A DNA stretch of 52,557 bases. Origin: Streptomyces humicola. Lineage in GTDB: Bacteria > Actinomycetota > Actinomycetes > Streptomycetales > Streptomycetaceae. A program made the position numbers and the translations under genes. The stretch is taken from assembly GCF_024436035.1 (NCBI RefSeq), contig NZ_JANFNG010000040.1, positions 1 to 52,557 on the forward strand, read 5' to 3'. Under the pieces are notes generated by a model, which worked only from the letters and a program-made list of their open reading frames with translations, was not told the origin of the DNA and did no database searches. Of the stretch, positions 1-52,557 are shown piece after piece (within the stretch, counting starts at the first letter, position 1; each line of letters opens with the position of its first letter).

Positions 1-54
1 GAGTACAACGGCCGCGACGACAACGGGCAGGAGTACAACGGCCGCGACGACAAC
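1..54 (+). repeat. 30-bp direct repeat, about 1.8 copies, in coding frame
   Basis: Bases 1-24 recur exactly as 31-54, a period of 30 bases (10 codons). The repeat is in frame with the gene ending at 72 and gives a repeated acidic, polar decapeptide. More copies may lie left of the window. Confidence 0.85.
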
Positions 55-72
55 GCCGGGGCCATCCGCTGA
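1..72 (+). CDS. C-terminal end of an unidentified protein, perhaps the integrase of an integrated element
   Basis: An open frame enters from the left edge and stops at TGA 70-72. The visible 23 residues contain a repeated decapeptide, EYNGRDDNGQ then EYNGRDDNAG, and end in AIR. The stop lies about 10 bases before a 3' tRNA-Tyr half that looks like an attachment site. In actinobacterial integrative elements such as SLP1 and pSAM2 the integrase gene usually ends next to the attachment site, so an integrase tail is the likeliest identity. No catalytic region is visible, so this rests on position only. Confidence 0.4.
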   Translation, partial: EYNGRDDNGQEYNGRDDNAGAIR

Positions 73-76
73 TGCG

Positions 77-131
77 CAAGCTGTAAATCTGTCGGCTTAT
101 GCCTACGCAGGTTCGAACCCTGCCGCCACAC
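77..131 (+). other. 3' half of tRNA-Tyr(GUA): probable attR of an integrated element
   Basis: The anticodon loop CTGTAAA is at 81-87 with anticodon GTA at 83-85. A variable arm with a short GGC/GCC stem (94-103) follows, typical of class II tRNA-Tyr. The T arm is complete: stem GCAGG 107-111, loop TTCGAAC 112-118, stem CCTGC 119-123, then an acceptor 3' strand. No 5' half (acceptor, D arm, 5' anticodon stem) precedes it; that space is taken by a protein gene. A 3' tRNA half next to a gene end is the expected product of integration into a tRNA gene, and SLP1 is known to use tRNA-Tyr. The reconstituted tRNA should lie at the far left end of the element. Confidence 0.7.
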
Positions 132-140
132 GGAAGAAAC

Positions 141-171
141 GGTCCCTGACCAGCGAGAACGGTCAGGGGCC
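141..171 (+). terminator. Hairpin terminator after the tRNA half
   Basis: The arms GGTCCCTGACC (141-151) and GGTCAGGGGCC (161-171) pair over 11 bp with one G-T wobble and enclose a 9-nt loop. It lies ten bases past the tRNA sequence and is probably the native tRNA terminator, which would make the DNA to its right host chromosome. There is no strong T tract, which is normal for streptomycetes. Confidence 0.75.
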
Positions 172-228
172 GATCTCATTCCCGGCGCGTTCGAGTGACC
201 GTGATTTCCTGCTGTTCCCCGCCCGACC

Positions 229-249
229 TGGCACGCGCGTGGCACGCGC
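229..249. repeat. Pair of 10-bp direct repeats TGGCACGCGC
   Basis: TGGCACGCGC occurs at 229-238 and again at 240-249. Short direct repeats close to an attachment site can be arm-type integrase or excisionase binding sites. Here they lie on the chromosomal side of the putative attR, so that role is only a guess. Confidence 0.4.
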
Positions 250-279
250 TGAGCGTCTCGATGCGCGCGTCCAGGCAGA

Positions 280-507
280 TCAGGCCGCCGGTGCAGTCGC
301 GCGCTTGGCTCGGACATCTTGGGCTGTAAGTGCCTCGCCGCCAACCGCCCACTCGCCACTGGGGGTCTCGGTGATCACGACGTGCGTGAACGGTCGCAGC
401 GCTTCGCCTTCAATGGCGATCACTGCCTCAGAGACGTTCTCGACCAGCCGTCGCTTCTCCTCGGGTGTGAACGCTCCGGCGATCACCTTGATGTCGATGA
501 ACGGCAT
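280..507 (-). CDS. 4-oxalocrotonate tautomerase family protein
   Basis: The 75-residue protein begins MPFIDIKVIAGAFTPEEKRR. Proline 2 becomes residue 1 after methionine removal and is the catalytic base of the tautomerase superfamily; the following beta strand and the EEKRRLVENV helix fit the 4-OT fold. The start at 507 is chosen over an upstream one because it places the catalytic proline correctly and has a very strong ribosome binding site, GGAGGAGGAGGTT, just upstream. The GEW motif near residue 54 resembles the active-site rim of this family. The substrate is unknown. It is downstream of glnA2 on the same strand but separated by about 200 bases, so it may have its own promoter. Confidence 0.85.
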   Translation of the reverse strand: MPFIDIKVIAGAFTPEEKRRLVENVSEAVIAIEGEALRPFTHVVITETPSGEWAVGGEALTAQDVRAKRATAPAA

Positions 508-714
508 AACCTCCTCCTCCCTGCTGTGGTCGGGGGTTATCACCCCTCACCCTCATTCGTCCAAGAGGGCGCAGATAGGGCCGTGCGGCCTCTGATGGGT
601 GTGCCGCTCTTCGTGTAACCAGCGGTGCCCCAAGCCCAACCGGCCTATGCCACCGAGACCATTTGAACCGCTGGCCCGGATACGTCTTGGGCGCCGAAAG
701 GCCCTGACCTGCGC

Positions 715-2076
715 CTACAGCACCGGCAGGTTCTTCTTCAGCTCGAACGGGGTGACCTCGGAGCGGTACTCCTCCCACTCCTGCTTCTTGTTGCGCAGGA
801 AGAAGTCGAAGACGTGCTCCCCCAGCGTCTCGGCGACGAGTTCGCTGCGTTCCATCAGCGAGATCGCCTCGCCGAGATTCTGCGGCAGCGGTTCGATGCC
901 GAGGGCTCGGCGTTCGCGGTCGGTGAGCGCCCACACGTCGTCGTCGGCGCCGGCCGGGAGTTCGTAGCCCTCCTCGACGCCCTTGAGGCCGGCGGCGAGC
1001 AGGACCGCGTAGGCCAGGTACGGGTTGGCACCGGAGTCGAGGGAGCGGACCTCGACGCGGGTCGAGACCGTCTTGCCCGGCTTGTACATCGGGACGCGGA
1101 TGAGCGCGGAGCGGTTGTTGTGGCCCCAGCAGATGTACGAGGGGGCCTCGCCGCCAGCGCCCGCGGTGCGCTGGGAGCCGCCCCAGATGCGCTTGTAGGA
1201 GTTGACCCACTGGTTGGTGACCGCGGAGATCTCGCCGGCGTGGTTGAGCAGCCCGGCGATGAAGGAGCGGCCGACCTTGGACAGCTGGTACTCGGCGCCC
1301 GACTCGTGGAAGGCGTTGCGGTCGCCCTCGAAGAGCGAGAGGTGGGTGTGCATGCCGGAGCCGGGGTGCTCGGAGAACGGCTTGGGCATGAAGGTGGCCT
1401 GCACACCCTGCTCCAGCGCGACCTGCTTCATCACGAGCCGGAAGGTCATGATGTTGTCGGCCGTGGAGAGGGCGTCGGCGTACCGCAGGTCGATCTCCTG
1501 CTGGCCCGGGGCGCCCTCGTGGTGCGAGAACTCGACCGAGATCCCCATGGACTCCAGCATCGTGATCGCCTGGCGGCGGAAGTCCTGGCCGACGTGTTGC
1601 GGGGTGTGGTCGAAGTAGCCGGAGGAGTCGGCGGGGGTGGGTCGGGTGCCGTCCACCGGCTTGTCCTTGAGCAGGAAGAACTCGATCTCGGGGTGGGTGT
1701 AGAAGGTGAAGCCGAGGTCGGAGGTCTTGGACAGGGTGCGCTTGAGGACGTAGCGCGGGTCCGCGTACGACGGGGAGCCGTCGGGCATGAGGATGTCGCA
1801 GAACATGCGGGCCGTGCCGGGAGACTCGGCACGCCACGGCAGGATCTGGAAGGTGCTGGGGTCGGGCTTGGCCAGCATGTCGGACTCGTAGACGCGCGCG
1901 AACCCCTCGATCGCCGAGCCGTCGAATCCGATGCCCTCGTCGAATGCCTGCTCCAGTTCGGCAGGGGCCACCGCGACGGACTTCAGGAAGCCGAGCACGT
2001 CGGTGAACCACAGCCGCACAAAACGGATGTCGCGCTCCTCGAGAGTGCGGAGCACGAACTCCTGCTGCTTATCCAT
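715..2076 (-). CDS. glnA2: Glutamine synthetase-like gamma-glutamylpolyamine synthetase GlnA2
   Basis: This 453-residue type I glutamine synthetase-fold protein starts MDKQQEFVLRTLEERDIRFV. It has the N-terminal beta-grasp signature FDGSAIEG (about 51-58), metal-binding HPEIEFF and HHEGAPGQQE segments, and the ATP loop KPFSEHPGSGMH (about 232-243). The site where GSI-beta enzymes carry the adenylylated tyrosine reads LPQNLGEA, so that control appears absent. It matches what I remember of Streptomyces coelicolor GlnA2 (SCO2241) almost throughout; GlnA2 has been reported as a gamma-glutamylpolyamine synthetase rather than a true glutamine synthetase. The ribosome binding site AAGGAT/AGGGG precedes the ATG. 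A possible GlnR-type site lies about 90 bases upstream. Proximity to nadE agrees with the S. coelicolor gene order. Confidence 0.93.
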   Translation of the reverse strand: MDKQQEFVLRTLEERDIRFVRLWFTDVLGFLKSVAVAPAELEQAFDEGIGFDGSAIEGFARVYESDMLAKPDPSTFQILPWRAESPGTARMFCDILMPDGSPSYADPRYVLKRTLSKTSDLGFTFYTHPEIEFFLLKDKPVDGTRPTPADSSGYFDHTPQHVGQDFRRQAITMLESMGISVEFSHHEGAPGQQEIDLRYADALSTADNIMTFRLVMKQVALEQGVQATFMPKPFSEHPGSGMHTHLSLFEGDRNAFHESGAEYQLSKVGRSFIAGLLNHAGEISAVTNQWVNSYKRIWGGSQRTAGAGGEAPSYICWGHNNRSALIRVPMYKPGKTVSTRVEVRSLDSGANPYLAYAVLLAAGLKGVEEGYELPAGADDDVWALTDRERRALGIEPLPQNLGEAISLMERSELVAETLGEHVFDFFLRNKKQEWEEYRSEVTPFELKKNLPVL

Positions 2077-2165
2077 GATCCCCTATCCTTGCAGGTCGGA
2101 CGGCTGGTCACCCGGTATGGGCCGGTGTGGGGCAAGAGGACGGCACCTCAGTATCACTCCGCCTG

Positions 2166-2181
2166 GTTTCCGACGCGTTTC
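2166..2181 (-). promoter_or_regulatory. Candidate GlnR-type box upstream of glnA2
   Basis: Read on the minus strand the site is GAAAC-GCGTCG-GAAAC: two half-sites separated by six bases. The published GlnR pattern is roughly gTnAC-n6-GaAAC, so the downstream half matches well and the upstream half partly. It ends about 90 bases before the glnA2 start, a plausible place for control by nitrogen. This is motif matching by eye only. Confidence 0.35.
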
Positions 2182-2280
2182 GCTTCGTCTTGCGATCGTC
2201 TTCCGCGTCGTCGCCCGTGGCGTACCGCCATTGTGGGACACGCCGCCCGACTTCATCGACCCACCCTCCCGCCTCGGATG

Positions 2281-3129
2281 TCACCTGGACGCGGCCGGAA
2301 CCGTGGCGAGGATCGCGGAGGCGAGGTCGCCGGGGCTGTCGGTCATCACCATGTGTCCGGCCGGGGCGGCGACGCGGAAGGCGGCGCCGAGGGTGTCCGC
2401 GAGTGCACGCTGGCGCTCCAGCGAGCGGCGGGACCGAGCCGAGCCGCTCGCGTCGTATGCGGCGAGGACGGTGACCGGGACGGGCGGCAGCGGGGCGCGG
2501 GAGCGCAGGGCGCAGAGCTCGGCGGCGACGTCGCCGTGGCGGACGTTCTCCTGCAGTGCGGCGCGCAGCCCTCGGCCGGTGCGGTAGCAGCGGCGTACGA
2601 GGGCGGGCGGGGCGGGGTCTCGGGCGGAGAGCGACGAAGCCCGCCACACCAGGCGGCGGGCGGCAGGACCGAGCAGGTACGGGACGGCGGAGGCGGTGAG
2701 CACGTCGGCAAGTGCCTGCGCGGCGGCGATGCGCAGGCACGGGGCGGGGGGCGGCTTCCGGCGGATCGCGTCGCTGCCGTCGACGAGGACGACGCCTGTG
2801 GTACGCCCGGGATGGAGGCGGGCGAAGGCCTCGGCGTGGAAGGCGGCGAGGGAGTGGCCGACGACGGTGCAGGGGCCGGTCAGCGCGAGCGCGTCGAGGA
2901 CGCTCCGGATGCGGTGTGCCTCGGCGAGGAGGGTCGGGGGTGTGGTGGCGGGCGCGCTGAGTCGGAGGCCGGGGCGGTCGAAACGGACGACGGTGCGGTA
3001 CGGCGTGAGGAGCGGCACGACGGGGTCCCAGTCGAACCAGCACATGCCGAGGCCGGCGCTGAGCACGCACACCGGGCCGCTGCCCTCGCGGACGACGTGC
3101 AGCGGGATGCCGTCGATGCGCAGGATCAC
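2281..3129 (-). CDS. Alpha/beta hydrolase
   Basis: The 282-residue protein starts at GTG 3129 (VILRIDGIPLHVVREGSGP). The GTGA overlap with the stop of the upstream membrane-protein gene suggests translational coupling and decides the start; the longer frame extending further upstream is an arginine-rich shadow of that gene. Features of the fold include the DRPG segment after strand 4, the nucleophile elbow GHSLAAF (serine about residue 100), an acidic-residue region, and a C-terminal PAGHM with the probable catalytic histidine. It lacks a signal peptide and is probably cytoplasmic. Its substrate cannot be deduced; esterases, haloperoxidase-like enzymes and C-C hydrolases share these features. 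Confidence 0.82.
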   Translation of the reverse strand: MILRIDGIPLHVVREGSGPVCVLSAGLGMCWFDWDPVVPLLTPYRTVVRFDRPGLRLSAPATTPPTLLAEAHRIRSVLDALALTGPCTVVGHSLAAFHAEAFARLHPGRTTGVVLVDGSDAIRRKPPPAPCLRIAAAQALADVLTASAVPYLLGPAARRLVWRASSLSARDPAPPALVRRCYRTGRGLRAALQENVRHGDVAAELCALRSRAPLPPVPVTVLAAYDASGSARSRRSLERQRALADTLGAAFRVAAPAGHMVMTDSPGDLASAILATVPAASR

Positions 3130-3959
3130 GGCGGGGTCCCCTCCCGGCCGCCGGCTCGCCCCGCGTGGACGAGCGACGCGCCGAGAACGGCGAGCCAGAC
3201 GGCGATGAGCGCGACCTGGGCACGCTGTCCCGCTCCGAGGGCCCATCTGACGCGCCAGGCCTCGAATGCGGCGACGGCGGCCAGCGTCCATACGGTGGCG
3301 CCGAGCTCGGCGGCGACGAGGTAGGGGCCGACGCGGCCGAGCCACGGCCGGCAGCGGTCCCGGCGGGCGGCGACCGTGAGCGTCACCAGGCCCACGAGCG
3401 CGCAGAGCACGGCGAGGGAGCTGACGACGCCGTGCGCGGTGTGCGTGGCCGGGACCAGACCGGCGGTCTCGCGTGCCTCGCAGGCCCGGTCGCTGGTCGG
3501 GGCACAGCTGAGCGGCAGCCGGGAGTCGACGACGGTGGCGACGCCGAAGAGCGCGAGCGACGCCCAGCCGGTCACCATCACGAGCCTCGTCAGGGGCGGG
3601 GCCAGGGGCCGGGCCAGAGCCCGTCGTACGGCGGGCGGCCGGACGAACGGCCGGGCGAACGGCCGGGCGAACGGCCGGGCGAGCGGCCGCGCCAGGACGA
3701 TCGCGCAGCCGCCGAGCACGGCGAGCCCGGCCACCAGGTCCGTCGCGCGGAAGATCCCGCCGAGCGGGCGGTCCTGCGCGGCCAGTTCACTGACGTACGC
3801 GTGCACCGGGTCCTGCCGCGTGACCAGGACGGCTTCGAGCACCCACGCGGTGTATGCGACGGCGCCGAGCAGCAGCAGGCTGCCGGTCAGCCGGAATTCC
3901 CAGCGGCGCGGGCGCTTGCGGGGGCGCGCAATGTTGCGGCGGTGGGTGGAGAGCGCCAT
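3126..3959 (-). CDS. DUF998-like integral membrane protein
   Basis: The 277-residue protein has six or so hydrophobic segments. The sequence VHAYVSELAAQDRP followed by LGGIFRATDLVAG is typical of DUF998 membrane proteins, as is the loop with cysteines (LSCAPTSDRACEA) and HTAHGVVSS. Function is unknown. Between TM2 and TM3 a cytoplasmic loop carries four ARPF/ARPL-like repeats encoded by a 12-bp tandem repeat. It is the first gene of a two-gene operon with the overlapping alpha/beta hydrolase. Confidence 0.75.
   Translation of the reverse strand: MALSTHRRNIARPRKRPRRWEFRLTGSLLLLGAVAYTAWVLEAVLVTRQDPVHAYVSELAAQDRPLGGIFRATDLVAGLAVLGGCAIVLARPLARPFARPFARPFVRPPAVRRALARPLAPPLTRLVMVTGWASLALFGVATVVDSRLPLSCAPTSDRACEARETAGLVPATHTAHGVVSSLAVLCALVGLVTLTVAARRDRCRPWLGRVGPYLVAAELGATVWTLAAVAAFEAWRVRWALGAGQRAQVALIAVWLAVLGASLVHAGRAGGREGTPP
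3637..3684 (-). repeat. 12-bp tandem repeat, four copies, inside the DUF998-like gene
   Basis: The unit GGCCGGGCGAAC occurs four times in a row with one mismatch in the first and last copies. Because 12 is a multiple of three it extends the protein with repeated Arg-Pro-Phe-Ala without a frameshift, and is likely to vary in copy number between strains. Confidence 0.85.
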
Positions 3960-4068
3960 AGCGCATGATCGCCCGGTGCCGGGGTCCCTTGCACGCCCGG
4001 CGCGGGTCGGGCGAGTCTGTGAGCCCCCGCCCGGCCCATTGCGTCGGTTGGACGATTACGCTGGGCGC

Positions 4069-5823
4069 GTGCCTCAACTTCGTCTCGCCCTCAATCAGAT
4101 CGACGTGTGCGTCGGGGACCTCGCCGGGAACTCCGACCGGATCGTGCGCTGGACCCGGCACTCCGCCGATCAGGGTGCGCATCTGGTCGCGTTCCCCGAA
4201 ATGGCGCTCACGGGGTATCCGGTCGAGGATCTTGCGCTGCGTCCGTCCTTCGTCGAGGCGTCGCGGGCCTCGCTCGCCGCGCTCGCGGGGCGCCTGGCCG
4301 ACGAGGGCCTGGGCGAGGTGCCGGTCGTCGTCGGGTATCTCGACCGCAGCGAGCGGGCGCAGCCCCGCTACGGGCAGCCCGCGGGCGCGCCGCAGAACGC
4401 CTCGGCCGTGCTGCACCGCGGGGAGGTGGTGCTGTCGTTCGCCAAGCACCACCTGCCCAACTACGGCGTCTTCGACGAGTTCCGTTACTTCGTGCCCGGC
4501 GACACCCTGCCCGTCATCAGGGTGCACGGCATCGACGTCGCGCTCGCCATCTGCGAGGACCTGTGGCAGGACGGCGGCCGGGTGCCGGCCACGCGTACCG
4601 CGGGCGCCGGGCTGCTGCTGTCGATCAATGCGTCGCCGTACGAGGTGGCCAAGGACGACACCCGTCTGGAGCTGGTGCGCAAGCGCGCCCAGGAGGCGGG
4701 CTGCACCCTCGCCTACCTGGCGATGACCGGTGGCCAGGACGAGCTGGTCTTCGACGGCGACTCGATCGTCGTCTCGGAGGAGGGCGAGGTGATCACCCGC
4801 GCACCGCAGTTCGAGGAGGGGTGTGTGCTGGTCGACCTCGACCTGCCCGCCGCGGCGGACGAGGCGCCCTCGGGCACGGCGGATGACGGTCTGGAGATCG
4901 AGCACCGCACGATCTCGGCCGCGCCGCTGCCCGCGTACGAGGCGCCGGTGCACGGTGAGCAGGCGGCGCGGCTCGGGGATGACGAGGAGATCTACACCGC
5001 TCTCGTCGTGGGCCTGCGCGCATATCTCGTGAAGAACGGTTTCCGCACTGTGCTGCTCGGCCTGTCCGGCGGCATCGACTCGGCACTCGTCGCGGCGATC
5101 GCCTGCGACGCGATCGGCGCCGGCAACGTGTATGCGGTCTCGATGCCCTCGCGCTACTCCTCGGAGCACTCCAAGGGCGATGCGGCCGAGATGGCCCGGC
5201 GTACCGGGCTGAACTACCGGACCGTCCCGATCGGCCCGATGTTCGACGCGTACATGGGGTCGCTGCACCTCACGGGCCTCGCGGAGGAGAATCTGCAGGC
5301 CCGGCTGCGCGGCACCACCTTGATGGCGGTCTCCAACCAGGAGGGCCACCTGGTGCTGGCCACGGGCAACAAGTCCGAACTGGCCTGCGGTTATTCGACG
5401 TTGTACGGCGACGCGGTGGGCGGCTTCGCGCCGATCAAGGACGTGCTGAAGACCAAGGTCTGGGACCTGGCGCGGTGGCGCAACGACGCAGCCGTCGAGC
5501 GCGGCCAGGTCCCCCCGATCCCGGAGAACTCGATCATCAAGCCGCCCAGCGCCGAGCTGCGTCCCGGCCAGGTCGACACCGACTCGCTGCCCGACTACGA
5601 GCTGCTCGACCGCATCCTCGACCTGTACGTGGAGCAGGACCAGGGCCGGGAGGCGATCATCGCCGCCGGGTTCGACGCCGACACCGTGGTGCGGATCCTG
5701 CGTCTGGTGGACACCGCGGAGTACAAGCGCCGCCAGTACCCGCCGGGCACGAAGATCACCGCGAAGGGCTTCGGCAAGGACCGCCGCCTGCCGATCACCA
5801 ACCGCTGGCGCGAGGGCGGCTGA
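4069..5823 (+). CDS. nadE: Glutamine-dependent NAD+ synthetase
   Basis: The 584-residue enzyme amidates nicotinic acid adenine dinucleotide to NAD+ using glutamine. Start GTG 4069 gives MPQLRLALNQID, the usual start of the nitrilase-like domain. That domain (about 1-270) carries the Glu44 (FPEM), Lys126 (FAKHH) and Cys162 (ICEDLW) triad that makes ammonia from glutamine. The C-terminal synthetase domain has the pyrophosphate loop SGGIDS at about 333-338, followed by MPSRYSSEHS, and ends TNRWREGG. Length and the two-domain order are normal for the glutamine-dependent form. It is probably monocistronic, converging with the MFS gene downstream. Confidence 0.95.
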   Translation: MPQLRLALNQIDVCVGDLAGNSDRIVRWTRHSADQGAHLVAFPEMALTGYPVEDLALRPSFVEASRASLAALAGRLADEGLGEVPVVVGYLDRSERAQPRYGQPAGAPQNASAVLHRGEVVLSFAKHHLPNYGVFDEFRYFVPGDTLPVIRVHGIDVALAICEDLWQDGGRVPATRTAGAGLLLSINASPYEVAKDDTRLELVRKRAQEAGCTLAYLAMTGGQDELVFDGDSIVVSEEGEVITRAPQFEEGCVLVDLDLPAAADEAPSGTADDGLEIEHRTISAAPLPAYEAPVHGEQAARLGDDEEIYTALVVGLRAYLVKNGFRTVLLGLSGGIDSALVAAIACDAIGAGNVYAVSMPSRYSSEHSKGDAAEMARRTGLNYRTVPIGPMFDAYMGSLHLTGLAEENLQARLRGTTLMAVSNQEGHLVLATGNKSELACGYSTLYGDAVGGFAPIKDVLKTKVWDLARWRNDAAVERGQVPPIPENSIIKPPSAELRPGQVDTDSLPDYELLDRILDLYVEQDQGREAIIAAGFDADTVVRILRLVDTAEYKRRQYPPGTKITAKGFGKDRRLPITNRWREGG

Positions 5824-5865
5824 CGGTTGCCTGCCTGACGGCGTCCCGGCCGTCGGGCCGCGTCC

Positions 5866-7128
5866 TCAGACGCGGTCGGCGGCCGTCTCGACGTGGGATG
5901 CTCCCCCTGCCTTCGGCGTGAGGTGCCCTCCCCCTGCCTTCGGCGGGAGGTGCCCCCTGCCGGCGACGACGCGGGAGCCGGCAGGGGCCGCGCGGTCGAG
6001 CACGCCCGCGGTGACGGCGACGGCCAGGCCGGTGGCGGCGAGGAGGGCCGCCACGTAGCCCGGCGAGGTCCAGCCCCAGCCGAGGCTGATGGCGACACCG
6101 CCGATCCAGGCGCCGCCGGCGTTGGCGAGGTTGAACGCCGCCTGGTTCGCCGCCGAGGCGAGCGTCGGTGCGTGCCGGGCCTTGTCCATCACCGTGATCT
6201 GCAGGGGGGTGGTCGTGGCAAAGCCGACGAGGCCCAGGGCGACGACGGCGGCGAGGGCGGTCACCCTGTTCTGCACCGCGAGCGGGAAGAGCGCGAGGAC
6301 CAGTGCCAGCGCACCCAGGGCGCCGTAGAGAGTGGGCCGCAGCGCCCGGTCGGTGAGCGGGCCGGCGATGAGCGCACCGAGCGTCATGCCCACGCCGAAG
6401 AGCGCCAGCACGAGGGTCACCATCGACGGCGACAGGCCGGTCACGTCGGTCATCATCGAGGCGAGGTAGCTGTAGACGGCGAAGACGCCGGCGAAGCCGA
6501 AGACCGTCGTCAACAGTCCGAGCAGTACCTGCGGGTTGCGCAGTGCTCCGGCCTCGCGGCGCAGCCCGCCCTTGCGCTCAGCGGGCAGCTGCGGCACGAG
6601 CGCGGCGAGCGCCGCCACGGCGATCAGCCCGATGACGGTGACAACGCCGAACGTGGCGCGCCAGCCCACCTGCTGGCCGAGGAGGGTCGCGACGGGGACA
6701 CCGAGGACGTTGGCGAGGGTGAGCCCCAGGAACATCGTCGCCACGGCGCGGGCGCCGCGTCGTTCGTCCACCATGCGGGCCGCGACGACCGCGCCGACGC
6801 CGAAGAAGGCGCCGTGCGGCAGACCTGCGAGGAAGCGGGCGGCGAGCAGCGTGGAAAAGCCGGGAGCGAGCGCCGAGACGAGGTTGCCGACGGTGAAGAG
6901 CGCCATGAGGAGGAGCAGCACGCGCTTGCGGTCGAGCTTCGAGGTGAGCGCGGTGAGCAGCGGGGCTCCGACGACCACGCCGAGGGCGTAGGCGGAGACG
7001 AGATACCCGGCGGTGGGGACGGAGGTGTGCAGGTCGCCTGCGACGTTGGGCAGCAGGCCCATCATCACGAACTCGGTGGTGCCGATTCCGAAGGCGCTGA
7101 TCGCGAGGGCGAGCAAGGCCAGGGGCAT
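5866..7128 (-). CDS. MFS transporter, DHA1 arabinose-efflux/AraJ-like
   Basis: The 420-residue protein has twelve predicted membrane spans. The opening ISAFGIGTTEFVMMGLLPNVA is characteristic of the AraJ/YdhP-type DHA1 exporters, and the loop 2-3 motif LTSKLDRKRVLLL is the MFS signature. Such proteins are proton-driven exporters of sugars or drugs; the substrate here is unknown. The last 30 residues or so are not part of the fold: they are encoded by two 27-bp repeats and read PPKAGG...TPKAGG. A 10-bp palindrome lies about 55 bases upstream. Confidence 0.87.
   Translation of the reverse strand: MPLALLALAISAFGIGTTEFVMMGLLPNVAGDLHTSVPTAGYLVSAYALGVVVGAPLLTALTSKLDRKRVLLLLMALFTVGNLVSALAPGFSTLLAARFLAGLPHGAFFGVGAVVAARMVDERRGARAVATMFLGLTLANVLGVPVATLLGQQVGWRATFGVVTVIGLIAVAALAALVPQLPAERKGGLRREAGALRNPQVLLGLLTTVFGFAGVFAVYSYLASMMTDVTGLSPSMVTLVLALFGVGMTLGALIAGPLTDRALRPTLYGALGALALVLALFPLAVQNRVTALAAVVALGLVGFATTTPLQITVMDKARHAPTLASAANQAAFNLANAGGAWIGGVAISLGWGWTSPGYVAALLAATGLAVAVTAGVLDRAAPAGSRVVAGRGHLPPKAGGGHLTPKAGGASHVETAADRV
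5901..5954. repeat. Two tandem 27-bp repeats overlapping the 3' end of the MFS gene
   Basis: Unit 1 (5901-5927) and unit 2 (5928-5954) differ at one base. Each contains CTGCCTTCGGCG followed by a GGTGCC block and is partly self-complementary. Similar CTGCCTTCGGCGGGAGG-type sequences are, from memory, dispersed repeats in streptomycete genomes, often near gene ends. Nine codons per unit keep the frame open. Confidence 0.85.
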
Positions 7129-7184
7129 GGGGGTGCGGGACCTTCCGGATCGAGGTGGAGCAATGGACGGGAGGGTTTCGTTCA

Positions 7185-7194
7185 GTTCCGGAAC
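7185..7194. promoter_or_regulatory. Short palindrome GTTCCGGAAC upstream of the MFS gene
   Basis: A perfect 10-bp palindrome sits 57-66 bases before the MFS start, in a 166-bp gap between the exonuclease/phosphatase-like gene and the MFS gene. It could be an operator, but a 10-bp palindrome is not rare by chance in GC-rich DNA. The rest of the gap shows no other clear feature. Confidence 0.25.
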
Positions 7195-7294
7195 AAAGTA
7201 TGGGCCATGGATGATTCCCCTGCGTGAATCGGACGGGTCCGCGATGTACCGGTTCTGCTACAGACGGGTGCAGCGGGAGCGCGGGACTACGCAG

Positions 7295-8332
7295 TCACGG
7301 GCCGACCTCGACGGTGGCGGCGACGGGACGGTGGTCGCTGCCGGAGTCGGGCAGCACCCACGAGGTGGTCGGGACGACGCCCTTGACCATGATCTGGTCG
7401 ATGCGCGCCATCGGGAACCGGGCCGGCCAGCTGAAGCCGAATCCGTCACCCGCCGCGCCCTGGGCGGAGCGCAGCTGCGACGTCAGCGGTGCCAGGCTGC
7501 GGTCGTTCATGGTGCCGTTGAGGTCGCCGAGCAGGATCACGTCGTGGAGCGGCTCGGATGCGATCGCCTCGCCCAGCGCGGCCGCGCTGACGTCGCGCTG
7601 GCCGGCGGTGAAGCCGCCCTTCAGGTGCACCCGCACCGATGGCATGTGCGCCACGTAGACGGCGACGTCGCCGTAGGGGGTGGCGACGGTCGTACGCATC
7701 GCGCGCACCCAGCCGAGCTTGATGTCCACCGGCTGCGTGTCCCTGATCGGGTACCTGCTCCACAGCCCGACGGTCCCCTCGACCGCGTGGTAGGGATAGG
7801 CGCCGGCGAGACCGCGTTCATAGACGGGCAGCGCCCTGCCGGTCAGCTCCTCGAGGGCGACGATGCCCGCGTGGGCGGCGAGCACGTGCCGGGTGGTGGC
7901 GGCCGGGTCGGGATTGGCGGCGTCCACGTTGTGGGTGAGGACGGTGAGGTTGCCGCCGGGAGCGGACTTGCCGGTGACCAGTCCGCCGAACAGATCCAGC
8001 CACACCAGCGTCGGCACGACCACCGCGACCAGCGTCAGCGCCGACCTGCGGAGCAGCCCGACCACCAGCAACAGCGGAACGGCGAGGCCGAACCACGGCA
8101 GGAACGTCTCCACCAGGCTGCCGATGTTGCCGACCGAGTCGGGGACGGAGGTGTGGAACGCCATGACCAGGGCGACCGCCACCGCGAGCGTCGCGGTGAG
8201 GCTGCCTCGCCGCCAGGTACGGCCGTCGCGCCAACGGCTGCGCGGACGCGGCCGGCGCCCGTTCCAGGGCGCCGACCCGTTCCAGGGCCCCGTGCTGCCC
8301 GTCGTCCCGTCCGTCGTGTCCGCCTGAGCCAT
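7295..8332 (-). CDS. Membrane-anchored endonuclease/exonuclease/phosphatase family protein
   Basis: The 345-residue protein starts at ATG 8332 (MAQADTTDG); the longer open frame upstream is antisense to panB. After a polar, Pro/Arg-rich cytoplasmic stretch, three hydrophobic segments (about 45-105) are followed by an outward-facing catalytic domain. That domain shows the family pattern: THNVDAANPD, ALEEL with the metal-binding glutamate, a GDLNGTMNDRS strand-loop, and the terminal SDHRPVAATV histidine motif. Such proteins hydrolyse phosphodiesters; the substrate outside the cell is unknown. A double PWNG motif near residue 20 comes from a short local duplication. Confidence 0.85.
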   Translation of the reverse strand: MAQADTTDGTTGSTGPWNGSAPWNGRRPRPRSRWRDGRTWRRGSLTATLAVAVALVMAFHTSVPDSVGNIGSLVETFLPWFGLAVPLLLVVGLLRRSALTLVAVVVPTLVWLDLFGGLVTGKSAPGGNLTVLTHNVDAANPDPAATTRHVLAAHAGIVALEELTGRALPVYERGLAGAYPYHAVEGTVGLWSRYPIRDTQPVDIKLGWVRAMRTTVATPYGDVAVYVAHMPSVRVHLKGGFTAGQRDVSAAALGEAIASEPLHDVILLGDLNGTMNDRSLAPLTSQLRSAQGAAGDGFGFSWPARFPMARIDQIMVKGVVPTTSWVLPDSGSDHRPVAATVEVGP

Positions 8333-8563
8333 GGGCCCCCTTCCGGTCGCGTGCCTGCTCCTACGGGTGGTTACGGCTGGTGGGACGAGCCCTGCCGCGG
8401 GGCGGGTTCCAAGATCGTGGCCCGGACGGGCCTCTGTGACACGATGCGCACATTCGGGCCTCGCCGGGTCCAGGGCTTTCCGCCGCACTCCGCTCGTGCC
8501 AGCATGGAGCTGATCCGGGGACGCCGTCAGGGCGCCTCGAGACGACGAACAGGAGCCGTTGCC
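8333..8563. promoter_or_regulatory. Divergent intergenic region, exonuclease-like gene and panB
   Basis: These 231 bases separate two outward-facing genes and must hold both promoters. I see no convincing palindrome or consensus promoter. The panB ribosome binding site AGGAG is at 8551-8555. Confidence 0.5.
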
Positions 8564-9418
8564 ATGACGCACGTCGAGGCTGCGCACGACCCGAAGGCCC
8601 TCTACGGCGGGACGGGCACCCGCCGTATCACCGTCCGCGACATCGCCGCCGCCAAACACCGCGGCGAGAAGTGGCCCATGCTCACTGCGTACGACGCCAT
8701 GACCGCCTCCGTCTTCGACGAGGCCGGCATCCCGGTGCTGCTCGTGGGCGACTCCATGGGCAACTGTCACCTCGGCTACGACAGCACCGTCCCGGTCACC
8801 ATGGACGAGATCACCATGCTCTCCGCCGCCGTGGTGCGCGGCACCAAGCGGGCGCTGATCGTCGGCGACCTGCCGTTCGGCTCGTACCAGGAAGGTCCGA
8901 CCCAGGCACTGCGCAGCGCCACCCGCCTCGTCAAGGACGCCGGTGTCGGCGCCGTGAAGCTGGAGGGCGGCGAGCGCTCCGCGCACCAGATCGAGCGGCT
9001 GGTCTCGGCCGGCATCCCGGTAATGGCGCATGTCGGCCTCACCCCGCAGTCCGTGAACGCCTTCGGCGGATACCCCGTGCAGGGGCGCGGCGAGGAGGCC
9101 GCGCAGCAGCTGCTGCGGGACGCCAAGGCGGTGCAGGACGCGGGAGCCTTCGCAGTCGTCCTGGAACTGGTGCCGGCCGAGCTGGCCGCCGAGGTCACCA
9201 CCGCGCTGCACGTCCCGACGGTCGGCATCGGCGCGGGGCCGCACTGCGACGCGCAGGTGCTGGTGTGGACGGACATGGCCGGCATGACGGCCGGCCGGGT
9301 GCCGCGCTTCGTCAAGCAGTACGCGCAGCTGCGCGACGTGCTCAGCGGCGCCGCCACGGCCTTCGCCGACGAGGTGGTCGGCGGCGTCTACCCGGCCGCG
9401 GAGCACTCCTTCCACTGA
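8564..9418 (+). CDS. panB: 3-methyl-2-oxobutanoate hydroxymethyltransferase
   Basis: The 284-residue enzyme transfers a hydroxymethyl group from methylenetetrahydrofolate to 2-oxoisovalerate, giving ketopantoate for pantothenate and CoA synthesis. It shows the family landmarks MLTAYDAMTASVFDEAGI, LLVGDSMG with the metal-binding aspartate, VKLEGG, and AHVGLTPQSVNAFGGYPVQG. The start ATG 8564 has AGGAG nine bases upstream; a roughly 20-residue N-terminal extension before the barrel is common in streptomycetes. No panC or panD is adjacent. Confidence 0.95.
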   Translation: MTHVEAAHDPKALYGGTGTRRITVRDIAAAKHRGEKWPMLTAYDAMTASVFDEAGIPVLLVGDSMGNCHLGYDSTVPVTMDEITMLSAAVVRGTKRALIVGDLPFGSYQEGPTQALRSATRLVKDAGVGAVKLEGGERSAHQIERLVSAGIPVMAHVGLTPQSVNAFGGYPVQGRGEEAAQQLLRDAKAVQDAGAFAVVLELVPAELAAEVTTALHVPTVGIGAGPHCDAQVLVWTDMAGMTAGRVPRFVKQYAQLRDVLSGAATAFADEVVGGVYPAAEHSFH

Positions 9419-9437
9419 CTCCACAGAGCGAACCGAC

Positions 9438-9521
9438 GCACTGAGCAAACGGTCACACTGACAAACGGTCGCACTGAGCAATCGGTCGCACTGAGCAATC
9501 GGTCGCACTGAGCAATCGGTC
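9438..9521. repeat. Array of five 16-17-bp direct repeats upstream of the ECF sigma gene
   Basis: Three perfect copies of GCACTGAGCAATCGGTC (9471-9487, 9488-9504, 9505-9521) follow two degenerate ones (9438-9454 and 9455-9470). They lie between panB and the sigma gene, directly abutting an inverted repeat. They do not encode a plausible protein in any frame. Iteron-like arrays can be protein binding sites, but replication slippage would look the same. Confidence 0.9.
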
Positions 9522-9525
9522 GGCG

Positions 9526-9593
9526 CGCTCCGTATGTCCTGGTGGTTCCCGGCGTGCCCGGGAGCCGGGACATACGACAGGACGTACGGAGCG
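9526..9593. promoter_or_regulatory. Large inverted repeat with two alternative pairings before the sigma gene
   Basis: The left arm CGCTCCGTATGTCCTG (9526-9541) pairs with CAGGACGTACGGAGCG (9578-9593) at 15 of 16 positions. Part of the same left arm, CGTATGTCC, is also perfectly complementary to GGACATACG inside the loop (about 9568-9576). The two structures exclude each other. It may terminate panB transcription or be a leader structure for the sigma gene that starts 20 bases later. Confidence 0.7.
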
Positions 9594-9612
9594 AGTCGAC
9601 CGAGGACCGGGC

Positions 9613-10167
9613 ATGCGCGAGGATGCACTCGTGGCCGACCAGCGGCGCTCCCCCGGCTCCGGCCGGGAGGAGGAACTGATGCGGGCGTTGTATCGCGATC
9701 ACGCGGGCCCGCTGCTCGCGTACGTCTCCCGCCTGGTGGGCGGCGATCGGTATCTCGCCGAGGACGTGGTGCAGGAGACCCTGCTGCGTGCCTGGCGGAG
9801 TGCCCCCCGGCTCGATCCGACCGCCAGATCGCTGCGCCCGTGGCTGGTGACCGTGGCGCGCAGGGTGGTCATCGACATCCACCGCCGTCGTCTCGCCCGG
9901 CCCGACGAGACGGGCCCCGTCGCCCTGGAGCGGGTCCCCGCGGAGGACGAACTCGAGCGTGCGCTGCGGCTGATGACGATCTCGGACGCGCTCGACGAGC
10001 TTTCCGACGCCCATCGCCAGGTGCTCATCGAGACATACTTCAAGGGGCGCACCGCCAACGAGGCCGCGACCGAACTCGGAGTGCCGCCGGGTACCGTACG
10101 GTCGCGGCTCTTCTATGCCTTGCGCAGCCTGCGGATCGCGTTGGAGGAGAGAGGTGTGACCCCATGA
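9613..10167 (+). CDS. ECF-family RNA polymerase sigma factor
   Basis: The 184-residue protein has the two-domain ECF layout. Region 2 (about 25-90) contains LYRDHAGPLLAYVSRLVG, the DVVQETLLRAWR segment and RPWLVTVARRVVIDIHRRR. Region 4 (about 125-175) has the helix-turn-helix NEAATELGVPPGTVRSRLFYAL that recognises the -35 element. A GAGGA site precedes ATG 9613 by seven bases; GTG 9631 is a possible alternative. The stop overlaps the start of the anti-sigma gene by four bases, so the pair is probably made in step. It shows no extra domains. The likely target is its own operon and perhaps the exporter downstream. Confidence 0.93.
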   Translation: MREDALVADQRRSPGSGREEELMRALYRDHAGPLLAYVSRLVGGDRYLAEDVVQETLLRAWRSAPRLDPTARSLRPWLVTVARRVVIDIHRRRLARPDETGPVALERVPAEDELERALRLMTISDALDELSDAHRQVLIETYFKGRTANEAATELGVPPGTVRSRLFYALRSLRIALEERGVTP

Positions 10168-10871
10168 ATGACCACGACCACCTCGATCCCCATGCGACCC
10201 CCCGCGACCCCCATGTCGATGTGGCTGCCTACCTCCTCGGGGCGCTGGACGGCGACGCAATGGACCAATTCGAGCGGCACCTCGCCACCTGCGCCGTGTG
10301 CTCCGCCCGGCTCGACGAGCTCAGTGGCGTGGTGCCGGTGCTTGCGGAGGTGAAGGCGACGGGCGTGCCCCGGCCGCCGGGCGACGGGATGCTCGACCGG
10401 CTGCTCGGCTCGGTGGCGGCCGAGCGCCGTGCGAAGCAGCGACGCCGCGTGCTGGTGGGTGTCGCCGCCTCGGTGCTGATCGTGGCCGGGCCGACAGCGG
10501 CCGTCCTCGGGACGCAGGCCTCCGGGCCGCCGCCATACGTCCAGACCCAGCCGGGCGCGCAGTACAGCGCGACCGACCCGAGCAGCGGCGCACACGCGAC
10601 CCTGCGGCTGACCGGGCAGAAGTGGGGTACCCACGTCGATCTGACGCTCACCAGCGTCTACGGCCCGAATACCTGCCGTCTGGTGGCGGTCGGCCGCTCC
10701 GGGCGACAGGAGACGGTGGCCAACTGGACGGTGCCGACGTCGGGTTACGGCACCGAATATCAGCCCGCCCCGCTCACGGTCCAGGGATCCACCGCCATGT
10801 CGCCGTCCGACATCGCCCGGTTCGACGTCATCGCCTCGACCGGGCAGCATCTGGTCAGCGTGCCGGTGTAA
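10164..10871 (+). CDS. Membrane anti-sigma factor with zinc-binding (ZAS) domain
   Basis: The 235-residue protein has the ZAS signature His39-x3-Cys43-x2-Cys46 (ERHLATCAVC) preceded by an acidic, His-rich N terminus with further possible zinc ligands. One membrane span (about 95-116, VLVGVAASVLIVAGPTAAVL) leads to an extracytoplasmic domain of about 110 residues. The C-terminal domain with a VYGPNTCRLVAVGRSGRQE segment is typical of actinobacterial ECF anti-sigma factors. It should hold the upstream sigma factor at the membrane until an envelope or redox signal releases it. The signal is unknown. Confidence 0.9.
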   Translation: MNDHDHLDPHATPRDPHVDVAAYLLGALDGDAMDQFERHLATCAVCSARLDELSGVVPVLAEVKATGVPRPPGDGMLDRLLGSVAAERRAKQRRRVLVGVAASVLIVAGPTAAVLGTQASGPPPYVQTQPGAQYSATDPSSGAHATLRLTGQKWGTHVDLTLTSVYGPNTCRLVAVGRSGRQETVANWTVPTSGYGTEYQPAPLTVQGSTAMSPSDIARFDVIASTGQHLVSVPV

Positions 10872-10876
10872 CCGGC

Positions 10877-10910
10877 GTGTCGGTGCCGGTGTCGGTGCCG
10901 GTGTCGGTGG
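10877..10910 (+). repeat. 12-bp tandem repeat between the anti-sigma and ABC genes
   Basis: The unit GTGTCGGTGCCG occurs twice exactly and a third time in part. It lies in the 81-base gap before the ABC ATPase gene. It is probably slippage-derived spacer, not regulatory. Confidence 0.8.
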
Positions 10911-10952
10911 CCTGTCGGCGGTTTGTCGGTGGCGTCGGCGACAGTCGGTCGC

Positions 10953-11960
10953 ATGACGAGTTCAAAAGTGACCAGGACGGCCGGCGCTGGTCGGGTGGCC
11001 GTCGAGGTACGGGGCCTGGTCAAGCACTACGGCGAGACCAGGGCGCTGGACGGCGTGGACCTGGACGTGCGCCAGGGCACCGTCCTCGGCGTGCTGGGGC
11101 CCAACGGTGCGGGCAAGACCACCCTCGTACGCATCCTGTCCACCCTGATCGCGCCGGATGCGGGCAGCGCGCGTGTCGCCGGGTACGACGTGGTGGCCCA
11201 GCCACGGCAGCTGCGCCGGGTGATCGGGCTGACCGGCCAGTACGCCTCGGTGGACGACAAGCTCTCCGGGCGCGAGAACCTCTACATGATCGGCCGGCTG
11301 CTCGACCTGTCCCGCAAGGAGGCGAGGCGGCGCGCCGACGAGATGTTGGAGCGCTTCTCGCTGACCGACGCCGCCAAGCGGCCTGCCCTGCAGTACTCCG
11401 GTGGCATGCGTCGCCGCCTCGACCTGGCCGCGTCCATGATCGGGCATCCGGCGGTGCTCTACCTCGACGAGCCGACGACCGGTCTCGACCCGCGCACCCG
11501 CAACGAGGTGTGGGAGGAGGTGCAGCGCATGGTCGCCGACGGCGCGACGGTGCTGCTCACCACCCAGTACATGGAGGAGGCCGAGCAGCTCGCGAACGAA
11601 CTGACGGTCTTCGACCGGGGGCGGGTGATCGCCTCGGGGCGGGTGGACGAGCTGAAGGCGAAGGTCGGCGGCCGGACGCTGCAGATACGGCCTGCGGATC
11701 CGGGGCAGCTGGCCGCCATGGCGCGGATGTTGCCGCAGTCGACGCCGGATCCGGAGACGAGCGTGCTCAACGTTGCAATCCGCAGCGACGAGCAACTGAC
11801 CGAGGTGATCGGCAGGTTGGGCGCCGGCGGTTTCGCGATCGCCGGGATCAGCACCCATCTGCCCAGCCTGGACGAGGTGTTCCTCGCCATCACGGGCCAG
11901 AAGGCGTCCGTTCCGGCACAGGACCGCGGCGCGAGCGAACTCGAGGAGATGGTCGCATGA
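10953..11960 (+). CDS. ABC exporter ATP-binding protein, DrrA-like
   Basis: The 335-residue ATPase has Walker A GPNGAGKTT (about 49-57), Q-loop GLTGQYASVDDKLSGRENL, signature YSGGMRRRLDLA (about 148-159), Walker B VLYLDEPTTGLD and a switch region TTQYMEEAEQ with glutamine replacing the usual histidine, as in DrrA-type drug exporters. The extra C-terminal domain with LPSLDEVFLAITG is also the DrrA hallmark. ATG 10953 is chosen because an upstream GTG would add only low-complexity residues. The stop overlaps the permease start by four bases. The sigma/anti-sigma pair upstream may control it. The exported compound is unknown. Confidence 0.92.
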   Translation: MTSSKVTRTAGAGRVAVEVRGLVKHYGETRALDGVDLDVRQGTVLGVLGPNGAGKTTLVRILSTLIAPDAGSARVAGYDVVAQPRQLRRVIGLTGQYASVDDKLSGRENLYMIGRLLDLSRKEARRRADEMLERFSLTDAAKRPALQYSGGMRRRLDLAASMIGHPAVLYLDEPTTGLDPRTRNEVWEEVQRMVADGATVLLTTQYMEEAEQLANELTVFDRGRVIASGRVDELKAKVGGRTLQIRPADPGQLAAMARMLPQSTPDPETSVLNVAIRSDEQLTEVIGRLGAGGFAIAGISTHLPSLDEVFLAITGQKASVPAQDRGASELEEMVA

Positions 11961-12769
11961 GTGCCGTCACGGTCGATGCACCCGTCGGCGAGGGCCGGAT
12001 CGGGGTGCGGGCCAATCTGCGGCACATCGGGGCGCTCGCCCGCCGCAACGCGCTGCGGATCAAGCAGGATCCGGAGTCGATGTTCGACGTGTTGCTGATG
12101 CCGATCATCTTCACGCTGCTGTTCGTCTACGTCTTCGGCGGCGCGATCTCCGGCAAGGGCCACCAGCACGAGTACCTCAACTACGTGATCCCGGGCCTGT
12201 TGGCGATGATGGGCATGAACATCGCCATGAGCGTCGGCACCGGCATCAACGACGATTTCAAGAACGGCGTGATGGACCGCTTCCGGACGATGCCCATCGC
12301 CAGGTCCTCCGTCCTGATCGCGAAGATCGTCGTCGAGATGGGACGGATGCTGATCGCGGTCGCGATTCTGCTCGGCATGGGGTTCCTGCTGGGCCTGACC
12401 ATTCACACCTCGGTGTCCATGCTGCTCGCCGCGGTCGCACTGGCCATGCTGTTCGGTGCGTCGCTGATGTGGATCTTCATTCTGCTGGGACTGACCATGA
12501 AGACGGCGCAGGCCGTGCAGGGGGTTGCCATGCTGGTGCTGATGCCGTTGCAGTTCGGCAGCTCGATCTTCGCGCCGCCGAGCACGATGCCGGGCTGGCT
12601 GGAGGGGTTCACCAAGTACAACCCGCTCTCCAACCTCGCCGACGCCTCCCGCGCCCTCGTCAACGGCGGCGCGGTCGCCCACTCGGTGTGGATGACGCTC
12701 GCCTGGACCGTCGGGATCACGGCGGTGACGGCGCCGCTCGCGGTCGCCAAGTTCCGCAAGAAGACCTGA
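11957..12769 (+). CDS. ABC-2 type permease, DrrB-like
   Basis: The 270-residue protein has about six membrane spans and the ABC-2 pattern: a cytoplasmic N terminus (ALARRNALRIKQDPESMFDVLLMPIIF), an NYVIPGLLAMMG segment, the amphipathic FKNGVMDRFRTMPIARSS loop that couples to the ATPase, and FTKYNPLSNLADASRAL near the end. It starts at ATG 11957, overlapping the ATPase stop, and should form the exporter with it. It converges with the SARP gene. Confidence 0.92.
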   Translation: MSAVTVDAPVGEGRIGVRANLRHIGALARRNALRIKQDPESMFDVLLMPIIFTLLFVYVFGGAISGKGHQHEYLNYVIPGLLAMMGMNIAMSVGTGINDDFKNGVMDRFRTMPIARSSVLIAKIVVEMGRMLIAVAILLGMGFLLGLTIHTSVSMLLAAVALAMLFGASLMWIFILLGLTMKTAQAVQGVAMLVLMPLQFGSSIFAPPSTMPGWLEGFTKYNPLSNLADASRALVNGGAVAHSVWMTLAWTVGITAVTAPLAVAKFRKKT

Positions 12770-12807
12770 CGCCGCCACACATCACCACCCCCGCAGGGCG
12801 CCGTCCG

Positions 12808-15800
12808 TCAGCGGCACGCGTCGTGCGCCACGGCGAGTGCCTCCTCAGCGGTGAGGCGCTCGCCCTCGGCGTAGGCGGCCTCGTACGCCTCGTCACCGAG
12901 GAGGGGACGCAGCAGCCCGGCGGCTTCCTCCAACTCCTGGCGTTCCATCGGGCTGCTGCTGTCGGGGTGCAGCAGATGATGTGCGCCGAGCAGGACCGCC
13001 CCCCGCCTGGCGCGCTCGGCGGCGGCCTCAGGGCCGCCGCCGCCGCGCGCCGTCGTGCTCATCGCCACCACCCCGATGATCAACGGCATCAGGACAACGC
13101 CCATCCGCGGGGCCATGGCCTCGGAGAGCGGATGGCCGAGCAGTCTGTCATAGCAACGGCGGGCCATGAGCAAGCCCTCCATCGGGTCCCCGGCGCGCGC
13201 CGCCAGCCAGCCGCCGAAGGCGTCGAGCATGCCGGCGACGAACCCGGGCGTGCCGGGCAGCAGTTCTTCCCGCATCGCGTCGAGCTGGAGATGTGCCTCC
13301 TCCAGGTGGCCGCCCCTGCCGAAGAGCAGGATCAGCAGCATCCGGCCCATCATCCGGGCACCGCTCCCCACCGTGCCGAACCGCTCGGCGTCCTCGATGC
13401 CGACGTGGATCAGCCGCTCGCCCTCGGCGCTCTTCCCGCCGTTGAGGAGGGCCTGGCCCAGCCGAACGGTGAGCTCGGGCACCTGCTGATGGGCGCCGAG
13501 TTCGCGGGCGATGGCGAGCGCCTCGCGGCAGCACTGCGCCGACTGGTCGAACTCGCCCAGCGCGATCGCCGCTTCAGCCTCCGCCGCCAGCGCCTCCGCC
13601 ACGCCCCAGCGGTCGCCGATCCGCGTGAACAGCTCACGGCTCTCCCGCGCGTCGTCCAGCGACTGGGCGAGCCGCCCCGCGGCGTCGTTGAGCACCTTGG
13701 CCCGGATCTGCAGGGCGAAGGCCAGCTCCCACACCTTGCCGTGGGCGCGGCAGACGTCGACGAGCTCGTCGAGGAGCCTGGTTATCTCGTCGAAGAGCCC
13801 GCCGATCCAGGAGGCGAACGGCCGCAGTATGCCGGCGCGCGAACTCGCCTGCGGCAGCGGCGGGGCGTATGCGGCCATCATTGCCTCGCAGCGCGCGCGG
13901 TCGGGAGTGGAGGACAGCCGCACCAGATCGTTGTCGGTGGCCGTGATCTGGATCAGACGCAACCACCGCCGGGCCTCATCGAGCTGCTCGGCGGGCATGG
14001 GCAGCGGCGCGTCGAGCGGCTCGGCGGTGAGCGGCAGCAACGGCGCCGGGGGATCGCCGAACGGGTCGGGGCCGAGGGCCGCCACCTCCCGTGCCCAGGT
14101 GGACAGTTCGCTCTGGTAGTTGCGCATCGACCAGAACCACGAGCAGGAGAGCACCAGTTGCAGCGCCTCCTGCTCGTCACGGGTGTCGACGGCGCGGTGC
14201 AGCGCCGCCCGGATGTTGTCGTGCTCGCCCTCCAGCCGCTCCAGCCACCGTAGTTGCTCCCGTCCGCGCAGCTTCGGGTCGGCAGTACGTGCGAACTCGC
14301 GGTAATACGCGATGTGGCGGGCGCCGACCGCACGCTCCTCGCCTGCCTCGGCGAGCCGCTCGGCGGCGTACTCGGCGATGGTCTCCAGCATCCGGTAGCG
14401 GGCGCCGTCCTCAACCGCGAGATCGGCGACCACCAGCGACTTGTCGACAAGGGAACCCAGCAGGGAAGCGACGTCCCGCACATCCAGTGCGGCGTCCCCG
14501 CACACGGCTTCCGCGGCGGCGAGGTCGCAGCCGCCGGAGAAGACCGACAGCCGGCGCAACAGCGTCCGCTCCCCCGCTTCGAGGAGCTCCCAACTCCAGT
14601 CGACGACCGCACGCAGCGTCTGCTGCCTCGGCAGCAGCGTTCTGCTGCCGGCGGTCAGCAGCCGGAAGCGGTCGTCGAGCCGGTCGGCGATCTGGCGTGG
14701 CGTCAAACTGCGCAGCCGGGCCGCGGCGAGCTCGAGGGCGAGCGGCAGGCCGTCGAGGCGGCGGCAGATCTCGGCACAGGCCTCGGGATCGTCGTCGGGG
14801 TCGAAACCCGGGCGCGCCGAGGCGCCGCGGTCGGCGAGCAGTCGCAGCGCGGTGGGCTCGGGCAGCGGGTCGACGGGACGCACCGACTCGCCGGGCACAC
14901 CGAGCGGTTCGCGGCTGGTGGCGAGGACCGTCACCTGCGGGCAGTGCACCAGCAGCCGCTCGGCGAGACCGGCGCAGGCGCCGATGAGGTGTTCGCAGTT
15001 GTCGAGGACGAGCAGGAGCTGACGACTTGAGCAGTACTCGGTGAGGGTGGCGAGCGCGTCCTGGTGCCTGGCCGCATCGGCGAGCGCCCGGTCAGCGCTG
15101 CCGGCGTGGATCGCCGTCTCGCGCAGCCTCAGGGCGCTCAGCACCACCTCGGGCACGGTGCGCCCGTCGGCGACGGGCGCCAGCTCGGCCAGCCAGGCGC
15201 CATCGGGCCACCGCTGCCCGTACCGGTCGGCGGCCTCCTGCGACAGCCGGGTCTTGCCGGAGCCCCCCGGCCCGGTGAGGGTGACCAGGCGGGACGCGGC
15301 CAGATCGTCACGCAGCGCGGCGAGGTCGCCCTCGCGCCCGACGAAGCTCGTCAGCCGCGCCCGCAGATTCCCCTTGCCGACCACCCTCTTGCCGACCACC
15401 CCCTTGCTGATCGCCGGCGTATGCGCCGGCGGACCGAGCAACTCGGCGTGCAGAGCGCGCAGTTCCGGTCCCGGATCGGCGCCGAGCCCCTCGGCGATGG
15501 CGGCGCGTATCTGCTCGTAGGCGGCGAGGGCCTCGGCCGTACGCCCCGCGTCGCGCAGGGTGCGGATGCGCAGGGCGTGCAGCTGCTCGTCGAGCGGGTG
15601 CGCCGCGCAGAGCGCTTCGAGCTCGGGCAGGACGCGTTCGGCGTTGCCGAGCGCCGCGTCGGCGGTGAGCCGCAGCCTGACCGCCTTCGCGTGCAGCACC
15701 TCGGCGCGGCCCGCGTGCGCGGCGCGGTCGGGCAGATCGGCGAGGGGCGCACCGCCGTCCCACAGCGCGTGCGCGTCGTCCAGCAGCCCGGCCGCCTTGG

Positions 15801-16179
15801 CGGGGTCCCCGTCGGCGAGCGCGCGGGCGGCATCGGCGGTGAGCCGTTCGAAGCGGTACAGGTCGACGTCGTCAGTGGCGGCCTGAAGCCGGTAGCCCCC
15901 GTCGACGGAGCCGATCGCCTCGCGGCCGAGGGCCCGGCGCAGCCGGGCGATGAGCGCCTGCAACGCGCCTGCCGCGTCCGCGGGCGGCTCTCCGTCCCAC
16001 ACCTCGTCGATCAACGTGCCGGCGGGCAGCACCCTGCCGGGCCGCAGCGCGAGCGCCGCGAGCAGGGCACGCAGCCGCGCACCGCCGAGGGGTACGGCGG
16101 TGCCGTCGTCACGGTGGGCCCGCGTCGGTCCCAGGATGCAGTAGCGCACGCCCCTCATTGTGGTGGATGGCGCCGGCAT
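12808..16179 (-). CDS. AfsR/SARP-family transcriptional regulator with NB-ARC ATPase and TPR-like region
   Basis: This 1123-residue protein has an OmpR-type winged-helix DNA-binding domain (about 8-95, with LRALLAALALRPGRVLPAGTL), a bacterial transcriptional activation domain (about 100-250), and an AfsR-type STAND ATPase. The ATPase has Walker A GPGGSGKT (about 300-307), Walker B LLLVLDNCEHL and GLPLALELAAARL. A long helical C terminus of TPR character follows. The first methionine at 16179 has no clear ribosome binding site; ATG 16158 or GTG 16152 (VRYCILGPT) could be the true start and would match the family's usual start better. Such regulators often control antibiotic clusters, but no biosynthetic cluster is in the window. 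Between TPR-like segments the acidic linkers are degenerate. Confidence 0.92.
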   Translation of the reverse strand: MPAPSTTMRGVRYCILGPTRAHRDDGTAVPLGGARLRALLAALALRPGRVLPAGTLIDEVWDGEPPADAAGALQALIARLRRALGREAIGSVDGGYRLQAATDDVDLYRFERLTADAARALADGDPAKAAGLLDDAHALWDGGAPLADLPDRAAHAGRAEVLHAKAVRLRLTADAALGNAERVLPELEALCAAHPLDEQLHALRIRTLRDAGRTAEALAAYEQIRAAIAEGLGADPGPELRALHAELLGPPAHTPAISKGVVGKRVVGKGNLRARLTSFVGREGDLAALRDDLAASRLVTLTGPGGSGKTRLSQEAADRYGQRWPDGAWLAELAPVADGRTVPEVVLSALRLRETAIHAGSADRALADAARHQDALATLTEYCSSRQLLLVLDNCEHLIGACAGLAERLLVHCPQVTVLATSREPLGVPGESVRPVDPLPEPTALRLLADRGASARPGFDPDDDPEACAEICRRLDGLPLALELAAARLRSLTPRQIADRLDDRFRLLTAGSRTLLPRQQTLRAVVDWSWELLEAGERTLLRRLSVFSGGCDLAAAEAVCGDAALDVRDVASLLGSLVDKSLVVADLAVEDGARYRMLETIAEYAAERLAEAGEERAVGARHIAYYREFARTADPKLRGREQLRWLERLEGEHDNIRAALHRAVDTRDEQEALQLVLSCSWFWSMRNYQSELSTWAREVAALGPDPFGDPPAPLLPLTAEPLDAPLPMPAEQLDEARRWLRLIQITATDNDLVRLSSTPDRARCEAMMAAYAPPLPQASSRAGILRPFASWIGGLFDEITRLLDELVDVCRAHGKVWELAFALQIRAKVLNDAAGRLAQSLDDARESRELFTRIGDRWGVAEALAAEAEAAIALGEFDQSAQCCREALAIARELGAHQQVPELTVRLGQALLNGGKSAEGERLIHVGIEDAERFGTVGSGARMMGRMLLILLFGRGGHLEEAHLQLDAMREELLPGTPGFVAGMLDAFGGWLAARAGDPMEGLLMARRCYDRLLGHPLSEAMAPRMGVVLMPLIIGVVAMSTTARGGGGPEAAAERARRGAVLLGAHHLLHPDSSSPMERQELEEAAGLLRPLLGDEAYEAAYAEGERLTAEEALAVAHDACR

Positions 16180-16290
16180 GCGGCGGTGTCACGCCGTGGA
16201 CGGCGGCTCCGCGCGCAGCCGGCGGACCCTGTACCGTCGCGTCCGTATGCCCTGCGTATGCCGTACGCCCGTACCTCAGGAGCCCCCGCG

Positions 16291-17076
16291 ATGACCACCG
16301 CTTCCATCCGCCGAGACCGGCAGGTCAGCCCCGTGTTCCTCGGGCTGGTGGCGATCATGGCCGTGACCGGCTGGGCGGTGTGGGCCCAGTACTCGGCGAG
16401 CACCGGTTTTGCGATCTTCCTCTTCGTCGTCTCCGGCTGGATCGTTTCGCTGTGCCTGCACGAGTACGCACACGCGCGCACCGCGCTGCACGGCGGTGAC
16501 ATCACGGTCGGCGCTAAGGGCTATCTCACGCTGAACCCGCTGAAGTACACGCACGCGGCGCTCAGCATCCTGCTGCCGGTGATCTTCGTCATCCTGGGCG
16601 GGATCGGACTGCCCGGCGGTGCGGTGTTCATCGAGCGCGGGCGGATCCAGGGCCGTCTCAAGCACAGCCTGATCTCGGCGGCCGGACCGCTGGTGAACCT
16701 GGTCTTCGCGCTCGCCCTGATGCTGCCGTTCACCTTCGGCCTGCTGGACGGCGCGCCGCTCGCCTTCCACGCGGCGCTGGCGTTCCTGGCGTTGCTGCAG
16801 GTCACGGCGGCGATCTTGAACCTCGTACCGGTGCCGGGCCTGGATGGCTACGGGGTGATCGAGCCGTGGCTGTCGTACGGGATCCGCCGCCAGCTGGAGC
16901 CGTTCGCACCGTTCGGGCTGATCGCGGTGTTCGGGCTGCTGTGGGTGCCGAGCGTCAACGTCCAGTTCTTCGACGCCATCCACGCGATCATGCGCGCCTT
17001 CCACGTGGACGACTACTACTCGTCGCTCGGCTACAGCTGGTTCCGCTTCTGGGACGGCTCCCCGTTCGGCTCCTGA
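16291..17076 (+). CDS. Site-2 protease family (M50) membrane metalloprotease
   Basis: The 261-residue protein has several membrane spans. Zinc motif HEYAH sits at 57-61 in the second span, and the second conserved motif NLVPVPGLDG (177-186) supplies the aspartate ligand. GAKGYLTLNPLKY is the family's short reentrant loop. It lacks a PDZ domain, so it is of the compact group seen widely in actinobacteria. The start ATG 16291 follows an AGGAG. It is divergent from the SARP gene. The substrate is unknown; anti-sigma factors are known substrates of other site-2 proteases. Confidence 0.9.
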   Translation: MTTASIRRDRQVSPVFLGLVAIMAVTGWAVWAQYSASTGFAIFLFVVSGWIVSLCLHEYAHARTALHGGDITVGAKGYLTLNPLKYTHAALSILLPVIFVILGGIGLPGGAVFIERGRIQGRLKHSLISAAGPLVNLVFALALMLPFTFGLLDGAPLAFHAALAFLALLQVTAAILNLVPVPGLDGYGVIEPWLSYGIRRQLEPFAPFGLIAVFGLLWVPSVNVQFFDAIHAIMRAFHVDDYYSSLGYSWFRFWDGSPFGS

Positions 17077-17080
17077 CCGG

Positions 17081-17290
17081 TCAGTTCCCGGCCGCGGCGC
17101 GCTGTGCCTTCGCCTTGCGGACGTAGAACCACGCCATGTTGCTCGACAGGCCGGCGAGCAGGATCCACACCACGCCCAGGAAGCTGCCCTGCGAGAAGGC
17201 CACACCCGCCGCGATCAGCGCGAGGACGCAGACGGCGGCGGCGAAGAGGGCGAGTCGCCCGGTCGGGCCGGGTGGGAGCAAGCGGGGCAT
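17081..17290 (-). CDS. Small two-span membrane protein
   Basis: The 69-residue protein starts at ATG 17290 ([13 protein letters not shown]) with AGGAG about ten bases upstream. Two hydrophobic segments ([19 protein letters not shown] and [19 protein letters not shown]) are followed by a basic tail, [12 protein letters not shown] do not recognise a characterised family. It converges with the M50 gene with four bases between stops. Confidence 0.65.
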
Positions 17291-17382
17291 GGGGGTCGGC
17301 TCCTGTCGGGTCGTATACGTCGTACGTCCCGGCAATTGTCTCCCACGCCCCGCCACCGCCTGCACCACGGCCCGCCCGCGGC

Positions 17383-18093
17383 TCACACGTCGGTGATCCG
17401 CAGCCCCGCGTGCGCCTTGTAGCGGCGGTTGACCGAGATCAGATTCGCCACCAGCGACTCGACCTGATGGGCATTGCGCAGCCGGCCTGCGTAGATCCCC
17501 CGCATCCCGGGGATGCGGGCGGCGAGCGCCTGCACGATGTCGGTGTCCTCGCGGTTGTCGCCGAGCACCATCACATCGGTGTCGATCTGCGCCACCTGCG
17601 GGTCCTGCAGCAGAACCGCCGACAGGTGGTGGAAGGCGGCGGCCACCCGCGACTGCGGCAGCAGGGCGGCGGCCTGCTCAGCGGCGCTGCCCTCTTCCGG
17701 CCGGATCGCGTAGGCGCCCTTCTTGTCGAAGCCGAGCGGGTTGACGCAGTCGATGACGAGCTTGCCCGCGAGCTCGTCCCGAAGCGACTCCAGCGTCTTC
17801 GCGTGCCCCTCCCACGGCACGGCCACGATCACCACGTCGCTTTCCGTTGCGCATTCGGCGTTCTCGAGGCCGCGTACGCCGAGTCCGAGTTCTTCGGCCG
17901 CGGTGCGCGCCCGGTCGGCGCTGCGCGAGCCGACGATCACCCGCTGGCCGGCCGTGGCCAGCCGGTAGGCGAGCCCCCGGCCCTGGTCGCCCGTGCCACC
18001 GAGGACGCCGACGACCAGTCCGGAGACGTCCGGCAGCGCCCGGGGATCCTTGGCCGCGGGCTTGTTCGCTTCAGCTGCAGCTTCTGTAGTCAT
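17383..18093 (-). CDS. npdG: NADPH-dependent F420 reductase (F420H2:NADP+ oxidoreductase)
   Basis: The 236-residue enzyme exchanges hydride between coenzyme F420 and NADP. The N-terminal Rossmann strand [20 protein letters not shown] has the dinucleotide loop GGTGDQG, and the following GSRSADRA (after strand 2) binds the 2'-phosphate of NADPH. Other family marks are [30 protein letters not shown] and [13 protein letters not shown] Lys/Ala-rich N-terminal extension of about 25 residues precedes the fold. Its presence fits an F420-using actinomycete. Confidence 0.92.
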
Positions 18094-18147
18094 ACCGGGA
18101 TCCTGCCAGCCGCGGTGGCGCCCCGCCGCACCCGGCTTCGCCGATCC

Positions 18148-18369
18148 CTACCCCGGCTCGCCGCCCTGCCCGGCCCCGGGTCCGCCGGCGTCCCACTCGT
18201 CGTTGCGCTCGGCGACGATCTCCATGGCGTGCTCGGCCTCGTCACGGCTCTGGTAGGGACCCATCCGCTGCTTCGCGGGGCACTGCAGCCCCTCCTCCGC
18301 CGTCCTGTGCTTCAGGCAGTAGTACCACTCACCCGGCTTGCCGACCGGCTTGCGTCTGAACAGCGCCAT
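18148..18369 (-). CDS. Small conserved hypothetical protein
   Basis: The 73-residue protein starts at ATG 18369 ([20 protein letters not shown]) after a strong AGGAGG. Notable residues are the WYYCLKH and LQCPAK cysteines and a [20 protein letters not shown] helix that resembles SPOR-like repeats. It has a Gly/Pro-rich tail. No function is assigned. I include it because of the good ribosome binding site and codon use typical of its neighbours. Confidence 0.75.
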
Positions 18370-18492
18370 CGCCGCCTCCTGGTTAACGCACGTCCCTGCT
18401 GGCCATGGTTCCCACCCGTCGCCCTCCACCACCCTCGGACTAGGCGCTGCGCGCCGCATCTTCGATTCTGCCGCGCCGATACACTCGCTGAC

Positions 18493-19350
18493 ATGTCTGG
18501 CCAGTCTCTTCTCGTTCCCGGCACACTGTCACCGACCCGCAAGGTGCCTGCCTCGATCCCGCGCCCGGAGTACGTGGGCAAGCCCGCGCCCACCCCGTAC
18601 ACCGGTCCTGAGGTGCAGGACGGCGAGACGATCGCGAAGATGCGGATCGCCTCGCGCATCGCGGCGCAGGCCATGCAGGAGGCCGCGTCGGCGATCAAGC
18701 CGGGTACCACCACCGACGAGCTGGACCGGATCGCCCACGAGTACATGTGCGATCACGGCGCCTACCCCTCCGACCTGGGCTACCGGGGCTTCCCCAAGTC
18801 GATCTGCACCTCGCTCAACGAGGTCATCTGCCACGGCATCCCGGACTCCACCGAGCTGCGCGACGGCGACATCGTCAACCTCGATGTGACGGCATACATC
18901 CACGGGGTGCACGGCGACACCAACGCCACCTACGTGTGCGGCGATGCCGACGAGGAGTCGCGGCTGCTCGTCGAGCGGACCCGTGAGTCGCTCAACCGCG
19001 CCATCAAGGCCGTCAAGCCGGGCCGTCAGATCAACGTCATCGGCCGCGTCATCGAGTCGTACGCCAAGCGCTTCGGCTACGGCGTCGTACGGGACTTCAC
19101 CGGCCACGGGATCAACACGGCGTTCCACTCCGGGCTGATCATCCCGCACTACGACGACCCGCGTGCAACGACCGTGATGAAGCCGGGCATGACGTTCACC
19201 ATCGAGCCGATGCTGACCCTGGGGACGTACGAGTACGACATCTGGGAGGACGGCTGGACGGTGGTGACCAAGGACCGCAAGCGCACCGCCCAGTTCGAGC
19301 ACACGCTGGTCGTGACGGAAAGCGGCGCCGAGGTGCTCACGCTGCCGTAG
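18493..19350 (+). CDS. map: Methionine aminopeptidase, type I
   Basis: The 285-residue metalloprotease removes N-terminal methionine from new proteins. The pita-bread domain has [10 protein letters not shown] (His near 117), the [18 protein letters not shown] segment with the two metal-binding aspartates, FTGHGI (His), TIEPM (Glu) and FEHTLVVT (Glu). A 40-residue N-terminal extension containing [14 protein letters not shown] resembles the SH3-ligand-like linker seen in mycobacterial MetAP1c, with no zinc finger. It starts at ATG 18493. Confidence 0.95.
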
Positions 19351-19420
19351 CCGTGCGCCGCAACCGGTCCGTCGCCGGTATGGTTGCGCCGGTTCTCACG
19401 CCAGAAGGAGCTTGTCCCCG

Positions 19421-20446
19421 ATGACCGCGCCGCCCCCGCTCGCCCGGCTGACCGTTCGGCTTCGACAGCAGCGCAGGCTGCGACGTGGCGTACTCCTGCT
19501 CGCGGCATCGGCGCTGCTGGTCCCCTCGGCGGCCGGGTGCGTGACCGTGGACGGGGCCGAGGCGCTCATACCCTCGGTGAAGCAGTCCGATGCCCAACAG
19601 GTGCTCGACCACTTCGCGCAGGTCAACAACGAGGCCAACGCCCAGCTGGATGCGTCGCTCAACGACGGGATCGAGACCGGCGCACTCGGCGCGATCGACC
19701 AGGCGGGCATCAAGGCGCGGCACATCAACGACCCCGCCGGCAACCCGGGTTACCAGCAGCTGCGGTTCTCCGACGCGCATTTCCTCATCCCGCAGCAGCG
19801 CGGCTGGCCCAAGTGGTTCATCGCCGACACCGCGTCGAACCGGGACACCGAACGCTGGCTGATGGTGTTCACCCGCAACAGCTCGAGCGAACCGTGGCGG
19901 GCCGAATACCTCACCACGCTCCCGCAGTCGCAGCTGCCGCAGTTCGCCACCGACGCCTCCGGGTACGTGGAGCCGGTGCCGGTCTCCGGCTCCGGCCTGG
20001 TGGTGCAGCCGGACCAGCTGAGCGCCCAGTACGCCGCCTATCTGCAGCAGGGCGACAAGGGCTCGGCGGTCTTCGCCGACGGCAACGACACCTCGGGCCT
20101 GCGGCAGCAGCGGCGCACGCAGTACGCGCCGACCTCACAGCTCGTCACCCAGTTCGCGGACGAGCCCGCCGATCCGTCGCAGTATCCGCCGGTCGCGCTG
20201 CGGCTCACGGACGGAAGCGCCCTGGTCTTCTTCACGACGCACCACGTGATGCGGCAGACGGTCGCCCAGGGACCGGTGAAGATCACGGATCCCGACATCA
20301 ACGCGTTGATGCAGGGAACGCCCAACAAGTCCGTGACGTTCAACAAGATCGCCGAGGAGCTCGTGCGGGTGCCGGCCGCCGCCTCGGGCGGCAAGGTCGT
20401 CTTCGTGAACCGGATCGAGGGCCTGGTCAGCGTCACCGGCCAGTAA
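19421..20446 (+). CDS. Secreted lipoprotein, DUF8094-like
   Basis: The 341-residue protein has an N-terminal basic stretch, a hydrophobic segment GVLLLAASALLVPSAAGC and a lipobox ending in Cys near residue 41. The mature part contains HFAQVNNEANAQLD and a C-terminal pattern shared by streptomycete lipoproteins of unknown role. ATG 19421 is preferred to TTG 19412 because GAAGGAG (19404-19410) is ten bases away from it but only one from TTG. It is anchored outside the cell membrane. Confidence 0.82.
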   Translation: MTAPPPLARLTVRLRQQRRLRRGVLLLAASALLVPSAAGCVTVDGAEALIPSVKQSDAQQVLDHFAQVNNEANAQLDASLNDGIETGALGAIDQAGIKARHINDPAGNPGYQQLRFSDAHFLIPQQRGWPKWFIADTASNRDTERWLMVFTRNSSSEPWRAEYLTTLPQSQLPQFATDASGYVEPVPVSGSGLVVQPDQLSAQYAAYLQQGDKGSAVFADGNDTSGLRQQRRTQYAPTSQLVTQFADEPADPSQYPPVALRLTDGSALVFFTTHHVMRQTVAQGPVKITDPDINALMQGTPNKSVTFNKIAEELVRVPAAASGGKVVFVNRIEGLVSVTGQ

Positions 20447-20463
20447 GCCGGCAGGCCGGTAGG

Positions 20464-20482
20464 GGTCCGGGAGGACCGGACC
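20464..20482. terminator. Bidirectional hairpin between convergent genes
   Basis: GGTCCGG (20464-20470) and CCGGACC (20476-20482) form a perfect 7-bp stem with a GAGGA loop, placed in the 37 bases between the convergent lipoprotein and primase-like genes. Confidence 0.65.
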
Positions 20483-20483
20483 G

Positions 20484-21191
20484 TCAGCCGTACGGCAGCG
20501 GCGCGGCCTGTTCGCCCTCCTCGTCGGCGGCCTGTGCGCATGCGTCGGCGAGCACGTCGAGCAACGGCAGCGCATCGGGCAGCGGGAGGTCGGGCGGGCG
20601 GATCCAGGTGACGACCGAGCCGTCGGGGAGCCGGGAGGGCGGCAGCAGCACGTAGCTGCCGCGGCAGTGCCACCGCAGTCCGGGGTGGTCGTCGAGGGTC
20701 TCGGGGTGGCAGTCGAGCTCGCACGGCCACCACTCGTCCTCGTCCTCGGGGGTGCCGCGGGTCGCGGTGAAGAAAAGCAGTCGGCCCGGTCCGCGCGAGG
20801 CGACCGGGCCGACGGCGAGGCCTTCCGCGGCCAGGCGCTCCAGGGCGATCTGCCCCGCGGAGGCGGGTACGTCGAGCACGTCGTGGTTGACGCCGGTCGC
20901 GGTGACGAAGTTGGCGCGCGGCTCGCTGCGCAGCCAGCGGGCGATCTGCTCCGGGTCCGTGGTGGCCTGGGTCTGCCAGGCGAACGAGACGGGGTGCACC
21001 GCGGGGGTGGGACAGCCGATCCGGTCGCAGGAGCAGCCGAATCCGGACACGTGCGCGGCAGGGGCGACGGGGAACGACGCGGCCGCCGCGGACAACAGGA
21101 GCTCCGTCACTCCGGGCGCAGGCTGATCCGCACCGGCTGAGCTGCGGGAACGACGCCGCAGCCACTCGGACATCCTGCTCCTGCGTTCCAT
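20484..21191 (-). CDS. Bifunctional DNA primase/polymerase N-terminal domain protein
   Basis: The 235-residue protein starts at ATG 21191 (MERRSRMSEWLRRRSRS). After a basic leader it shows the prim-pol N-terminal landmarks: GCSCDRIGCPTPAVHP, WQTQATTDPEQI, NFVTATG, DVLDVP and a late RGSYVLLPPS segment. It lacks any helicase or C-terminal primase domain, so it is a stand-alone member. Such chromosomal proteins are common in Streptomyces and their biological role is not established. It need not be part of a mobile element. Confidence 0.8.
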   Translation of the reverse strand: MERRSRMSEWLRRRSRSSAGADQPAPGVTELLLSAAAASFPVAPAAHVSGFGCSCDRIGCPTPAVHPVSFAWQTQATTDPEQIARWLRSEPRANFVTATGVNHDVLDVPASAGQIALERLAAEGLAVGPVASRGPGRLLFFTATRGTPEDEDEWWPCELDCHPETLDDHPGLRWHCRGSYVLLPPSRLPDGSVVTWIRPPDLPLPDALPLLDVLADACAQAADEEGEQAAPLPYG

Positions 21192-21385
21192 CGAGCCCCT
21201 CTCTCGCTCCTGCCGCCGGCTTGTGGCCCGCCCGGTACGTGGAGGACCCATCCTCCTCCCTCTGTGTCGTGCGCGTGAACGCGGGGTGGCTTCCGGCGCC
21301 GTCAACCGCGAGATGTGGCCGAATCCCGACAGGTCGAGGCGCTGCGGCTGCCAGTGCCCGCGCGCGGCGATCAATGGCGGTGTAC

Positions 21386-21414
21386 AGTTTTACCGACAGC
21401 GTGTCGGTAAAACT
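21386..21414. promoter_or_regulatory. Perfect 13-bp inverted repeat upstream of heme oxygenase
   Basis: AGTTTTACCGACA (21386-21398) and TGTCGGTAAAACT (21402-21414) are exact reverse complements with a 3-base GCG spacer. This is one of the few AT-rich stretches in the window. It ends 28 bases before the heme oxygenase start and lies inside the divergent region. It looks like the operator of a dimeric repressor, probably over the promoter; a transcribed hairpin is the alternative. Confidence 0.8.
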
Positions 21415-21442
21415 TCTTTCAGCCGAGCCGATGGAGGCCCGC

Positions 21443-22096
21443 GTGACCGTGACACCGTTCTCCGCCCAGATCCGCACCGCGACCCATGCGCAGCACACCG
21501 AGGCCGAGGAGTCCGCGTTCATGGGAGACATGCTCGGCGGGCAGCTCGGCGTACAGGCGTACGCCCGCTACACCGAGCAGCTCTGGTTCGTCTACCGCGC
21601 CTTGGAGGACGCCGCGGACCTGCTCGCCGACGACCCGGTGGCCGGCCCCTTCATCCGGCCCGAACTGATGCGGGTGGCCGAACTGGAGCGGGATCTGGCG
21701 CACTTGGGCGGTCCCGGATGGCGGGCGGCCACCAGCGCCCTGCCCGCCACCGCCGCGTATGCCGACCGCATCCGCGACGTCGGCCGCACCTGGCCGGCCG
21801 GCTATGTCGCCCACCACTACACCCGCTACCTCGGCGACCTGTCGGGCGGCCAGGTCATCCGCGGCGTGGCGGAGCGCACCTGGGGCTTCGAACGCAAGGG
21901 AGACGGCGTGCGGTTCTACGTCTTCGACTCCATCGCCAACCCGGCGGCGTTCAAGCGCGAATACCGTGAGCTGCTCGACGCGCTGCCGGTGGACGAGGTG
22001 GAGCGGCAGCGGGTGGTCGAGGAGTGCCGCCGCGCCTTCGCCCTCAACACCGCGCTCTTCGCGGAGTTGGGCGCCGAGTTCCCGCTCAGCGCCTGA
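21443..22096 (+). CDS. hmuO: Heme oxygenase (biliverdin-producing)
   Basis: The 217-residue helical enzyme cleaves heme to biliverdin, CO and iron using electrons from a reductase. Start GTG 21443 is favoured over ATG 21431 because GGAGG (21433-21437) is spaced five bases from the GTG. The proximal heme ligand is probably His18 in ATHAQHTEAE, and the distal helix glycines are in YLGDLSGGQVIRG. FYVFDSI and FKREYRELLD are also typical. No heme transporter is beside it. The palindrome at 21386-21414 probably controls it, perhaps in response to iron or heme. The symbol follows the corynebacterial homolog. Confidence 0.9.
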   Translation: MTVTPFSAQIRTATHAQHTEAEESAFMGDMLGGQLGVQAYARYTEQLWFVYRALEDAADLLADDPVAGPFIRPELMRVAELERDLAHLGGPGWRAATSALPATAAYADRIRDVGRTWPAGYVAHHYTRYLGDLSGGQVIRGVAERTWGFERKGDGVRFYVFDSIANPAAFKREYRELLDALPVDEVERQRVVEECRRAFALNTALFAELGAEFPLSA

Positions 22097-22170
22097 TCCC
22101 CGGCTGCGGAACCACTGCGCACCTGACAGCCTCATGCGCGGCGGCCTCACCCATCGATTAGATTTTCTGC

Positions 22171-22336
22171 ATGGTCGACTGGGATGGCTGGAACCTCAGA
22201 AAGCTGCGGATCCTGCGCACGCTGGGAGAGCAGGGCACCGTGACCGCCACCGCCGAGGTGCTGCGCATGACGCCCTCGGCGGTCTCCCAGCATCTTGCGG
22301 CGCTCTCCCGGCAGCTCGGCGTGACGCTCCTCGCGG
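22171..22336 (+). pseudogene. 5' fragment of a LysR-type regulator gene
   Basis: From ATG 22171 the frame encodes about 54 residues of a LysR helix-turn-helix domain (NLRKLRILRTLGEQGTVTAT, then MTPSAVSQHLAALSRQLGVT) and then loses similarity after GVTLL. The frame stays open to 23223 only because it overlaps allantoicase coding sequence in another frame, giving an arginine-rich translation. A full LysR protein is about 300 residues, so roughly the last 80% is missing. No ribosome binding site is evident. The DNA-binding half could still be expressed, but the effector domain is lost. Confidence 0.82.
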
Positions 22337-22351
22337 CGCGGTACCTCCGCG

Positions 22352-23194
22352 GCCACCCCGCACCCGGACGGCGACGACCACGACTGGGCGCTGATCCGGC
22401 TCGGTGCGCCCGGCGTCATCCGCGGGCTGATCGTGGACACCGCGCACTTCCGCGGCAACTACCCGCAGGCGGTCAGTGTGGAGGCGACGGCCGTCGAGGG
22501 TTCGCCGAGCCCGGAGCGGCTGCTCGCCGACGACGTGAAGTGGGAGCAGATCGTGCCGCCCACGCCCGTGCGCGGCCACGCCGCCAATGGCTTCACCGTC
22601 ACCGCGGAGCGCCGCTTCACACATCTGCGCCTCAAGCAGCACCCGGACGGCGGCATCGCCCGGCTGCGCGTGTACGGGGAGGCGGTCCCCGATCCGTCCT
22701 GGCTGGAGTTGCTCGGCACCCTCGACCTCGCCGGCGTCCTCAACGGCGGCGCGATCGAGGACGCCTCCGACCGCTTCTACTCCCCGCCCCTCAACCTCAT
22801 CCTCCCGGACCGGTCGAGGAAGATGGACGACGGCTGGGAGAACCGCCGCAGGCGCGACGGCGGCAACGACTGGGTGCGGCTGCGCCTCGCCGCGCAGGGC
22901 GAGATCCGGGCCGTCGAGATCGACACCGCCAACTACAAGGGAAACGCGGCCGGTTGGATCGCGCTCCACGCCCGCGACGAGACCACCGGCGGCGAGTGGA
23001 CCGAGATCCTTCCGCGCACCCCGCTCCAGCCCGACACCTTGTACCGCTTCACGCTCCCGGCCCCGGCCACCGCGACGCACCTGCGCCTCGACGTGCTGCC
23101 CGACGGCGGCGTCGCACGGCTGCGGGTGCACGGCAGCCTCACCGCCGCAGGGCGCGACGCCCTCGCCGCCCGTTTCGCGCGGCTCACCGGGTGA
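22352..23194 (+). pseudogene. alc: Allantoicase lacking its N terminus
   Basis: In the frame with codons at 22352, 22355 and so on, allantoicase sequence begins near HPDGDDHDWALIRLGAPG and runs to TGA 23192-23194. It contains VDTAHFRGNYPQ, a WEQIVPPTPVRGHAANGF segment, DGGIARLRVYGE, and the duplicated second domain with WENRRRR and IDTANYKGN. Intact allantoicases are around 330-370 residues; roughly the first 60-80 are absent here, including the start of the first domain. The enzyme would convert allantoate to ureidoglycolate and urea. A GTG at 22433 could start a 253-residue product, but with half the first domain missing activity is unlikely. No other purine-catabolism genes are nearby. Confidence 0.82.
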
Positions 23195-23232
23195 CCTGCC
23201 GCTGCGCGGGATGGACAGGGTAGAACTGGCGT

Positions 23233-24762
23233 ATGCCGATGCACTCCTCGTACGACGCCGTCATCGTCGGCGGCGGCCACAACGGTCTGGTCGCCGCCGC
23301 CTACCTCGCCCGCGCCGGCCGCAGCGTCCTGCTGCTCGAACGGCTTGCGGTGACCGGCGGCGCCGCCGTCTCCACGCAGGCCTTCACCGGGATGGACGCC
23401 CGGCTCTCCCGCTACTCCTACCTGGTCAGCCTGTTGCCGAAGAAGATCGTCAGCGATCTTGGGCTGCGGTTCGCCGTGCGCAGGCGCCGGATCTCCTCCT
23501 ACACCCCGGCCGGGCGCACCGGGCTGCTGGTGGACGCCGAGGATCCGGCGCGCACGCGTGAGTCCTTCATCAGGCTCACCGGTGACGCGCGGGACCACGA
23601 GGCGTGGCAGCGCTTCTATGCGATGACGCACCGCGTCGCCGAGCGCGTCTTCCCGACCCTCACCGGGCCGCTGCCGACCCGCGCCGAACTGGAGCGGACG
23701 GTGGACGATCCGGCCGCTTGGGAGTCGCTGTTCGAGCGGCCGCTGGGCGAGACGGTCGAGTCCGTCTTCGCGGACGACGTCGTACGGGGCGTGGTACTGA
23801 CCGATGCGCTGATCGGCACGTTCAGCCATGCGCACGACCCGTCACTGCGGCAGAACCGCTGCTTCCTCTACCACGTGATCGGCGGGGGCACCGGTGACTG
23901 GGACGTTCCCGTGGGCGGCATGGGCGCGTTGACGGATGCGCTCGCCGGCGCCGCACGGGCCGCGGGCGCGGAGATCGTCACCAACTGCGAGGTGACGGCC
24001 GTCCGCACCGACGGCGTGCGCGCCGAAGTGGAGTACGACGGCGGGACCGTCGGCGCGCGGCACGTGCTGGTGGGCGCCTCGCCGCAGGCGCTCTCCCTGA
24101 TGCTCGGTGAGGCTCCTGCCGAGGCTCCGGAGGGCGCGCAGCTGAAGGTCAACATGCTGCTGCGCCGCCTTCCGCGGCTGCGGGACACCTCCGTCGACCC
24201 GCGCCAGGCGTTCGCCGGAACGTTCCACATCGCCGAGTCCTACGGGCAGTTGGCCACCGCCTACGAGCAGGCAGCCGCCGGTGAACTCCCGGACACTCCG
24301 CCCTCGGAGATCTACTGCCACTCGCTCACCGACCCCTCGATTCTCTCCCCCGAGCTGACCGAGCAGGGCTACCACACCCTTACCCTCTTCGGACTGCACG
24401 CGCCCGCCCGCCTCTTCGCCGCCGATCGGCGTGGCGCCAAGGAGGCGCTGCTGAAGGCGACGCTCGCGCAGCTCGACGCCGTGCTCGACGAGCCGCTCGC
24501 CGACTGCCTGGCGGTGGACGCCGAGGGGCGGCCCTGCATCGAGGCGAAGTCGCCGCTGGACTTGGAGCGTGAGATCGGCCTGCCGGGCGGGCACATCTTC
24601 CACCGCGATCTGTCCTGGCCGTACGCCGGTGAGGGGACCGGCCGTTGGGGCGTGGAGACCCGGCACCCGAACATCCTGCTGTGCGGCGCGGGCGCGGTGC
24701 GCGGCGGCGGAGTGAGCGGCATCCCCGGCCACAACGCGGCGATGGCGGTGCTGGAGCGGTAG
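23233..24762 (+). CDS. Phytoene desaturase-like FAD-dependent oxidoreductase (PYROXD2-like)
   Basis: The 509-residue flavoprotein starts with the dinucleotide fold AVIVGGGHNGLVAAAYLARAG (GxGxxG variant GGGHNG) and the E-rich LLLERLAVTGGAA strand. The C-terminal FAD-binding segment reads ILLCGAGAVRGGGVSGIPGHNAA. Length and the internal TFSHAHDPSLRQ and GTGDWDVPVGGMGALTDAL segments resemble the PYROXD2/CrtI-like group. No carotenoid genes are nearby, so phytoene is an unlikely substrate. ATG 23239 is an alternative start. Confidence 0.85.
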   Translation: MPMHSSYDAVIVGGGHNGLVAAAYLARAGRSVLLLERLAVTGGAAVSTQAFTGMDARLSRYSYLVSLLPKKIVSDLGLRFAVRRRRISSYTPAGRTGLLVDAEDPARTRESFIRLTGDARDHEAWQRFYAMTHRVAERVFPTLTGPLPTRAELERTVDDPAAWESLFERPLGETVESVFADDVVRGVVLTDALIGTFSHAHDPSLRQNRCFLYHVIGGGTGDWDVPVGGMGALTDALAGAARAAGAEIVTNCEVTAVRTDGVRAEVEYDGGTVGARHVLVGASPQALSLMLGEAPAEAPEGAQLKVNMLLRRLPRLRDTSVDPRQAFAGTFHIAESYGQLATAYEQAAAGELPDTPPSEIYCHSLTDPSILSPELTEQGYHTLTLFGLHAPARLFAADRRGAKEALLKATLAQLDAVLDEPLADCLAVDAEGRPCIEAKSPLDLEREIGLPGGHIFHRDLSWPYAGEGTGRWGVETRHPNILLCGAGAVRGGGVSGIPGHNAAMAVLER

Positions 24763-24768
24763 TCCAAC

Positions 24769-24804
24769 GCCGGTTTCCAAGCCGGTTTCCAAGCCGGTTT
24801 CCAA
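24769..24804. repeat. Three perfect tandem copies of a 12-bp unit
   Basis: GCCGGTTTCCAA occurs three times without a mismatch, with partial copies on both sides, between the stop codons of the convergent oxidoreductase and Rsm22-like genes. No hairpin results. It is a simple slippage repeat useful for strain typing. Confidence 0.9.
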
Positions 24805-24811
24805 CGCCGGT

Positions 24812-25840
24812 TCACTGCGCGGGCGGCCAGCGGTCGCCCCACTCGGCGTCACGGGCGGCCCGGTACAGCTCGCCTTGACGCTTGGTGACGGTGGTGCGCT
24901 CCAGGGCGCCCTCGGGCAGGCACAGGTCGAGGAGGACCTGTCCCTTGCGGAGCTGCGGATGCCGTACGACGCGCCCGGGCGCGGGGTGCGCGCCCTGGCT
25001 GCGCACCGCTGCGACGTAGGAGAACTTCTCGTCCTCGTACGGCAACGAGCCGCCCTTGACCTGACGGTGCAGCGAGGAGCGGGTGACGCGAGCCGCGAAG
25101 TGGCACCAGTCGTCCCCCTGGACGGGGCAGGTGCCGCTGTGCGGGCAGGGCGCTACCACAGTCAGCCCGGCGTCGACGAGCTGTTGCCGCGCGCGCAGCA
25201 CCCTGCGGTACCCGGCGGGCGTGCCCGGTTCGATCACCACGACGGTGTGCGCGGAGCGGGCCGCCTCGGCGACCACCGATACGGCGTCGGCGTCGGCGAG
25301 TTCGCCGAGCACGTAGCTGATGGTGACGAGGTCGGCGGCGGGGAGGGCGAGGGAGCCGCCGATGGCCTGTCGCTGCCACTGCGCGGCGCGCAGCGCCGGG
25401 TGCGGGGCGCGTGAGGCGAGGGCGCGACCGAGATCGAGCGCGGCCTCGGACCAGTCGAGGACGGTGGTGGTGAGGTCGGCGCCGGGCCAGGCGTCGGCGA
25501 CGGCCCAGGTGGCGGCGCCCGTGCCGCCACCGATGTCGATGTGGCGGGACGGTGACCACGGTCCCGCGCAGGCGCGGAACGCGGCGAGCGCTGCCCGTAC
25601 CGCTTCGAAGGTGGCGGGCATCCGGTACGCGGCGTAGGCGGCGACGTCGGACCGGTCCCGCAGGACGGGCGCGTCGGTCGGGGTGCGCCCCCGGTAGTTG
25701 GCGATCAGCCGGTCGACGGCCTGGGCGGCGCGGCGCGGCGGCAGCCCGTTGAGCAGCTCGGCGAGCGCGGCACGCAGCTCGTCGCCGAGCGGAGGTGTTG
25801 TCGCAGATGGCGCAGGGGGCACGGGTGGCACAGGGGGCAC
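24812..25840 (-). CDS. Rsm22/METTL17-like small ribosomal subunit methyltransferase-fold protein
   Basis: The protein of up to 342 residues has an SAM-type Rossmann fold (HIDIGGGTGAATWAVADAWP) and the cysteine pattern CPHSGTCPVQGDDWCHF, which matches the cluster-binding motif of Rsm22/METTL17, shown for METTL17 to hold an iron-sulfur cluster. It also has KFSYVAAVR and a C-terminal basic tail. Three in-frame GTG codons (25840, 25831, 25822) encode a VPPVPPVPP leader and none has a clear ribosome binding site. It lies 16 bases after the metal permease gene, so it may be co-transcribed with the zinc uptake operon. Family role: assembly of the small ribosomal subunit. Confidence 0.85.
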   Translation of the reverse strand: MPPVPPVPPAPSATTPPLGDELRAALAELLNGLPPRRAAQAVDRLIANYRGRTPTDAPVLRDRSDVAAYAAYRMPATFEAVRAALAAFRACAGPWSPSRHIDIGGGTGAATWAVADAWPGADLTTTVLDWSEAALDLGRALASRAPHPALRAAQWQRQAIGGSLALPAADLVTISYVLGELADADAVSVVAEAARSAHTVVVIEPGTPAGYRRVLRARQQLVDAGLTVVAPCPHSGTCPVQGDDWCHFAARVTRSSLHRQVKGGSLPYEDEKFSYVAAVRSQGAHPAPGRVVRHPQLRKGQVLLDLCLPEGALERTTVTKRQGELYRAARDAEWGDRWPPAQ

Positions 25841-25856
25841 GGGTCCAAGCCTAGGT

Positions 25857-26711
25857 CTAGGTGGTGCGGGCGTACGCCGTGCGGCTCCCGGCCCCACGAC
25901 GCGGTTGCGGCCGCGGCAGATACGTCGCGGCGTACACCAGCGTCGCGGTGGCGAGGATGGTGAAGCTGGGCGGCATGCTAGGCACCGCGTAGGCGACGCC
26001 GAGCCCGATCCACATCTCGGCGACCGCGAGACCGGCCGCAAGCGCCAGCGCCCGGTACGGACGGTCGGTGAGCCGCTGCGCCGCGCCGGCCGGTGCGGCG
26101 AGCAGCCCGAGCAGCAGCAGCGAGCCGACCGCCTGGGTCGCCTCGGCCGCGCACGCGCCGACGAGCGCCAGGAAGCCGAGCCCGAGCAGGCGCACGGGCA
26201 CGCCGCGTGCCGCCGCCACCGCCTCGTCCACGGAGGCGAACAGCAGCGGGCGGGCGAGTCCGAGCACCGCCAGGCAGAGCACTCCCGCGACGACCACGGC
26301 GGTCCAGGCCGCGGAGGCCGAGAGCCCGAAGATCGACCCGAAGAGCACGCTCGTCCCGGCGTTGCCGTCCGCCGTGGAGCGGGAGGTGGTGTAGAGGGTG
26401 AGGAAGAAGACGCCGAGGCCGAGGATCCACGAGAAGGCGCTGCCGATTGCCACGTCGTCGGCACGGCTCCTGCGGCCGAGCAGCCCGAGCAGCACGGCGA
26501 CGCCGATCGTCGTGGCGAACAGGCCGATGCGCAGGTCCCATCCGATGGCGAGCGCGGCGAGCGCCCCGGTGAACGCGGTGTGGCTGAGCGCGTCGCCGGT
26601 GAACACCTGGGCGCGCAGCACCAGGAAATAGCCGACGAGCCCGGCCGCGGCGGCGATGGCGGTGCCCGCGAGGACGGCATGGAGGAAGAAGGGGTGCGAG
26701 AGCGCGTTCAT
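25857..26711 (-). CDS. znuB: Metal (Zn/Mn) ABC transporter permease, second
   Basis: The 284-residue protein has about eight membrane spans of the ABC-3 permease family: LRAQVFTGDALSHTAFTGALAA, FASVDEAVAAARGVPVRLL and EATQAVGSLLLLGLLAAPA are the recognisable segments. It starts at ATG 26711, overlapping the stop of the other permease gene by four bases. With its paralog it probably forms a heterodimeric channel. Symbol by family only; manganese is also possible. Confidence 0.87.
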   Translation of the reverse strand: MNALSHPFFLHAVLAGTAIAAAAGLVGYFLVLRAQVFTGDALSHTAFTGALAALAIGWDLRIGLFATTIGVAVLLGLLGRRSRADDVAIGSAFSWILGLGVFFLTLYTTSRSTADGNAGTSVLFGSIFGLSASAAWTAVVVAGVLCLAVLGLARPLLFASVDEAVAAARGVPVRLLGLGFLALVGACAAEATQAVGSLLLLGLLAAPAGAAQRLTDRPYRALALAAGLAVAEMWIGLGVAYAVPSMPPSFTILATATLVYAATYLPRPQPRRGAGSRTAYARTT

Positions 26712-27637
26712 GCCGTGACGGCCCTCCTCAGTATCGGCCGGGCCTGTGTGGCCAGTTTCGCGAGCACGTACGCGCCGAAGGCGAACGTCGTCACGTAGAA
26801 GCCGACCGGGTAAACGGAGAAGCAAGCGGCGGTGAGCCCAAGCCAGGTGACGGCGAGTGCGATCACCACGGCGAGCAGCAGGCTCACCGCGGGCCGCGGG
26901 CTGAGCACCTGGGCGGTGGCCGCGGGCATCACCAGCAGCGCGAAGACCAGCAGCGATCCGGTGATCTGGCTGGCCTCGGCGGTCGCGGCGCCGAGCAGCA
27001 TCAGAAAGGCGGTGGACAGCAGCTTCGTACGGACGCCGCGCGCCCGGGCGACCGCCTCGTCGACCGATGCGAAGAGCAGCGGGCGCCCGATGGCGGCGAG
27101 CACGGCGAGCACCACGACGGCGACGGCGGCGAGCAGCGTCACCTGGCTGTCGGTGATGCCGAGGAAGCTGCCGAACAGCAGCGCGTTCACCCCGCCGAGG
27201 AACCCCTTGTAGAGGGCGACGAAGAGGAATCCGCAGGCGAGCAGGAATGCCTGGACGGTACCGGTGAGCGCCGACTCCTCGCCTTCGTGGCTGCCGCCGG
27301 GGCTGCCCCCGGGCCCACGGAGGCCGCCCGCCCGCGGCAGCAGGGCGAGGACGACGGCGGCGGTGACGCAGAACGCGAAGTAGCCGATGCCCGCCGAGAT
27401 CCCGAGCAGCACCGCGCCCGACGCGCCGGGGAATCCGACGAGGGCGAGCGTGTGCGCGGCGAACGTCTGGCGGCGCAGGACGACGAACCATCCGACGGCG
27501 GCGGCGAGTACGGCGATCACCGTGCCCGCGCGAAAGGCGTTGACCATGAACGGGTAGGACCACATCAGGTCGATGTCGGTCAGTGGATTCCACGACCAGC
27601 CCGCGGCGGCCTGCGTCGCGGCGTCAGCCAGCAGCAT
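26708..27637 (-). CDS. Metal (Zn/Mn) ABC transporter permease, first
   Basis: The 309-residue ABC-3 permease starts at ATG 27637, chosen because AAGGGA lies seven bases upstream; this start is 14 bases inside the end of the ATPase gene. Key segments are LRRQTFAAHTLALVGFPGA, FASVDEAVARARGVRTKLL and EASQITGSLLVFALLVMPAA. A Gly/Ser/Pro-rich insertion near residue 115 (GGLRGPGGSPGGS) separates spans. It is a paralog of the downstream permease, so the transporter has two different membrane subunits. Confidence 0.87.
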   Translation of the reverse strand: MLLADAATQAAAGWSWNPLTDIDLMWSYPFMVNAFRAGTVIAVLAAAVGWFVVLRRQTFAAHTLALVGFPGASGAVLLGISAGIGYFAFCVTAAVVLALLPRAGGLRGPGGSPGGSHEGEESALTGTVQAFLLACGFLFVALYKGFLGGVNALLFGSFLGITDSQVTLLAAVAVVVLAVLAAIGRPLLFASVDEAVARARGVRTKLLSTAFLMLLGAATAEASQITGSLLVFALLVMPAATAQVLSPRPAVSLLLAVVIALAVTWLGLTAACFSVYPVGFYVTTFAFGAYVLAKLATQARPILRRAVTA

Positions 27638-28523
27638 GACCGGTCCCTTCGGGCGCGGCTGACGCATCGTGCCGGTCGGTGTGGCGGGCCGGCGGCTCGG
27701 GGGTGCCGACGACGACGAGCCGCCCGTCGGAGGTCCGCAGCACTTCGACCGGCGTCCCGTACAGCCGGGTGAGCGTCTCGGAGGTGATGACCTGCTGCGG
27801 GGTGCCGGTGGCGGCCCCGCCCTCGGCGAGGTAGACGACGCGGTCGAGGTAGGCCAGGATCGGGTTGACGTCGTGGGCGACCATCACCACCGAGAGCCCC
27901 TCCTCCCGGCAGATCCGTCCGATGAGCGCGGCGACGGCGGCCTGGTTGGGCAGGTCGAGGCTGTCCAACGGCTCGTCGAGAAGCAGCAGTTCGGGCCTGC
28001 GCACCAGTGCCTGGGCGATGAGCAGGCGCTGCTGCTCGCCGCCCGAGCACTGCCCGATGGGCCGGTCCGCGTAGGCCGTCGCCCCGACGAGCTCGATCAC
28101 CTCGGCGATGCGGGCGCGGGCGGCGCGCCGTTTGGCGCTGAACCGGGCGGGCCGCGGGAACGGGACGCCCCACCGGTCGCCGTCGAGGCCGAGCCCGACG
28201 ATGTCGGTGCCGCGGATCCGCAGGTTCGCGTCGAAGCTGCGGCGCTGCGGGAGGTAGCCGACGCGGGGGCCGGACTGGCCAGGGGGCGCGCCGAGGATCC
28301 GGATCTCGCCCGACGCGAGGGGCTGCAGGCCGAGCACGGCCTTGAGGAGGGTGGACTTGCCGACCCCGTTGGGGCCGAGCACGGCGGTGAACTCGGCTGC
28401 GCCGAGGTCCAGTCGCACGCCGGACCAGAGGGTGCGGCCCGCGACGCGCATGGTGGCGTCGCGCAGTTCGAGCACCGGCTCGCCGACGGGGGTGCGGCTC
28501 TGTGCGGGGATGGTCAGCGTCAT
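27624..28523 (-). CDS. znuC: Metal ABC transporter ATP-binding protein
   Basis: The 299-residue ATPase has Walker A GPNGVGKST, Q-loop GYLPQRR, signature CSGGEQQRLLIAQAL, Walker B LLLLDEPLDSLD and H-loop VMVAHD. The C terminus is His-containing (ARHTDRHDASAAPEG), which is common in metal importers. It starts 12 bases after the binding-protein gene, in the same operon. Confidence 0.9.
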   Translation of the reverse strand: MTLTIPAQSRTPVGEPVLELRDATMRVAGRTLWSGVRLDLGAAEFTAVLGPNGVGKSTLLKAVLGLQPLASGEIRILGAPPGQSGPRVGYLPQRRSFDANLRIRGTDIVGLGLDGDRWGVPFPRPARFSAKRRAARARIAEVIELVGATAYADRPIGQCSGGEQQRLLIAQALVRRPELLLLDEPLDSLDLPNQAAVAALIGRICREEGLSVVMVAHDVNPILAYLDRVVYLAEGGAATGTPQQVITSETLTRLYGTPVEVLRTSDGRLVVVGTPEPPARHTDRHDASAAPEGTGHAAG

Positions 28524-28535
28524 CGTCCTACTCCG

Positions 28536-29486
28536 TCACTTGCCGGTTGCTTTGGCCAGGGCCTGCTCGATCTCCTGCAGCTGCTTGACCTGCCAGTCCT
28601 GGAAGGAGGTTCCGGCAGGGGCAAGCGTCTCGGTCACGGAGACGACCGGGATGCCCTGGGCCTTGGCCTCGTTGACCTGCGCCTGCACGTCCGGGGTGGA
28701 GTTCTGGCTGTTGTAGACGTAGATCTTGATCTGCTTGCTCTTGATCTGCTGGTCGATCGTCGCCTTGTCATGCGCGGTCGGGTCGGAGCCCTCGCTGATC
28801 GCGTCGAGGAAGGACTCGGGGGTTTTCATGGTCAGTCCGAGGCCTTCGGCGAGCGGGGTGACGATGGACTCCGAGGCGCCGACGGGGGTGCCCGCGTACT
28901 TCGCCCTGATGCCGTCGATCAGCTGGGTGTACGGGGCGAGGGTCTTGGTCACGTAGGTGTTCTTCTGCCGGTCGAAGTAGGCCGCGTCGGCCGGGTCGAT
29001 CTTCTTGTAGTCGTCGGTGATCTTGTCGATGACCTGGCGGACGTTGTCCGGGTCGTACCAGCGGTGCGGGTTGCCGCCCGGCTTGATGCCGACGAGGTCG
29101 CCGACGTTGAGTTCCGTGCGGTCGGCGCCGGCATTGGAGGCGAGGAGCTTGTCCGCCCAGGCGTCGTAGCCGACGCCGTTGACGATGGCCAGCTGCGACT
29201 CGGCGACGGCCCGTCCGTCGGCGGGGGTCGGCTCGTAGTCGTGCGGGTCGGTGGCCGGGTTGGTGATGATGCTGGTGACGTTGACGTGGCGGCCGCCCAG
29301 CTGCTGGGCGATGCTGCCCCAGAAGTTCTCGGCGGCGACGACGTTGATCGTCTTGCCGGTGGAGCCGGAGGCGCCGTCCGCACTCGGAGCCGTCGTTGCG
29401 CAGGCACTCGTCGCGGCGGCGAGCACTGCGACGCCGAGGCCGGCGAAGGCAAGGCGCGGGGTGCGGGATATGGCGGCGGCTCTCAT
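28536..29486 (-). CDS. znuA: Metal ABC transporter substrate-binding lipoprotein
   Basis: The 316-residue protein has a signal peptide with lipobox ATSAC (Cys about 29) and belongs to the cluster A-I metal-binding proteins. Candidate ligands are the histidines in PATDPHDYEP and GGNPHRWYD; where many ZnuA proteins have a third histidine this one reads VGASESIVTP with a glutamate. It has no His-rich loop. The late STPDVQAQVNEAKAQGIPVV segment is typical. It is the first gene of the operon and lies downstream of Zur-like boxes, so zinc is the likeliest metal. Confidence 0.88.
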   Translation of the reverse strand: MRAAAISRTPRLAFAGLGVAVLAAATSACATTAPSADGASGSTGKTINVVAAENFWGSIAQQLGGRHVNVTSIITNPATDPHDYEPTPADGRAVAESQLAIVNGVGYDAWADKLLASNAGADRTELNVGDLVGIKPGGNPHRWYDPDNVRQVIDKITDDYKKIDPADAAYFDRQKNTYVTKTLAPYTQLIDGIRAKYAGTPVGASESIVTPLAEGLGLTMKTPESFLDAISEGSDPTAHDKATIDQQIKSKQIKIYVYNSQNSTPDVQAQVNEAKAQGIPVVSVTETLAPAGTSFQDWQVKQLQEIEQALAKATGK

Positions 29487-29527
29487 CGCATGGGTCTCCT
29501 GATCTACGGGCAGGAGTCCAGTTTACT

Positions 29528-29542
29528 TGACAATGATTTTCA
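29528..29542 (-). promoter_or_regulatory. Zur-type box upstream of znuA
   Basis: TGACAATGATTTTCA is a 15-base near-palindrome (one mismatch between arms) and matches the streptomycete Zur operator pattern TGnnAATnATTnnCA. It lies 42-56 bases before the znuA start in an otherwise GC-rich region, fitting repression by zinc-loaded Zur. Confidence 0.8.
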
Positions 29543-29567
29543 GCTCCAACCCACCCCGGGCCGGCAG

Positions 29568-29582
29568 TGAAAATCATTGCAG
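29568..29582 (+). promoter_or_regulatory. Second Zur-like half-palindrome, inverted relative to the first
   Basis: TGAAAATCATTGCAG repeats twelve bases of the first box in the opposite orientation: CAATGATTTTCA at 29531-29542 and TGAAAATCATTG at 29568-29579 are exact reverse complements. Its own dyad symmetry is weak. It overlaps the last codons of the serine hydrolase gene. It could be a second Zur site, or the pair could form a terminator hairpin for the upstream operon. Confidence 0.5.
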
Positions 29583-30713
29583 ACTCTTGACCCAACGGGC
29601 GAGCCGGGTCGCCGTCGCCGCCCGTACGCCGCTCCCCTGCTGCATCTGCTGCCCCTCCCGCCACAGCCGTGTCGGATGCACGGCATTGGCCAGCAGGATC
29701 AGGTAGCTCGCGCTCTCCGGATCGATCACGAGACTGGTGCCGGTGAACCCGGTATGCCCTGCCGTGCGCGGCCCGGCCAGCTCCCCCATGAACGACGGCT
29801 GGTCGAGATCGAACCCCAGCCCGCGCGGCCGCCCCAACGGCCCGGCGTCCGCGAACATCAGCGCCACCGATTCCGGCCCCAGAATCCCCCCGCCCCCGGC
29901 GAGCAGCGCCCGGCACAGGACGCCGAGATCCGCGGCGGTCGAGAACAGCCCCGCGTGCCCGGCGGCACCGCCCATCGCATACGCATTCTCATCGTGCACG
30001 TCCCCGTGCACCATGCCGCGGTCGAGCCGCCCCCAGGGCCGCCGCTGGTCCTCGGTCGCGGCGATCCGCGCGATCAGACGCCGCGGCGGGTTGAAGCAGG
30101 TGTCCGCCATCCCGAGCGGGCGCGTGATCCCGTCCTGTACGAGCGCGGCGAGCGGCGCGCCCGTCACCCGTTCCAGCACCAGCTGCGTCGCGATGAGATT
30201 GAGGTCGGAGTAGCCGTACGCGGTGCCGGGCGGCTGCAGCAGAGCCTCGTCCCACAGCAGGCGCAGCCGGGTCTCGTGCGAGGGCTGGTCGTAGAACGGC
30301 AGCTCGGCGCGGAGACCCGAGGTGTGCGCGAGCAACTGCCGTACGGTCACACCCTCCTTGCCCGCGCCGCCGAACTCCGGCAGATAGCCGGCGACCCGGC
30401 CGTCCAGCGCGATCCTCCCGCGTTCGATCTGCTGGACGGCGACGATCGCCGTGAAGAGCTTGGTGAGCGAGGCCAGATCGAAGACGGTCTCCCGGCGCAT
30501 CGGCACCCACTGCTCACGCGGCAGTTCCACGCCGCGGTCGCACGTCTCGTCGTATGCGGCGTAGCGCACCGCCCAGCCCAGCGCCTCGTGCAGGGCGACG
30601 TCCGGGCCCCGCCCGGCGAGTACGACGGCGCCCGCGGCCCACGGACGTAGGGGCGCCGGAGGTTCGAGGGCGGCCGCCAGCTCGCGCAGAAGCAGCGCCA
30701 AGTGATCGGTCAC
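29574..30713 (-). CDS. Serine hydrolase, class C beta-lactamase/esterase family
   Basis: The 379-residue protein starts at GTG 30713, overlapping the stop of the MFS gene (GTGA). It has the SxxK motif in FDLASLTKLF, the second motif YSDLN (YxN variant), the QLLAHTSGL segment, and HTGFTG as the third motif. There is no obvious signal peptide. It probably acts as an esterase or peptidase on small cell-wall-like or drug substrates; true beta-lactamase activity is uncertain. Coupling to an exporter gene suggests a joint role with it. Confidence 0.87.
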   Translation of the reverse strand: MTDHLALLLRELAAALEPPAPLRPWAAGAVVLAGRGPDVALHEALGWAVRYAAYDETCDRGVELPREQWVPMRRETVFDLASLTKLFTAIVAVQQIERGRIALDGRVAGYLPEFGGAGKEGVTVRQLLAHTSGLRAELPFYDQPSHETRLRLLWDEALLQPPGTAYGYSDLNLIATQLVLERVTGAPLAALVQDGITRPLGMADTCFNPPRRLIARIAATEDQRRPWGRLDRGMVHGDVHDENAYAMGGAAGHAGLFSTAADLGVLCRALLAGGGGILGPESVALMFADAGPLGRPRGLGFDLDQPSFMGELAGPRTAGHTGFTGTSLVIDPESASYLILLANAVHPTRLWREGQQMQQGSGVRAATATRLARWVKSLQ

Positions 30714-32017
30714 CCGGCGACGGTAGCGCTGCGCGGCCGCCAAGGCCTGCACAGGGCGACGAAGCAGACCACCGCCACGCCGGCGCAGACGACCTGCACC
30801 AGCGCCATCGGCACCGCCGTGGCCGCTCCCGCGATGCCGACGAGAGGCGAGGCGACCGCGCCGATCAGGAACTGGCTGCTGCCGAGCAGCGCCGATGCCG
30901 ACCCGGCCGCGTGGGGCGTACGCATCAGCGCCTGAGCGTTGGTGTTGGGCATGGCCAGGCCCATCGCCGACATCAGCACGAACAGCGCGGCCGCCACCGG
31001 CACCAGGCCCACCCGGCCGAAGACCCCCGAGGTCATCAGCAGCAGCGCGACGGCGGCTGCGGCGATCACCGCAAGTCCCGTGCCGAGCGCCTTGTCCAGC
31101 GACACCCGGCCGACCAGCATCTTTCTGTTGAGCTGCCCGATCGAGACCAGGCCGATCGAGTTGAGACCGAAGAGGAGCGAGAAGGTCTGCGGAGAGGCGC
31201 GGTAGATGTCCTGGATCACGAAGGACGACCCGGACACGTACGCGAAGAGCGCGGCGAAGGCGAAGCCGCCGGCGAGCATGTACCCGGTGAAGACGCGGTC
31301 GCCGAGCAGTCCGCGCATGGTGCGCAGCGCCTCGCCGAGACCTCCGGTGTGACGGCCCGCGGGCGGCAGCGTCTCGGGAAGCTTGCGCAGCACGAGCAGG
31401 GTGAGCAGCGTGCCGATGACGGTGAGGACGACGAAGACCCCGCGCCAGTCGGTGAATCGCAGGATCTGGCCGCCGATGACGGGCGCGACGATCGGTGCGA
31501 CACCGGAGATCAGCATGAGGGTGGAGAAGAACCGGGCCATCGCCACGCCGTCGTAGAGGTCCCGGACGACCGCACGGGCGATGACGATCCCGGCCGCGCC
31601 CGCCAGGCCCTGCAACAGCCGGAAGGCGATGAGCAGTTCGACGTCGGGTGCGAGCGCGCAGACGACGGTGGCGAGCACGTAGACCGACATGCCGACCATC
31701 AGCGGACGCCGGCGCCCCCACTTGTCGCTCATCGGTCCGACGACGAGCTGGCCGAGCGCCATGCCGAGCAGGCATGCGGTGAGCGTGAGCTGGACGGTCG
31801 CCGCGGGGCTGCCGAGCGCGCGGGTGACCGCGGGGAGCGACGGCAGGTACATGTCCATGGAGAGCGGCGGAAGTGCGGTGAGCCCGCCGAGCACGAAGGT
31901 GACCAGCAGGCCGGCGCGGCGCGGCGCCATGGACCGGGGTGCGCCGGACATGTCAGATGTGCGGCCAGGTATGTGGGCGGGCGTGGTGGGGCCGGTCTCC
32001 GGCATGCGGAACTCCAT
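30710..32017 (-). CDS. Bcr/CflA-family MFS drug exporter
   Basis: The 435-residue protein has twelve spans. Typical Bcr/CflA segments are LSMDMYLPSLPAV in span 1, the signature GPMSDKWGRRRPLMVG, and LQGLAGAAGIVIARAVVRDLYDG. The N terminus has about 35 extra residues before span 1; ATG codons at about residues 5 and 23 are possible internal starts. Family members export bicyclomycin, chloramphenicol or sulfonamides; the substrate here is unknown. It is co-transcribed with the serine hydrolase. Confidence 0.88.
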   Translation of the reverse strand: MEFRMPETGPTTPAHIPGRTSDMSGAPRSMAPRRAGLLVTFVLGGLTALPPLSMDMYLPSLPAVTRALGSPAATVQLTLTACLLGMALGQLVVGPMSDKWGRRRPLMVGMSVYVLATVVCALAPDVELLIAFRLLQGLAGAAGIVIARAVVRDLYDGVAMARFFSTLMLISGVAPIVAPVIGGQILRFTDWRGVFVVLTVIGTLLTLLVLRKLPETLPPAGRHTGGLGEALRTMRGLLGDRVFTGYMLAGGFAFAALFAYVSGSSFVIQDIYRASPQTFSLLFGLNSIGLVSIGQLNRKMLVGRVSLDKALGTGLAVIAAAAVALLLMTSGVFGRVGLVPVAAALFVLMSAMGLAMPNTNAQALMRTPHAAGSASALLGSSQFLIGAVASPLVGIAGAATAVPMALVQVVCAGVAVVCFVALCRPWRPRSATVAG

Positions 32018-32091
32018 GGGGGCGGGGGCGCCGCCTATCGTCTCAGCTCCCCCGCCCTGGACAGAACCCGATGACGTGTCCTTTCAGGCCG

Positions 32092-32403
32092 TCACTGCGC
32101 TCCGTGCCCGGGAGCGATCTCGGCGATGCGGCGCGCGAGATCGAAGTCCTTGGCAGTGAGCCGGCCACCGGCGGAATGCGTGGTGATCGAGACGGTGACC
32201 GTGTTGTAGCCCAGGGTGAGGTCCGAGTGGTGGTTCAACTCATCCTGGATTCTGGCGATATGCACCACGAAGACCGCGGCCGGCAGGTGGGCCAGGTGAT
32301 ACGTCCGCTCCAGGCTCGTCTCGTCCTCCGACAGCTGCCACCCCGGCAGCTCGGCGAGCCGGTCCTCGATCTCCTTGTGCGACAGCGGGTCGGCGGTCGG
32401 CAT
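32092..32403 (-). CDS. phhB: Pterin-4a-carbinolamine dehydratase
   Basis: The 103-residue protein starts at ATG 32403 ([20 protein letters not shown]). It has the fold's signature [20 protein letters not shown] with the catalytic His pair near 60-61 and the [19 protein letters not shown] tail. It normally regenerates dihydropterin after aromatic amino acid hydroxylation, though many bacterial homologs lack a partner hydroxylase; none is here. Length is normal for the family. Confidence 0.9.
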
Positions 32404-32474
32404 GTGGCTGGTCTCCCTCGCGTCACTCGGGTCGTTGCCTGTGCGCATCGTCCCACCGCATACCCTGCGGAAGC

Positions 32475-33230
32475 ATGAGCGAAATCCAGAAGGTCGCCCT
32501 GGTGACCGGTGCCGGGTCGGGAATCGGACGCGCGGTGGCACTCGCCCTCGCGGGCGCGGGATGGTCCGTGGGGCTCGCGGGCCGCCGCGAGGACCCATTG
32601 CGGGAGACGGCACGGCTCGCGGGCCCGGGGTCGTCCGTCGCGGTCACCCCGACGGACGTCACCCTTCCGGAGGAGGTCGACGGGCTCTTCGACGAGGTGC
32701 GCGACCGCTTCGGCCGCATCGACCTGCTCTTCAACAACGCCGGGAGCAGCACGCCGCCCATCCCCGTCGACGAGCTGCCGTACGAGCAGTGGCGAGCGGT
32801 CGTGGACGTGAACCTCAATGGCGCGTTCCTCTGCGCGCAGGCGGCGTTCCGGGCCATGAAGACGCAGGACCCGCAGGGCGGCCGCATCATCAACAACGGC
32901 TCGATCTCGGCGCACGTACCGCGCCCGAACAGCATCGCGTACACCGCGACCAAACATGCCATGACCGGCATGACGCGCTCGCTGTCGCTCGACGGCCGCC
33001 CCTACCGCATCGCGTGCGGCCAGATCGACATCGGCAACGCCGCCACCGACATGACGGCACGCATGCGGGCCGGGATCCAGCAGCCGAACGGCACGATCCT
33101 CGCCGAGCCGGTGATGGACGTGGCGGACGTGGCACGGACGGTGCTGCACATGGCGTCATTGCCGCTGGAGGCGAACGTGCAGTTCGCGACGGTGATCGCC
33201 ACGACGATGCCGTACATCGGGCGCGGCTGA
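32475..33230 (+). CDS. Short-chain dehydrogenase/reductase
   Basis: The 251-residue enzyme has the NAD(P) motif TGAGSGIG (about 12-19), an arginine pair after strand 2 (GRRED) suggesting NADPH, the NNAG motif, the catalytic serine in NNGSISAH and YTATK with the catalytic Tyr and Lys. The substrate is unknown. It is divergent from the pterin dehydratase with 71 bases between. Confidence 0.88.
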
Positions 33231-33599
33231 CACCGTGAGCGGCACGGCGGCGCGGATTCCCTGACGGGAGGTCAATGCCCGGGGCAGCCGTATTCGGGTC
33301 TGGCACGGTTCAGGGCGTCGGTGAGCTTGGCAACCGTCGCCGTCGCCGCGTGCCATGGGTGCGCCCCAGCCGGACGGAACTGTCGTGGCATCTTTCCCTA
33401 CCCTGGCGAGCCTGGCGCTGCGTCCTGCCGAATGTGAGCTTGCGCCGCCCGAAGGGCAACACGCCGGCGACTTGCAGACGTTTGCACACCATCGAGATGA
33501 GCTGACACGTCTTACCGCACCTGCTCAGGGAGCGCCCTCGGTGCAGCAGGCCTAGCCTGGAGCTACGGGCCGGTCAGCTGGTGCAAGGAGGTGGCTCCC
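33231..33599. other. Region without a convincing gene
   Basis: Open frames of 60-76 codons exist on both strands (for example 33355-33555 plus), but none has good codon bias, a ribosome binding site and a recognisable product together. G+C content is lower than in neighbours around 33400-33520. A strong AAGGAGG at 33585-33591 belongs to the next gene, whose promoter must lie here. An old, decayed gene is possible. Confidence 0.5.
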
Positions 33600-34034
33600 G
33601 TGTCACACGTCCTCGCTGCGGCCGCCGCAGCCGTTGCCGTGCTCATGCCGGGCGCAATCCCGGCCGCAATCCCGGCAACAGGGGCTGCGAGCCCGGCCAT
33701 CCTCCTCGACGATCTGTCCCAGCACGCTTCCGTCAAGCCGGCCACGTTCCAGGTGACGAACGACATCGCGCTGAGCGGGCTGCACTGGTCCGGCTGGGGC
33801 ACACCCACGGCACGCGGCGAGGGAACCCTGACCATCGACACCTGCACGCCGAATTGCGCGCAGGGTCGCACCCGCGTTCTGCACGGCGCCGAACTGCAGG
33901 TGCACGGCGTGCGGATGGACCGAGGTGAGCGTTTCTACCGGCAGTACCGCATCGTCGACCGAGCGTTCACCGCGCAGGACCGCGCCACGTTCTCGACCTG
34001 GACCAACGCCTACGTACCAAGCGACTTCGGCTGA
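33600..34034 (+). CDS. Small secreted protein of unknown function
   Basis: The 144-residue protein starts at GTG 33600 (SHVLAAAAAAVAVLMPGAIP). GTG 33591 overlaps the AAGGAGG ribosome binding site itself, so 33600, eight bases downstream, is the better start. An Ala-rich signal peptide with possible cleavage near ATGAAS precedes a beta-rich domain of about 110 residues with one likely disulfide (DTCTPNCAQG). Such small secreted proteins are frequent in streptomycetes; the function is not known. It converges with the deacetylase gene. Confidence 0.72.
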   Translation: MSHVLAAAAAAVAVLMPGAIPAAIPATGAASPAILLDDLSQHASVKPATFQVTNDIALSGLHWSGWGTPTARGEGTLTIDTCTPNCAQGRTRVLHGAELQVHGVRMDRGERFYRQYRIVDRAFTAQDRATFSTWTNAYVPSDFG

Positions 34035-34038
34035 GTAC

Positions 34039-34905
34039 TCACCGCGCGCTCACCGCGTCGGAGAGGCGGACGAAGCGGTGGCCCGTGCCCAGCAGGCGCG
34101 GCAGGGCCAGGGCCATGCCCTCGGCCGTGCCGCCCTCCGGGTGGTTCATGTGGCCGATGATGAGCGAGCCGGCCGGGGCCGCGATCACCGTCTCGTAGAC
34201 CTCCCGCGGGGTGAAGGTCGCGCCGCCGTCGCCGTTGACGTTGAAGCTGACGGCTCGCTCCCCGAGGTCGGAGACGATGCGGACGGCCACGTCGTCGCAG
34301 TACGCCGTGCCGGAACGGAAGAAGCGCGGCGGGCGCCCCAGCAGCCCGGTCAGCTTCTGTTGGTTTCCGGCGACTTCGTCGTAGACCTCACCCGCACTGC
34401 GCGTGCCGGGTATCCCGTACGCGGAGCGGCCGGTCACCGACAGGGGGCGGTGCTTCGTCCCGTGGTTGGCGAGCTCGAAGAGCGGGTCCGCGGCGAGCGC
34501 GCGGAAGGCGGTCGGATTGGCGTCGATCCAGCGCGAGTTGAGGAAGAGGGTCGCCGGTGTCCGGTGGCCACGCAGGACATCGATCAGTCGGGCGTCGTAT
34601 CCGCTGCCGCCACGCCCGCCGCATGCGTCGAAGGTCAACGCCAGGCGGCGCTCGGTGGAGTGCGGCAGCTCGGTGAGCACGCCGGGCGCGTCGAAGCCCC
34701 AACTGGTGGGCCTCATACGCCCGTAGCGGGCGATCACTTCCTCGCGGGTGACCACGTCGGCCGTGGCGGACGGCGAGGGTGCAGCACTGCCCGGCCGGGG
34801 CGTGGGTGTCGCTGCGACAGGCGTACGGCTCGGTGCCGTACCGCATCCGGCGAGCGTGCCCCCTGCCATCGCAGCCCACAGCACCGCCCGTCGACTGACT
34901 GCCAT
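34039..34905 (-). CDS. Polysaccharide deacetylase lipoprotein (NodB domain)
   Basis: The 288-residue protein has a lipoprotein signal (AMAGGTLAGC, Cys about 21) and a Thr/Pro/Ser linker. The catalytic domain shows motif 1 LTFDAC with the base aspartate, motif 2 NHGTKHRP (HxxxH metal site), motif 3 RFFRSGTAYCD, and a C-terminal IIGHMNHPEGG with the acid histidine. It should remove N-acetyl groups from cell-wall or chitin-like glycans outside the cell. Confidence 0.88.
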   Translation of the reverse strand: MAVSRRAVLWAAMAGGTLAGCGTAPSRTPVAATPTPRPGSAAPSPSATADVVTREEVIARYGRMRPTSWGFDAPGVLTELPHSTERRLALTFDACGGRGGSGYDARLIDVLRGHRTPATLFLNSRWIDANPTAFRALAADPLFELANHGTKHRPLSVTGRSAYGIPGTRSAGEVYDEVAGNQQKLTGLLGRPPRFFRSGTAYCDDVAVRIVSDLGERAVSFNVNGDGGATFTPREVYETVIAAPAGSLIIGHMNHPEGGTAEGMALALPRLLGTGHRFVRLSDAVSAR

Positions 34906-34972
34906 CGCCCCTCCGCCCTGGCTCGCATCCGTTCGCCCGGGGCAACCCTATGAGATGACTGTGGCGCCGACG

Positions 34973-35482
34973 TCAGTGGGCCCGGCGCGTCTCGTCGACC
35001 TCACGTGTGGCGTGCCCGGCGCCTTCCGCGCGCTCGACGCTCTTGCCAGGCTGCGAGGGCTCGACGCCCTTCTGGTGCTCCCGGCCCCCGTAGGAGATGT
35101 AGAACGCGCAGATGCCCATCCCCGCACCGCTCGCGAGTGCGATCGCCGCGCACTTGAGGACCGAGTCGTGGGTGAGGCTGACGAGGAAGCCGATCCCGAC
35201 GCCGAAGAGCACTCCGTAGACGATCCCCCGGGTCTCGGCGGACATGCGCGGCTGCGCCCTGCCCACCGCGTAGCACAGTGCACCCATGACGATGGCGGCG
35301 ATCAGTCCGAGCAGTGCGGCGGTCGGAGTGGGCTGGGGGCTGTTCGAGTCGAGCCAGAGTGCATACGTTCCGTACACGACGCCCAGGACGACGGGGATCG
35401 CCCAGGCCGACCGGCGGTGCCGCTCGCCACGCTGCTGCTCCCGGTGCAGTCGTGGCAGCTTCCCTGCGGTGTGTGCGGGCAT
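34973..35482 (-). CDS. Four-span membrane protein of unknown function
   Basis: The 169-residue protein starts after a GAGAGGAGCG site. A basic N terminus leads to about four hydrophobic segments (AIPVVLGVVYGTYALWL; AALLGLIAAIVMGALCYAVG; GIVYGVLFGVGIGFLVSL; CAAIALASGAGMGICAFYI) and a charged C-terminal tail. It resembles a common streptomycete family of unassigned role. Confidence 0.75.
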   Translation of the reverse strand: MPAHTAGKLPRLHREQQRGERHRRSAWAIPVVLGVVYGTYALWLDSNSPQPTPTAALLGLIAAIVMGALCYAVGRAQPRMSAETRGIVYGVLFGVGIGFLVSLTHDSVLKCAAIALASGAGMGICAFYISYGGREHQKGVEPSQPGKSVERAEGAGHATREVDETRRAH

Positions 35483-35643
35483 GGTGACGCTCCTCTCTGC
35501 GTCTCCTCTCCTCCACCCTTCACCTCACCATCAGGTCATACCCGTATTCCGGTCCGGGCAAGTCGATCAAGCGGACGCGGCGCGGACGCGCGATGGGCGC
35601 GGCATTTACGGCATAGCGACGTCTTTCACACATGCTTGGGCGC

Positions 35644-36279
35644 ATGCCGGTCCTCAACCTCACCACCGCCTTCGTGACCTTCTTCGCCGTCATCGGCCCG
35701 CCCAAGGTGATGCTCTCCTTCGCGCATCTGGCCGCCGAACGCAGTTTGCCGCAGATGCGACGATTGGTGCTGGTCAGCACGTTGATCGCGGCCTTCGTCG
35801 GCGTGGTCATGGCCTACGCGGCCGATTACGTGGTGGATTTCTTCCACATCAGCGACGAGTCGCTGCAGCTCGCCGGTGGAGTGATCTTCTTCATCTATGC
35901 CGTCGGCCTGGTCCTGGGGACCCGTCTCGGCACCGAGGAGGGCGCCCGGACCGAGGCGGAGCGCCCCATGGTCGGCGCGCTGCGGGAGTTGTCGCTCCCG
36001 TATGTCGCCAGCCCGCTCGCCATCACCGCCGTCCTGGTCGAGTCGCTCGCCAAGAACACCTTGTCGTGGAGCACCACGATCGCGGTGGCTTACCTGTCCG
36101 TGCTCGTGATCGACTGCGTCTGCCTGCTGTTGCTCCTGCCGCTGCTGCACCGCACGCACAGGACCAGCCTCGAAGTGCTGTCGCGCCTGCTGGGGCTGTT
36201 GCTCGCGGCGGTCGGGGTCGAGCTCTTCCTCGACGGCCTCGGCGGCCTGGGAGTCCCGCTGCTGCGGCCGCATTACTAG
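35644..36279 (+). CDS. MarC-family integral membrane protein
   Basis: The protein of 211 residues (215 if ATG 35632 is used) has six spans and the MarC-type opening TTAFVTFFAVIGPPKVMLSFA, GGVIFFIYAVGLVLG in span 3 and SPLAITAVLV in the second half. Neither start has a ribosome binding site, so it may be translated from a leaderless message. The role of the family is not settled; early links to multiple antibiotic resistance were not confirmed. Confidence 0.82.
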   Translation: MPVLNLTTAFVTFFAVIGPPKVMLSFAHLAAERSLPQMRRLVLVSTLIAAFVGVVMAYAADYVVDFFHISDESLQLAGGVIFFIYAVGLVLGTRLGTEEGARTEAERPMVGALRELSLPYVASPLAITAVLVESLAKNTLSWSTTIAVAYLSVLVIDCVCLLLLLPLLHRTHRTSLEVLSRLLGLLLAAVGVELFLDGLGGLGVPLLRPHY

Positions 36280-36294
36280 CGGCGACCTGGGACG

Positions 36295-36648
36295 TCACCA
36301 ATCCGTGAGCTGCAGCCGGTCGGCGAGCCAGTCGGCCGTGGACGGCAGCCAGTCTGCCCGTGCGTTGCCGAGCAGATGGTCGCCGTGCGGGACGAGGAGG
36401 TACTCGCCCTGCGGAGCCTCCGCGGCCAGGCGCCCGCCGTTGGTGACGCCCGGGATGACGTCCATTCCGCCCCGAGCGCGGCTGCGCGGAAGGCCTGTGA
36501 CCAGTCGTACAGGGAGGTGCGGTGCCCGGTGACGCGCGCGTACTGGTGCGGGTCGAGGCCGGCGCCGATGGCGCGTGAGTGGTTCGACGCGATGAACCGC
36601 GGCAGGATTGTTCGCACGGATCTGCCCGCGTAGCTGACTTTGTTGTGC
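36295..36648 (-). pseudogene. Alpha/beta hydrolase remnant with internal deletion and frameshift
   Basis: On the minus strand the first part reads NKVSYAGRSVRTILPRFIAS then NHSRAIGAGLDPHQYARVTG and DWSQAFRAAA, the helical N-terminal portion of a serine-hydrolase family. The frame then shifts by one: the next part, from GGMDVIPGVTNGG to PHGDHLLGNARADWLPSTAD, is the C-terminal portion with the catalytic-histidine loop, ending at TGA 36295-36297. The whole central catalytic core with the nucleophile is missing. Intact relatives would be near 350-400 residues; only about 115 remain. The original start is also not obvious. Confidence 0.75.
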
Positions 36649-36660
36649 CGTGAACACGCC

Positions 36661-36680
36661 CCTCGACAACGCGGTCGAGG
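36661..36680. terminator. Short hairpin right of the hydrolase remnant
   Basis: CCTCGAC (36661-36667) and GTCGAGG (36674-36680) form a perfect 7-bp stem with a 6-nt loop. It lies between the hydrolase remnant and the end of the aquaporin gene, and could terminate aquaporin transcription, which runs leftward into it. Confidence 0.5.
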
Positions 36681-36791
36681 CCCGGCAAGCACCGGCAAGG
36701 GCTGACATAACGTTCCGTCAGACGGCGGGATGCGGCGGCCCGTTTGTCGTATGCCGTCCGCGTCCCGCCGGGCTGCTCCGCCGGATCGCGC

Positions 36792-37529
36792 TCAGCGCGG
36801 TTCCGTTCGAGTGGCCGCTTCCTCCGCATGCTCGGGCTGTCGTCCGTCCGCCGTCTCGGCGGGGTGCGTCGCCCTGTGCACCAGCGCGGCGATCGCGCCG
36901 CCCGCCAACGGCGCCACGATGAACAGCCACAGTTGGGAGAGGGCCGCCGCCCCCGAGAACAGCGCGGGGCCGAGGCTGCGGGCGGGGTTGACGGACGTAC
37001 CGGTCAGCGGGATTCCGACGAGGTGGATCACCCCGAGGGCAATGCCGATCGGCACCCCCACGAAGCCCGGCGCCGCGAGCCGGTGCGTGACACCGAGCAC
37101 GACCGTCACCAGCAGAAAGGTCAGGACGGTCTCGGACAGGAACGCACCGAAGATGTTGATGCCCACGGCGGAACGACTGCCGTAGCCGTTGCTGCCGAAC
37201 GCACCGACGGACAAGCCCGGAATCTGCTTGGCCACGGTGAACAGCAATCCTGCCCCCGCGATTCCGCCCACGAATTGGGCCACCCAGTAGCCTGCCGCCC
37301 CGCGCAGACCGATACGCCCGGCACACAGCATGCCCAGCGTCACCGCAGGATTGACGTGGCAGCCGGAAATCGGCCCGAAGGCATAACACAGCGCCAGGAG
37401 GACGAAGCCGAAGGACAGGGCGACTCCCAGCACGCCGATCGAGGGCCCGGCGAGGACCATCGATCCCACACCGAAGAAGACCAGGAGCAAGGCCCCGAGA
37501 AACTCGCAGACGAGTGCTCTTCTGTCCAT
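36792..37529 (-). CDS. aqpZ: Aquaporin (MIP family), AqpZ-like
   Basis: The 245-residue channel has six spans and two half-helices with the NPA motifs HVNPAVTLG (about 58-66) and SVNPARSLGPAL (about 182-193). HLVGIPLTGTSVNPAR provides the His, Thr and Arg of the narrow selectivity filter as in water-selective AqpZ. The ATG is preceded by AAGGAG. The C-terminal tail is rich in Glu, Ala and Arg. Water, not glycerol, is the likely substrate. Confidence 0.9.
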   Translation of the reverse strand: MDRRALVCEFLGALLLVFFGVGSMVLAGPSIGVLGVALSFGFVLLALCYAFGPISGCHVNPAVTLGMLCAGRIGLRGAAGYWVAQFVGGIAGAGLLFTVAKQIPGLSVGAFGSNGYGSRSAVGINIFGAFLSETVLTFLLVTVVLGVTHRLAAPGFVGVPIGIALGVIHLVGIPLTGTSVNPARSLGPALFSGAAALSQLWLFIVAPLAGGAIAALVHRATHPAETADGRQPEHAEEAATRTEPR

Positions 37530-37791
37530 TTCCGAGCTCCTTGCGCCGATTCATAGCGGTATGACGCAGCGATAGACGCAGCGACATACAGATCGCATCC
37601 ACTGTGCCCGCGACCCGCGCCGACGGCGCCGCGCCGCTCGGCATGCGTCGCCCGTTCGACGGACGGTACGGTGTAGCGGGTCCGCATCGGGACCGGTCTG
37701 CCGCCTGGGCCATGGCGCTGCAGGCCGGTCGGTGCGATAAGCCTTTGGCTGTGGGCGGGCTCCCGGCGACAATGGCTCCTCGACCGAATGG
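37530..37791. promoter_or_regulatory. Divergent intergenic region, aquaporin and MFS genes
   Basis: These 262 bases hold both promoters. A 9-11-base direct repeat, GACGCAGCGA, occurs at about 37562-37571 and 37575-37584, close to the aquaporin start. I see no clear palindrome or RNA gene. Confidence 0.45.
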
Positions 37792-39165
37792 ATGTACGAG
37801 GAAGCCGGGCCGTCAGTGGACACCGTGAACAGCACCGACAACAACTCCGAGGCCGACGACGCCGATGCTGGAGCGAGATCCGATGACAGCGCGATAAACC
37901 TGATAAACGGGGACGCTTCGCGCATAACACACAGAACCGGATGGCGCCGGTGGGTGGCTGACACCCGACCGCTGCGGCACCTGGCCTTCCGTCGCCTGTG
38001 GTCCTCGACCATCGTCACGGCGGTCGGCAGTCAGCTGACGGCGGTCGCCGTTCCCAAGCAGATCTACGACATCACCGGCTCCTCGGCCTGGGTCGGCTAC
38101 GCCTCCCTGGCCGGCCTGGTGCCGCTGGTGATCTTCGCACTGTGGGGCGGCGCGATCGCCGACAGTGTGGACCGGCGCAAGCTGCTGCTCATCACCAACG
38201 TGGGCATTGCCCTCACCTCGCTGCTGTTCTGGGTGCAGGCGTTCTCCGGCGCCCACTCGGTGCTGCTGCTCATGGTCCTGCTCGCCATGCAACAGGCGTT
38301 CTACGGCATCAACCAGCCGACTCGGAGCGCGTCCATCGCCCGCCTGGTTCCCGCGCACGAACTGCCGGCGGCGAACGCCCTGGGAGCCACCGTCTTCCAG
38401 ACCGGCGCGATCATCGGCCCGCTGCTCGCGGGTGTGCTCATCCCCGTCATCGGGCTTCCGGAGCTGTATCTGATCGACAGCATCGGACTGTGCGCGGCCG
38501 TATGGGCGGTGTGGCGGCTGCCCGCCCTGCCGCCGCTGGCGGGGTCCACCGCCCGTCGGGCGGGATGGCGCGAAGTGGCGGCCGGTTTCCGGTACATCAC
38601 CGCACAGCGGGTGCTGCTGCTGTCGTTCCTCGCGGACATCATTGCCATGGTCTTCGGCATGCCGCGAGCCCTGTTCCCGCAACTCGCCGCCACCGCCTAC
38701 GCACCTTGGGGCTCCGGCTTCGCCCTGGGGCTGTTGTACGCGGCGATCCCGATCGGCGCGGTGGCCGGCGGGCTGATGTCCGGGACGTTCTCCAGAGCCC
38801 GCAGGCACGGTCTCATGGTCGCCGTCGCCGTGGTCGGGTGGGGACTCGCCATCGTCGGATTCGGCCTCAGCGCCGGCTTGTGGTGGGCTGCCGCCTTCCT
38901 CGCCGTGGCGGGCCTGGCGGACATGGTCTCGATGGTCTTCCGGGGAGCGATCCTGCAGTCGGCGGCCACCGACGACATGCGCGGCCGGATGCAGGGCGTG
39001 TTCACCGTGGTGGTGGCGGGCGGCCCGCGCCTGGCCGACCTGCTGCACGGCACGATCGGCTCCGTGCTGGGCCCGCGGACGGCGGTCGCCGCGGGCGGCC
39101 TGCTCGTCGTCGCCGCAATGCTCGCGCTCACGGCGGCCGTCCCCGAATTCCGTCGTTACCGCTGA
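37792..39165 (+). CDS. MFS transporter, EntS/DUF894-like exporter
   Basis: The 457-residue protein has a polar N-terminal extension of about 50 residues, then twelve spans. The segments FRRLWSSTIVTAVGSQLTAVAVPKQ (split here: FRRLWSSTIVTAVG, then SQLTAVAVPKQ), WGGAIADSVDRRKLL, QPTRSASIARLVP and GPLLAGVLIP are typical of EntS-like exporters, many of which release siderophores. No siderophore genes are nearby, so the substrate is unknown. GTG 37815 is an alternative start that shortens the extension. Confidence 0.86.
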   Translation: MYEEAGPSVDTVNSTDNNSEADDADAGARSDDSAINLINGDASRITHRTGWRRWVADTRPLRHLAFRRLWSSTIVTAVGSQLTAVAVPKQIYDITGSSAWVGYASLAGLVPLVIFALWGGAIADSVDRRKLLLITNVGIALTSLLFWVQAFSGAHSVLLLMVLLAMQQAFYGINQPTRSASIARLVPAHELPAANALGATVFQTGAIIGPLLAGVLIPVIGLPELYLIDSIGLCAAVWAVWRLPALPPLAGSTARRAGWREVAAGFRYITAQRVLLLSFLADIIAMVFGMPRALFPQLAATAYAPWGSGFALGLLYAAIPIGAVAGGLMSGTFSRARRHGLMVAVAVVGWGLAIVGFGLSAGLWWAAAFLAVAGLADMVSMVFRGAILQSAATDDMRGRMQGVFTVVVAGGPRLADLLHGTIGSVLGPRTAVAAGGLLVVAAMLALTAAVPEFRRYR

Positions 39166-39206
39166 GGCGGGCACGGTCGGGCCGGCGCCGCATCCGCGGG
39201 CCGTCG

Positions 39207-41390
39207 TCAGGTGACGGTCAGCACCAGCGCTGCCTGGTCGTCGAGGGCGGAACCGCCCGCAAAGTCGGCGACCGCGCCGGTGAGGGAATCGATCAGGGCG
39301 GCGGCGTCGGGAGATGCGCTCCGGGGCGTGGCGATGACGTCGGCCAGGCGGTCCTCGCCGAAGAGCTCCCCAGTGACGGAGCGGGCCTCGGTGATGCCGT
39401 CGGTGACGAGGACGAGCCCGTCGCCCGGGTACAGGTCGACGCTGAGGAGTGAGCCGTCGATCTCCGGTGCGATCCCCAGGAGCAGGCCCGGCCGGGCGAG
39501 TTGTTCCACCGTGCCGTCGGCGCGGCGTACCAGTGGTGGCACGTGGCCGGCGCGGATCAGGTCCAGCGCGAGGTGGGATGCGATGCGCCGCAGTTCGCCG
39601 TAGACGAGGGAGACGAAGCACTCCTCGTCGGTCGTGCCGTCCGTCAGAGCGTGATTGATGGCCCCGACCACGGCTGCCGGGCCGCCCCGGAGAAGGGCGG
39701 CGGCGCGTGCGGTGTGACGGACCATGCCGGTGGTGGCGGCGGCCAGGGCGCCGCGCCCGCACACGTCACCGATCATCAGCGCCCAACGGCCGTCAGGCAG
39801 CGGGAAGACGTCGTAGAAGTCGCCGCCGACGTCGAGCCCTTCACCGGCCGGGTGGTAGGAGGCCGCCAGGGTCGCGCCGGCTATGCGGGGCAACTGAGGA
39901 GGCAGCAGCCCGGCTTGCAGGTCGCGGGCGAGTTGGACGCGGTCGCTGAACTGATGGGCGTTGTCCGCGCTGATCGCGGCCCGGCTGGCGAGTTCCTCCG
40001 CCAGGGCGATGGTGTGGTCGTTGAGGGGTCGGTCGGTGGCGAGGAGGGTCAGCACGCCGAACGTACGGCCGCGCGTAGCCAGCGGCACACAGGCGTAACC
40101 GGTGACGCCGAGCCGCGCGGCGAGACTGCCGGGACGGGCGAGGACCCGTTCGGCCTCGGTTCCGCCGGAGTCCAGCACCCGCGCCACCGCGATGTCGATC
40201 CTGTCGCGCAGGTCGGGAGCGGCGAGGACTTCCTCCTCGGCGCCGGGGGCGCAGGCCACAGCGACACGCCGGACCGACCCGCGCTCGAGCACATGGACGA
40301 CACACAGCTGCGCCAGGGTCGGCACGATCAGCCGGGCCATGCGCTTCAGGCTGTCGGCATAGTGGGCCTCGCTTGCGATTGCGGTGCTGGCCTCCAGTAC
40401 GAAGGCCAGGTCCTCGCGGGCTTCTCGCTCCCTCTCCTGCGCGGCACGGCCGGCCTCGACCGCGCGGTGCCGTTCGATGGCGAGGGCGGCGATACGGGTG
40501 AATGCGGCGCTGATCGCCACATCCGTGTCCTCGGGAGCTCTGGGCGTGCGGTGGTACATCGCGAAGGTGCCCAGCAGCCGGCCGTCCGGGCCTTCGATCG
40601 GCGTGGACCAGCACGCGGCGACCCCGGCCCGCTGGGCCAGTTCGCGGTAGTCCTTCCACAGGGGATCGCCTGCGATGTCCGTGACGACCACCGGCGCGCG
40701 GCGGTGGGCTGCCGTGCCGCACGACCCGGTGGCCTCGCCGATGGCAAGGCCGTCGACCGCCTCGTTGTAGAAGGCCGGCATGCTCGGCGCGGCGCCGTGC
40801 CGCAGATGCCGTCCGTCGGGATCGACGAGCAGCACTGTGGCGATCGTGCCCGGTGACAGTTCCTCGATCGCCCTGGCCATGCCGTCGAGGATCTCCTCCA
40901 GAGGGGCTTGCCGCGCGATCTGCTCCAGCAGGGCGCGCTGCTCCGCGGCGAGGAGCTGGGTGCGGCGGAACGCGGTGGTCTCGACGGCGAGCACCACGAC
41001 CCCGTCTACCTGGCCGAATGCGTCCCGGCGGGGCTCGTACGTGACGTCGAAGAACTCCGCCCGCTCCGCCCCCGGCTCACCGAGCACGAGCCGCTCTCCG
41101 CGGGCCCGGTGGACGATGCCGGTGTAGTAGACCGTGTCGAGCCGGTCGAGGACGCCCTGCGGGACCAGTTCCGGGATCACCTCGCCGATCGGCGCACCGG
41201 TACGCCGCCGGTCGCCGCCGAATGCCTCGAAGAACGCCGAATTCGCCGCCTCCAGCACGTGCGTCGGGCCGCCGAGTGCGGCGAAGATCACCGGGGCCTG
41301 CCCGAACAGGTCCGCGTAGTCCTCGGTCCGTGGGTGCGCGGACGGTGGATGTGCAGCGACCGAGCCAGGCCGATCAGTGTGTGTGGACAT
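39207..41390 (-). CDS. PAS-GAF-GAF PP2C-type (SpoIIE) serine phosphatase
   Basis: The 727-residue protein starts at ATG 41390 (MSTHTDRPG) after GAGGTGG. Domains in order are a PAS domain (about 20-140, with FFDVTYEPRRD), a GAF domain (about 150-310, TGSCGTAAHRRAPVVV), a second GAF domain (about 330-500), and a PP2C/RsbU-like phosphatase (about 510-727). The metal-binding sites are in VGGDFYDVF, ALMIGDVCGRG and LVLVTDGITEA, and the end has SALDDQAALVL. It probably dephosphorylates an anti-anti-sigma factor in response to a sensed ligand or redox state. No anti-sigma partner is adjacent. Confidence 0.92.
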   Translation of the reverse strand: MSTHTDRPGSVAAHPPSAHPRTEDYADLFGQAPVIFAALGGPTHVLEAANSAFFEAFGGDRRRTGAPIGEVIPELVPQGVLDRLDTVYYTGIVHRARGERLVLGEPGAERAEFFDVTYEPRRDAFGQVDGVVVLAVETTAFRRTQLLAAEQRALLEQIARQAPLEEILDGMARAIEELSPGTIATVLLVDPDGRHLRHGAAPSMPAFYNEAVDGLAIGEATGSCGTAAHRRAPVVVTDIAGDPLWKDYRELAQRAGVAACWSTPIEGPDGRLLGTFAMYHRTPRAPEDTDVAISAAFTRIAALAIERHRAVEAGRAAQEREREAREDLAFVLEASTAIASEAHYADSLKRMARLIVPTLAQLCVVHVLERGSVRRVAVACAPGAEEEVLAAPDLRDRIDIAVARVLDSGGTEAERVLARPGSLAARLGVTGYACVPLATRGRTFGVLTLLATDRPLNDHTIALAEELASRAAISADNAHQFSDRVQLARDLQAGLLPPQLPRIAGATLAASYHPAGEGLDVGGDFYDVFPLPDGRWALMIGDVCGRGALAAATTGMVRHTARAAALLRGGPAAVVGAINHALTDGTTDEECFVSLVYGELRRIASHLALDLIRAGHVPPLVRRADGTVEQLARPGLLLGIAPEIDGSLLSVDLYPGDGLVLVTDGITEARSVTGELFGEDRLADVIATPRSASPDAAALIDSLTGAVADFAGGSALDDQAALVLTVT

Positions 41391-41652
41391 GGCGGTCCAC
41401 CTCTCGTGCGTACGGCGAGCGCGCCGTCGCGTTCTACCCGGTACCCACACTCTGACACAGTGCCGCGAGGATGCCAGGTCCCGGCCGGGTCGATCGCTGC
41501 AGCGGACCGGCTCGCCACGCACGGTAGCAGGAAGCGTGGCGGGGGACGCACGGGTGCGAGCGCGGAAAAATCATGCAAGCACGCTTGCTTGTTTCTTGCA
41601 GCACTGCGAAGCTGAGGAGTGTCGGTCGTCCATCCTGCGAACGGAGCGGATC
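41391..41652. promoter_or_regulatory. Divergent intergenic region ahead of the catabolic operon
   Basis: These 262 bases separate the phosphatase gene from the carboxylase-containing operon and hold both promoters. An unusually AT-rich patch, GAAAAATCATGCAAGC (about 41565-41580), runs into the palindrome at 41575-41588. Nothing else stands out. Confidence 0.5.
41575..41588. promoter_or_regulatory. Perfect 14-bp palindrome: candidate operator of the catabolic operon
   Basis: GCAAGC-AC-GCTTGC is a perfect dyad except for the central two bases, followed by further GCTTG and CTTGC elements to 41600. It lies 65 bases before the first gene of the operon. TetR-type repressors of acyl-CoA pathways often bind CAAG...CTTG dyads, and a TetR gene closes this operon, so autoregulation is likely. 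Confidence 0.6.
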
Positions 41653-42474
41653 ATGGCGGATCCTGGCGCGGTACTCGACGATCTGAGCGCCGAGAGTGCC
41701 GAGTTGGACGCGCTCGTGACCGGGCTCGCGCCGGAGCTGTGGGCACGGCCCACGCCCGCACCGGGGTGGAGCGTCGCCCATCAGATCGCCCACCTCGCCT
41801 GGACCGACGAGCGGGCCCTGCAGGCCGCAGCCGATCCCGAGGGGTTCGCGCGCGAGGTCCGCCGGGCGGTCGCTTCGGGCCTCGGCATCGTCGACGCGCA
41901 GGCGCAGCTGGGGGCGGGGATGCCGCCCGCGAAGCTGCTCGCGCGCTGGCGGGAGGGCCGCGAAGCCCTGCTCAAGGCGCTGCGGGCGCTGCCGTCAGGG
42001 GCGCGGCTGCCCTGGTTCGGCCCGTCGATGGGCGTCGCCGCGATGGCCTCGGCGCGGATCATGGAGACCTGGGCGCACGGACAGGACGTTGCCGATGCGC
42101 TCGGCGTGTGCCGGGAGCCCACCGCGCGGCTGCGGCATGTGGCATGGATCGGTGTCCGCACACGGGACTTCGCCTTCGTCTCGCGTGGCCTGAACCCGCC
42201 CGCCGAGGAGTTCCGGGTCGAGCTGGTCCCGGTGCGCAGCGACGATGCTCCGTGGGTGTACGGGCCGAGGGACGCTGCCCAGCGGGTGGTGGGCCCGGCC
42301 CTCGACTTCTGTCTCCTGGTCACTCAGCGGGTGCACCGTGACGACACCGGCCTGGCCGCCGAGGGGCCGGACGCCGAGCGGTGGCTCGGGATCGCGCAGG
42401 CGTTCGCCGGACCACCCGGCCCTGGGCGTGAGCCCAAGGAGTCCGAGGGGCGTGCGAAGGGACCGGCGAGGTGA
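41653..42474 (+). CDS. TIGR03084-family metal-binding protein (DinB/maleylpyruvate isomerase-like)
   Basis: The 273-residue protein has the mycothiol-maleylpyruvate isomerase-like N-terminal domain: WARPTPAPGWSVAHQIAHLAW with a likely metal-binding histidine, and later METWAHGQDVADALG with His-x3-Asp. The C-terminal half carries GPRDAAQRVVGPALDFCLLVTQR. It belongs to a family defined mainly by its place beside AtuA-like and acyl-CoA carboxylase genes; the reaction is unknown. A mycothiol- or metal-dependent isomerase role is a guess from fold. Its stop overlaps the next start (GTGA). Confidence 0.85.
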   Translation: MADPGAVLDDLSAESAELDALVTGLAPELWARPTPAPGWSVAHQIAHLAWTDERALQAAADPEGFAREVRRAVASGLGIVDAQAQLGAGMPPAKLLARWREGREALLKALRALPSGARLPWFGPSMGVAAMASARIMETWAHGQDVADALGVCREPTARLRHVAWIGVRTRDFAFVSRGLNPPAEEFRVELVPVRSDDAPWVYGPRDAAQRVVGPALDFCLLVTQRVHRDDTGLAAEGPDAERWLGIAQAFAGPPGPGREPKESEGRAKGPAR

Positions 42475-44174
42475 CCTTTCGGATCGGCAATGCCTCCGGT
42501 TTCTACGGCGACCGCTTCGACGCGATGCGCGAGATGCTCCTGGGCGGTGACCTGGATGTGCTCACCGGCGATTACCTCGCCGAGCTGACGATGCTCATCC
42601 TCGGCCGGGAGCGGATGAGGGATCCGGGACTCGGCTATGCCAGAACGTTTCTCCGGCAGTTGGAGGAGGGGCTCGGTCTGGCGCAGGAGCGCGGGGTGCG
42701 GATCGTCGCCAATGCGGGCGGGCTCAACCCGGCGGGACTCGCAGACGCGGTACGGAAACTGGCCACCCGCGTCGGCGTTCCCGTCCGCGTCGCACATGTG
42801 GAGGGCGACGAGCTCATCGGGCGCGGCGACTGGGGCGAGGGCGTCGTGGCCGCCAACGCCTATCTCGGCGGGGCCGGGATCACGGCGTGCCTGCGGGCGG
42901 GCGCCGATGTCGTGGTTACGGGCCGGGTGGCCGACGCCGCCCTGGTCAGCGGTCCCGCCGCCGCGCACTACGGCTGGGCCGCCGACGACTGGGACGCTCT
43001 GGCTGGGGCGGTCGTCGCCGGGCACGTGCTCGAATGCGGCACCCAGGCCACCGGCGGCAACTACGCCTTCTTCCGTGAACACGACGTGCGCCACCCGGGC
43101 TTCCCCGTCGCGGAGATCGAGCGCGACGGCTCCAGCGTCATCACCAAGCACCCGGGCACCGGCGGCGCCGTCACCGTCGGCACCGTCACCGCCCAGCTGC
43201 TGTACGAGACGGCCGGGTCCCGCTACCCGGGTCCCGACGTCACGGCGCGCATCGACTCGGTCCGGACGGCCCAGGCCGGCCGCGACCGCGTCCGGATCAC
43301 CGATGTGCGCGGCGAACCCCCGCCGCCCGACCTCAAGGTCGGCCTCAGCCGCATCGGCGGCTGGCGCAACGAGGTCGTCTTCGTCCTCACCGGGCTCGAC
43401 ATCGACGCCAAGGCGGCCCTCGTGCGCGACCAGATGGACGCCGCCGTCGCCGCCGGCGGACGGCGCCCCGCTGAGCTGCGCTGGACGCTGGCCCGCACCG
43501 ACCACCCCGACGCCGCGGTCCAGGAGGAGGCGAGCGCCCTGCTGCGCCTCGTCGCGCGCGATCCGGATCCGGAGAAGGTCGGGCGTGCCGTGAGTGCGCC
43601 CGCCATCGAGCTGGCCCTCGCCAGTGTCCCCGGCTTCCATCTGACCGCCCCGCCGGGCAAGGGCTCGGTGTACGGCGTGTTCTCCGCGGCCCGCACCGCG
43701 CAGGGCAGCGTGTCCCATACCGCCGTACTGCCGGACGGGAGCCGCATCGCCGTTCCCCCTCCCCCGCACTTCCAGGCGCTCGACGACCTCCCGGAGCCTG
43801 CGCTGCCCGAACCCCTGCCGGCCGGTCCCACCCGCCGTGCCCCGCTGGGTGCCGTCGCCGGAGCGCGCAGTGGCGACAAGGGCGGCGACGCCAATGTGGG
43901 GGTGTGGGCCCGCTCCGATGACGCCTGGCGCTGGCTCGCCCATGAGCTCACCGTCGACCGCTTCCGGCAATTGCTCCCGGATGCGGCGGACCTGCCGGTA
44001 GCGCGCCACGTCCTGCCCCGACTGCGGGCGCTGAACTTCGTCGTCGAGGGCCTTCTCGGCCAGGGCGTCGCCTCGCAAGCCCGCTTCGACCCGCAGGCCA
44101 AGGCCGTCGGGGAGTGGCTGCGCGCCCGTTACTTGGAGATTCCGCAGATCCTGCTCATGGGAGAGCCGCTGTGA
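42471..44174 (+). CDS. AtuA-like protein (DUF1446, acyclic terpene utilization family)
   Basis: The 567-residue protein has the DUF1446 domain from the start (MTFRIGNASGFYGDRFDA; GDYLAELTMLILGRER; VANAGGLNPAGLADAV; VVTGRVADAALVSGPAA; HVLECGTQATGGNYAFF). The last 100 residues or so (GAVAGARSGDKGGDANVGVW) form the separate AtuA-like ferredoxin-fold domain seen in this group. GTG 42471 overlaps the previous stop. In Pseudomonas, AtuA is needed for growth on citronellol and geraniol, but its chemistry is unknown. Confidence 0.9.
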   Translation: MTFRIGNASGFYGDRFDAMREMLLGGDLDVLTGDYLAELTMLILGRERMRDPGLGYARTFLRQLEEGLGLAQERGVRIVANAGGLNPAGLADAVRKLATRVGVPVRVAHVEGDELIGRGDWGEGVVAANAYLGGAGITACLRAGADVVVTGRVADAALVSGPAAAHYGWAADDWDALAGAVVAGHVLECGTQATGGNYAFFREHDVRHPGFPVAEIERDGSSVITKHPGTGGAVTVGTVTAQLLYETAGSRYPGPDVTARIDSVRTAQAGRDRVRITDVRGEPPPPDLKVGLSRIGGWRNEVVFVLTGLDIDAKAALVRDQMDAAVAAGGRRPAELRWTLARTDHPDAAVQEEASALLRLVARDPDPEKVGRAVSAPAIELALASVPGFHLTAPPGKGSVYGVFSAARTAQGSVSHTAVLPDGSRIAVPPPPHFQALDDLPEPALPEPLPAGPTRRAPLGAVAGARSGDKGGDANVGVWARSDDAWRWLAHELTVDRFRQLLPDAADLPVARHVLPRLRALNFVVEGLLGQGVASQARFDPQAKAVGEWLRARYLEIPQILLMGEPL

Positions 44175-45769
44175 CCGTGCTCAGCTCCACGCTCGACTCC
44201 GACGGTCCCGAGTACGCCGCCCACCGCGCGGCCATGCTCGGCAAGCTCGCCGCACTCGACGCCGAGCACGCCAAAGCGGTCGCCGGAGGCGGCCCGAAGT
44301 ACGTCGAGCGCCACCATCGACGCGGCAAGCTCCTCGCCCGCGAACGCATCGAACTGCTCCTCGACCCCGACACACCCTTCCTGGAACTCTCCCCGCTGGC
44401 CGGGTGGGGCAGCGACTACCAGGTGGGCGCCTCCCTGGTGACCGGAATCGGTGTCATCGAAGGCGTCGAGTGCCTGGTCACCGCCAATGATCCGACCGTG
44501 CGCGGCGGAGCCAGCAACCCGTGGACCCTGAAGAAGGCGCTGCGTGCCAACGAGATCGCCTTCGCCAACCGGCTCCCCTGCGTCAGTCTCGTCGAATCCG
44601 GCGGGGCCGATCTCCCCAGCCAGAAGGAGATCTTCATCCCGGGCGGGGCGCTCTTCAAGGACCTGACCCGGCTGTCGGCGGCCGGAATCCCCACCATCGC
44701 CGTGGTCTTCGGCAACTCCACCGCCGGCGGCGCCTACATCCCCGGCATGTCGGACCACGTCATCATGGTCAAGGAGCGCGCCAAGGTCTTTCTCGGCGGG
44801 CCGCCGCTGGTCAAGATGGCCACGGGCGAGGAGAGCGACGACGAGTCGCTGGGCGGCGCCGAGATGCACGCCCGCACTTCGGGACTCGCCGACTACTTCG
44901 CCACCGACGAGCAGGATGCCCTGCGCCAGGCCCGGCGCGTCGTCCACCGGCTCAACTGGCGTAAGGCACACCCGGATCCGGGACCCGCCGAGCCTCCGGC
45001 GTACGCGGAGGACGAGCTGCTCGGCATCGTCCCCGACGACCTCAAGACGCCCTTCGATCCCCGTGAGGTCATCGCCCGCATCGTCGACGCCTCCGACTTC
45101 GACGAATTCAAGCCGCTCTACGGCCCCAGCCTGGTGACGGGATGGGCTCGGCTGCACGGCTACCCCGTCGGGATTCTCGCCAACGCCCAGGGCGTCCTGT
45201 TCAGCGCCGAGTCGCAGAAGGCCGCCCAGTTCATCCAGCTCGCCAACCAACGCGACATCCCCCTGGTGTTCCTGCACAACACCACCGGCTACATGGTCGG
45301 CAAGCAGTACGAGCAGGGCGGCATCATCAAGCACGGCGCGATGATGATCAACGCGGTCTCCAACTCCCGTGTCCCCCACCTGTCCGTGCTGGTCGGGGCC
45401 AGCTACGGCGCCGGCCACTACGGCATGTGCGGGCGGGCGTACGATCCCCGCTTCCTGTTCGCCTGGCCCAGCTCCAAGTCCGCGGTGATGGGCCCGCAGC
45501 AGCTCGCCGGGGTCCTCTCCCTCGTCGCCAGGGCATCGGCCGAGGCCAAGGGCCGCCCTTACGACGAGGAGGCGGACGCCTCCTTGCGTGCCATGGTCGA
45601 GCAGCAGATCGAGTCCGAGTCGCTGCCGATGTTCCTGTCCGGCCGGCTCTACGACGACGGTGTCATCGACCCCCGCGACACCCGCACCGTCCTCGGCCTG
45701 TGCCTGTCGGCGATCCACACCGCACCCGTCGAGGGAGCGCGGGGTGGCTTCGGCATCTTCCGAATGTGA
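44171..45769 (+). CDS. Acyl-CoA carboxylase beta (carboxyltransferase) subunit
   Basis: The 532-residue subunit starts at GTG 44171, overlapping the AtuA-like stop. Both crotonase-like halves are present: RGGASNPWTLKKALRANEIA, GGADLPSQKEIF, FGNSTAGGAYIPGMSD in the N half, and LHNTTGYMVGKQYEQGGIIK with GASYGAGHYGMCGRAYDPRF in the C half. This pattern matches methylcrotonyl-CoA and geranyl-CoA carboxylase beta subunits (AccD1/LiuB/AtuC) more than propionyl-CoA carboxylase. It works with the biotin-carrying subunit encoded next. Confidence 0.92.
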   Translation: MTVLSSTLDSDGPEYAAHRAAMLGKLAALDAEHAKAVAGGGPKYVERHHRRGKLLARERIELLLDPDTPFLELSPLAGWGSDYQVGASLVTGIGVIEGVECLVTANDPTVRGGASNPWTLKKALRANEIAFANRLPCVSLVESGGADLPSQKEIFIPGGALFKDLTRLSAAGIPTIAVVFGNSTAGGAYIPGMSDHVIMVKERAKVFLGGPPLVKMATGEESDDESLGGAEMHARTSGLADYFATDEQDALRQARRVVHRLNWRKAHPDPGPAEPPAYAEDELLGIVPDDLKTPFDPREVIARIVDASDFDEFKPLYGPSLVTGWARLHGYPVGILANAQGVLFSAESQKAAQFIQLANQRDIPLVFLHNTTGYMVGKQYEQGGIIKHGAMMINAVSNSRVPHLSVLVGASYGAGHYGMCGRAYDPRFLFAWPSSKSAVMGPQQLAGVLSLVARASAEAKGRPYDEEADASLRAMVEQQIESESLPMFLSGRLYDDGVIDPRDTRTVLGLCLSAIHTAPVEGARGGFGIFRM

Positions 45770-47766
45770 GGCGCACGTTGATCCGCACCCTGCTCGTCGC
45801 CAACCGCGGTGAAATCGCCCGCCGCGTCTTCCGTACCTGCCGTGACCTCGGCATCGCCACGGTCGCCGTGCACTCCGACGCGGACGAGTCGGCCGCGCAC
45901 GTGCGGGAGGCCGACGCCGCGGTGCGCCTGTCCGGCGACTCGCCCGCGGACACCTATCTGCGCGGCGATCTGATCGTGAAGGCGGCCCTGGCGTCCGGAG
46001 CCGACGCCGTCCACCCCGGCTACGGATTCCTCGCCGAGAACCCGGAGTTCGCGCGCTCGGTGACCGATGCCGGGCTGACGTGGATCGGACCGCCGCCCGA
46101 CGCCATCGAGGCGATGGCGTCCAAGACCCGCGCCAAGCAGCTCATGGGCGGGCGGCTGCTGGACCCTGACCGCATCACCGCGGCCGACCTGCCCGTTCTC
46201 GTCAAGGCCGCCGCGGGCGGCGGCGGACGGGGCATGCGCATCGTCCGCGACCTCGACGAGCTCCCCGGGCAGCTGGCGGCCGCCTCCACCGAGGCCGCAT
46301 CGTCCTTCGGCGACGGAGAGGTCTTCGTCGAGCCGTACCTGGAGCACGCCCGCCATGTGGAGGTTCAGCTGCTCGCCGACGCCCATGGCACGGTATGGGC
46401 GCTCGGAACCCGCGACTGCTCGCTCCAGCGCCGCCACCAGAAGGTCATCGAGGAGGCACCCGCGCCGGGGCTGCCCGACCGGCTCGTCCGCGAACTGCAG
46501 GACAGGGCGGTCACCGCTGCCCGCGCGGTCGGTTACGTCAGTGCGGGCACCGTCGAATACCTGGTCGCCCCCGACGGCCGCGCCCACTTCCTGGAGATGA
46601 ACACGCGCCTGCAGGTGGAACACCCGGTCACCGAGGCCGTCCACGGAATCGACCTGGTCGCCCTGCAACTGCGCATCGCCGAGGGCGAGAAGCTGCCGTC
46701 CGAGCCGCCCGCCGCCGACGGCCACGCGGTCGAGGCCCGCCTGTACGCCGAGGACCCGGCGAACTCGTGGCAGCCGCAGACGGGTGTGCTGCACCGTCTG
46801 CAAGTGCCGGCTGCGGGCGGAGAAGCGAACGGAAGCTCCGCCGGGAGCGGACGGCTCAGGGTCGATTCAGGGGTGACCGAGGGCTCGGCCATCACCCCCC
46901 ACTACGACCCGATGCTCGCCAAGGTGATCGCCCATGCCCCTACCCGTTCCGAGGCGGTGCGCCTGCTGGCGCACGCCCTTGAACGCGCCCGCATCCACGG
47001 CCCCGTCACCAATCGCGACCTGCTGGTGCGCTCGCTCACCTCTGCGGAGTTCGTCGCGGCCCGTATCGACACCGGCTTCTACGAACGCCACCTCGGACAG
47101 CTCACCGCGCCTGCCGCACACGCCGCGCCCACCGCGCAGGACCCGCAGCGTCTCGCGGCGCTGGCCTGCGCCCTGTCCGACACCGCCGCGCACACCCGCA
47201 CCCTGCCCGGCCGGATCGGTGGCTGGCGCAATGTGCCCTCCCTGCCCCAGGTGAAGAGATACGTGATCGAGCCCGTGGGCACCGAGGTCGAGATCCGCTA
47301 CCGGCTCACCCGCGACGGTCTCGACGCCGACGGCTTCCCCGGCGTCCGGCTGCACCGCGCCGCTCCCGGCCGCGTCACGCTCGACGTCCACGGTGTGCGG
47401 CGGGACTTCGAGATCGCCCGCTACCGCGACCGCATCCACGTGGACAGCAGCGGGCTCGGCGCTCACGCCCTGACCGCTCTCCCCCGCTTCACCGACCCCA
47501 CCGCCCGGACCGAACCGGGCTCACTGCTGGCCCCGATGCCCGGCACCGTGGTCCGCGTCGCCGACGGCCTCGCCCCCGGGGCAGCCGTCATCGAAGGCCA
47601 AGTGCTGCTGTGGCTGGAGGCCATGAAGATGGAACACAAGATCGTCGCCCCCGCCTCAGGCACCCTCACCGCGCTCCACGCCGCCCCCGGCCGCCAGGTC
47701 GAACTCGGCGCCCTTCTCGCCGTCGTCACCGACGAGCCCCGTCCGCAGCAAGTGCCGCAGCCGTAG
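45766..47766 (+). CDS. Acyl-CoA carboxylase alpha subunit (biotin carboxylase plus biotin carrier)
   Basis: The 666-residue subunit has the biotin carboxylase domain (LLVANRGEIARRVFRTCRDL; HPGYGFLAENPEFA; ATP-grasp loop KAAAGGGGRGMRIV near 146; EMNTRLQVEHPVTE), a middle BT-type linker, and a C-terminal biotinyl domain with EAMKMEH, the biotin lysine being about residue 621. Start GTG 45766 overlaps the previous stop. The segment SKTRAKQLMGGRLLDP looks about six residues shorter than the usual AAGVP-containing stretch, a small deletion in a loop. It is of the MCCA/AtuF type. Confidence 0.92.
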   Translation: MRRTLIRTLLVANRGEIARRVFRTCRDLGIATVAVHSDADESAAHVREADAAVRLSGDSPADTYLRGDLIVKAALASGADAVHPGYGFLAENPEFARSVTDAGLTWIGPPPDAIEAMASKTRAKQLMGGRLLDPDRITAADLPVLVKAAAGGGGRGMRIVRDLDELPGQLAAASTEAASSFGDGEVFVEPYLEHARHVEVQLLADAHGTVWALGTRDCSLQRRHQKVIEEAPAPGLPDRLVRELQDRAVTAARAVGYVSAGTVEYLVAPDGRAHFLEMNTRLQVEHPVTEAVHGIDLVALQLRIAEGEKLPSEPPAADGHAVEARLYAEDPANSWQPQTGVLHRLQVPAAGGEANGSSAGSGRLRVDSGVTEGSAITPHYDPMLAKVIAHAPTRSEAVRLLAHALERARIHGPVTNRDLLVRSLTSAEFVAARIDTGFYERHLGQLTAPAAHAAPTAQDPQRLAALACALSDTAAHTRTLPGRIGGWRNVPSLPQVKRYVIEPVGTEVEIRYRLTRDGLDADGFPGVRLHRAAPGRVTLDVHGVRRDFEIARYRDRIHVDSSGLGAHALTALPRFTDPTARTEPGSLLAPMPGTVVRVADGLAPGAAVIEGQVLLWLEAMKMEHKIVAPASGTLTALHAAPGRQVELGALLAVVTDEPRPQQVPQP

Positions 47767-47788
47767 CCGTAGCCCAGGAGGGATCTCC

Positions 47789-48952
47789 ATGAACACCGCG
47801 GTCCTCGAAACCGACGAACACAAAGCGCTGCGCGCCGCCGTCGCCTCTCTCGGCGCCCGCTACGGACGAAGCTACTTCGAACGCGTCGTCAGCGAAGGCC
47901 GGCACACCGACGAGCTGTGGGCGGAGGCCGGCAAGGCCGGCTATCTCGGCGTCAACCTCCCCGAGGCGTACGGCGGCGGAGGAGGCGGCATCACCGAACT
48001 TGCCATTGTGCTGGAGGAACTTGGTGCCGCGGGCTGCCCGTTGCTCATGCTCGTCGTATCGCCCGCCATCTGCGGCACGGTGATCGCGCGGTTCGGCACC
48101 GAGGCGCAGAAGCAGCGCTGGCTGCCGGGTCTTGCCGACGGCAGGATCACCATGGCCTTCGGCATCACCGAACCCGACGCCGGCTCCAACTCGCACCGGA
48201 TCACCACCACGGCACGCCGGGACGGCACGGACTGGCTGCTCACCGGGCGCAAGGTCTTCATATCCGGCGTCGACATCGCCGATGCCACGCTCATCGTCGG
48301 CCGCACCGAGGACGCGAGGACGGGCAAGCTCAAGCCCTGCCTGTTCATCGTCCCCCGCGACACCCCCGGCTTCTCCCGCAGCCCCATCCCCATGGAACTG
48401 CACGCTCCGGAGAAGCAGTTCGAGCTGGTCCTGGACGATGTGCGGCTCCCCGCCGAGGCCCTCGTCGGTGACGAGGACGCCGGCCTGCTGCAGTTGTTCG
48501 CCGGGCTCAATCCCGAACGCATCATGACCGCCGCATTCGCCCTGGGCCTGGGCCGGTACGCGCTCGCCAGGGCGGTCGACTACGCTCGCACCCGGCAGGT
48601 GTGGAAGGAGCCCATCGGCGCCCACCAGGCCATCGCCCACCCGCTCGCCCAGGCACATATCGAGCTCGAACTGGCCCGGCTGATGATGTCCAAGGCCGCC
48701 CACCTTTACGACCGCGGCGACGACGTGGGCGCCGGCGAGGCGGCCAACATGGCGAAGTACGCGGCGGCCGAAGCCGCCGTCAGGACCGTGGACCAGGCGG
48801 TGCACACCCTCGGCGGCAACGGCCTGACGACGGAGTACGGGCTCGGCAGGCTCGTCACCGCGGCCCGGGTGGCGCGGATCGCGCCGGTCAGCCGCGAGAT
48901 GATCCTCAACTACGTATCCCACCAGACCCTGGGACTGCCGAAGTCATACTGA
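47789..48952 (+). CDS. Acyl-CoA dehydrogenase
   Basis: The 387-residue flavoenzyme has the N-terminal helical domain (GYLGVNLPEAYGGGGGGITE), the FAD/substrate segment FGITEPDAGSNSHRITTTA, FISGVDIADATLIVG, and a late GGNGLTTEYGLGRL. The end, ARIAPVSREMILNYVS, replaces the usual YEGTxxI segment that carries the catalytic glutamate in medium-chain enzymes; this form is, from memory, common in actinobacterial homologs, so the catalytic base may be elsewhere. It probably makes the 2,3-double bond ahead of carboxylation. AGGAGG lies upstream of ATG 47789. Confidence 0.9.
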   Translation: MNTAVLETDEHKALRAAVASLGARYGRSYFERVVSEGRHTDELWAEAGKAGYLGVNLPEAYGGGGGGITELAIVLEELGAAGCPLLMLVVSPAICGTVIARFGTEAQKQRWLPGLADGRITMAFGITEPDAGSNSHRITTTARRDGTDWLLTGRKVFISGVDIADATLIVGRTEDARTGKLKPCLFIVPRDTPGFSRSPIPMELHAPEKQFELVLDDVRLPAEALVGDEDAGLLQLFAGLNPERIMTAAFALGLGRYALARAVDYARTRQVWKEPIGAHQAIAHPLAQAHIELELARLMMSKAAHLYDRGDDVGAGEAANMAKYAAAEAAVRTVDQAVHTLGGNGLTTEYGLGRLVTAARVARIAPVSREMILNYVSHQTLGLPKSY

Positions 48953-48985
48953 AGCGAACACAGCGAAGGGAACACAGCACACCTC

Positions 48986-49759
48986 ATGGCCGACGCAACA
49001 CCGCTGGTGCGGCGGGAGTACGACCGCGGGATCACCACCTTGACCCTCGACTCCCCGCACAACCGCAACGCGCTCTCCGCACGCCTGGTGTGCGAACTGC
49101 ACGACGCCCTCGACGCCGCGGCGGCCGACGACGCCACCCGCGCCGTACTGCTCACCCACACCGGCACCACCTTCTGTGCGGGCGCCGACCTCTCGCAAGC
49201 ATCGTCAGATGCCGAGGCCTTGGCATCGGGACCGCTCGGTCTCGCCCGTCTGCTGCGCGCCGTCGTCGAGCTGCCCAAGCCCGTCGTCGCCCGTGTCACG
49301 GGCCACGCCCGGGCCGGCGGCCTCGGGCTGCTCGGCGCCTGCGACATCTCGGCGGCCGGGCCCGGCGCATCGTTCGCCTTCACCGAGGCCCGCCTCGGGC
49401 TCGCCCCGGCGATCATCTCAATCCCGCTGCTGCCCCGCCTCGACCCGCGCGCCGCCGCCCGTTACTACCTCACCGGCGAGCGCTTCGGACCCGAGGAGGC
49501 CGTACGCGTCGGCCTGGTCACCCTGGCCGGCTCCGGTGATGTGGACGAGCTCCTGGCGCCCGTCATCGAGGGCCTGCTCCGTGGCTCACCCCAGGGCCTC
49601 GCCGAATCCAAACGGCTGACGACGCAGGTCCTGCGCGACTCCTTCGACCGCGACACGCAGGACCTCGCCGCCACCTCCGCGCGCCTGTTCGCCTCGGCCG
49701 AGGCGCGCGAGGGGATGGCCGCCTTCCTCGAACGCCGGGATCCGTCATGGGTACGGTGA
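48986..49759 (+). CDS. Enoyl-CoA hydratase, LiuC/AtuE-like
   Basis: The 257-residue crotonase-fold protein has an oxyanion-hole segment GTTFCAGADLSQ and RAGGLGLLGACDI. The first catalytic glutamate of classical hydratases (Glu144 of the rat enzyme) is replaced by glycine in GLGLLGACDI, while the second is kept in FAFTEARLGL. The following LGLAPAIIS resembles the LGLIPAVIS motif of methylglutaconyl-CoA hydratase LiuC and its terpene-pathway homolog AtuE. This fits a hydratase acting on the product of the carboxylase. It overlaps the TetR gene by 13 bases. Confidence 0.87.
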   Translation: MADATPLVRREYDRGITTLTLDSPHNRNALSARLVCELHDALDAAAADDATRAVLLTHTGTTFCAGADLSQASSDAEALASGPLGLARLLRAVVELPKPVVARVTGHARAGGLGLLGACDISAAGPGASFAFTEARLGLAPAIISIPLLPRLDPRAAARYYLTGERFGPEEAVRVGLVTLAGSGDVDELLAPVIEGLLRGSPQGLAESKRLTTQVLRDSFDRDTQDLAATSARLFASAEAREGMAAFLERRDPSWVR

Positions 49760-50343
49760 CATCCCCCAAGCAGGACCGCAGCCGCGCCACGCGCCAGAAG
49801 CTGTTGCAGGCGGCGGTCTCCTGCCTTGCGGAGTACGGCTGGTCGGGTTCCACCGTCGCCGTCGTCGCCGAGCGCGCCGGGGTCTCGCGGGGCGCCGCGC
49901 AGCACCACTTCCCCACCCGCGAGGACCTGTTCACCGCCGCGGTCGAGCACATGGCCGAAGAACGCTCCACCGCCCTGCGCGAACTCGTCGGCGGCGAGGG
50001 CGTCAGGACGACGCACGACATCGTTTCGGCGATCGTCGGGCTCTACACCGGCCCGCTGTTCCGAGCGGCGCTGCAGCTGTGGGTGGCTGCCTCGAACGAA
50101 CCGTCGCTGGCCCCTACGGTCATCGCGCTGGAGGCCCGCATCGGCCGCGAGTCCCATCGCATGGCCGTGGAGCTCCTGGGCGCGGACGAATCCCGCCCCG
50201 GCGTCCGCGAGACGGTCCAAGGATTCCTCGACATGGCACGCGGGCTGGGCCTGGCCAACCTTCTCACCGACGACAGCACACGCCGCAACGGCATCGTGGC
50301 CCACTGGTCCCACCTCATCGAGGACGCGCTCTCGGCGCCGTGA
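49747..50343 (+). CDS. TetR-family transcriptional repressor of the operon
   Basis: The 198-residue protein has an N-terminal TetR helix-turn-helix (RQKLLQAAVSCLAEYGWSGS and VAERAGVSRGAAQHHFPTRE) and a helical ligand-binding domain with GPLFRAALQLWVAA and GRESHRMAVELLG. ATG 49747 lies inside the hydratase gene, so the two are translationally coupled. It probably binds the palindrome at 41575-41588 and senses an acyl-CoA intermediate, as PsrA- or AtuR-like regulators do. Confidence 0.9.
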   Translation: MGTVTSPKQDRSRATRQKLLQAAVSCLAEYGWSGSTVAVVAERAGVSRGAAQHHFPTREDLFTAAVEHMAEERSTALRELVGGEGVRTTHDIVSAIVGLYTGPLFRAALQLWVAASNEPSLAPTVIALEARIGRESHRMAVELLGADESRPGVRETVQGFLDMARGLGLANLLTDDSTRRNGIVAHWSHLIEDALSAP

Positions 50344-50428
50344 CACGGCGATCAGGCGGGACCGGGGCATTCGGGTGACCATGGTCATGTCGGTGCATCC
50401 CTTCCGTCCCATCGAGGAGGCGAACACC

Positions 50429-51055
50429 ATGAGCATCCCTTCGGACACTCCACGTGACACACCGCAGGCCGGACCCTACAGTGGCGTCCTTGCCTCCCTC
50501 GGCAAGGCCGCATGGCAGATCCTCCTGGCCACCGGCGTGGCCGCGATCGTGCTGGGCATCATCATCCTGGTGTGGCCAGGTGCGTCGCTGGTAGTGGTCG
50601 GCGCTCTCTTCGGCATCTATCTGCTGGTCAGCGGTGTTCTCCAGCTCGCCGGGGCATTCGGTGCGCATGTGGCGGCCCATATGCGCGTCCTGAGCTTCGT
50701 CAGCGGCGCACTGATGATCCTGCTCGGGTTGATCTGCTTCCGCGGGGCGGCGGAGTCGATTCTGCTGCTCGCCCTGTGGATCGGATTCGGCTGGCTGCTG
50801 AGGGGCATCCTGCTGACGGCCGCGGCGATAGCCACCGAAGGCATGCCCGCCCGCGGCTGGCAGGCCTTCCTCGGGGTGATCACCCTGCTCGCCGGCATCG
50901 TGCTGATCATCTCGCCGTTCGGCTCGATCGCCGCGCTCACGCTGGTCGCGGGAATCTGGTTGCTCGCCCTGGGCATCACCGAGGTGGTGCACGGTGTGCA
51001 ACTGCGCAGCCGTGTCGAACACTTGCCGCAGGAGCCGGCGGGGCAGAGCCTCTGA
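50429..51055 (+). CDS. HdeD-family (DUF308) membrane protein
   Basis: The 208-residue protein starts at ATG 50429, eight bases after GAGGAGG. It has six hydrophobic segments in three similar pairs, the DUF308 pattern (IVLGIIILVWPGASLVVVGA; ILLGLICFRGAAESILLLA; LLAGIVLIISPFGSIAALTL). HdeD is linked to acid and stress resistance in E. coli; the actinobacterial role is unknown. Confidence 0.85.
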   Translation: MSIPSDTPRDTPQAGPYSGVLASLGKAAWQILLATGVAAIVLGIIILVWPGASLVVVGALFGIYLLVSGVLQLAGAFGAHVAAHMRVLSFVSGALMILLGLICFRGAAESILLLALWIGFGWLLRGILLTAAAIATEGMPARGWQAFLGVITLLAGIVLIISPFGSIAALTLVAGIWLLALGITEVVHGVQLRSRVEHLPQEPAGQSL

Positions 51056-51408
51056 CCTGGCGACAGTGCTGCGGCGGCGGTCCGCTACGGGCCTGGGGTG
51101 TGGCAGGGGCGCTGCCTGGTAGCGCTGGATCCAGTTGCCGGCGCGGACCCACCCCTGCTCCGTGCGCATCAGGCCGTTCTGGATCTGGGGTGGATCGGGC
51201 GCGTAGAAGACCTGGCGGGGGACCTACGGGGCCACGATGGAGTCGCGGTGCGGGCCGTCGAAGACCACTACGACCACTACATGGTTGGGGTCGCCGGTGG
51301 TGATCAGGGTGGCCGCACAACTGGAAGCAGCCCGCCCGTGGGCAGCCCTGCGCCCCGGGCCACGGCGCGGCCGCCGCGGGCGGGGACCTTCATCCCACGC
51401 GGGGGAGA
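51056..51408 (-). pseudogene. Region without an intact gene; possible decayed coding sequence on the minus strand
   Basis: Translating the minus strand gives AATLITTGDPNHVVVVVFDG then PHRDSIVAP, an in-frame TAG, and then VPRQVFYAPDPPQIQNGLMR and TEQGWVRAGNWIQRYQAAPL before another stop. Composition and the clean reading on both sides of the TAG suggest a real protein broken by a nonsense change, but I recognise no family and see no proper start. It may instead be ordinary intergenic DNA. Confidence 0.35.
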
Positions 51409-52209
51409 TCAGTGTTCCTGGGCCGTCGGACGCACCAGGATCTCGTTGATCGCTGCATGCGGAGGCTGGGTGATCATGAACATCAGGGCGCGGGCGATGT
51501 CGTCAGCCCGCAGCCAGGACTCCTGAGGCATGCCGCGTGCCGCCGAGGATCCGGCACCGGCCGCCATCTCGGTCATGGTCAGACCCGGCTCGACGAGGCC
51601 GACCCGGACGCCCCGCCCGGTCACCTCCTGGCGCAGGGCCTCGCTGAACGCGCATACGGCGTGCTTCGTCGCCGAATAGACTCCGTTGTTCCTGCGCACC
51701 GCGCGGCCCGCGACCGAGCTGACGTTCACCAGATCGGCGACGCCTCGGGGGCCGTCCGCTGTCGCACTCAGCAGGTGCGGCAACGCCGCCTGCGAGGTGT
51801 GCAGGACGGCCGTCAGATTGAGGTCGACCATGCGGTTCAGATCTCCGGGATCGACCTCCTCGACCGCACCCATCGCCACATAGCCGGCGTTGTTCACCAG
51901 CACGTCCAGCCGTCCGAAGCGTTCCGCAGCGTCCTCGACCACCGTGCGCGCCTGTACCGGGTCGCTCAGGTCGGCGGTAAGGGCGGCGCACGATCCGCCC
52001 TCACCGCGGATGGTTGCGGCCAGTTCCTCAAGCCGGTCGGCGCGGCGTGCGACCAGTGCGACGGCAGCCCCCTGCTCGGCCAGCGCCACGGCGGTGGCCG
52101 CTCCGATGCCGCTGGACGCGCCGGTCACCAGCGCCGCACACCCCGACAACGGTGTGTCGTCCCGAACCGCGGCCCCGGACTTCCCTGCGTTCGTACCCCT
52201 CGCACTCAT
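51409..52209 (-). CDS. Short-chain dehydrogenase/reductase
   Basis: The 266-residue enzyme starts at ATG 52209 after AAGGGCG. It has TGASSGIG, ARRADRLEEL after strand 2 (NADPH type), VNNAGYVAMG, the catalytic serine in VNVSSVAG, and YSATK. A 27-residue polar N-terminal extension precedes the fold. Terpene-utilisation clusters contain SDRs (AtuB, AtuG), so a link to the operon at 41.6-50.3 kb is possible, but the gene is on the other strand and 1 kb away. Confidence 0.87.
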   Translation of the reverse strand: MSARGTNAGKSGAAVRDDTPLSGCAALVTGASSGIGAATAVALAEQGAAVALVARRADRLEELAATIRGEGGSCAALTADLSDPVQARTVVEDAAERFGRLDVLVNNAGYVAMGAVEEVDPGDLNRMVDLNLTAVLHTSQAALPHLLSATADGPRGVADLVNVSSVAGRAVRRNNGVYSATKHAVCAFSEALRQEVTGRGVRVGLVEPGLTMTEMAAGAGSSAARGMPQESWLRADDIARALMFMITQPPHAAINEILVRPTAQEH

Positions 52210-52513
52210 GATCGCCCTTCGCAGTTCATCCGGCTCACGCGGGCCGAGGGTGGCGCCCCGGCCACACGAGCCGGCCCACCACCGCCTACGGATGCGGCTC
52301 GGCAGGTGTCGCCTCCTCCTCCGCAGCTTGCACCACGCGGGACGAGCCCGCCTCCCCGCGCTCCTTCGCCGAGCCGCTTGATGGCGACGTGGCGAATTCG
52401 GGTGGCCGATACCTCTCCGCGGGTCATGTCCCCAGGCATGCGCCACAGTCTGACATCACGTGACACAACTGCCCGGCGCCTGCTGGCGGATGCGAAGACC
52501 CCGGCATCGGAAG
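52210..52513. other. Intergenic region with no gene recognised
   Basis: About 300 bases upstream of the SDR gene. An open frame on the minus strand (52206-52466) has a Gly/Arg-rich translation with no recognisable motif and no good ribosome binding site. The SDR promoter should lie near 52215-52300. Confidence 0.45.
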
Positions 52514-52546
52514 GCCCCGAGCCGGCTGTCCGTGCCGGCTCGGGGC
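52514..52546. terminator. Strong hairpin terminator
   Basis: GCCCCGAGCCGGC (52514-52526) and GCCGGCTCGGGGC (52534-52546) form a perfect 13-bp stem with a 7-nt loop, followed by TCCTT. It may terminate a gene entering from the right, since nothing on the left points at it. Confidence 0.82.
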
Positions 52547-52557
52547 TCCTTCGCCTC

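What the first reader, a model, noticed from the sequence alone, without database searches (positions are those of the whole stretch)
41653..50343. Liu/Atu-like branched acyl-CoA carboxylation pathway headed by a TIGR03084 protein
The operon encodes an acyl-CoA dehydrogenase, an MCC/GCC-type two-subunit carboxylase, a hydratase with the LiuC/AtuE hallmarks (glycine for the first catalytic glutamate, LGLAPAIIS), and an AtuA-like protein. This order of reactions handles 3-methyl-branched enoyl-CoAs, as in leucine or citronellol breakdown. No HMG-CoA lyase is present in the window, the chemistry of AtuA is unknown, and the TIGR03084 protein has no equivalent in the Pseudomonas pathways. It is the best candidate here for undescribed metabolism.
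Basis: partly seen in the sequence, partly recalled or inferred. Interest (0 to 1): 0.62.

Follow-up and report, generated by a model that had tools for sequence, protein, structure and literature searches.

The report
Actinobacterial terpenoid-type acyl-CoA carboxylation operon
A seven-gene operon in an actinobacterium looks like a version of the bacterial pathway that breaks down branched, terpene-like acids rather than a second leucine pathway, and a very similar gene set occurs in mycobacteria, where it appears to match an operon whose job is still unknown.

Summary
In detail: seven co-directional genes (41653-50343) encode TIGR03084, AtuA, carboxyltransferase beta, biotin carboxylase alpha, acyl-CoA dehydrogenase, crotonase and TetR; the first three junctions are GTGA overlaps. 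The beta subunit meets both published pocket criteria for geranyl-CoA carboxylase: Gly for the methylcrotonyl-CoA carboxylase (MCC) Phe, and no three-residue insertion, although its whole length scores closer to MCC. The genome has a separate MCC with Phe, insertion and HMG-CoA lyase. AtuA is the likely lyase: its model's only significant PDB match is an AtuA-family citramalate lyase, and HMG-CoA lyase was found in 0 of 155 other loci. TIGR03084 has the fold of mycothiol-dependent maleylpyruvate isomerase; its reaction is unknown and it is absent from the mycobacterial chromosomal versions seen. Those versions match, as far as I could read the order, the operon Rv0971c-Rv0976c (accA2-accD2), whose role the papers I read call undetermined. 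I rate this a new variant of a known pathway. No activity or substrate was shown here.

The parts
41653..42474 (+). TIGR03084 protein: MDMPI_N/DinB-fold, predicted metal- and thiol-dependent enzyme
   Evidence: TIGR03084 333.9 bits over cut-off; PF11716 MDMPI_N; model pLDDT 91.7, best match 2nsf; H47, E138, H142, D145, R226 invariant in 21 sequences
42471..44174 (+). AtuA family protein with C-terminal AtuA ferredoxin-like domain; proposed acetate-releasing lyase
   Evidence: PF07287 4.3e-147 and PF23544 2.4e-16; fold match 9evf citramalate lyase E 1.1e-13, VIA Z 23.8, rmsd 6.4, 362 residues; GTGA overlap with the gene before
44171..45769 (+). acyl-CoA carboxylase beta (carboxyltransferase) subunit, GCC-type pocket (Gly, no insertion)
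   Evidence: PF01039 2.7e-148; gapless with GCC beta 5ikl over 82 residues; Gly in 113 of 123 beta subunits of related loci, window copy included; tree
45766..47766 (+). biotin carboxylase / biotin carrier alpha subunit
   Evidence: PF00289, PF02786, PF02785, PF00364, PF21139 BT_MCC_alpha; EAMKMEH, the usual biotin site (recalled), read; start inferred from GTGA overlap
47789..48952 (+). acyl-CoA dehydrogenase, catalytic Glu apparently at the isovaleryl-CoA-dehydrogenase position (GLNPER)
   Evidence: PF00441, PF02771, PF02770; GLNPER in 106 of 106 sequences of at least 50% identity; that this is the IVD position is recalled
48986..49759 (+). crotonase-family hydratase (PRK07827), LiuC/AtuE-like active site
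   Evidence: NF005879 374.2 bits over cut-off; Gly/Glu pattern in 98 of 98 counted; nearest solved chains 4knp and 3oc7, named only enoyl-CoA hydratase
49747..50343 (+). TetR-family regulator, probable local repressor (AtuR-like position)
   Evidence: PF00440 6.6e-12; overlaps the hydratase gene; a match lies with the operon in 40 of 43 named Streptomyces loci

Best explanation
This is an Atu-type operon for 3-methyl-branched acyl-CoAs larger than isovaleryl-CoA (citronellyl-, farnesyl- or phytanyl-type). Step 1: the dehydrogenase makes a 3-methyl-2-enoyl-CoA. Step 2: the two-subunit biotin enzyme carboxylates the gamma carbon, with a pocket opened by Gly in place of the MCC Phe. Step 3: the crotonase hydrates the product to a 3-hydroxy-3-(carboxymethyl)acyl-CoA. 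Step 4: AtuA, not an HMG-CoA lyase, splits off the carboxymethyl arm as an acetate unit and leaves a 3-oxoacyl-CoA for beta-oxidation; final 3-methylcrotonyl-CoA goes to the genome's separate MCC-HMGL cluster. TIGR03084 is an accessory thiol-dependent metalloenzyme of the mycothiol-dependent isomerase superfamily. TetR probably represses the operon. Shown here: gene content, pocket and active-site residues, predicted folds, operon conservation, the second MCC. Inferred: every reaction and substrate, the role of AtuA as lyase, the role of TIGR03084.
For: GCC pocket criteria of Jurado et al. (PMC4673880, passages) are both met: Gly and no insertion. Gly stands in 113 of 123 beta subunits of AtuA/TIGR03084 loci (window copy included; loci overlap in part), while the genome's own MCC reads VFPDREHFGRIF. 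That MCC is on C7 with HMGL between its alpha subunit and a dehydrogenase. 36 of 38 AtuA-linked beta subunits in a tree lie apart from two MCC-HMGL controls. HMGL was found in 0 of 155 other loci, of which 123 hold such a beta subunit. AtuA: only significant fold match is citramalate lyase, named in PDB as AtuA family, CmlA; release of acetate from a tertiary hydroxy acid is the type of reaction given for 3-hydroxy-3-isohexenylglutaryl-CoA. Neighbours that could use such products: phosphate acetyl/acyltransferase near AtuA in L081, L148, L254, degradative HMG-CoA reductase in L251. All 7 of 7 genomes searched whose TIGR03084-carboxylase operon lacks AtuA have AtuA elsewhere. An acyl-CoA synthetase lies in 32 of 43 named Streptomyces versions, completing counterparts of atuA, C, D, E, F, H, R.
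Against: Over its whole length the beta subunit scores higher with MCC beta (578.6 bits) than with GCC beta (495.1 bits). The split from MCC has only 89/75 support, no Pseudomonas GCC was in the tree, and two AtuA-linked beta subunits (L152, L154) fall on the PCC side. The hydratase falls far below the curated gamma-carboxygeranoyl-CoA hydratase model (152.3 bits, cut-off 426). No counterpart of atuB, atuG or atuH was seen in the window operon. AtuA's model is of middling confidence (pLDDT 71), and citramalate lyase shares only 14-16% identity. The review gives the lyase step to LiuE, not AtuA. Ten of 123 beta subunits depart from Gly. The phosphate acetyltransferase link is rare (2 of 156 loci, plus L254), and a relative of that gene in L259 has no AtuA in its 19-kb stretch.
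Confidence: 0.68

Rival explanations
1. A second, redundant leucine/isovalerate (Liu) pathway: the carboxylase is an ordinary MCC and the HMG-CoA lyase is supplied from elsewhere in the genome.
For: Best whole-length PDB match is MCC beta; alpha subunit carries BT_MCC_alpha; the genome has six HMGL-like hits elsewhere.
Against: GCC-type Gly and missing insertion; separate MCC-HMGL cluster in the same genome; in M. smegmatis the deletion of accD2-accA2, by gene order the likely counterpart, left growth on isovalerate like wild type (PMC4347857, passages).
Confidence: 0.08
2. Same chemistry, but AtuA is not the lyase: the genome's HMG-CoA lyase on C7 acts on both products, as stated for LiuE in Pseudomonas, and AtuA does something else (for example a carrier, kinase-like or repair role).
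For: Review assigns the lyase step to liuE; I saw no assay of AtuA for this step in what I read; six HMGL-like hits in the genome.
Against: Only significant fold match of AtuA is a lyase of the same reaction type; no HMGL in 155 other loci; AtuA near degradative HMG-CoA reductase or phosphate acetyl/acyltransferase in other loci.
Confidence: 0.2
3. GCC-like enzyme with a non-terpenoid substrate, such as 3-methyl-branched fatty acids of the cell's own lipids or a polyketide or steroid side-chain intermediate.
For: An open pocket may tolerate many chains; two Rhodococcus plasmid versions lie beside MCE transport and SCP2 genes; the M. chubuense version beside MaoC hydratases; the likely mycobacterial counterpart is induced by hypoxia and stationary phase (PMC9283954, passages).
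Against: Nothing decisive; the Dietzia version beside SDRs and a mycofactocin-coupled SDR suggests alcohol input as for terpenols.
Confidence: 0.25

Closest known systems
Acyclic terpene utilisation (Atu) pathway of Pseudomonas (atuABCDEFGH, atuR)
   Same: AtuA, GCC-type beta subunit, alpha subunit, acyl-CoA dehydrogenase, crotonase and TetR regulator in one operon; an acyl-CoA synthetase in 32 of 43 named Streptomyces relatives (pathway description from passages)
   Different: No atuB/atuG counterparts and, in the window, no synthetase; extra TIGR03084 gene; hydratase from family PRK07827 rather than the curated gamma-carboxygeranoyl-CoA hydratase
Mycobacterial operon Rv0971c-Rv0976c (echA7, fadE12, accA2, accD2, fadE13, Rv0976c)
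   Same: Mycobacterial loci fetched read AtuA-ACAD-CT beta-BC alpha-ACAD-ECH; the order echA7, fadE12, accA2, accD2 = Rv0971c to Rv0974c was read, fadE13 is named in the same operon; AccD2 is reported to diverge at the MCC Phe segment
   Different: Mycobacterial form has a second acyl-CoA dehydrogenase and, in the chromosomal loci seen, no TIGR03084 in the operon; no record named M. tuberculosis was fetched; that fadE13 is Rv0975c is recalled and that Rv0976c is the AtuA gene is inferred from order
Leucine/isovalerate (Liu) MCC pathway
   Same: Dehydrogenase, two-subunit gamma-carboxylase and crotonase order of reactions
   Different: Phe plus three-residue insertion in the beta subunit and an adjacent HMG-CoA lyase, both absent here and both present in the genome's C7 cluster and in Sinorhizobium L270
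Citramalate lyase CmlA (PDB 9erq/9evf)
   Same: Named AtuA family in PDB; same fold over 362 residues (Z 23.8, rmsd 6.4); reaction releases an acetate unit from a tertiary hydroxy acid
   Different: Works on citramalate; that its ferredoxin-like part is a separate subunit is a guess from 'subunit A'; fused here; 14-16% identity
Mycothiol-dependent maleylpyruvate isomerase (2nsf) and mycothiol S-transferase (8f5v)
   Same: Fold of the TIGR03084 model (VIA Z 17.2, rmsd 4.2, 222 residues; Z 11.1, rmsd 3.8, 139 residues) and invariant H...ExxxHxxD...R pattern
   Different: 13-16% identity; substrate and thiol cofactor unknown; 8 of 42 genomes with TIGR03084 lack an MshC-like match

Membership tests
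Geranyl-CoA carboxylase beta subunit | Gly at the position of MCC Phe191 (Jurado 2015) | tested here: met
   IFIPGGALF against GCC IFVEGARGF, gapless over 82 residues
Geranyl-CoA carboxylase beta subunit | no three-residue insertion before that residue | tested here: met
   three-residue gap against all five chains shown (MCC, AccD1, and one chain labelled propionyl-CoA carboxylase that has the MCC segment), none against GCC
Geranyl-CoA carboxylase beta subunit | extended N-terminal helix that PCC beta lacks | tested here: inconclusive
   alignment to MCC beta spans 20-551 against 21-555, but local matches to AccD1 and human MCC also start at 45-50 and PCC matches at about 30-55; the helix itself was not modelled
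Geranyl-CoA carboxylase beta subunit | closer to GCC than to MCC over the whole sequence | tested here: not met
   MCC 578.6 bits, GCC 495.1 bits; so it is called GCC-type by pocket, not filed as a GCC orthologue
Geranyl-CoA carboxylase beta subunit | carboxylation of cis-geranyl-CoA | not testable with these tools
   needs enzyme assay
Liu (MCC) operon | Phe and insertion in the beta subunit | tested here: not met
Liu (MCC) operon | HMG-CoA lyase in the cluster | tested here: not met
   no PF00682 hit on contig C34; 0 of 155 other loci by tblastn with the genome's own lyase
Atu operon | AtuA, carboxylase, dehydrogenase, hydratase and TetR together | tested here: met
Atu operon | acyl-CoA synthetase AtuH and dehydrogenases AtuB/AtuG in the operon | tested here: not met
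   none among the genes between 41653 and 50343; a synthetase is present in 32 of 43 named Streptomyces relatives
AtuA family (PF07287) lyase | curated family score and fold of the citramalate lyase member | tested here: met
   490.9 bits, cut-off 22.8, with a model of middling confidence
AtuA family (PF07287) lyase | lyase activity | not testable with these tools
   needs enzyme assay
TIGR03084 hypothetical equivalog | score above curated cut-off | tested here: met
   333.9 against 247.95 bits
MDMPI superfamily | MDMPI_N domain score and overall fold | tested here: met
   PF11716 120 bits, cut-off 24.2; Z 17.2, rmsd 4.2, 222 aligned with 2nsf
MDMPI superfamily | metal-site and interdomain residues | tested here: inconclusive
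   invariant H47, E138, H142, D145, R226 fit by spacing H52, Asp151 and Arg222 (2nsg title), with Glu144 and His148 recalled; atoms were not superposed
MDMPI superfamily | occurrence only with mycothiol synthesis | tested here: inconclusive
   34 of 42 TIGR03084 genomes have an MshC-like match against 35 of 254 others; 8 exceptions

The most novel reading that the evidence does not exclude
Mycothiol-producing actinobacteria run a distinct Atu pathway in which (i) TIGR03084 is a thiol-dependent Z/E isomerase that presents the cis 3-methyl-enoyl-CoA that the GCC-type carboxylase needs, and (ii) AtuA is an ATP-dependent lyase that activates the free carboxylate and releases acetyl phosphate plus a 3-oxoacyl-CoA, replacing HMG-CoA lyase; and this pathway is the missing function of the hypoxia-induced AccA2-AccD2 operon of mycobacteria. 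Hints: the authors of the GCC structure judge the trans isomer unlikely to fit, and maleylpyruvate isomerase does a cis-trans isomerisation with a thiol cofactor (mechanism recalled); the lyase was solved with ADP and pyruvate; phosphate acetyl/acyltransferase genes lie near AtuA in three loci. Against part (i): 0 of 24 named mycobacterial loci, some cut short, show TIGR03084 with the operon, and the mycobacterial copies lie among unrelated genes.
Probability: 0.15. Interest if true: 0.82.

Novelty: new variant of a known kind. Interest (0 to 1): 0.58.

Why it matters
Three loose ends become testable together. First, the mycobacterial AccA2-AccD2 carboxylase, left 'an open question' in 2015 (PMC4347857, passages) and said to have no determined role in a 2022 paper that reports 20-300-fold induction of its operon in hypoxia and stationary phase (PMC9283954, passages), gains a concrete substrate class from its likely operon partners and pocket residue. 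Second, AtuA gains a likely reaction from a solved relative and from its neighbours. Third, a large actinobacterial family of unknown function (TIGR03084; 0 papers in the held library) is tied to acyl-CoA chemistry and to the fold of thiol-dependent enzymes. If true, Streptomyces and mycobacteria share a route for isoprenoid-type acids, while the annotated versions seen here carry only generic carboxylase labels.

Tried and rejected
Plain MCC: rejected on pocket residue, second MCC cluster and absence of HMGL. Broken biotin carboxylase: the short segment after MASKTRAK in the alpha subunit recurs in similar form in several relatives, so it is not read as damage. TIGR03084 as a strict part of the pathway: rejected as stated; 12 of 29 TIGR03084 loci of the window's family set, hand-picked to include low-scoring copies, have neither AtuA nor the carboxylase, and two Streptomyces plasmid copies sit with DUF5987, GMC oxidoreductase and P450 genes. 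In a tree its AtuA-linked members are not one clade (8 changes needed). Twelve further TIGR03084 loci away from AtuA, six of them from genomes with the AtuA operon elsewhere, gave no clear clue: none holds AtuA or the carboxylase beta subunit, two (L282, L283) have acyl-CoA genes in the stretch, and two mycobacterial ones follow a gene of transporter-like size. Strict mycothiol dependence: not established. The Fisher values ignore kinship and are only descriptive; the MshC threshold (E 1e-100) was chosen after seeing the list. VIA-align could rank only what Foldseek returned. A sequence-profile search of TIGR03084 against PDB gave only chance-level hits. Paper searches for citramalate lyase found no account of 9erq/9evf, and the DUF1446/AtuA-family search gave only a 2015 remark of use. 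Dropped before counts: only every third named-genome row was kept for the tree (64 rows of 94); hits under 45% identity were not listed; only crotonases of at least 40% and dehydrogenases of at least 50% identity were counted; the 48 tree rows were picked by hand.


Full report
What is there. The window is the whole contig C34 of a 7.07 Mb genome; the window has about 71% GC. Seven genes run in one direction from 41653 to 50343: TIGR03084, AtuA, carboxyltransferase beta, biotin carboxylase alpha, acyl-CoA dehydrogenase, crotonase, TetR. The first three junctions are 4-bp GTGA overlaps (sequence printed), so these genes are very probably co-translated.

The carboxylase. Jurado et al. (PMC4673880; passages read) give rules: MCC beta has a Phe in the active site and a three-residue insertion just before it; GCC beta has Gly and no insertion; swapping the residue shifts preference. 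The window protein aligns without gaps to GCC beta over the 82 residues around this site, Gly against Gly. The five chains shown (MCC, AccD1, and one labelled propionyl-CoA carboxylase) have DREHF, DRDHF or DKEHF, with the insertion. In three sets of loci (family set, phylum set plus six plasmids, named set), 113 of 123 beta subunits lying with AtuA or TIGR03084 have Gly there, 4 Ala, 4 a longer segment that the script scored as Ser, and 2 another longer segment; the window's own copy is one of the 123, and the one MCC control in the run, from the window's genome, reads VFPDREHFGRIF. The sets overlap in part, so these are loci, not independent events. In a maximum-likelihood tree of 48 hand-picked rows, 40 rows (36 AtuA-linked, 4 TIGR03084-linked) lie apart from the own-genome MCC and a Sinorhizobium MCC that sits with an HMG-CoA lyase gene, with moderate support (89/75); two AtuA-linked rows fall with PCC-type rows; no Pseudomonas GCC was in that tree. 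Against: whole-length scores favour MCC beta.

A separate leucine pathway exists. The genome's second MCC-type beta subunit is on C7 (53% identity), followed by its alpha subunit and an HMGL-like gene. So a leucine role for C34 is not needed, and its pocket argues against it.

The other enzymes. The dehydrogenase carries Glu in a GLNPER motif in 106 of 106 relatives of at least 50% identity; I recall this as the isovaleryl-CoA dehydrogenase position. 32 of 43 named Streptomyces loci, two of the other 11 being cut short, have an acyl-CoA synthetase in the operon, which the window lacks. With it the set parallels atuA, C, D, E, F, H and R (pathway from passages of PMC4847356 and PMC4097962).

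AtuA as the lyase. [quoted passage not shown] the review (PMC4097962) gives the step to LiuE. The AtuA model (pLDDT 71) has one significant Foldseek match in the PDB, 9evf, citramalate lyase with ADP and pyruvate (E 1.1e-13), supported by VIA-align (Z 23.8, rmsd 6.4, 362 residues); the PDB sequence search names the same chain an AtuA-family protein and citramalate lyase subunit A (E 0.0019). A 2015 paper (PMC4682846, passages) had noted a DUF1446 gene in a citramalate-forming cluster whose citramalate cleavage was unexplained. Gene neighbours fit: phosphate acetyl/acyltransferase near AtuA in Rhodococcus gordoniae L081, Rhodococcus ruber L254 and the unnamed L148; degradative HMG-CoA reductase with AtuA and a separate ferredoxin-like protein in the archaeon Salinigranum. 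But this link is rare: tblastn found the transferase in 2 of 156 loci, and a relative in L259 has no AtuA in its stretch. A tblastn with the genome's own HMG-CoA lyase finds it in its own MCC locus and in 0 of 155 other loci, most of them stretches of about 20 kb. Seven genomes whose TIGR03084-carboxylase operon lacks AtuA all carry AtuA elsewhere (7 of 7). The idea of an ATP-dependent, acetyl-phosphate-releasing reaction is my inference from ADP in the structure and the transferase genes.

TIGR03084. The model (pLDDT 91.7) matches mycothiol-dependent maleylpyruvate isomerase best (Foldseek E 1.5e-6; VIA Z 17.2, rmsd 4.2, 222 residues). H47, E138, H142, D145 and R226 are invariant in 21 sequences, in the spacing of the isomerase's metal site and of its Asp151-Arg222 pair (H52 from the 2nsg title; Asp151 and Arg222 from passages of PMC8562490; Glu144 and His148 recalled). 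Across 296 phylum genomes 35 of 42 with TIGR03084 over its cut-off also have AtuA, against 21 of 254 without; outside the window's class 16 of 23 against 20 of 247. Of 76 loci with both, 65 have TIGR03084 just upstream of AtuA on one strand, and 56 of these 65 junctions allow a 4-bp overlap. But it is not exclusive: it has other contexts, it was found with the operon in 0 of 24 named mycobacterial loci (some cut short), and 8 of 42 genomes with it lack an MshC-like match. Its reaction stays open; an E/Z isomerase is the boldest reading.

Link to mycobacteria. Mycobacterial loci, unnamed (L116-L119) and named (for example L193, M. celatum), read AtuA, dehydrogenase, beta, alpha, dehydrogenase, crotonase; that L116-L119 are mycobacterial is inferred from their grouping with named ones. 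PMC9283954 (passages) describes Rv0971c-Rv0976c as one operon with echA7, fadE12, accA2, accD2 and fadE13; a table in PMC4564863 (passages) gives echA7, fadE12, accA2, accD2 as Rv0971c to Rv0974c. The order of these four fits; that fadE13 is Rv0975c is recalled, and that Rv0976c is the AtuA gene is inferred. PMC4347857 (passages) found AccD2 divergent at the MCC segment, normal growth of the M. smegmatis mutant on isovalerate, and left the function open. My reading makes AccA2-AccD2 a GCC-type carboxylase.

Verdict. Observation confirmed; interpretation partly supported and moved from Liu to Atu; a new variant of a known kind, widespread in actinobacteria, with a good chance of explaining an orphan mycobacterial operon. 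All reactions are inferred.

Noticed in passing
L115:9260-11041 (own genome, contig C38): A second AtuA gene with ferredoxin-like domain, with no carboxylase match in the stretch; its neighbours look like a DeoR-type regulator and sugar isomerase/aldolase genes, judged by eye only.
   Followed up: partly
window 45766-47766: Biotin carboxylase is several residues shorter than usual just after MASKTRAK; similarly short in several relatives, longer in others.
   Followed up: partly
L251:5730-8693: Haloarchaeal three-gene set: degradative HMG-CoA reductase, AtuA, separate AtuA ferredoxin-like protein; suggests mevalonate or HMG-CoA breakdown through AtuA.
   Followed up: partly
L081:5580-8286, L254:7594-11030, L148 about 8233-10760: Phosphate acetyl/acyltransferase genes near split AtuA and ferredoxin-like genes in three loci.
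   Followed up: partly
L235:3646-9000, L236:3031-6786: TIGR03084 genes on Streptomyces plasmids beside DUF5987, GMC oxidoreductase and P450 genes, a context apart from acyl-CoA carboxylation.
   Followed up: no
L082, L084: Rhodococcus plasmid versions of the operon lie next to MCE transport, SCP2 and flavin reductase genes, hinting at lipid or terpenoid uptake.
   Followed up: no
L152, L154: Beta subunits beside AtuA with only 37% identity and an RRAWGNIF segment at the pocket site; they group on the PCC side of the tree.
   Followed up: no
L255:10685-13770: Sphingobium plasmid: AtuA-carboxylase set followed by a methylmalonyl-CoA mutase family protein, cobalamin-dependent protein and MeaB.
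   Followed up: no
window 39207-41522 (-): GAF/SpoIIE-type phosphatase, with a weak PAS match, divergent from the operon and just upstream.
   Followed up: no
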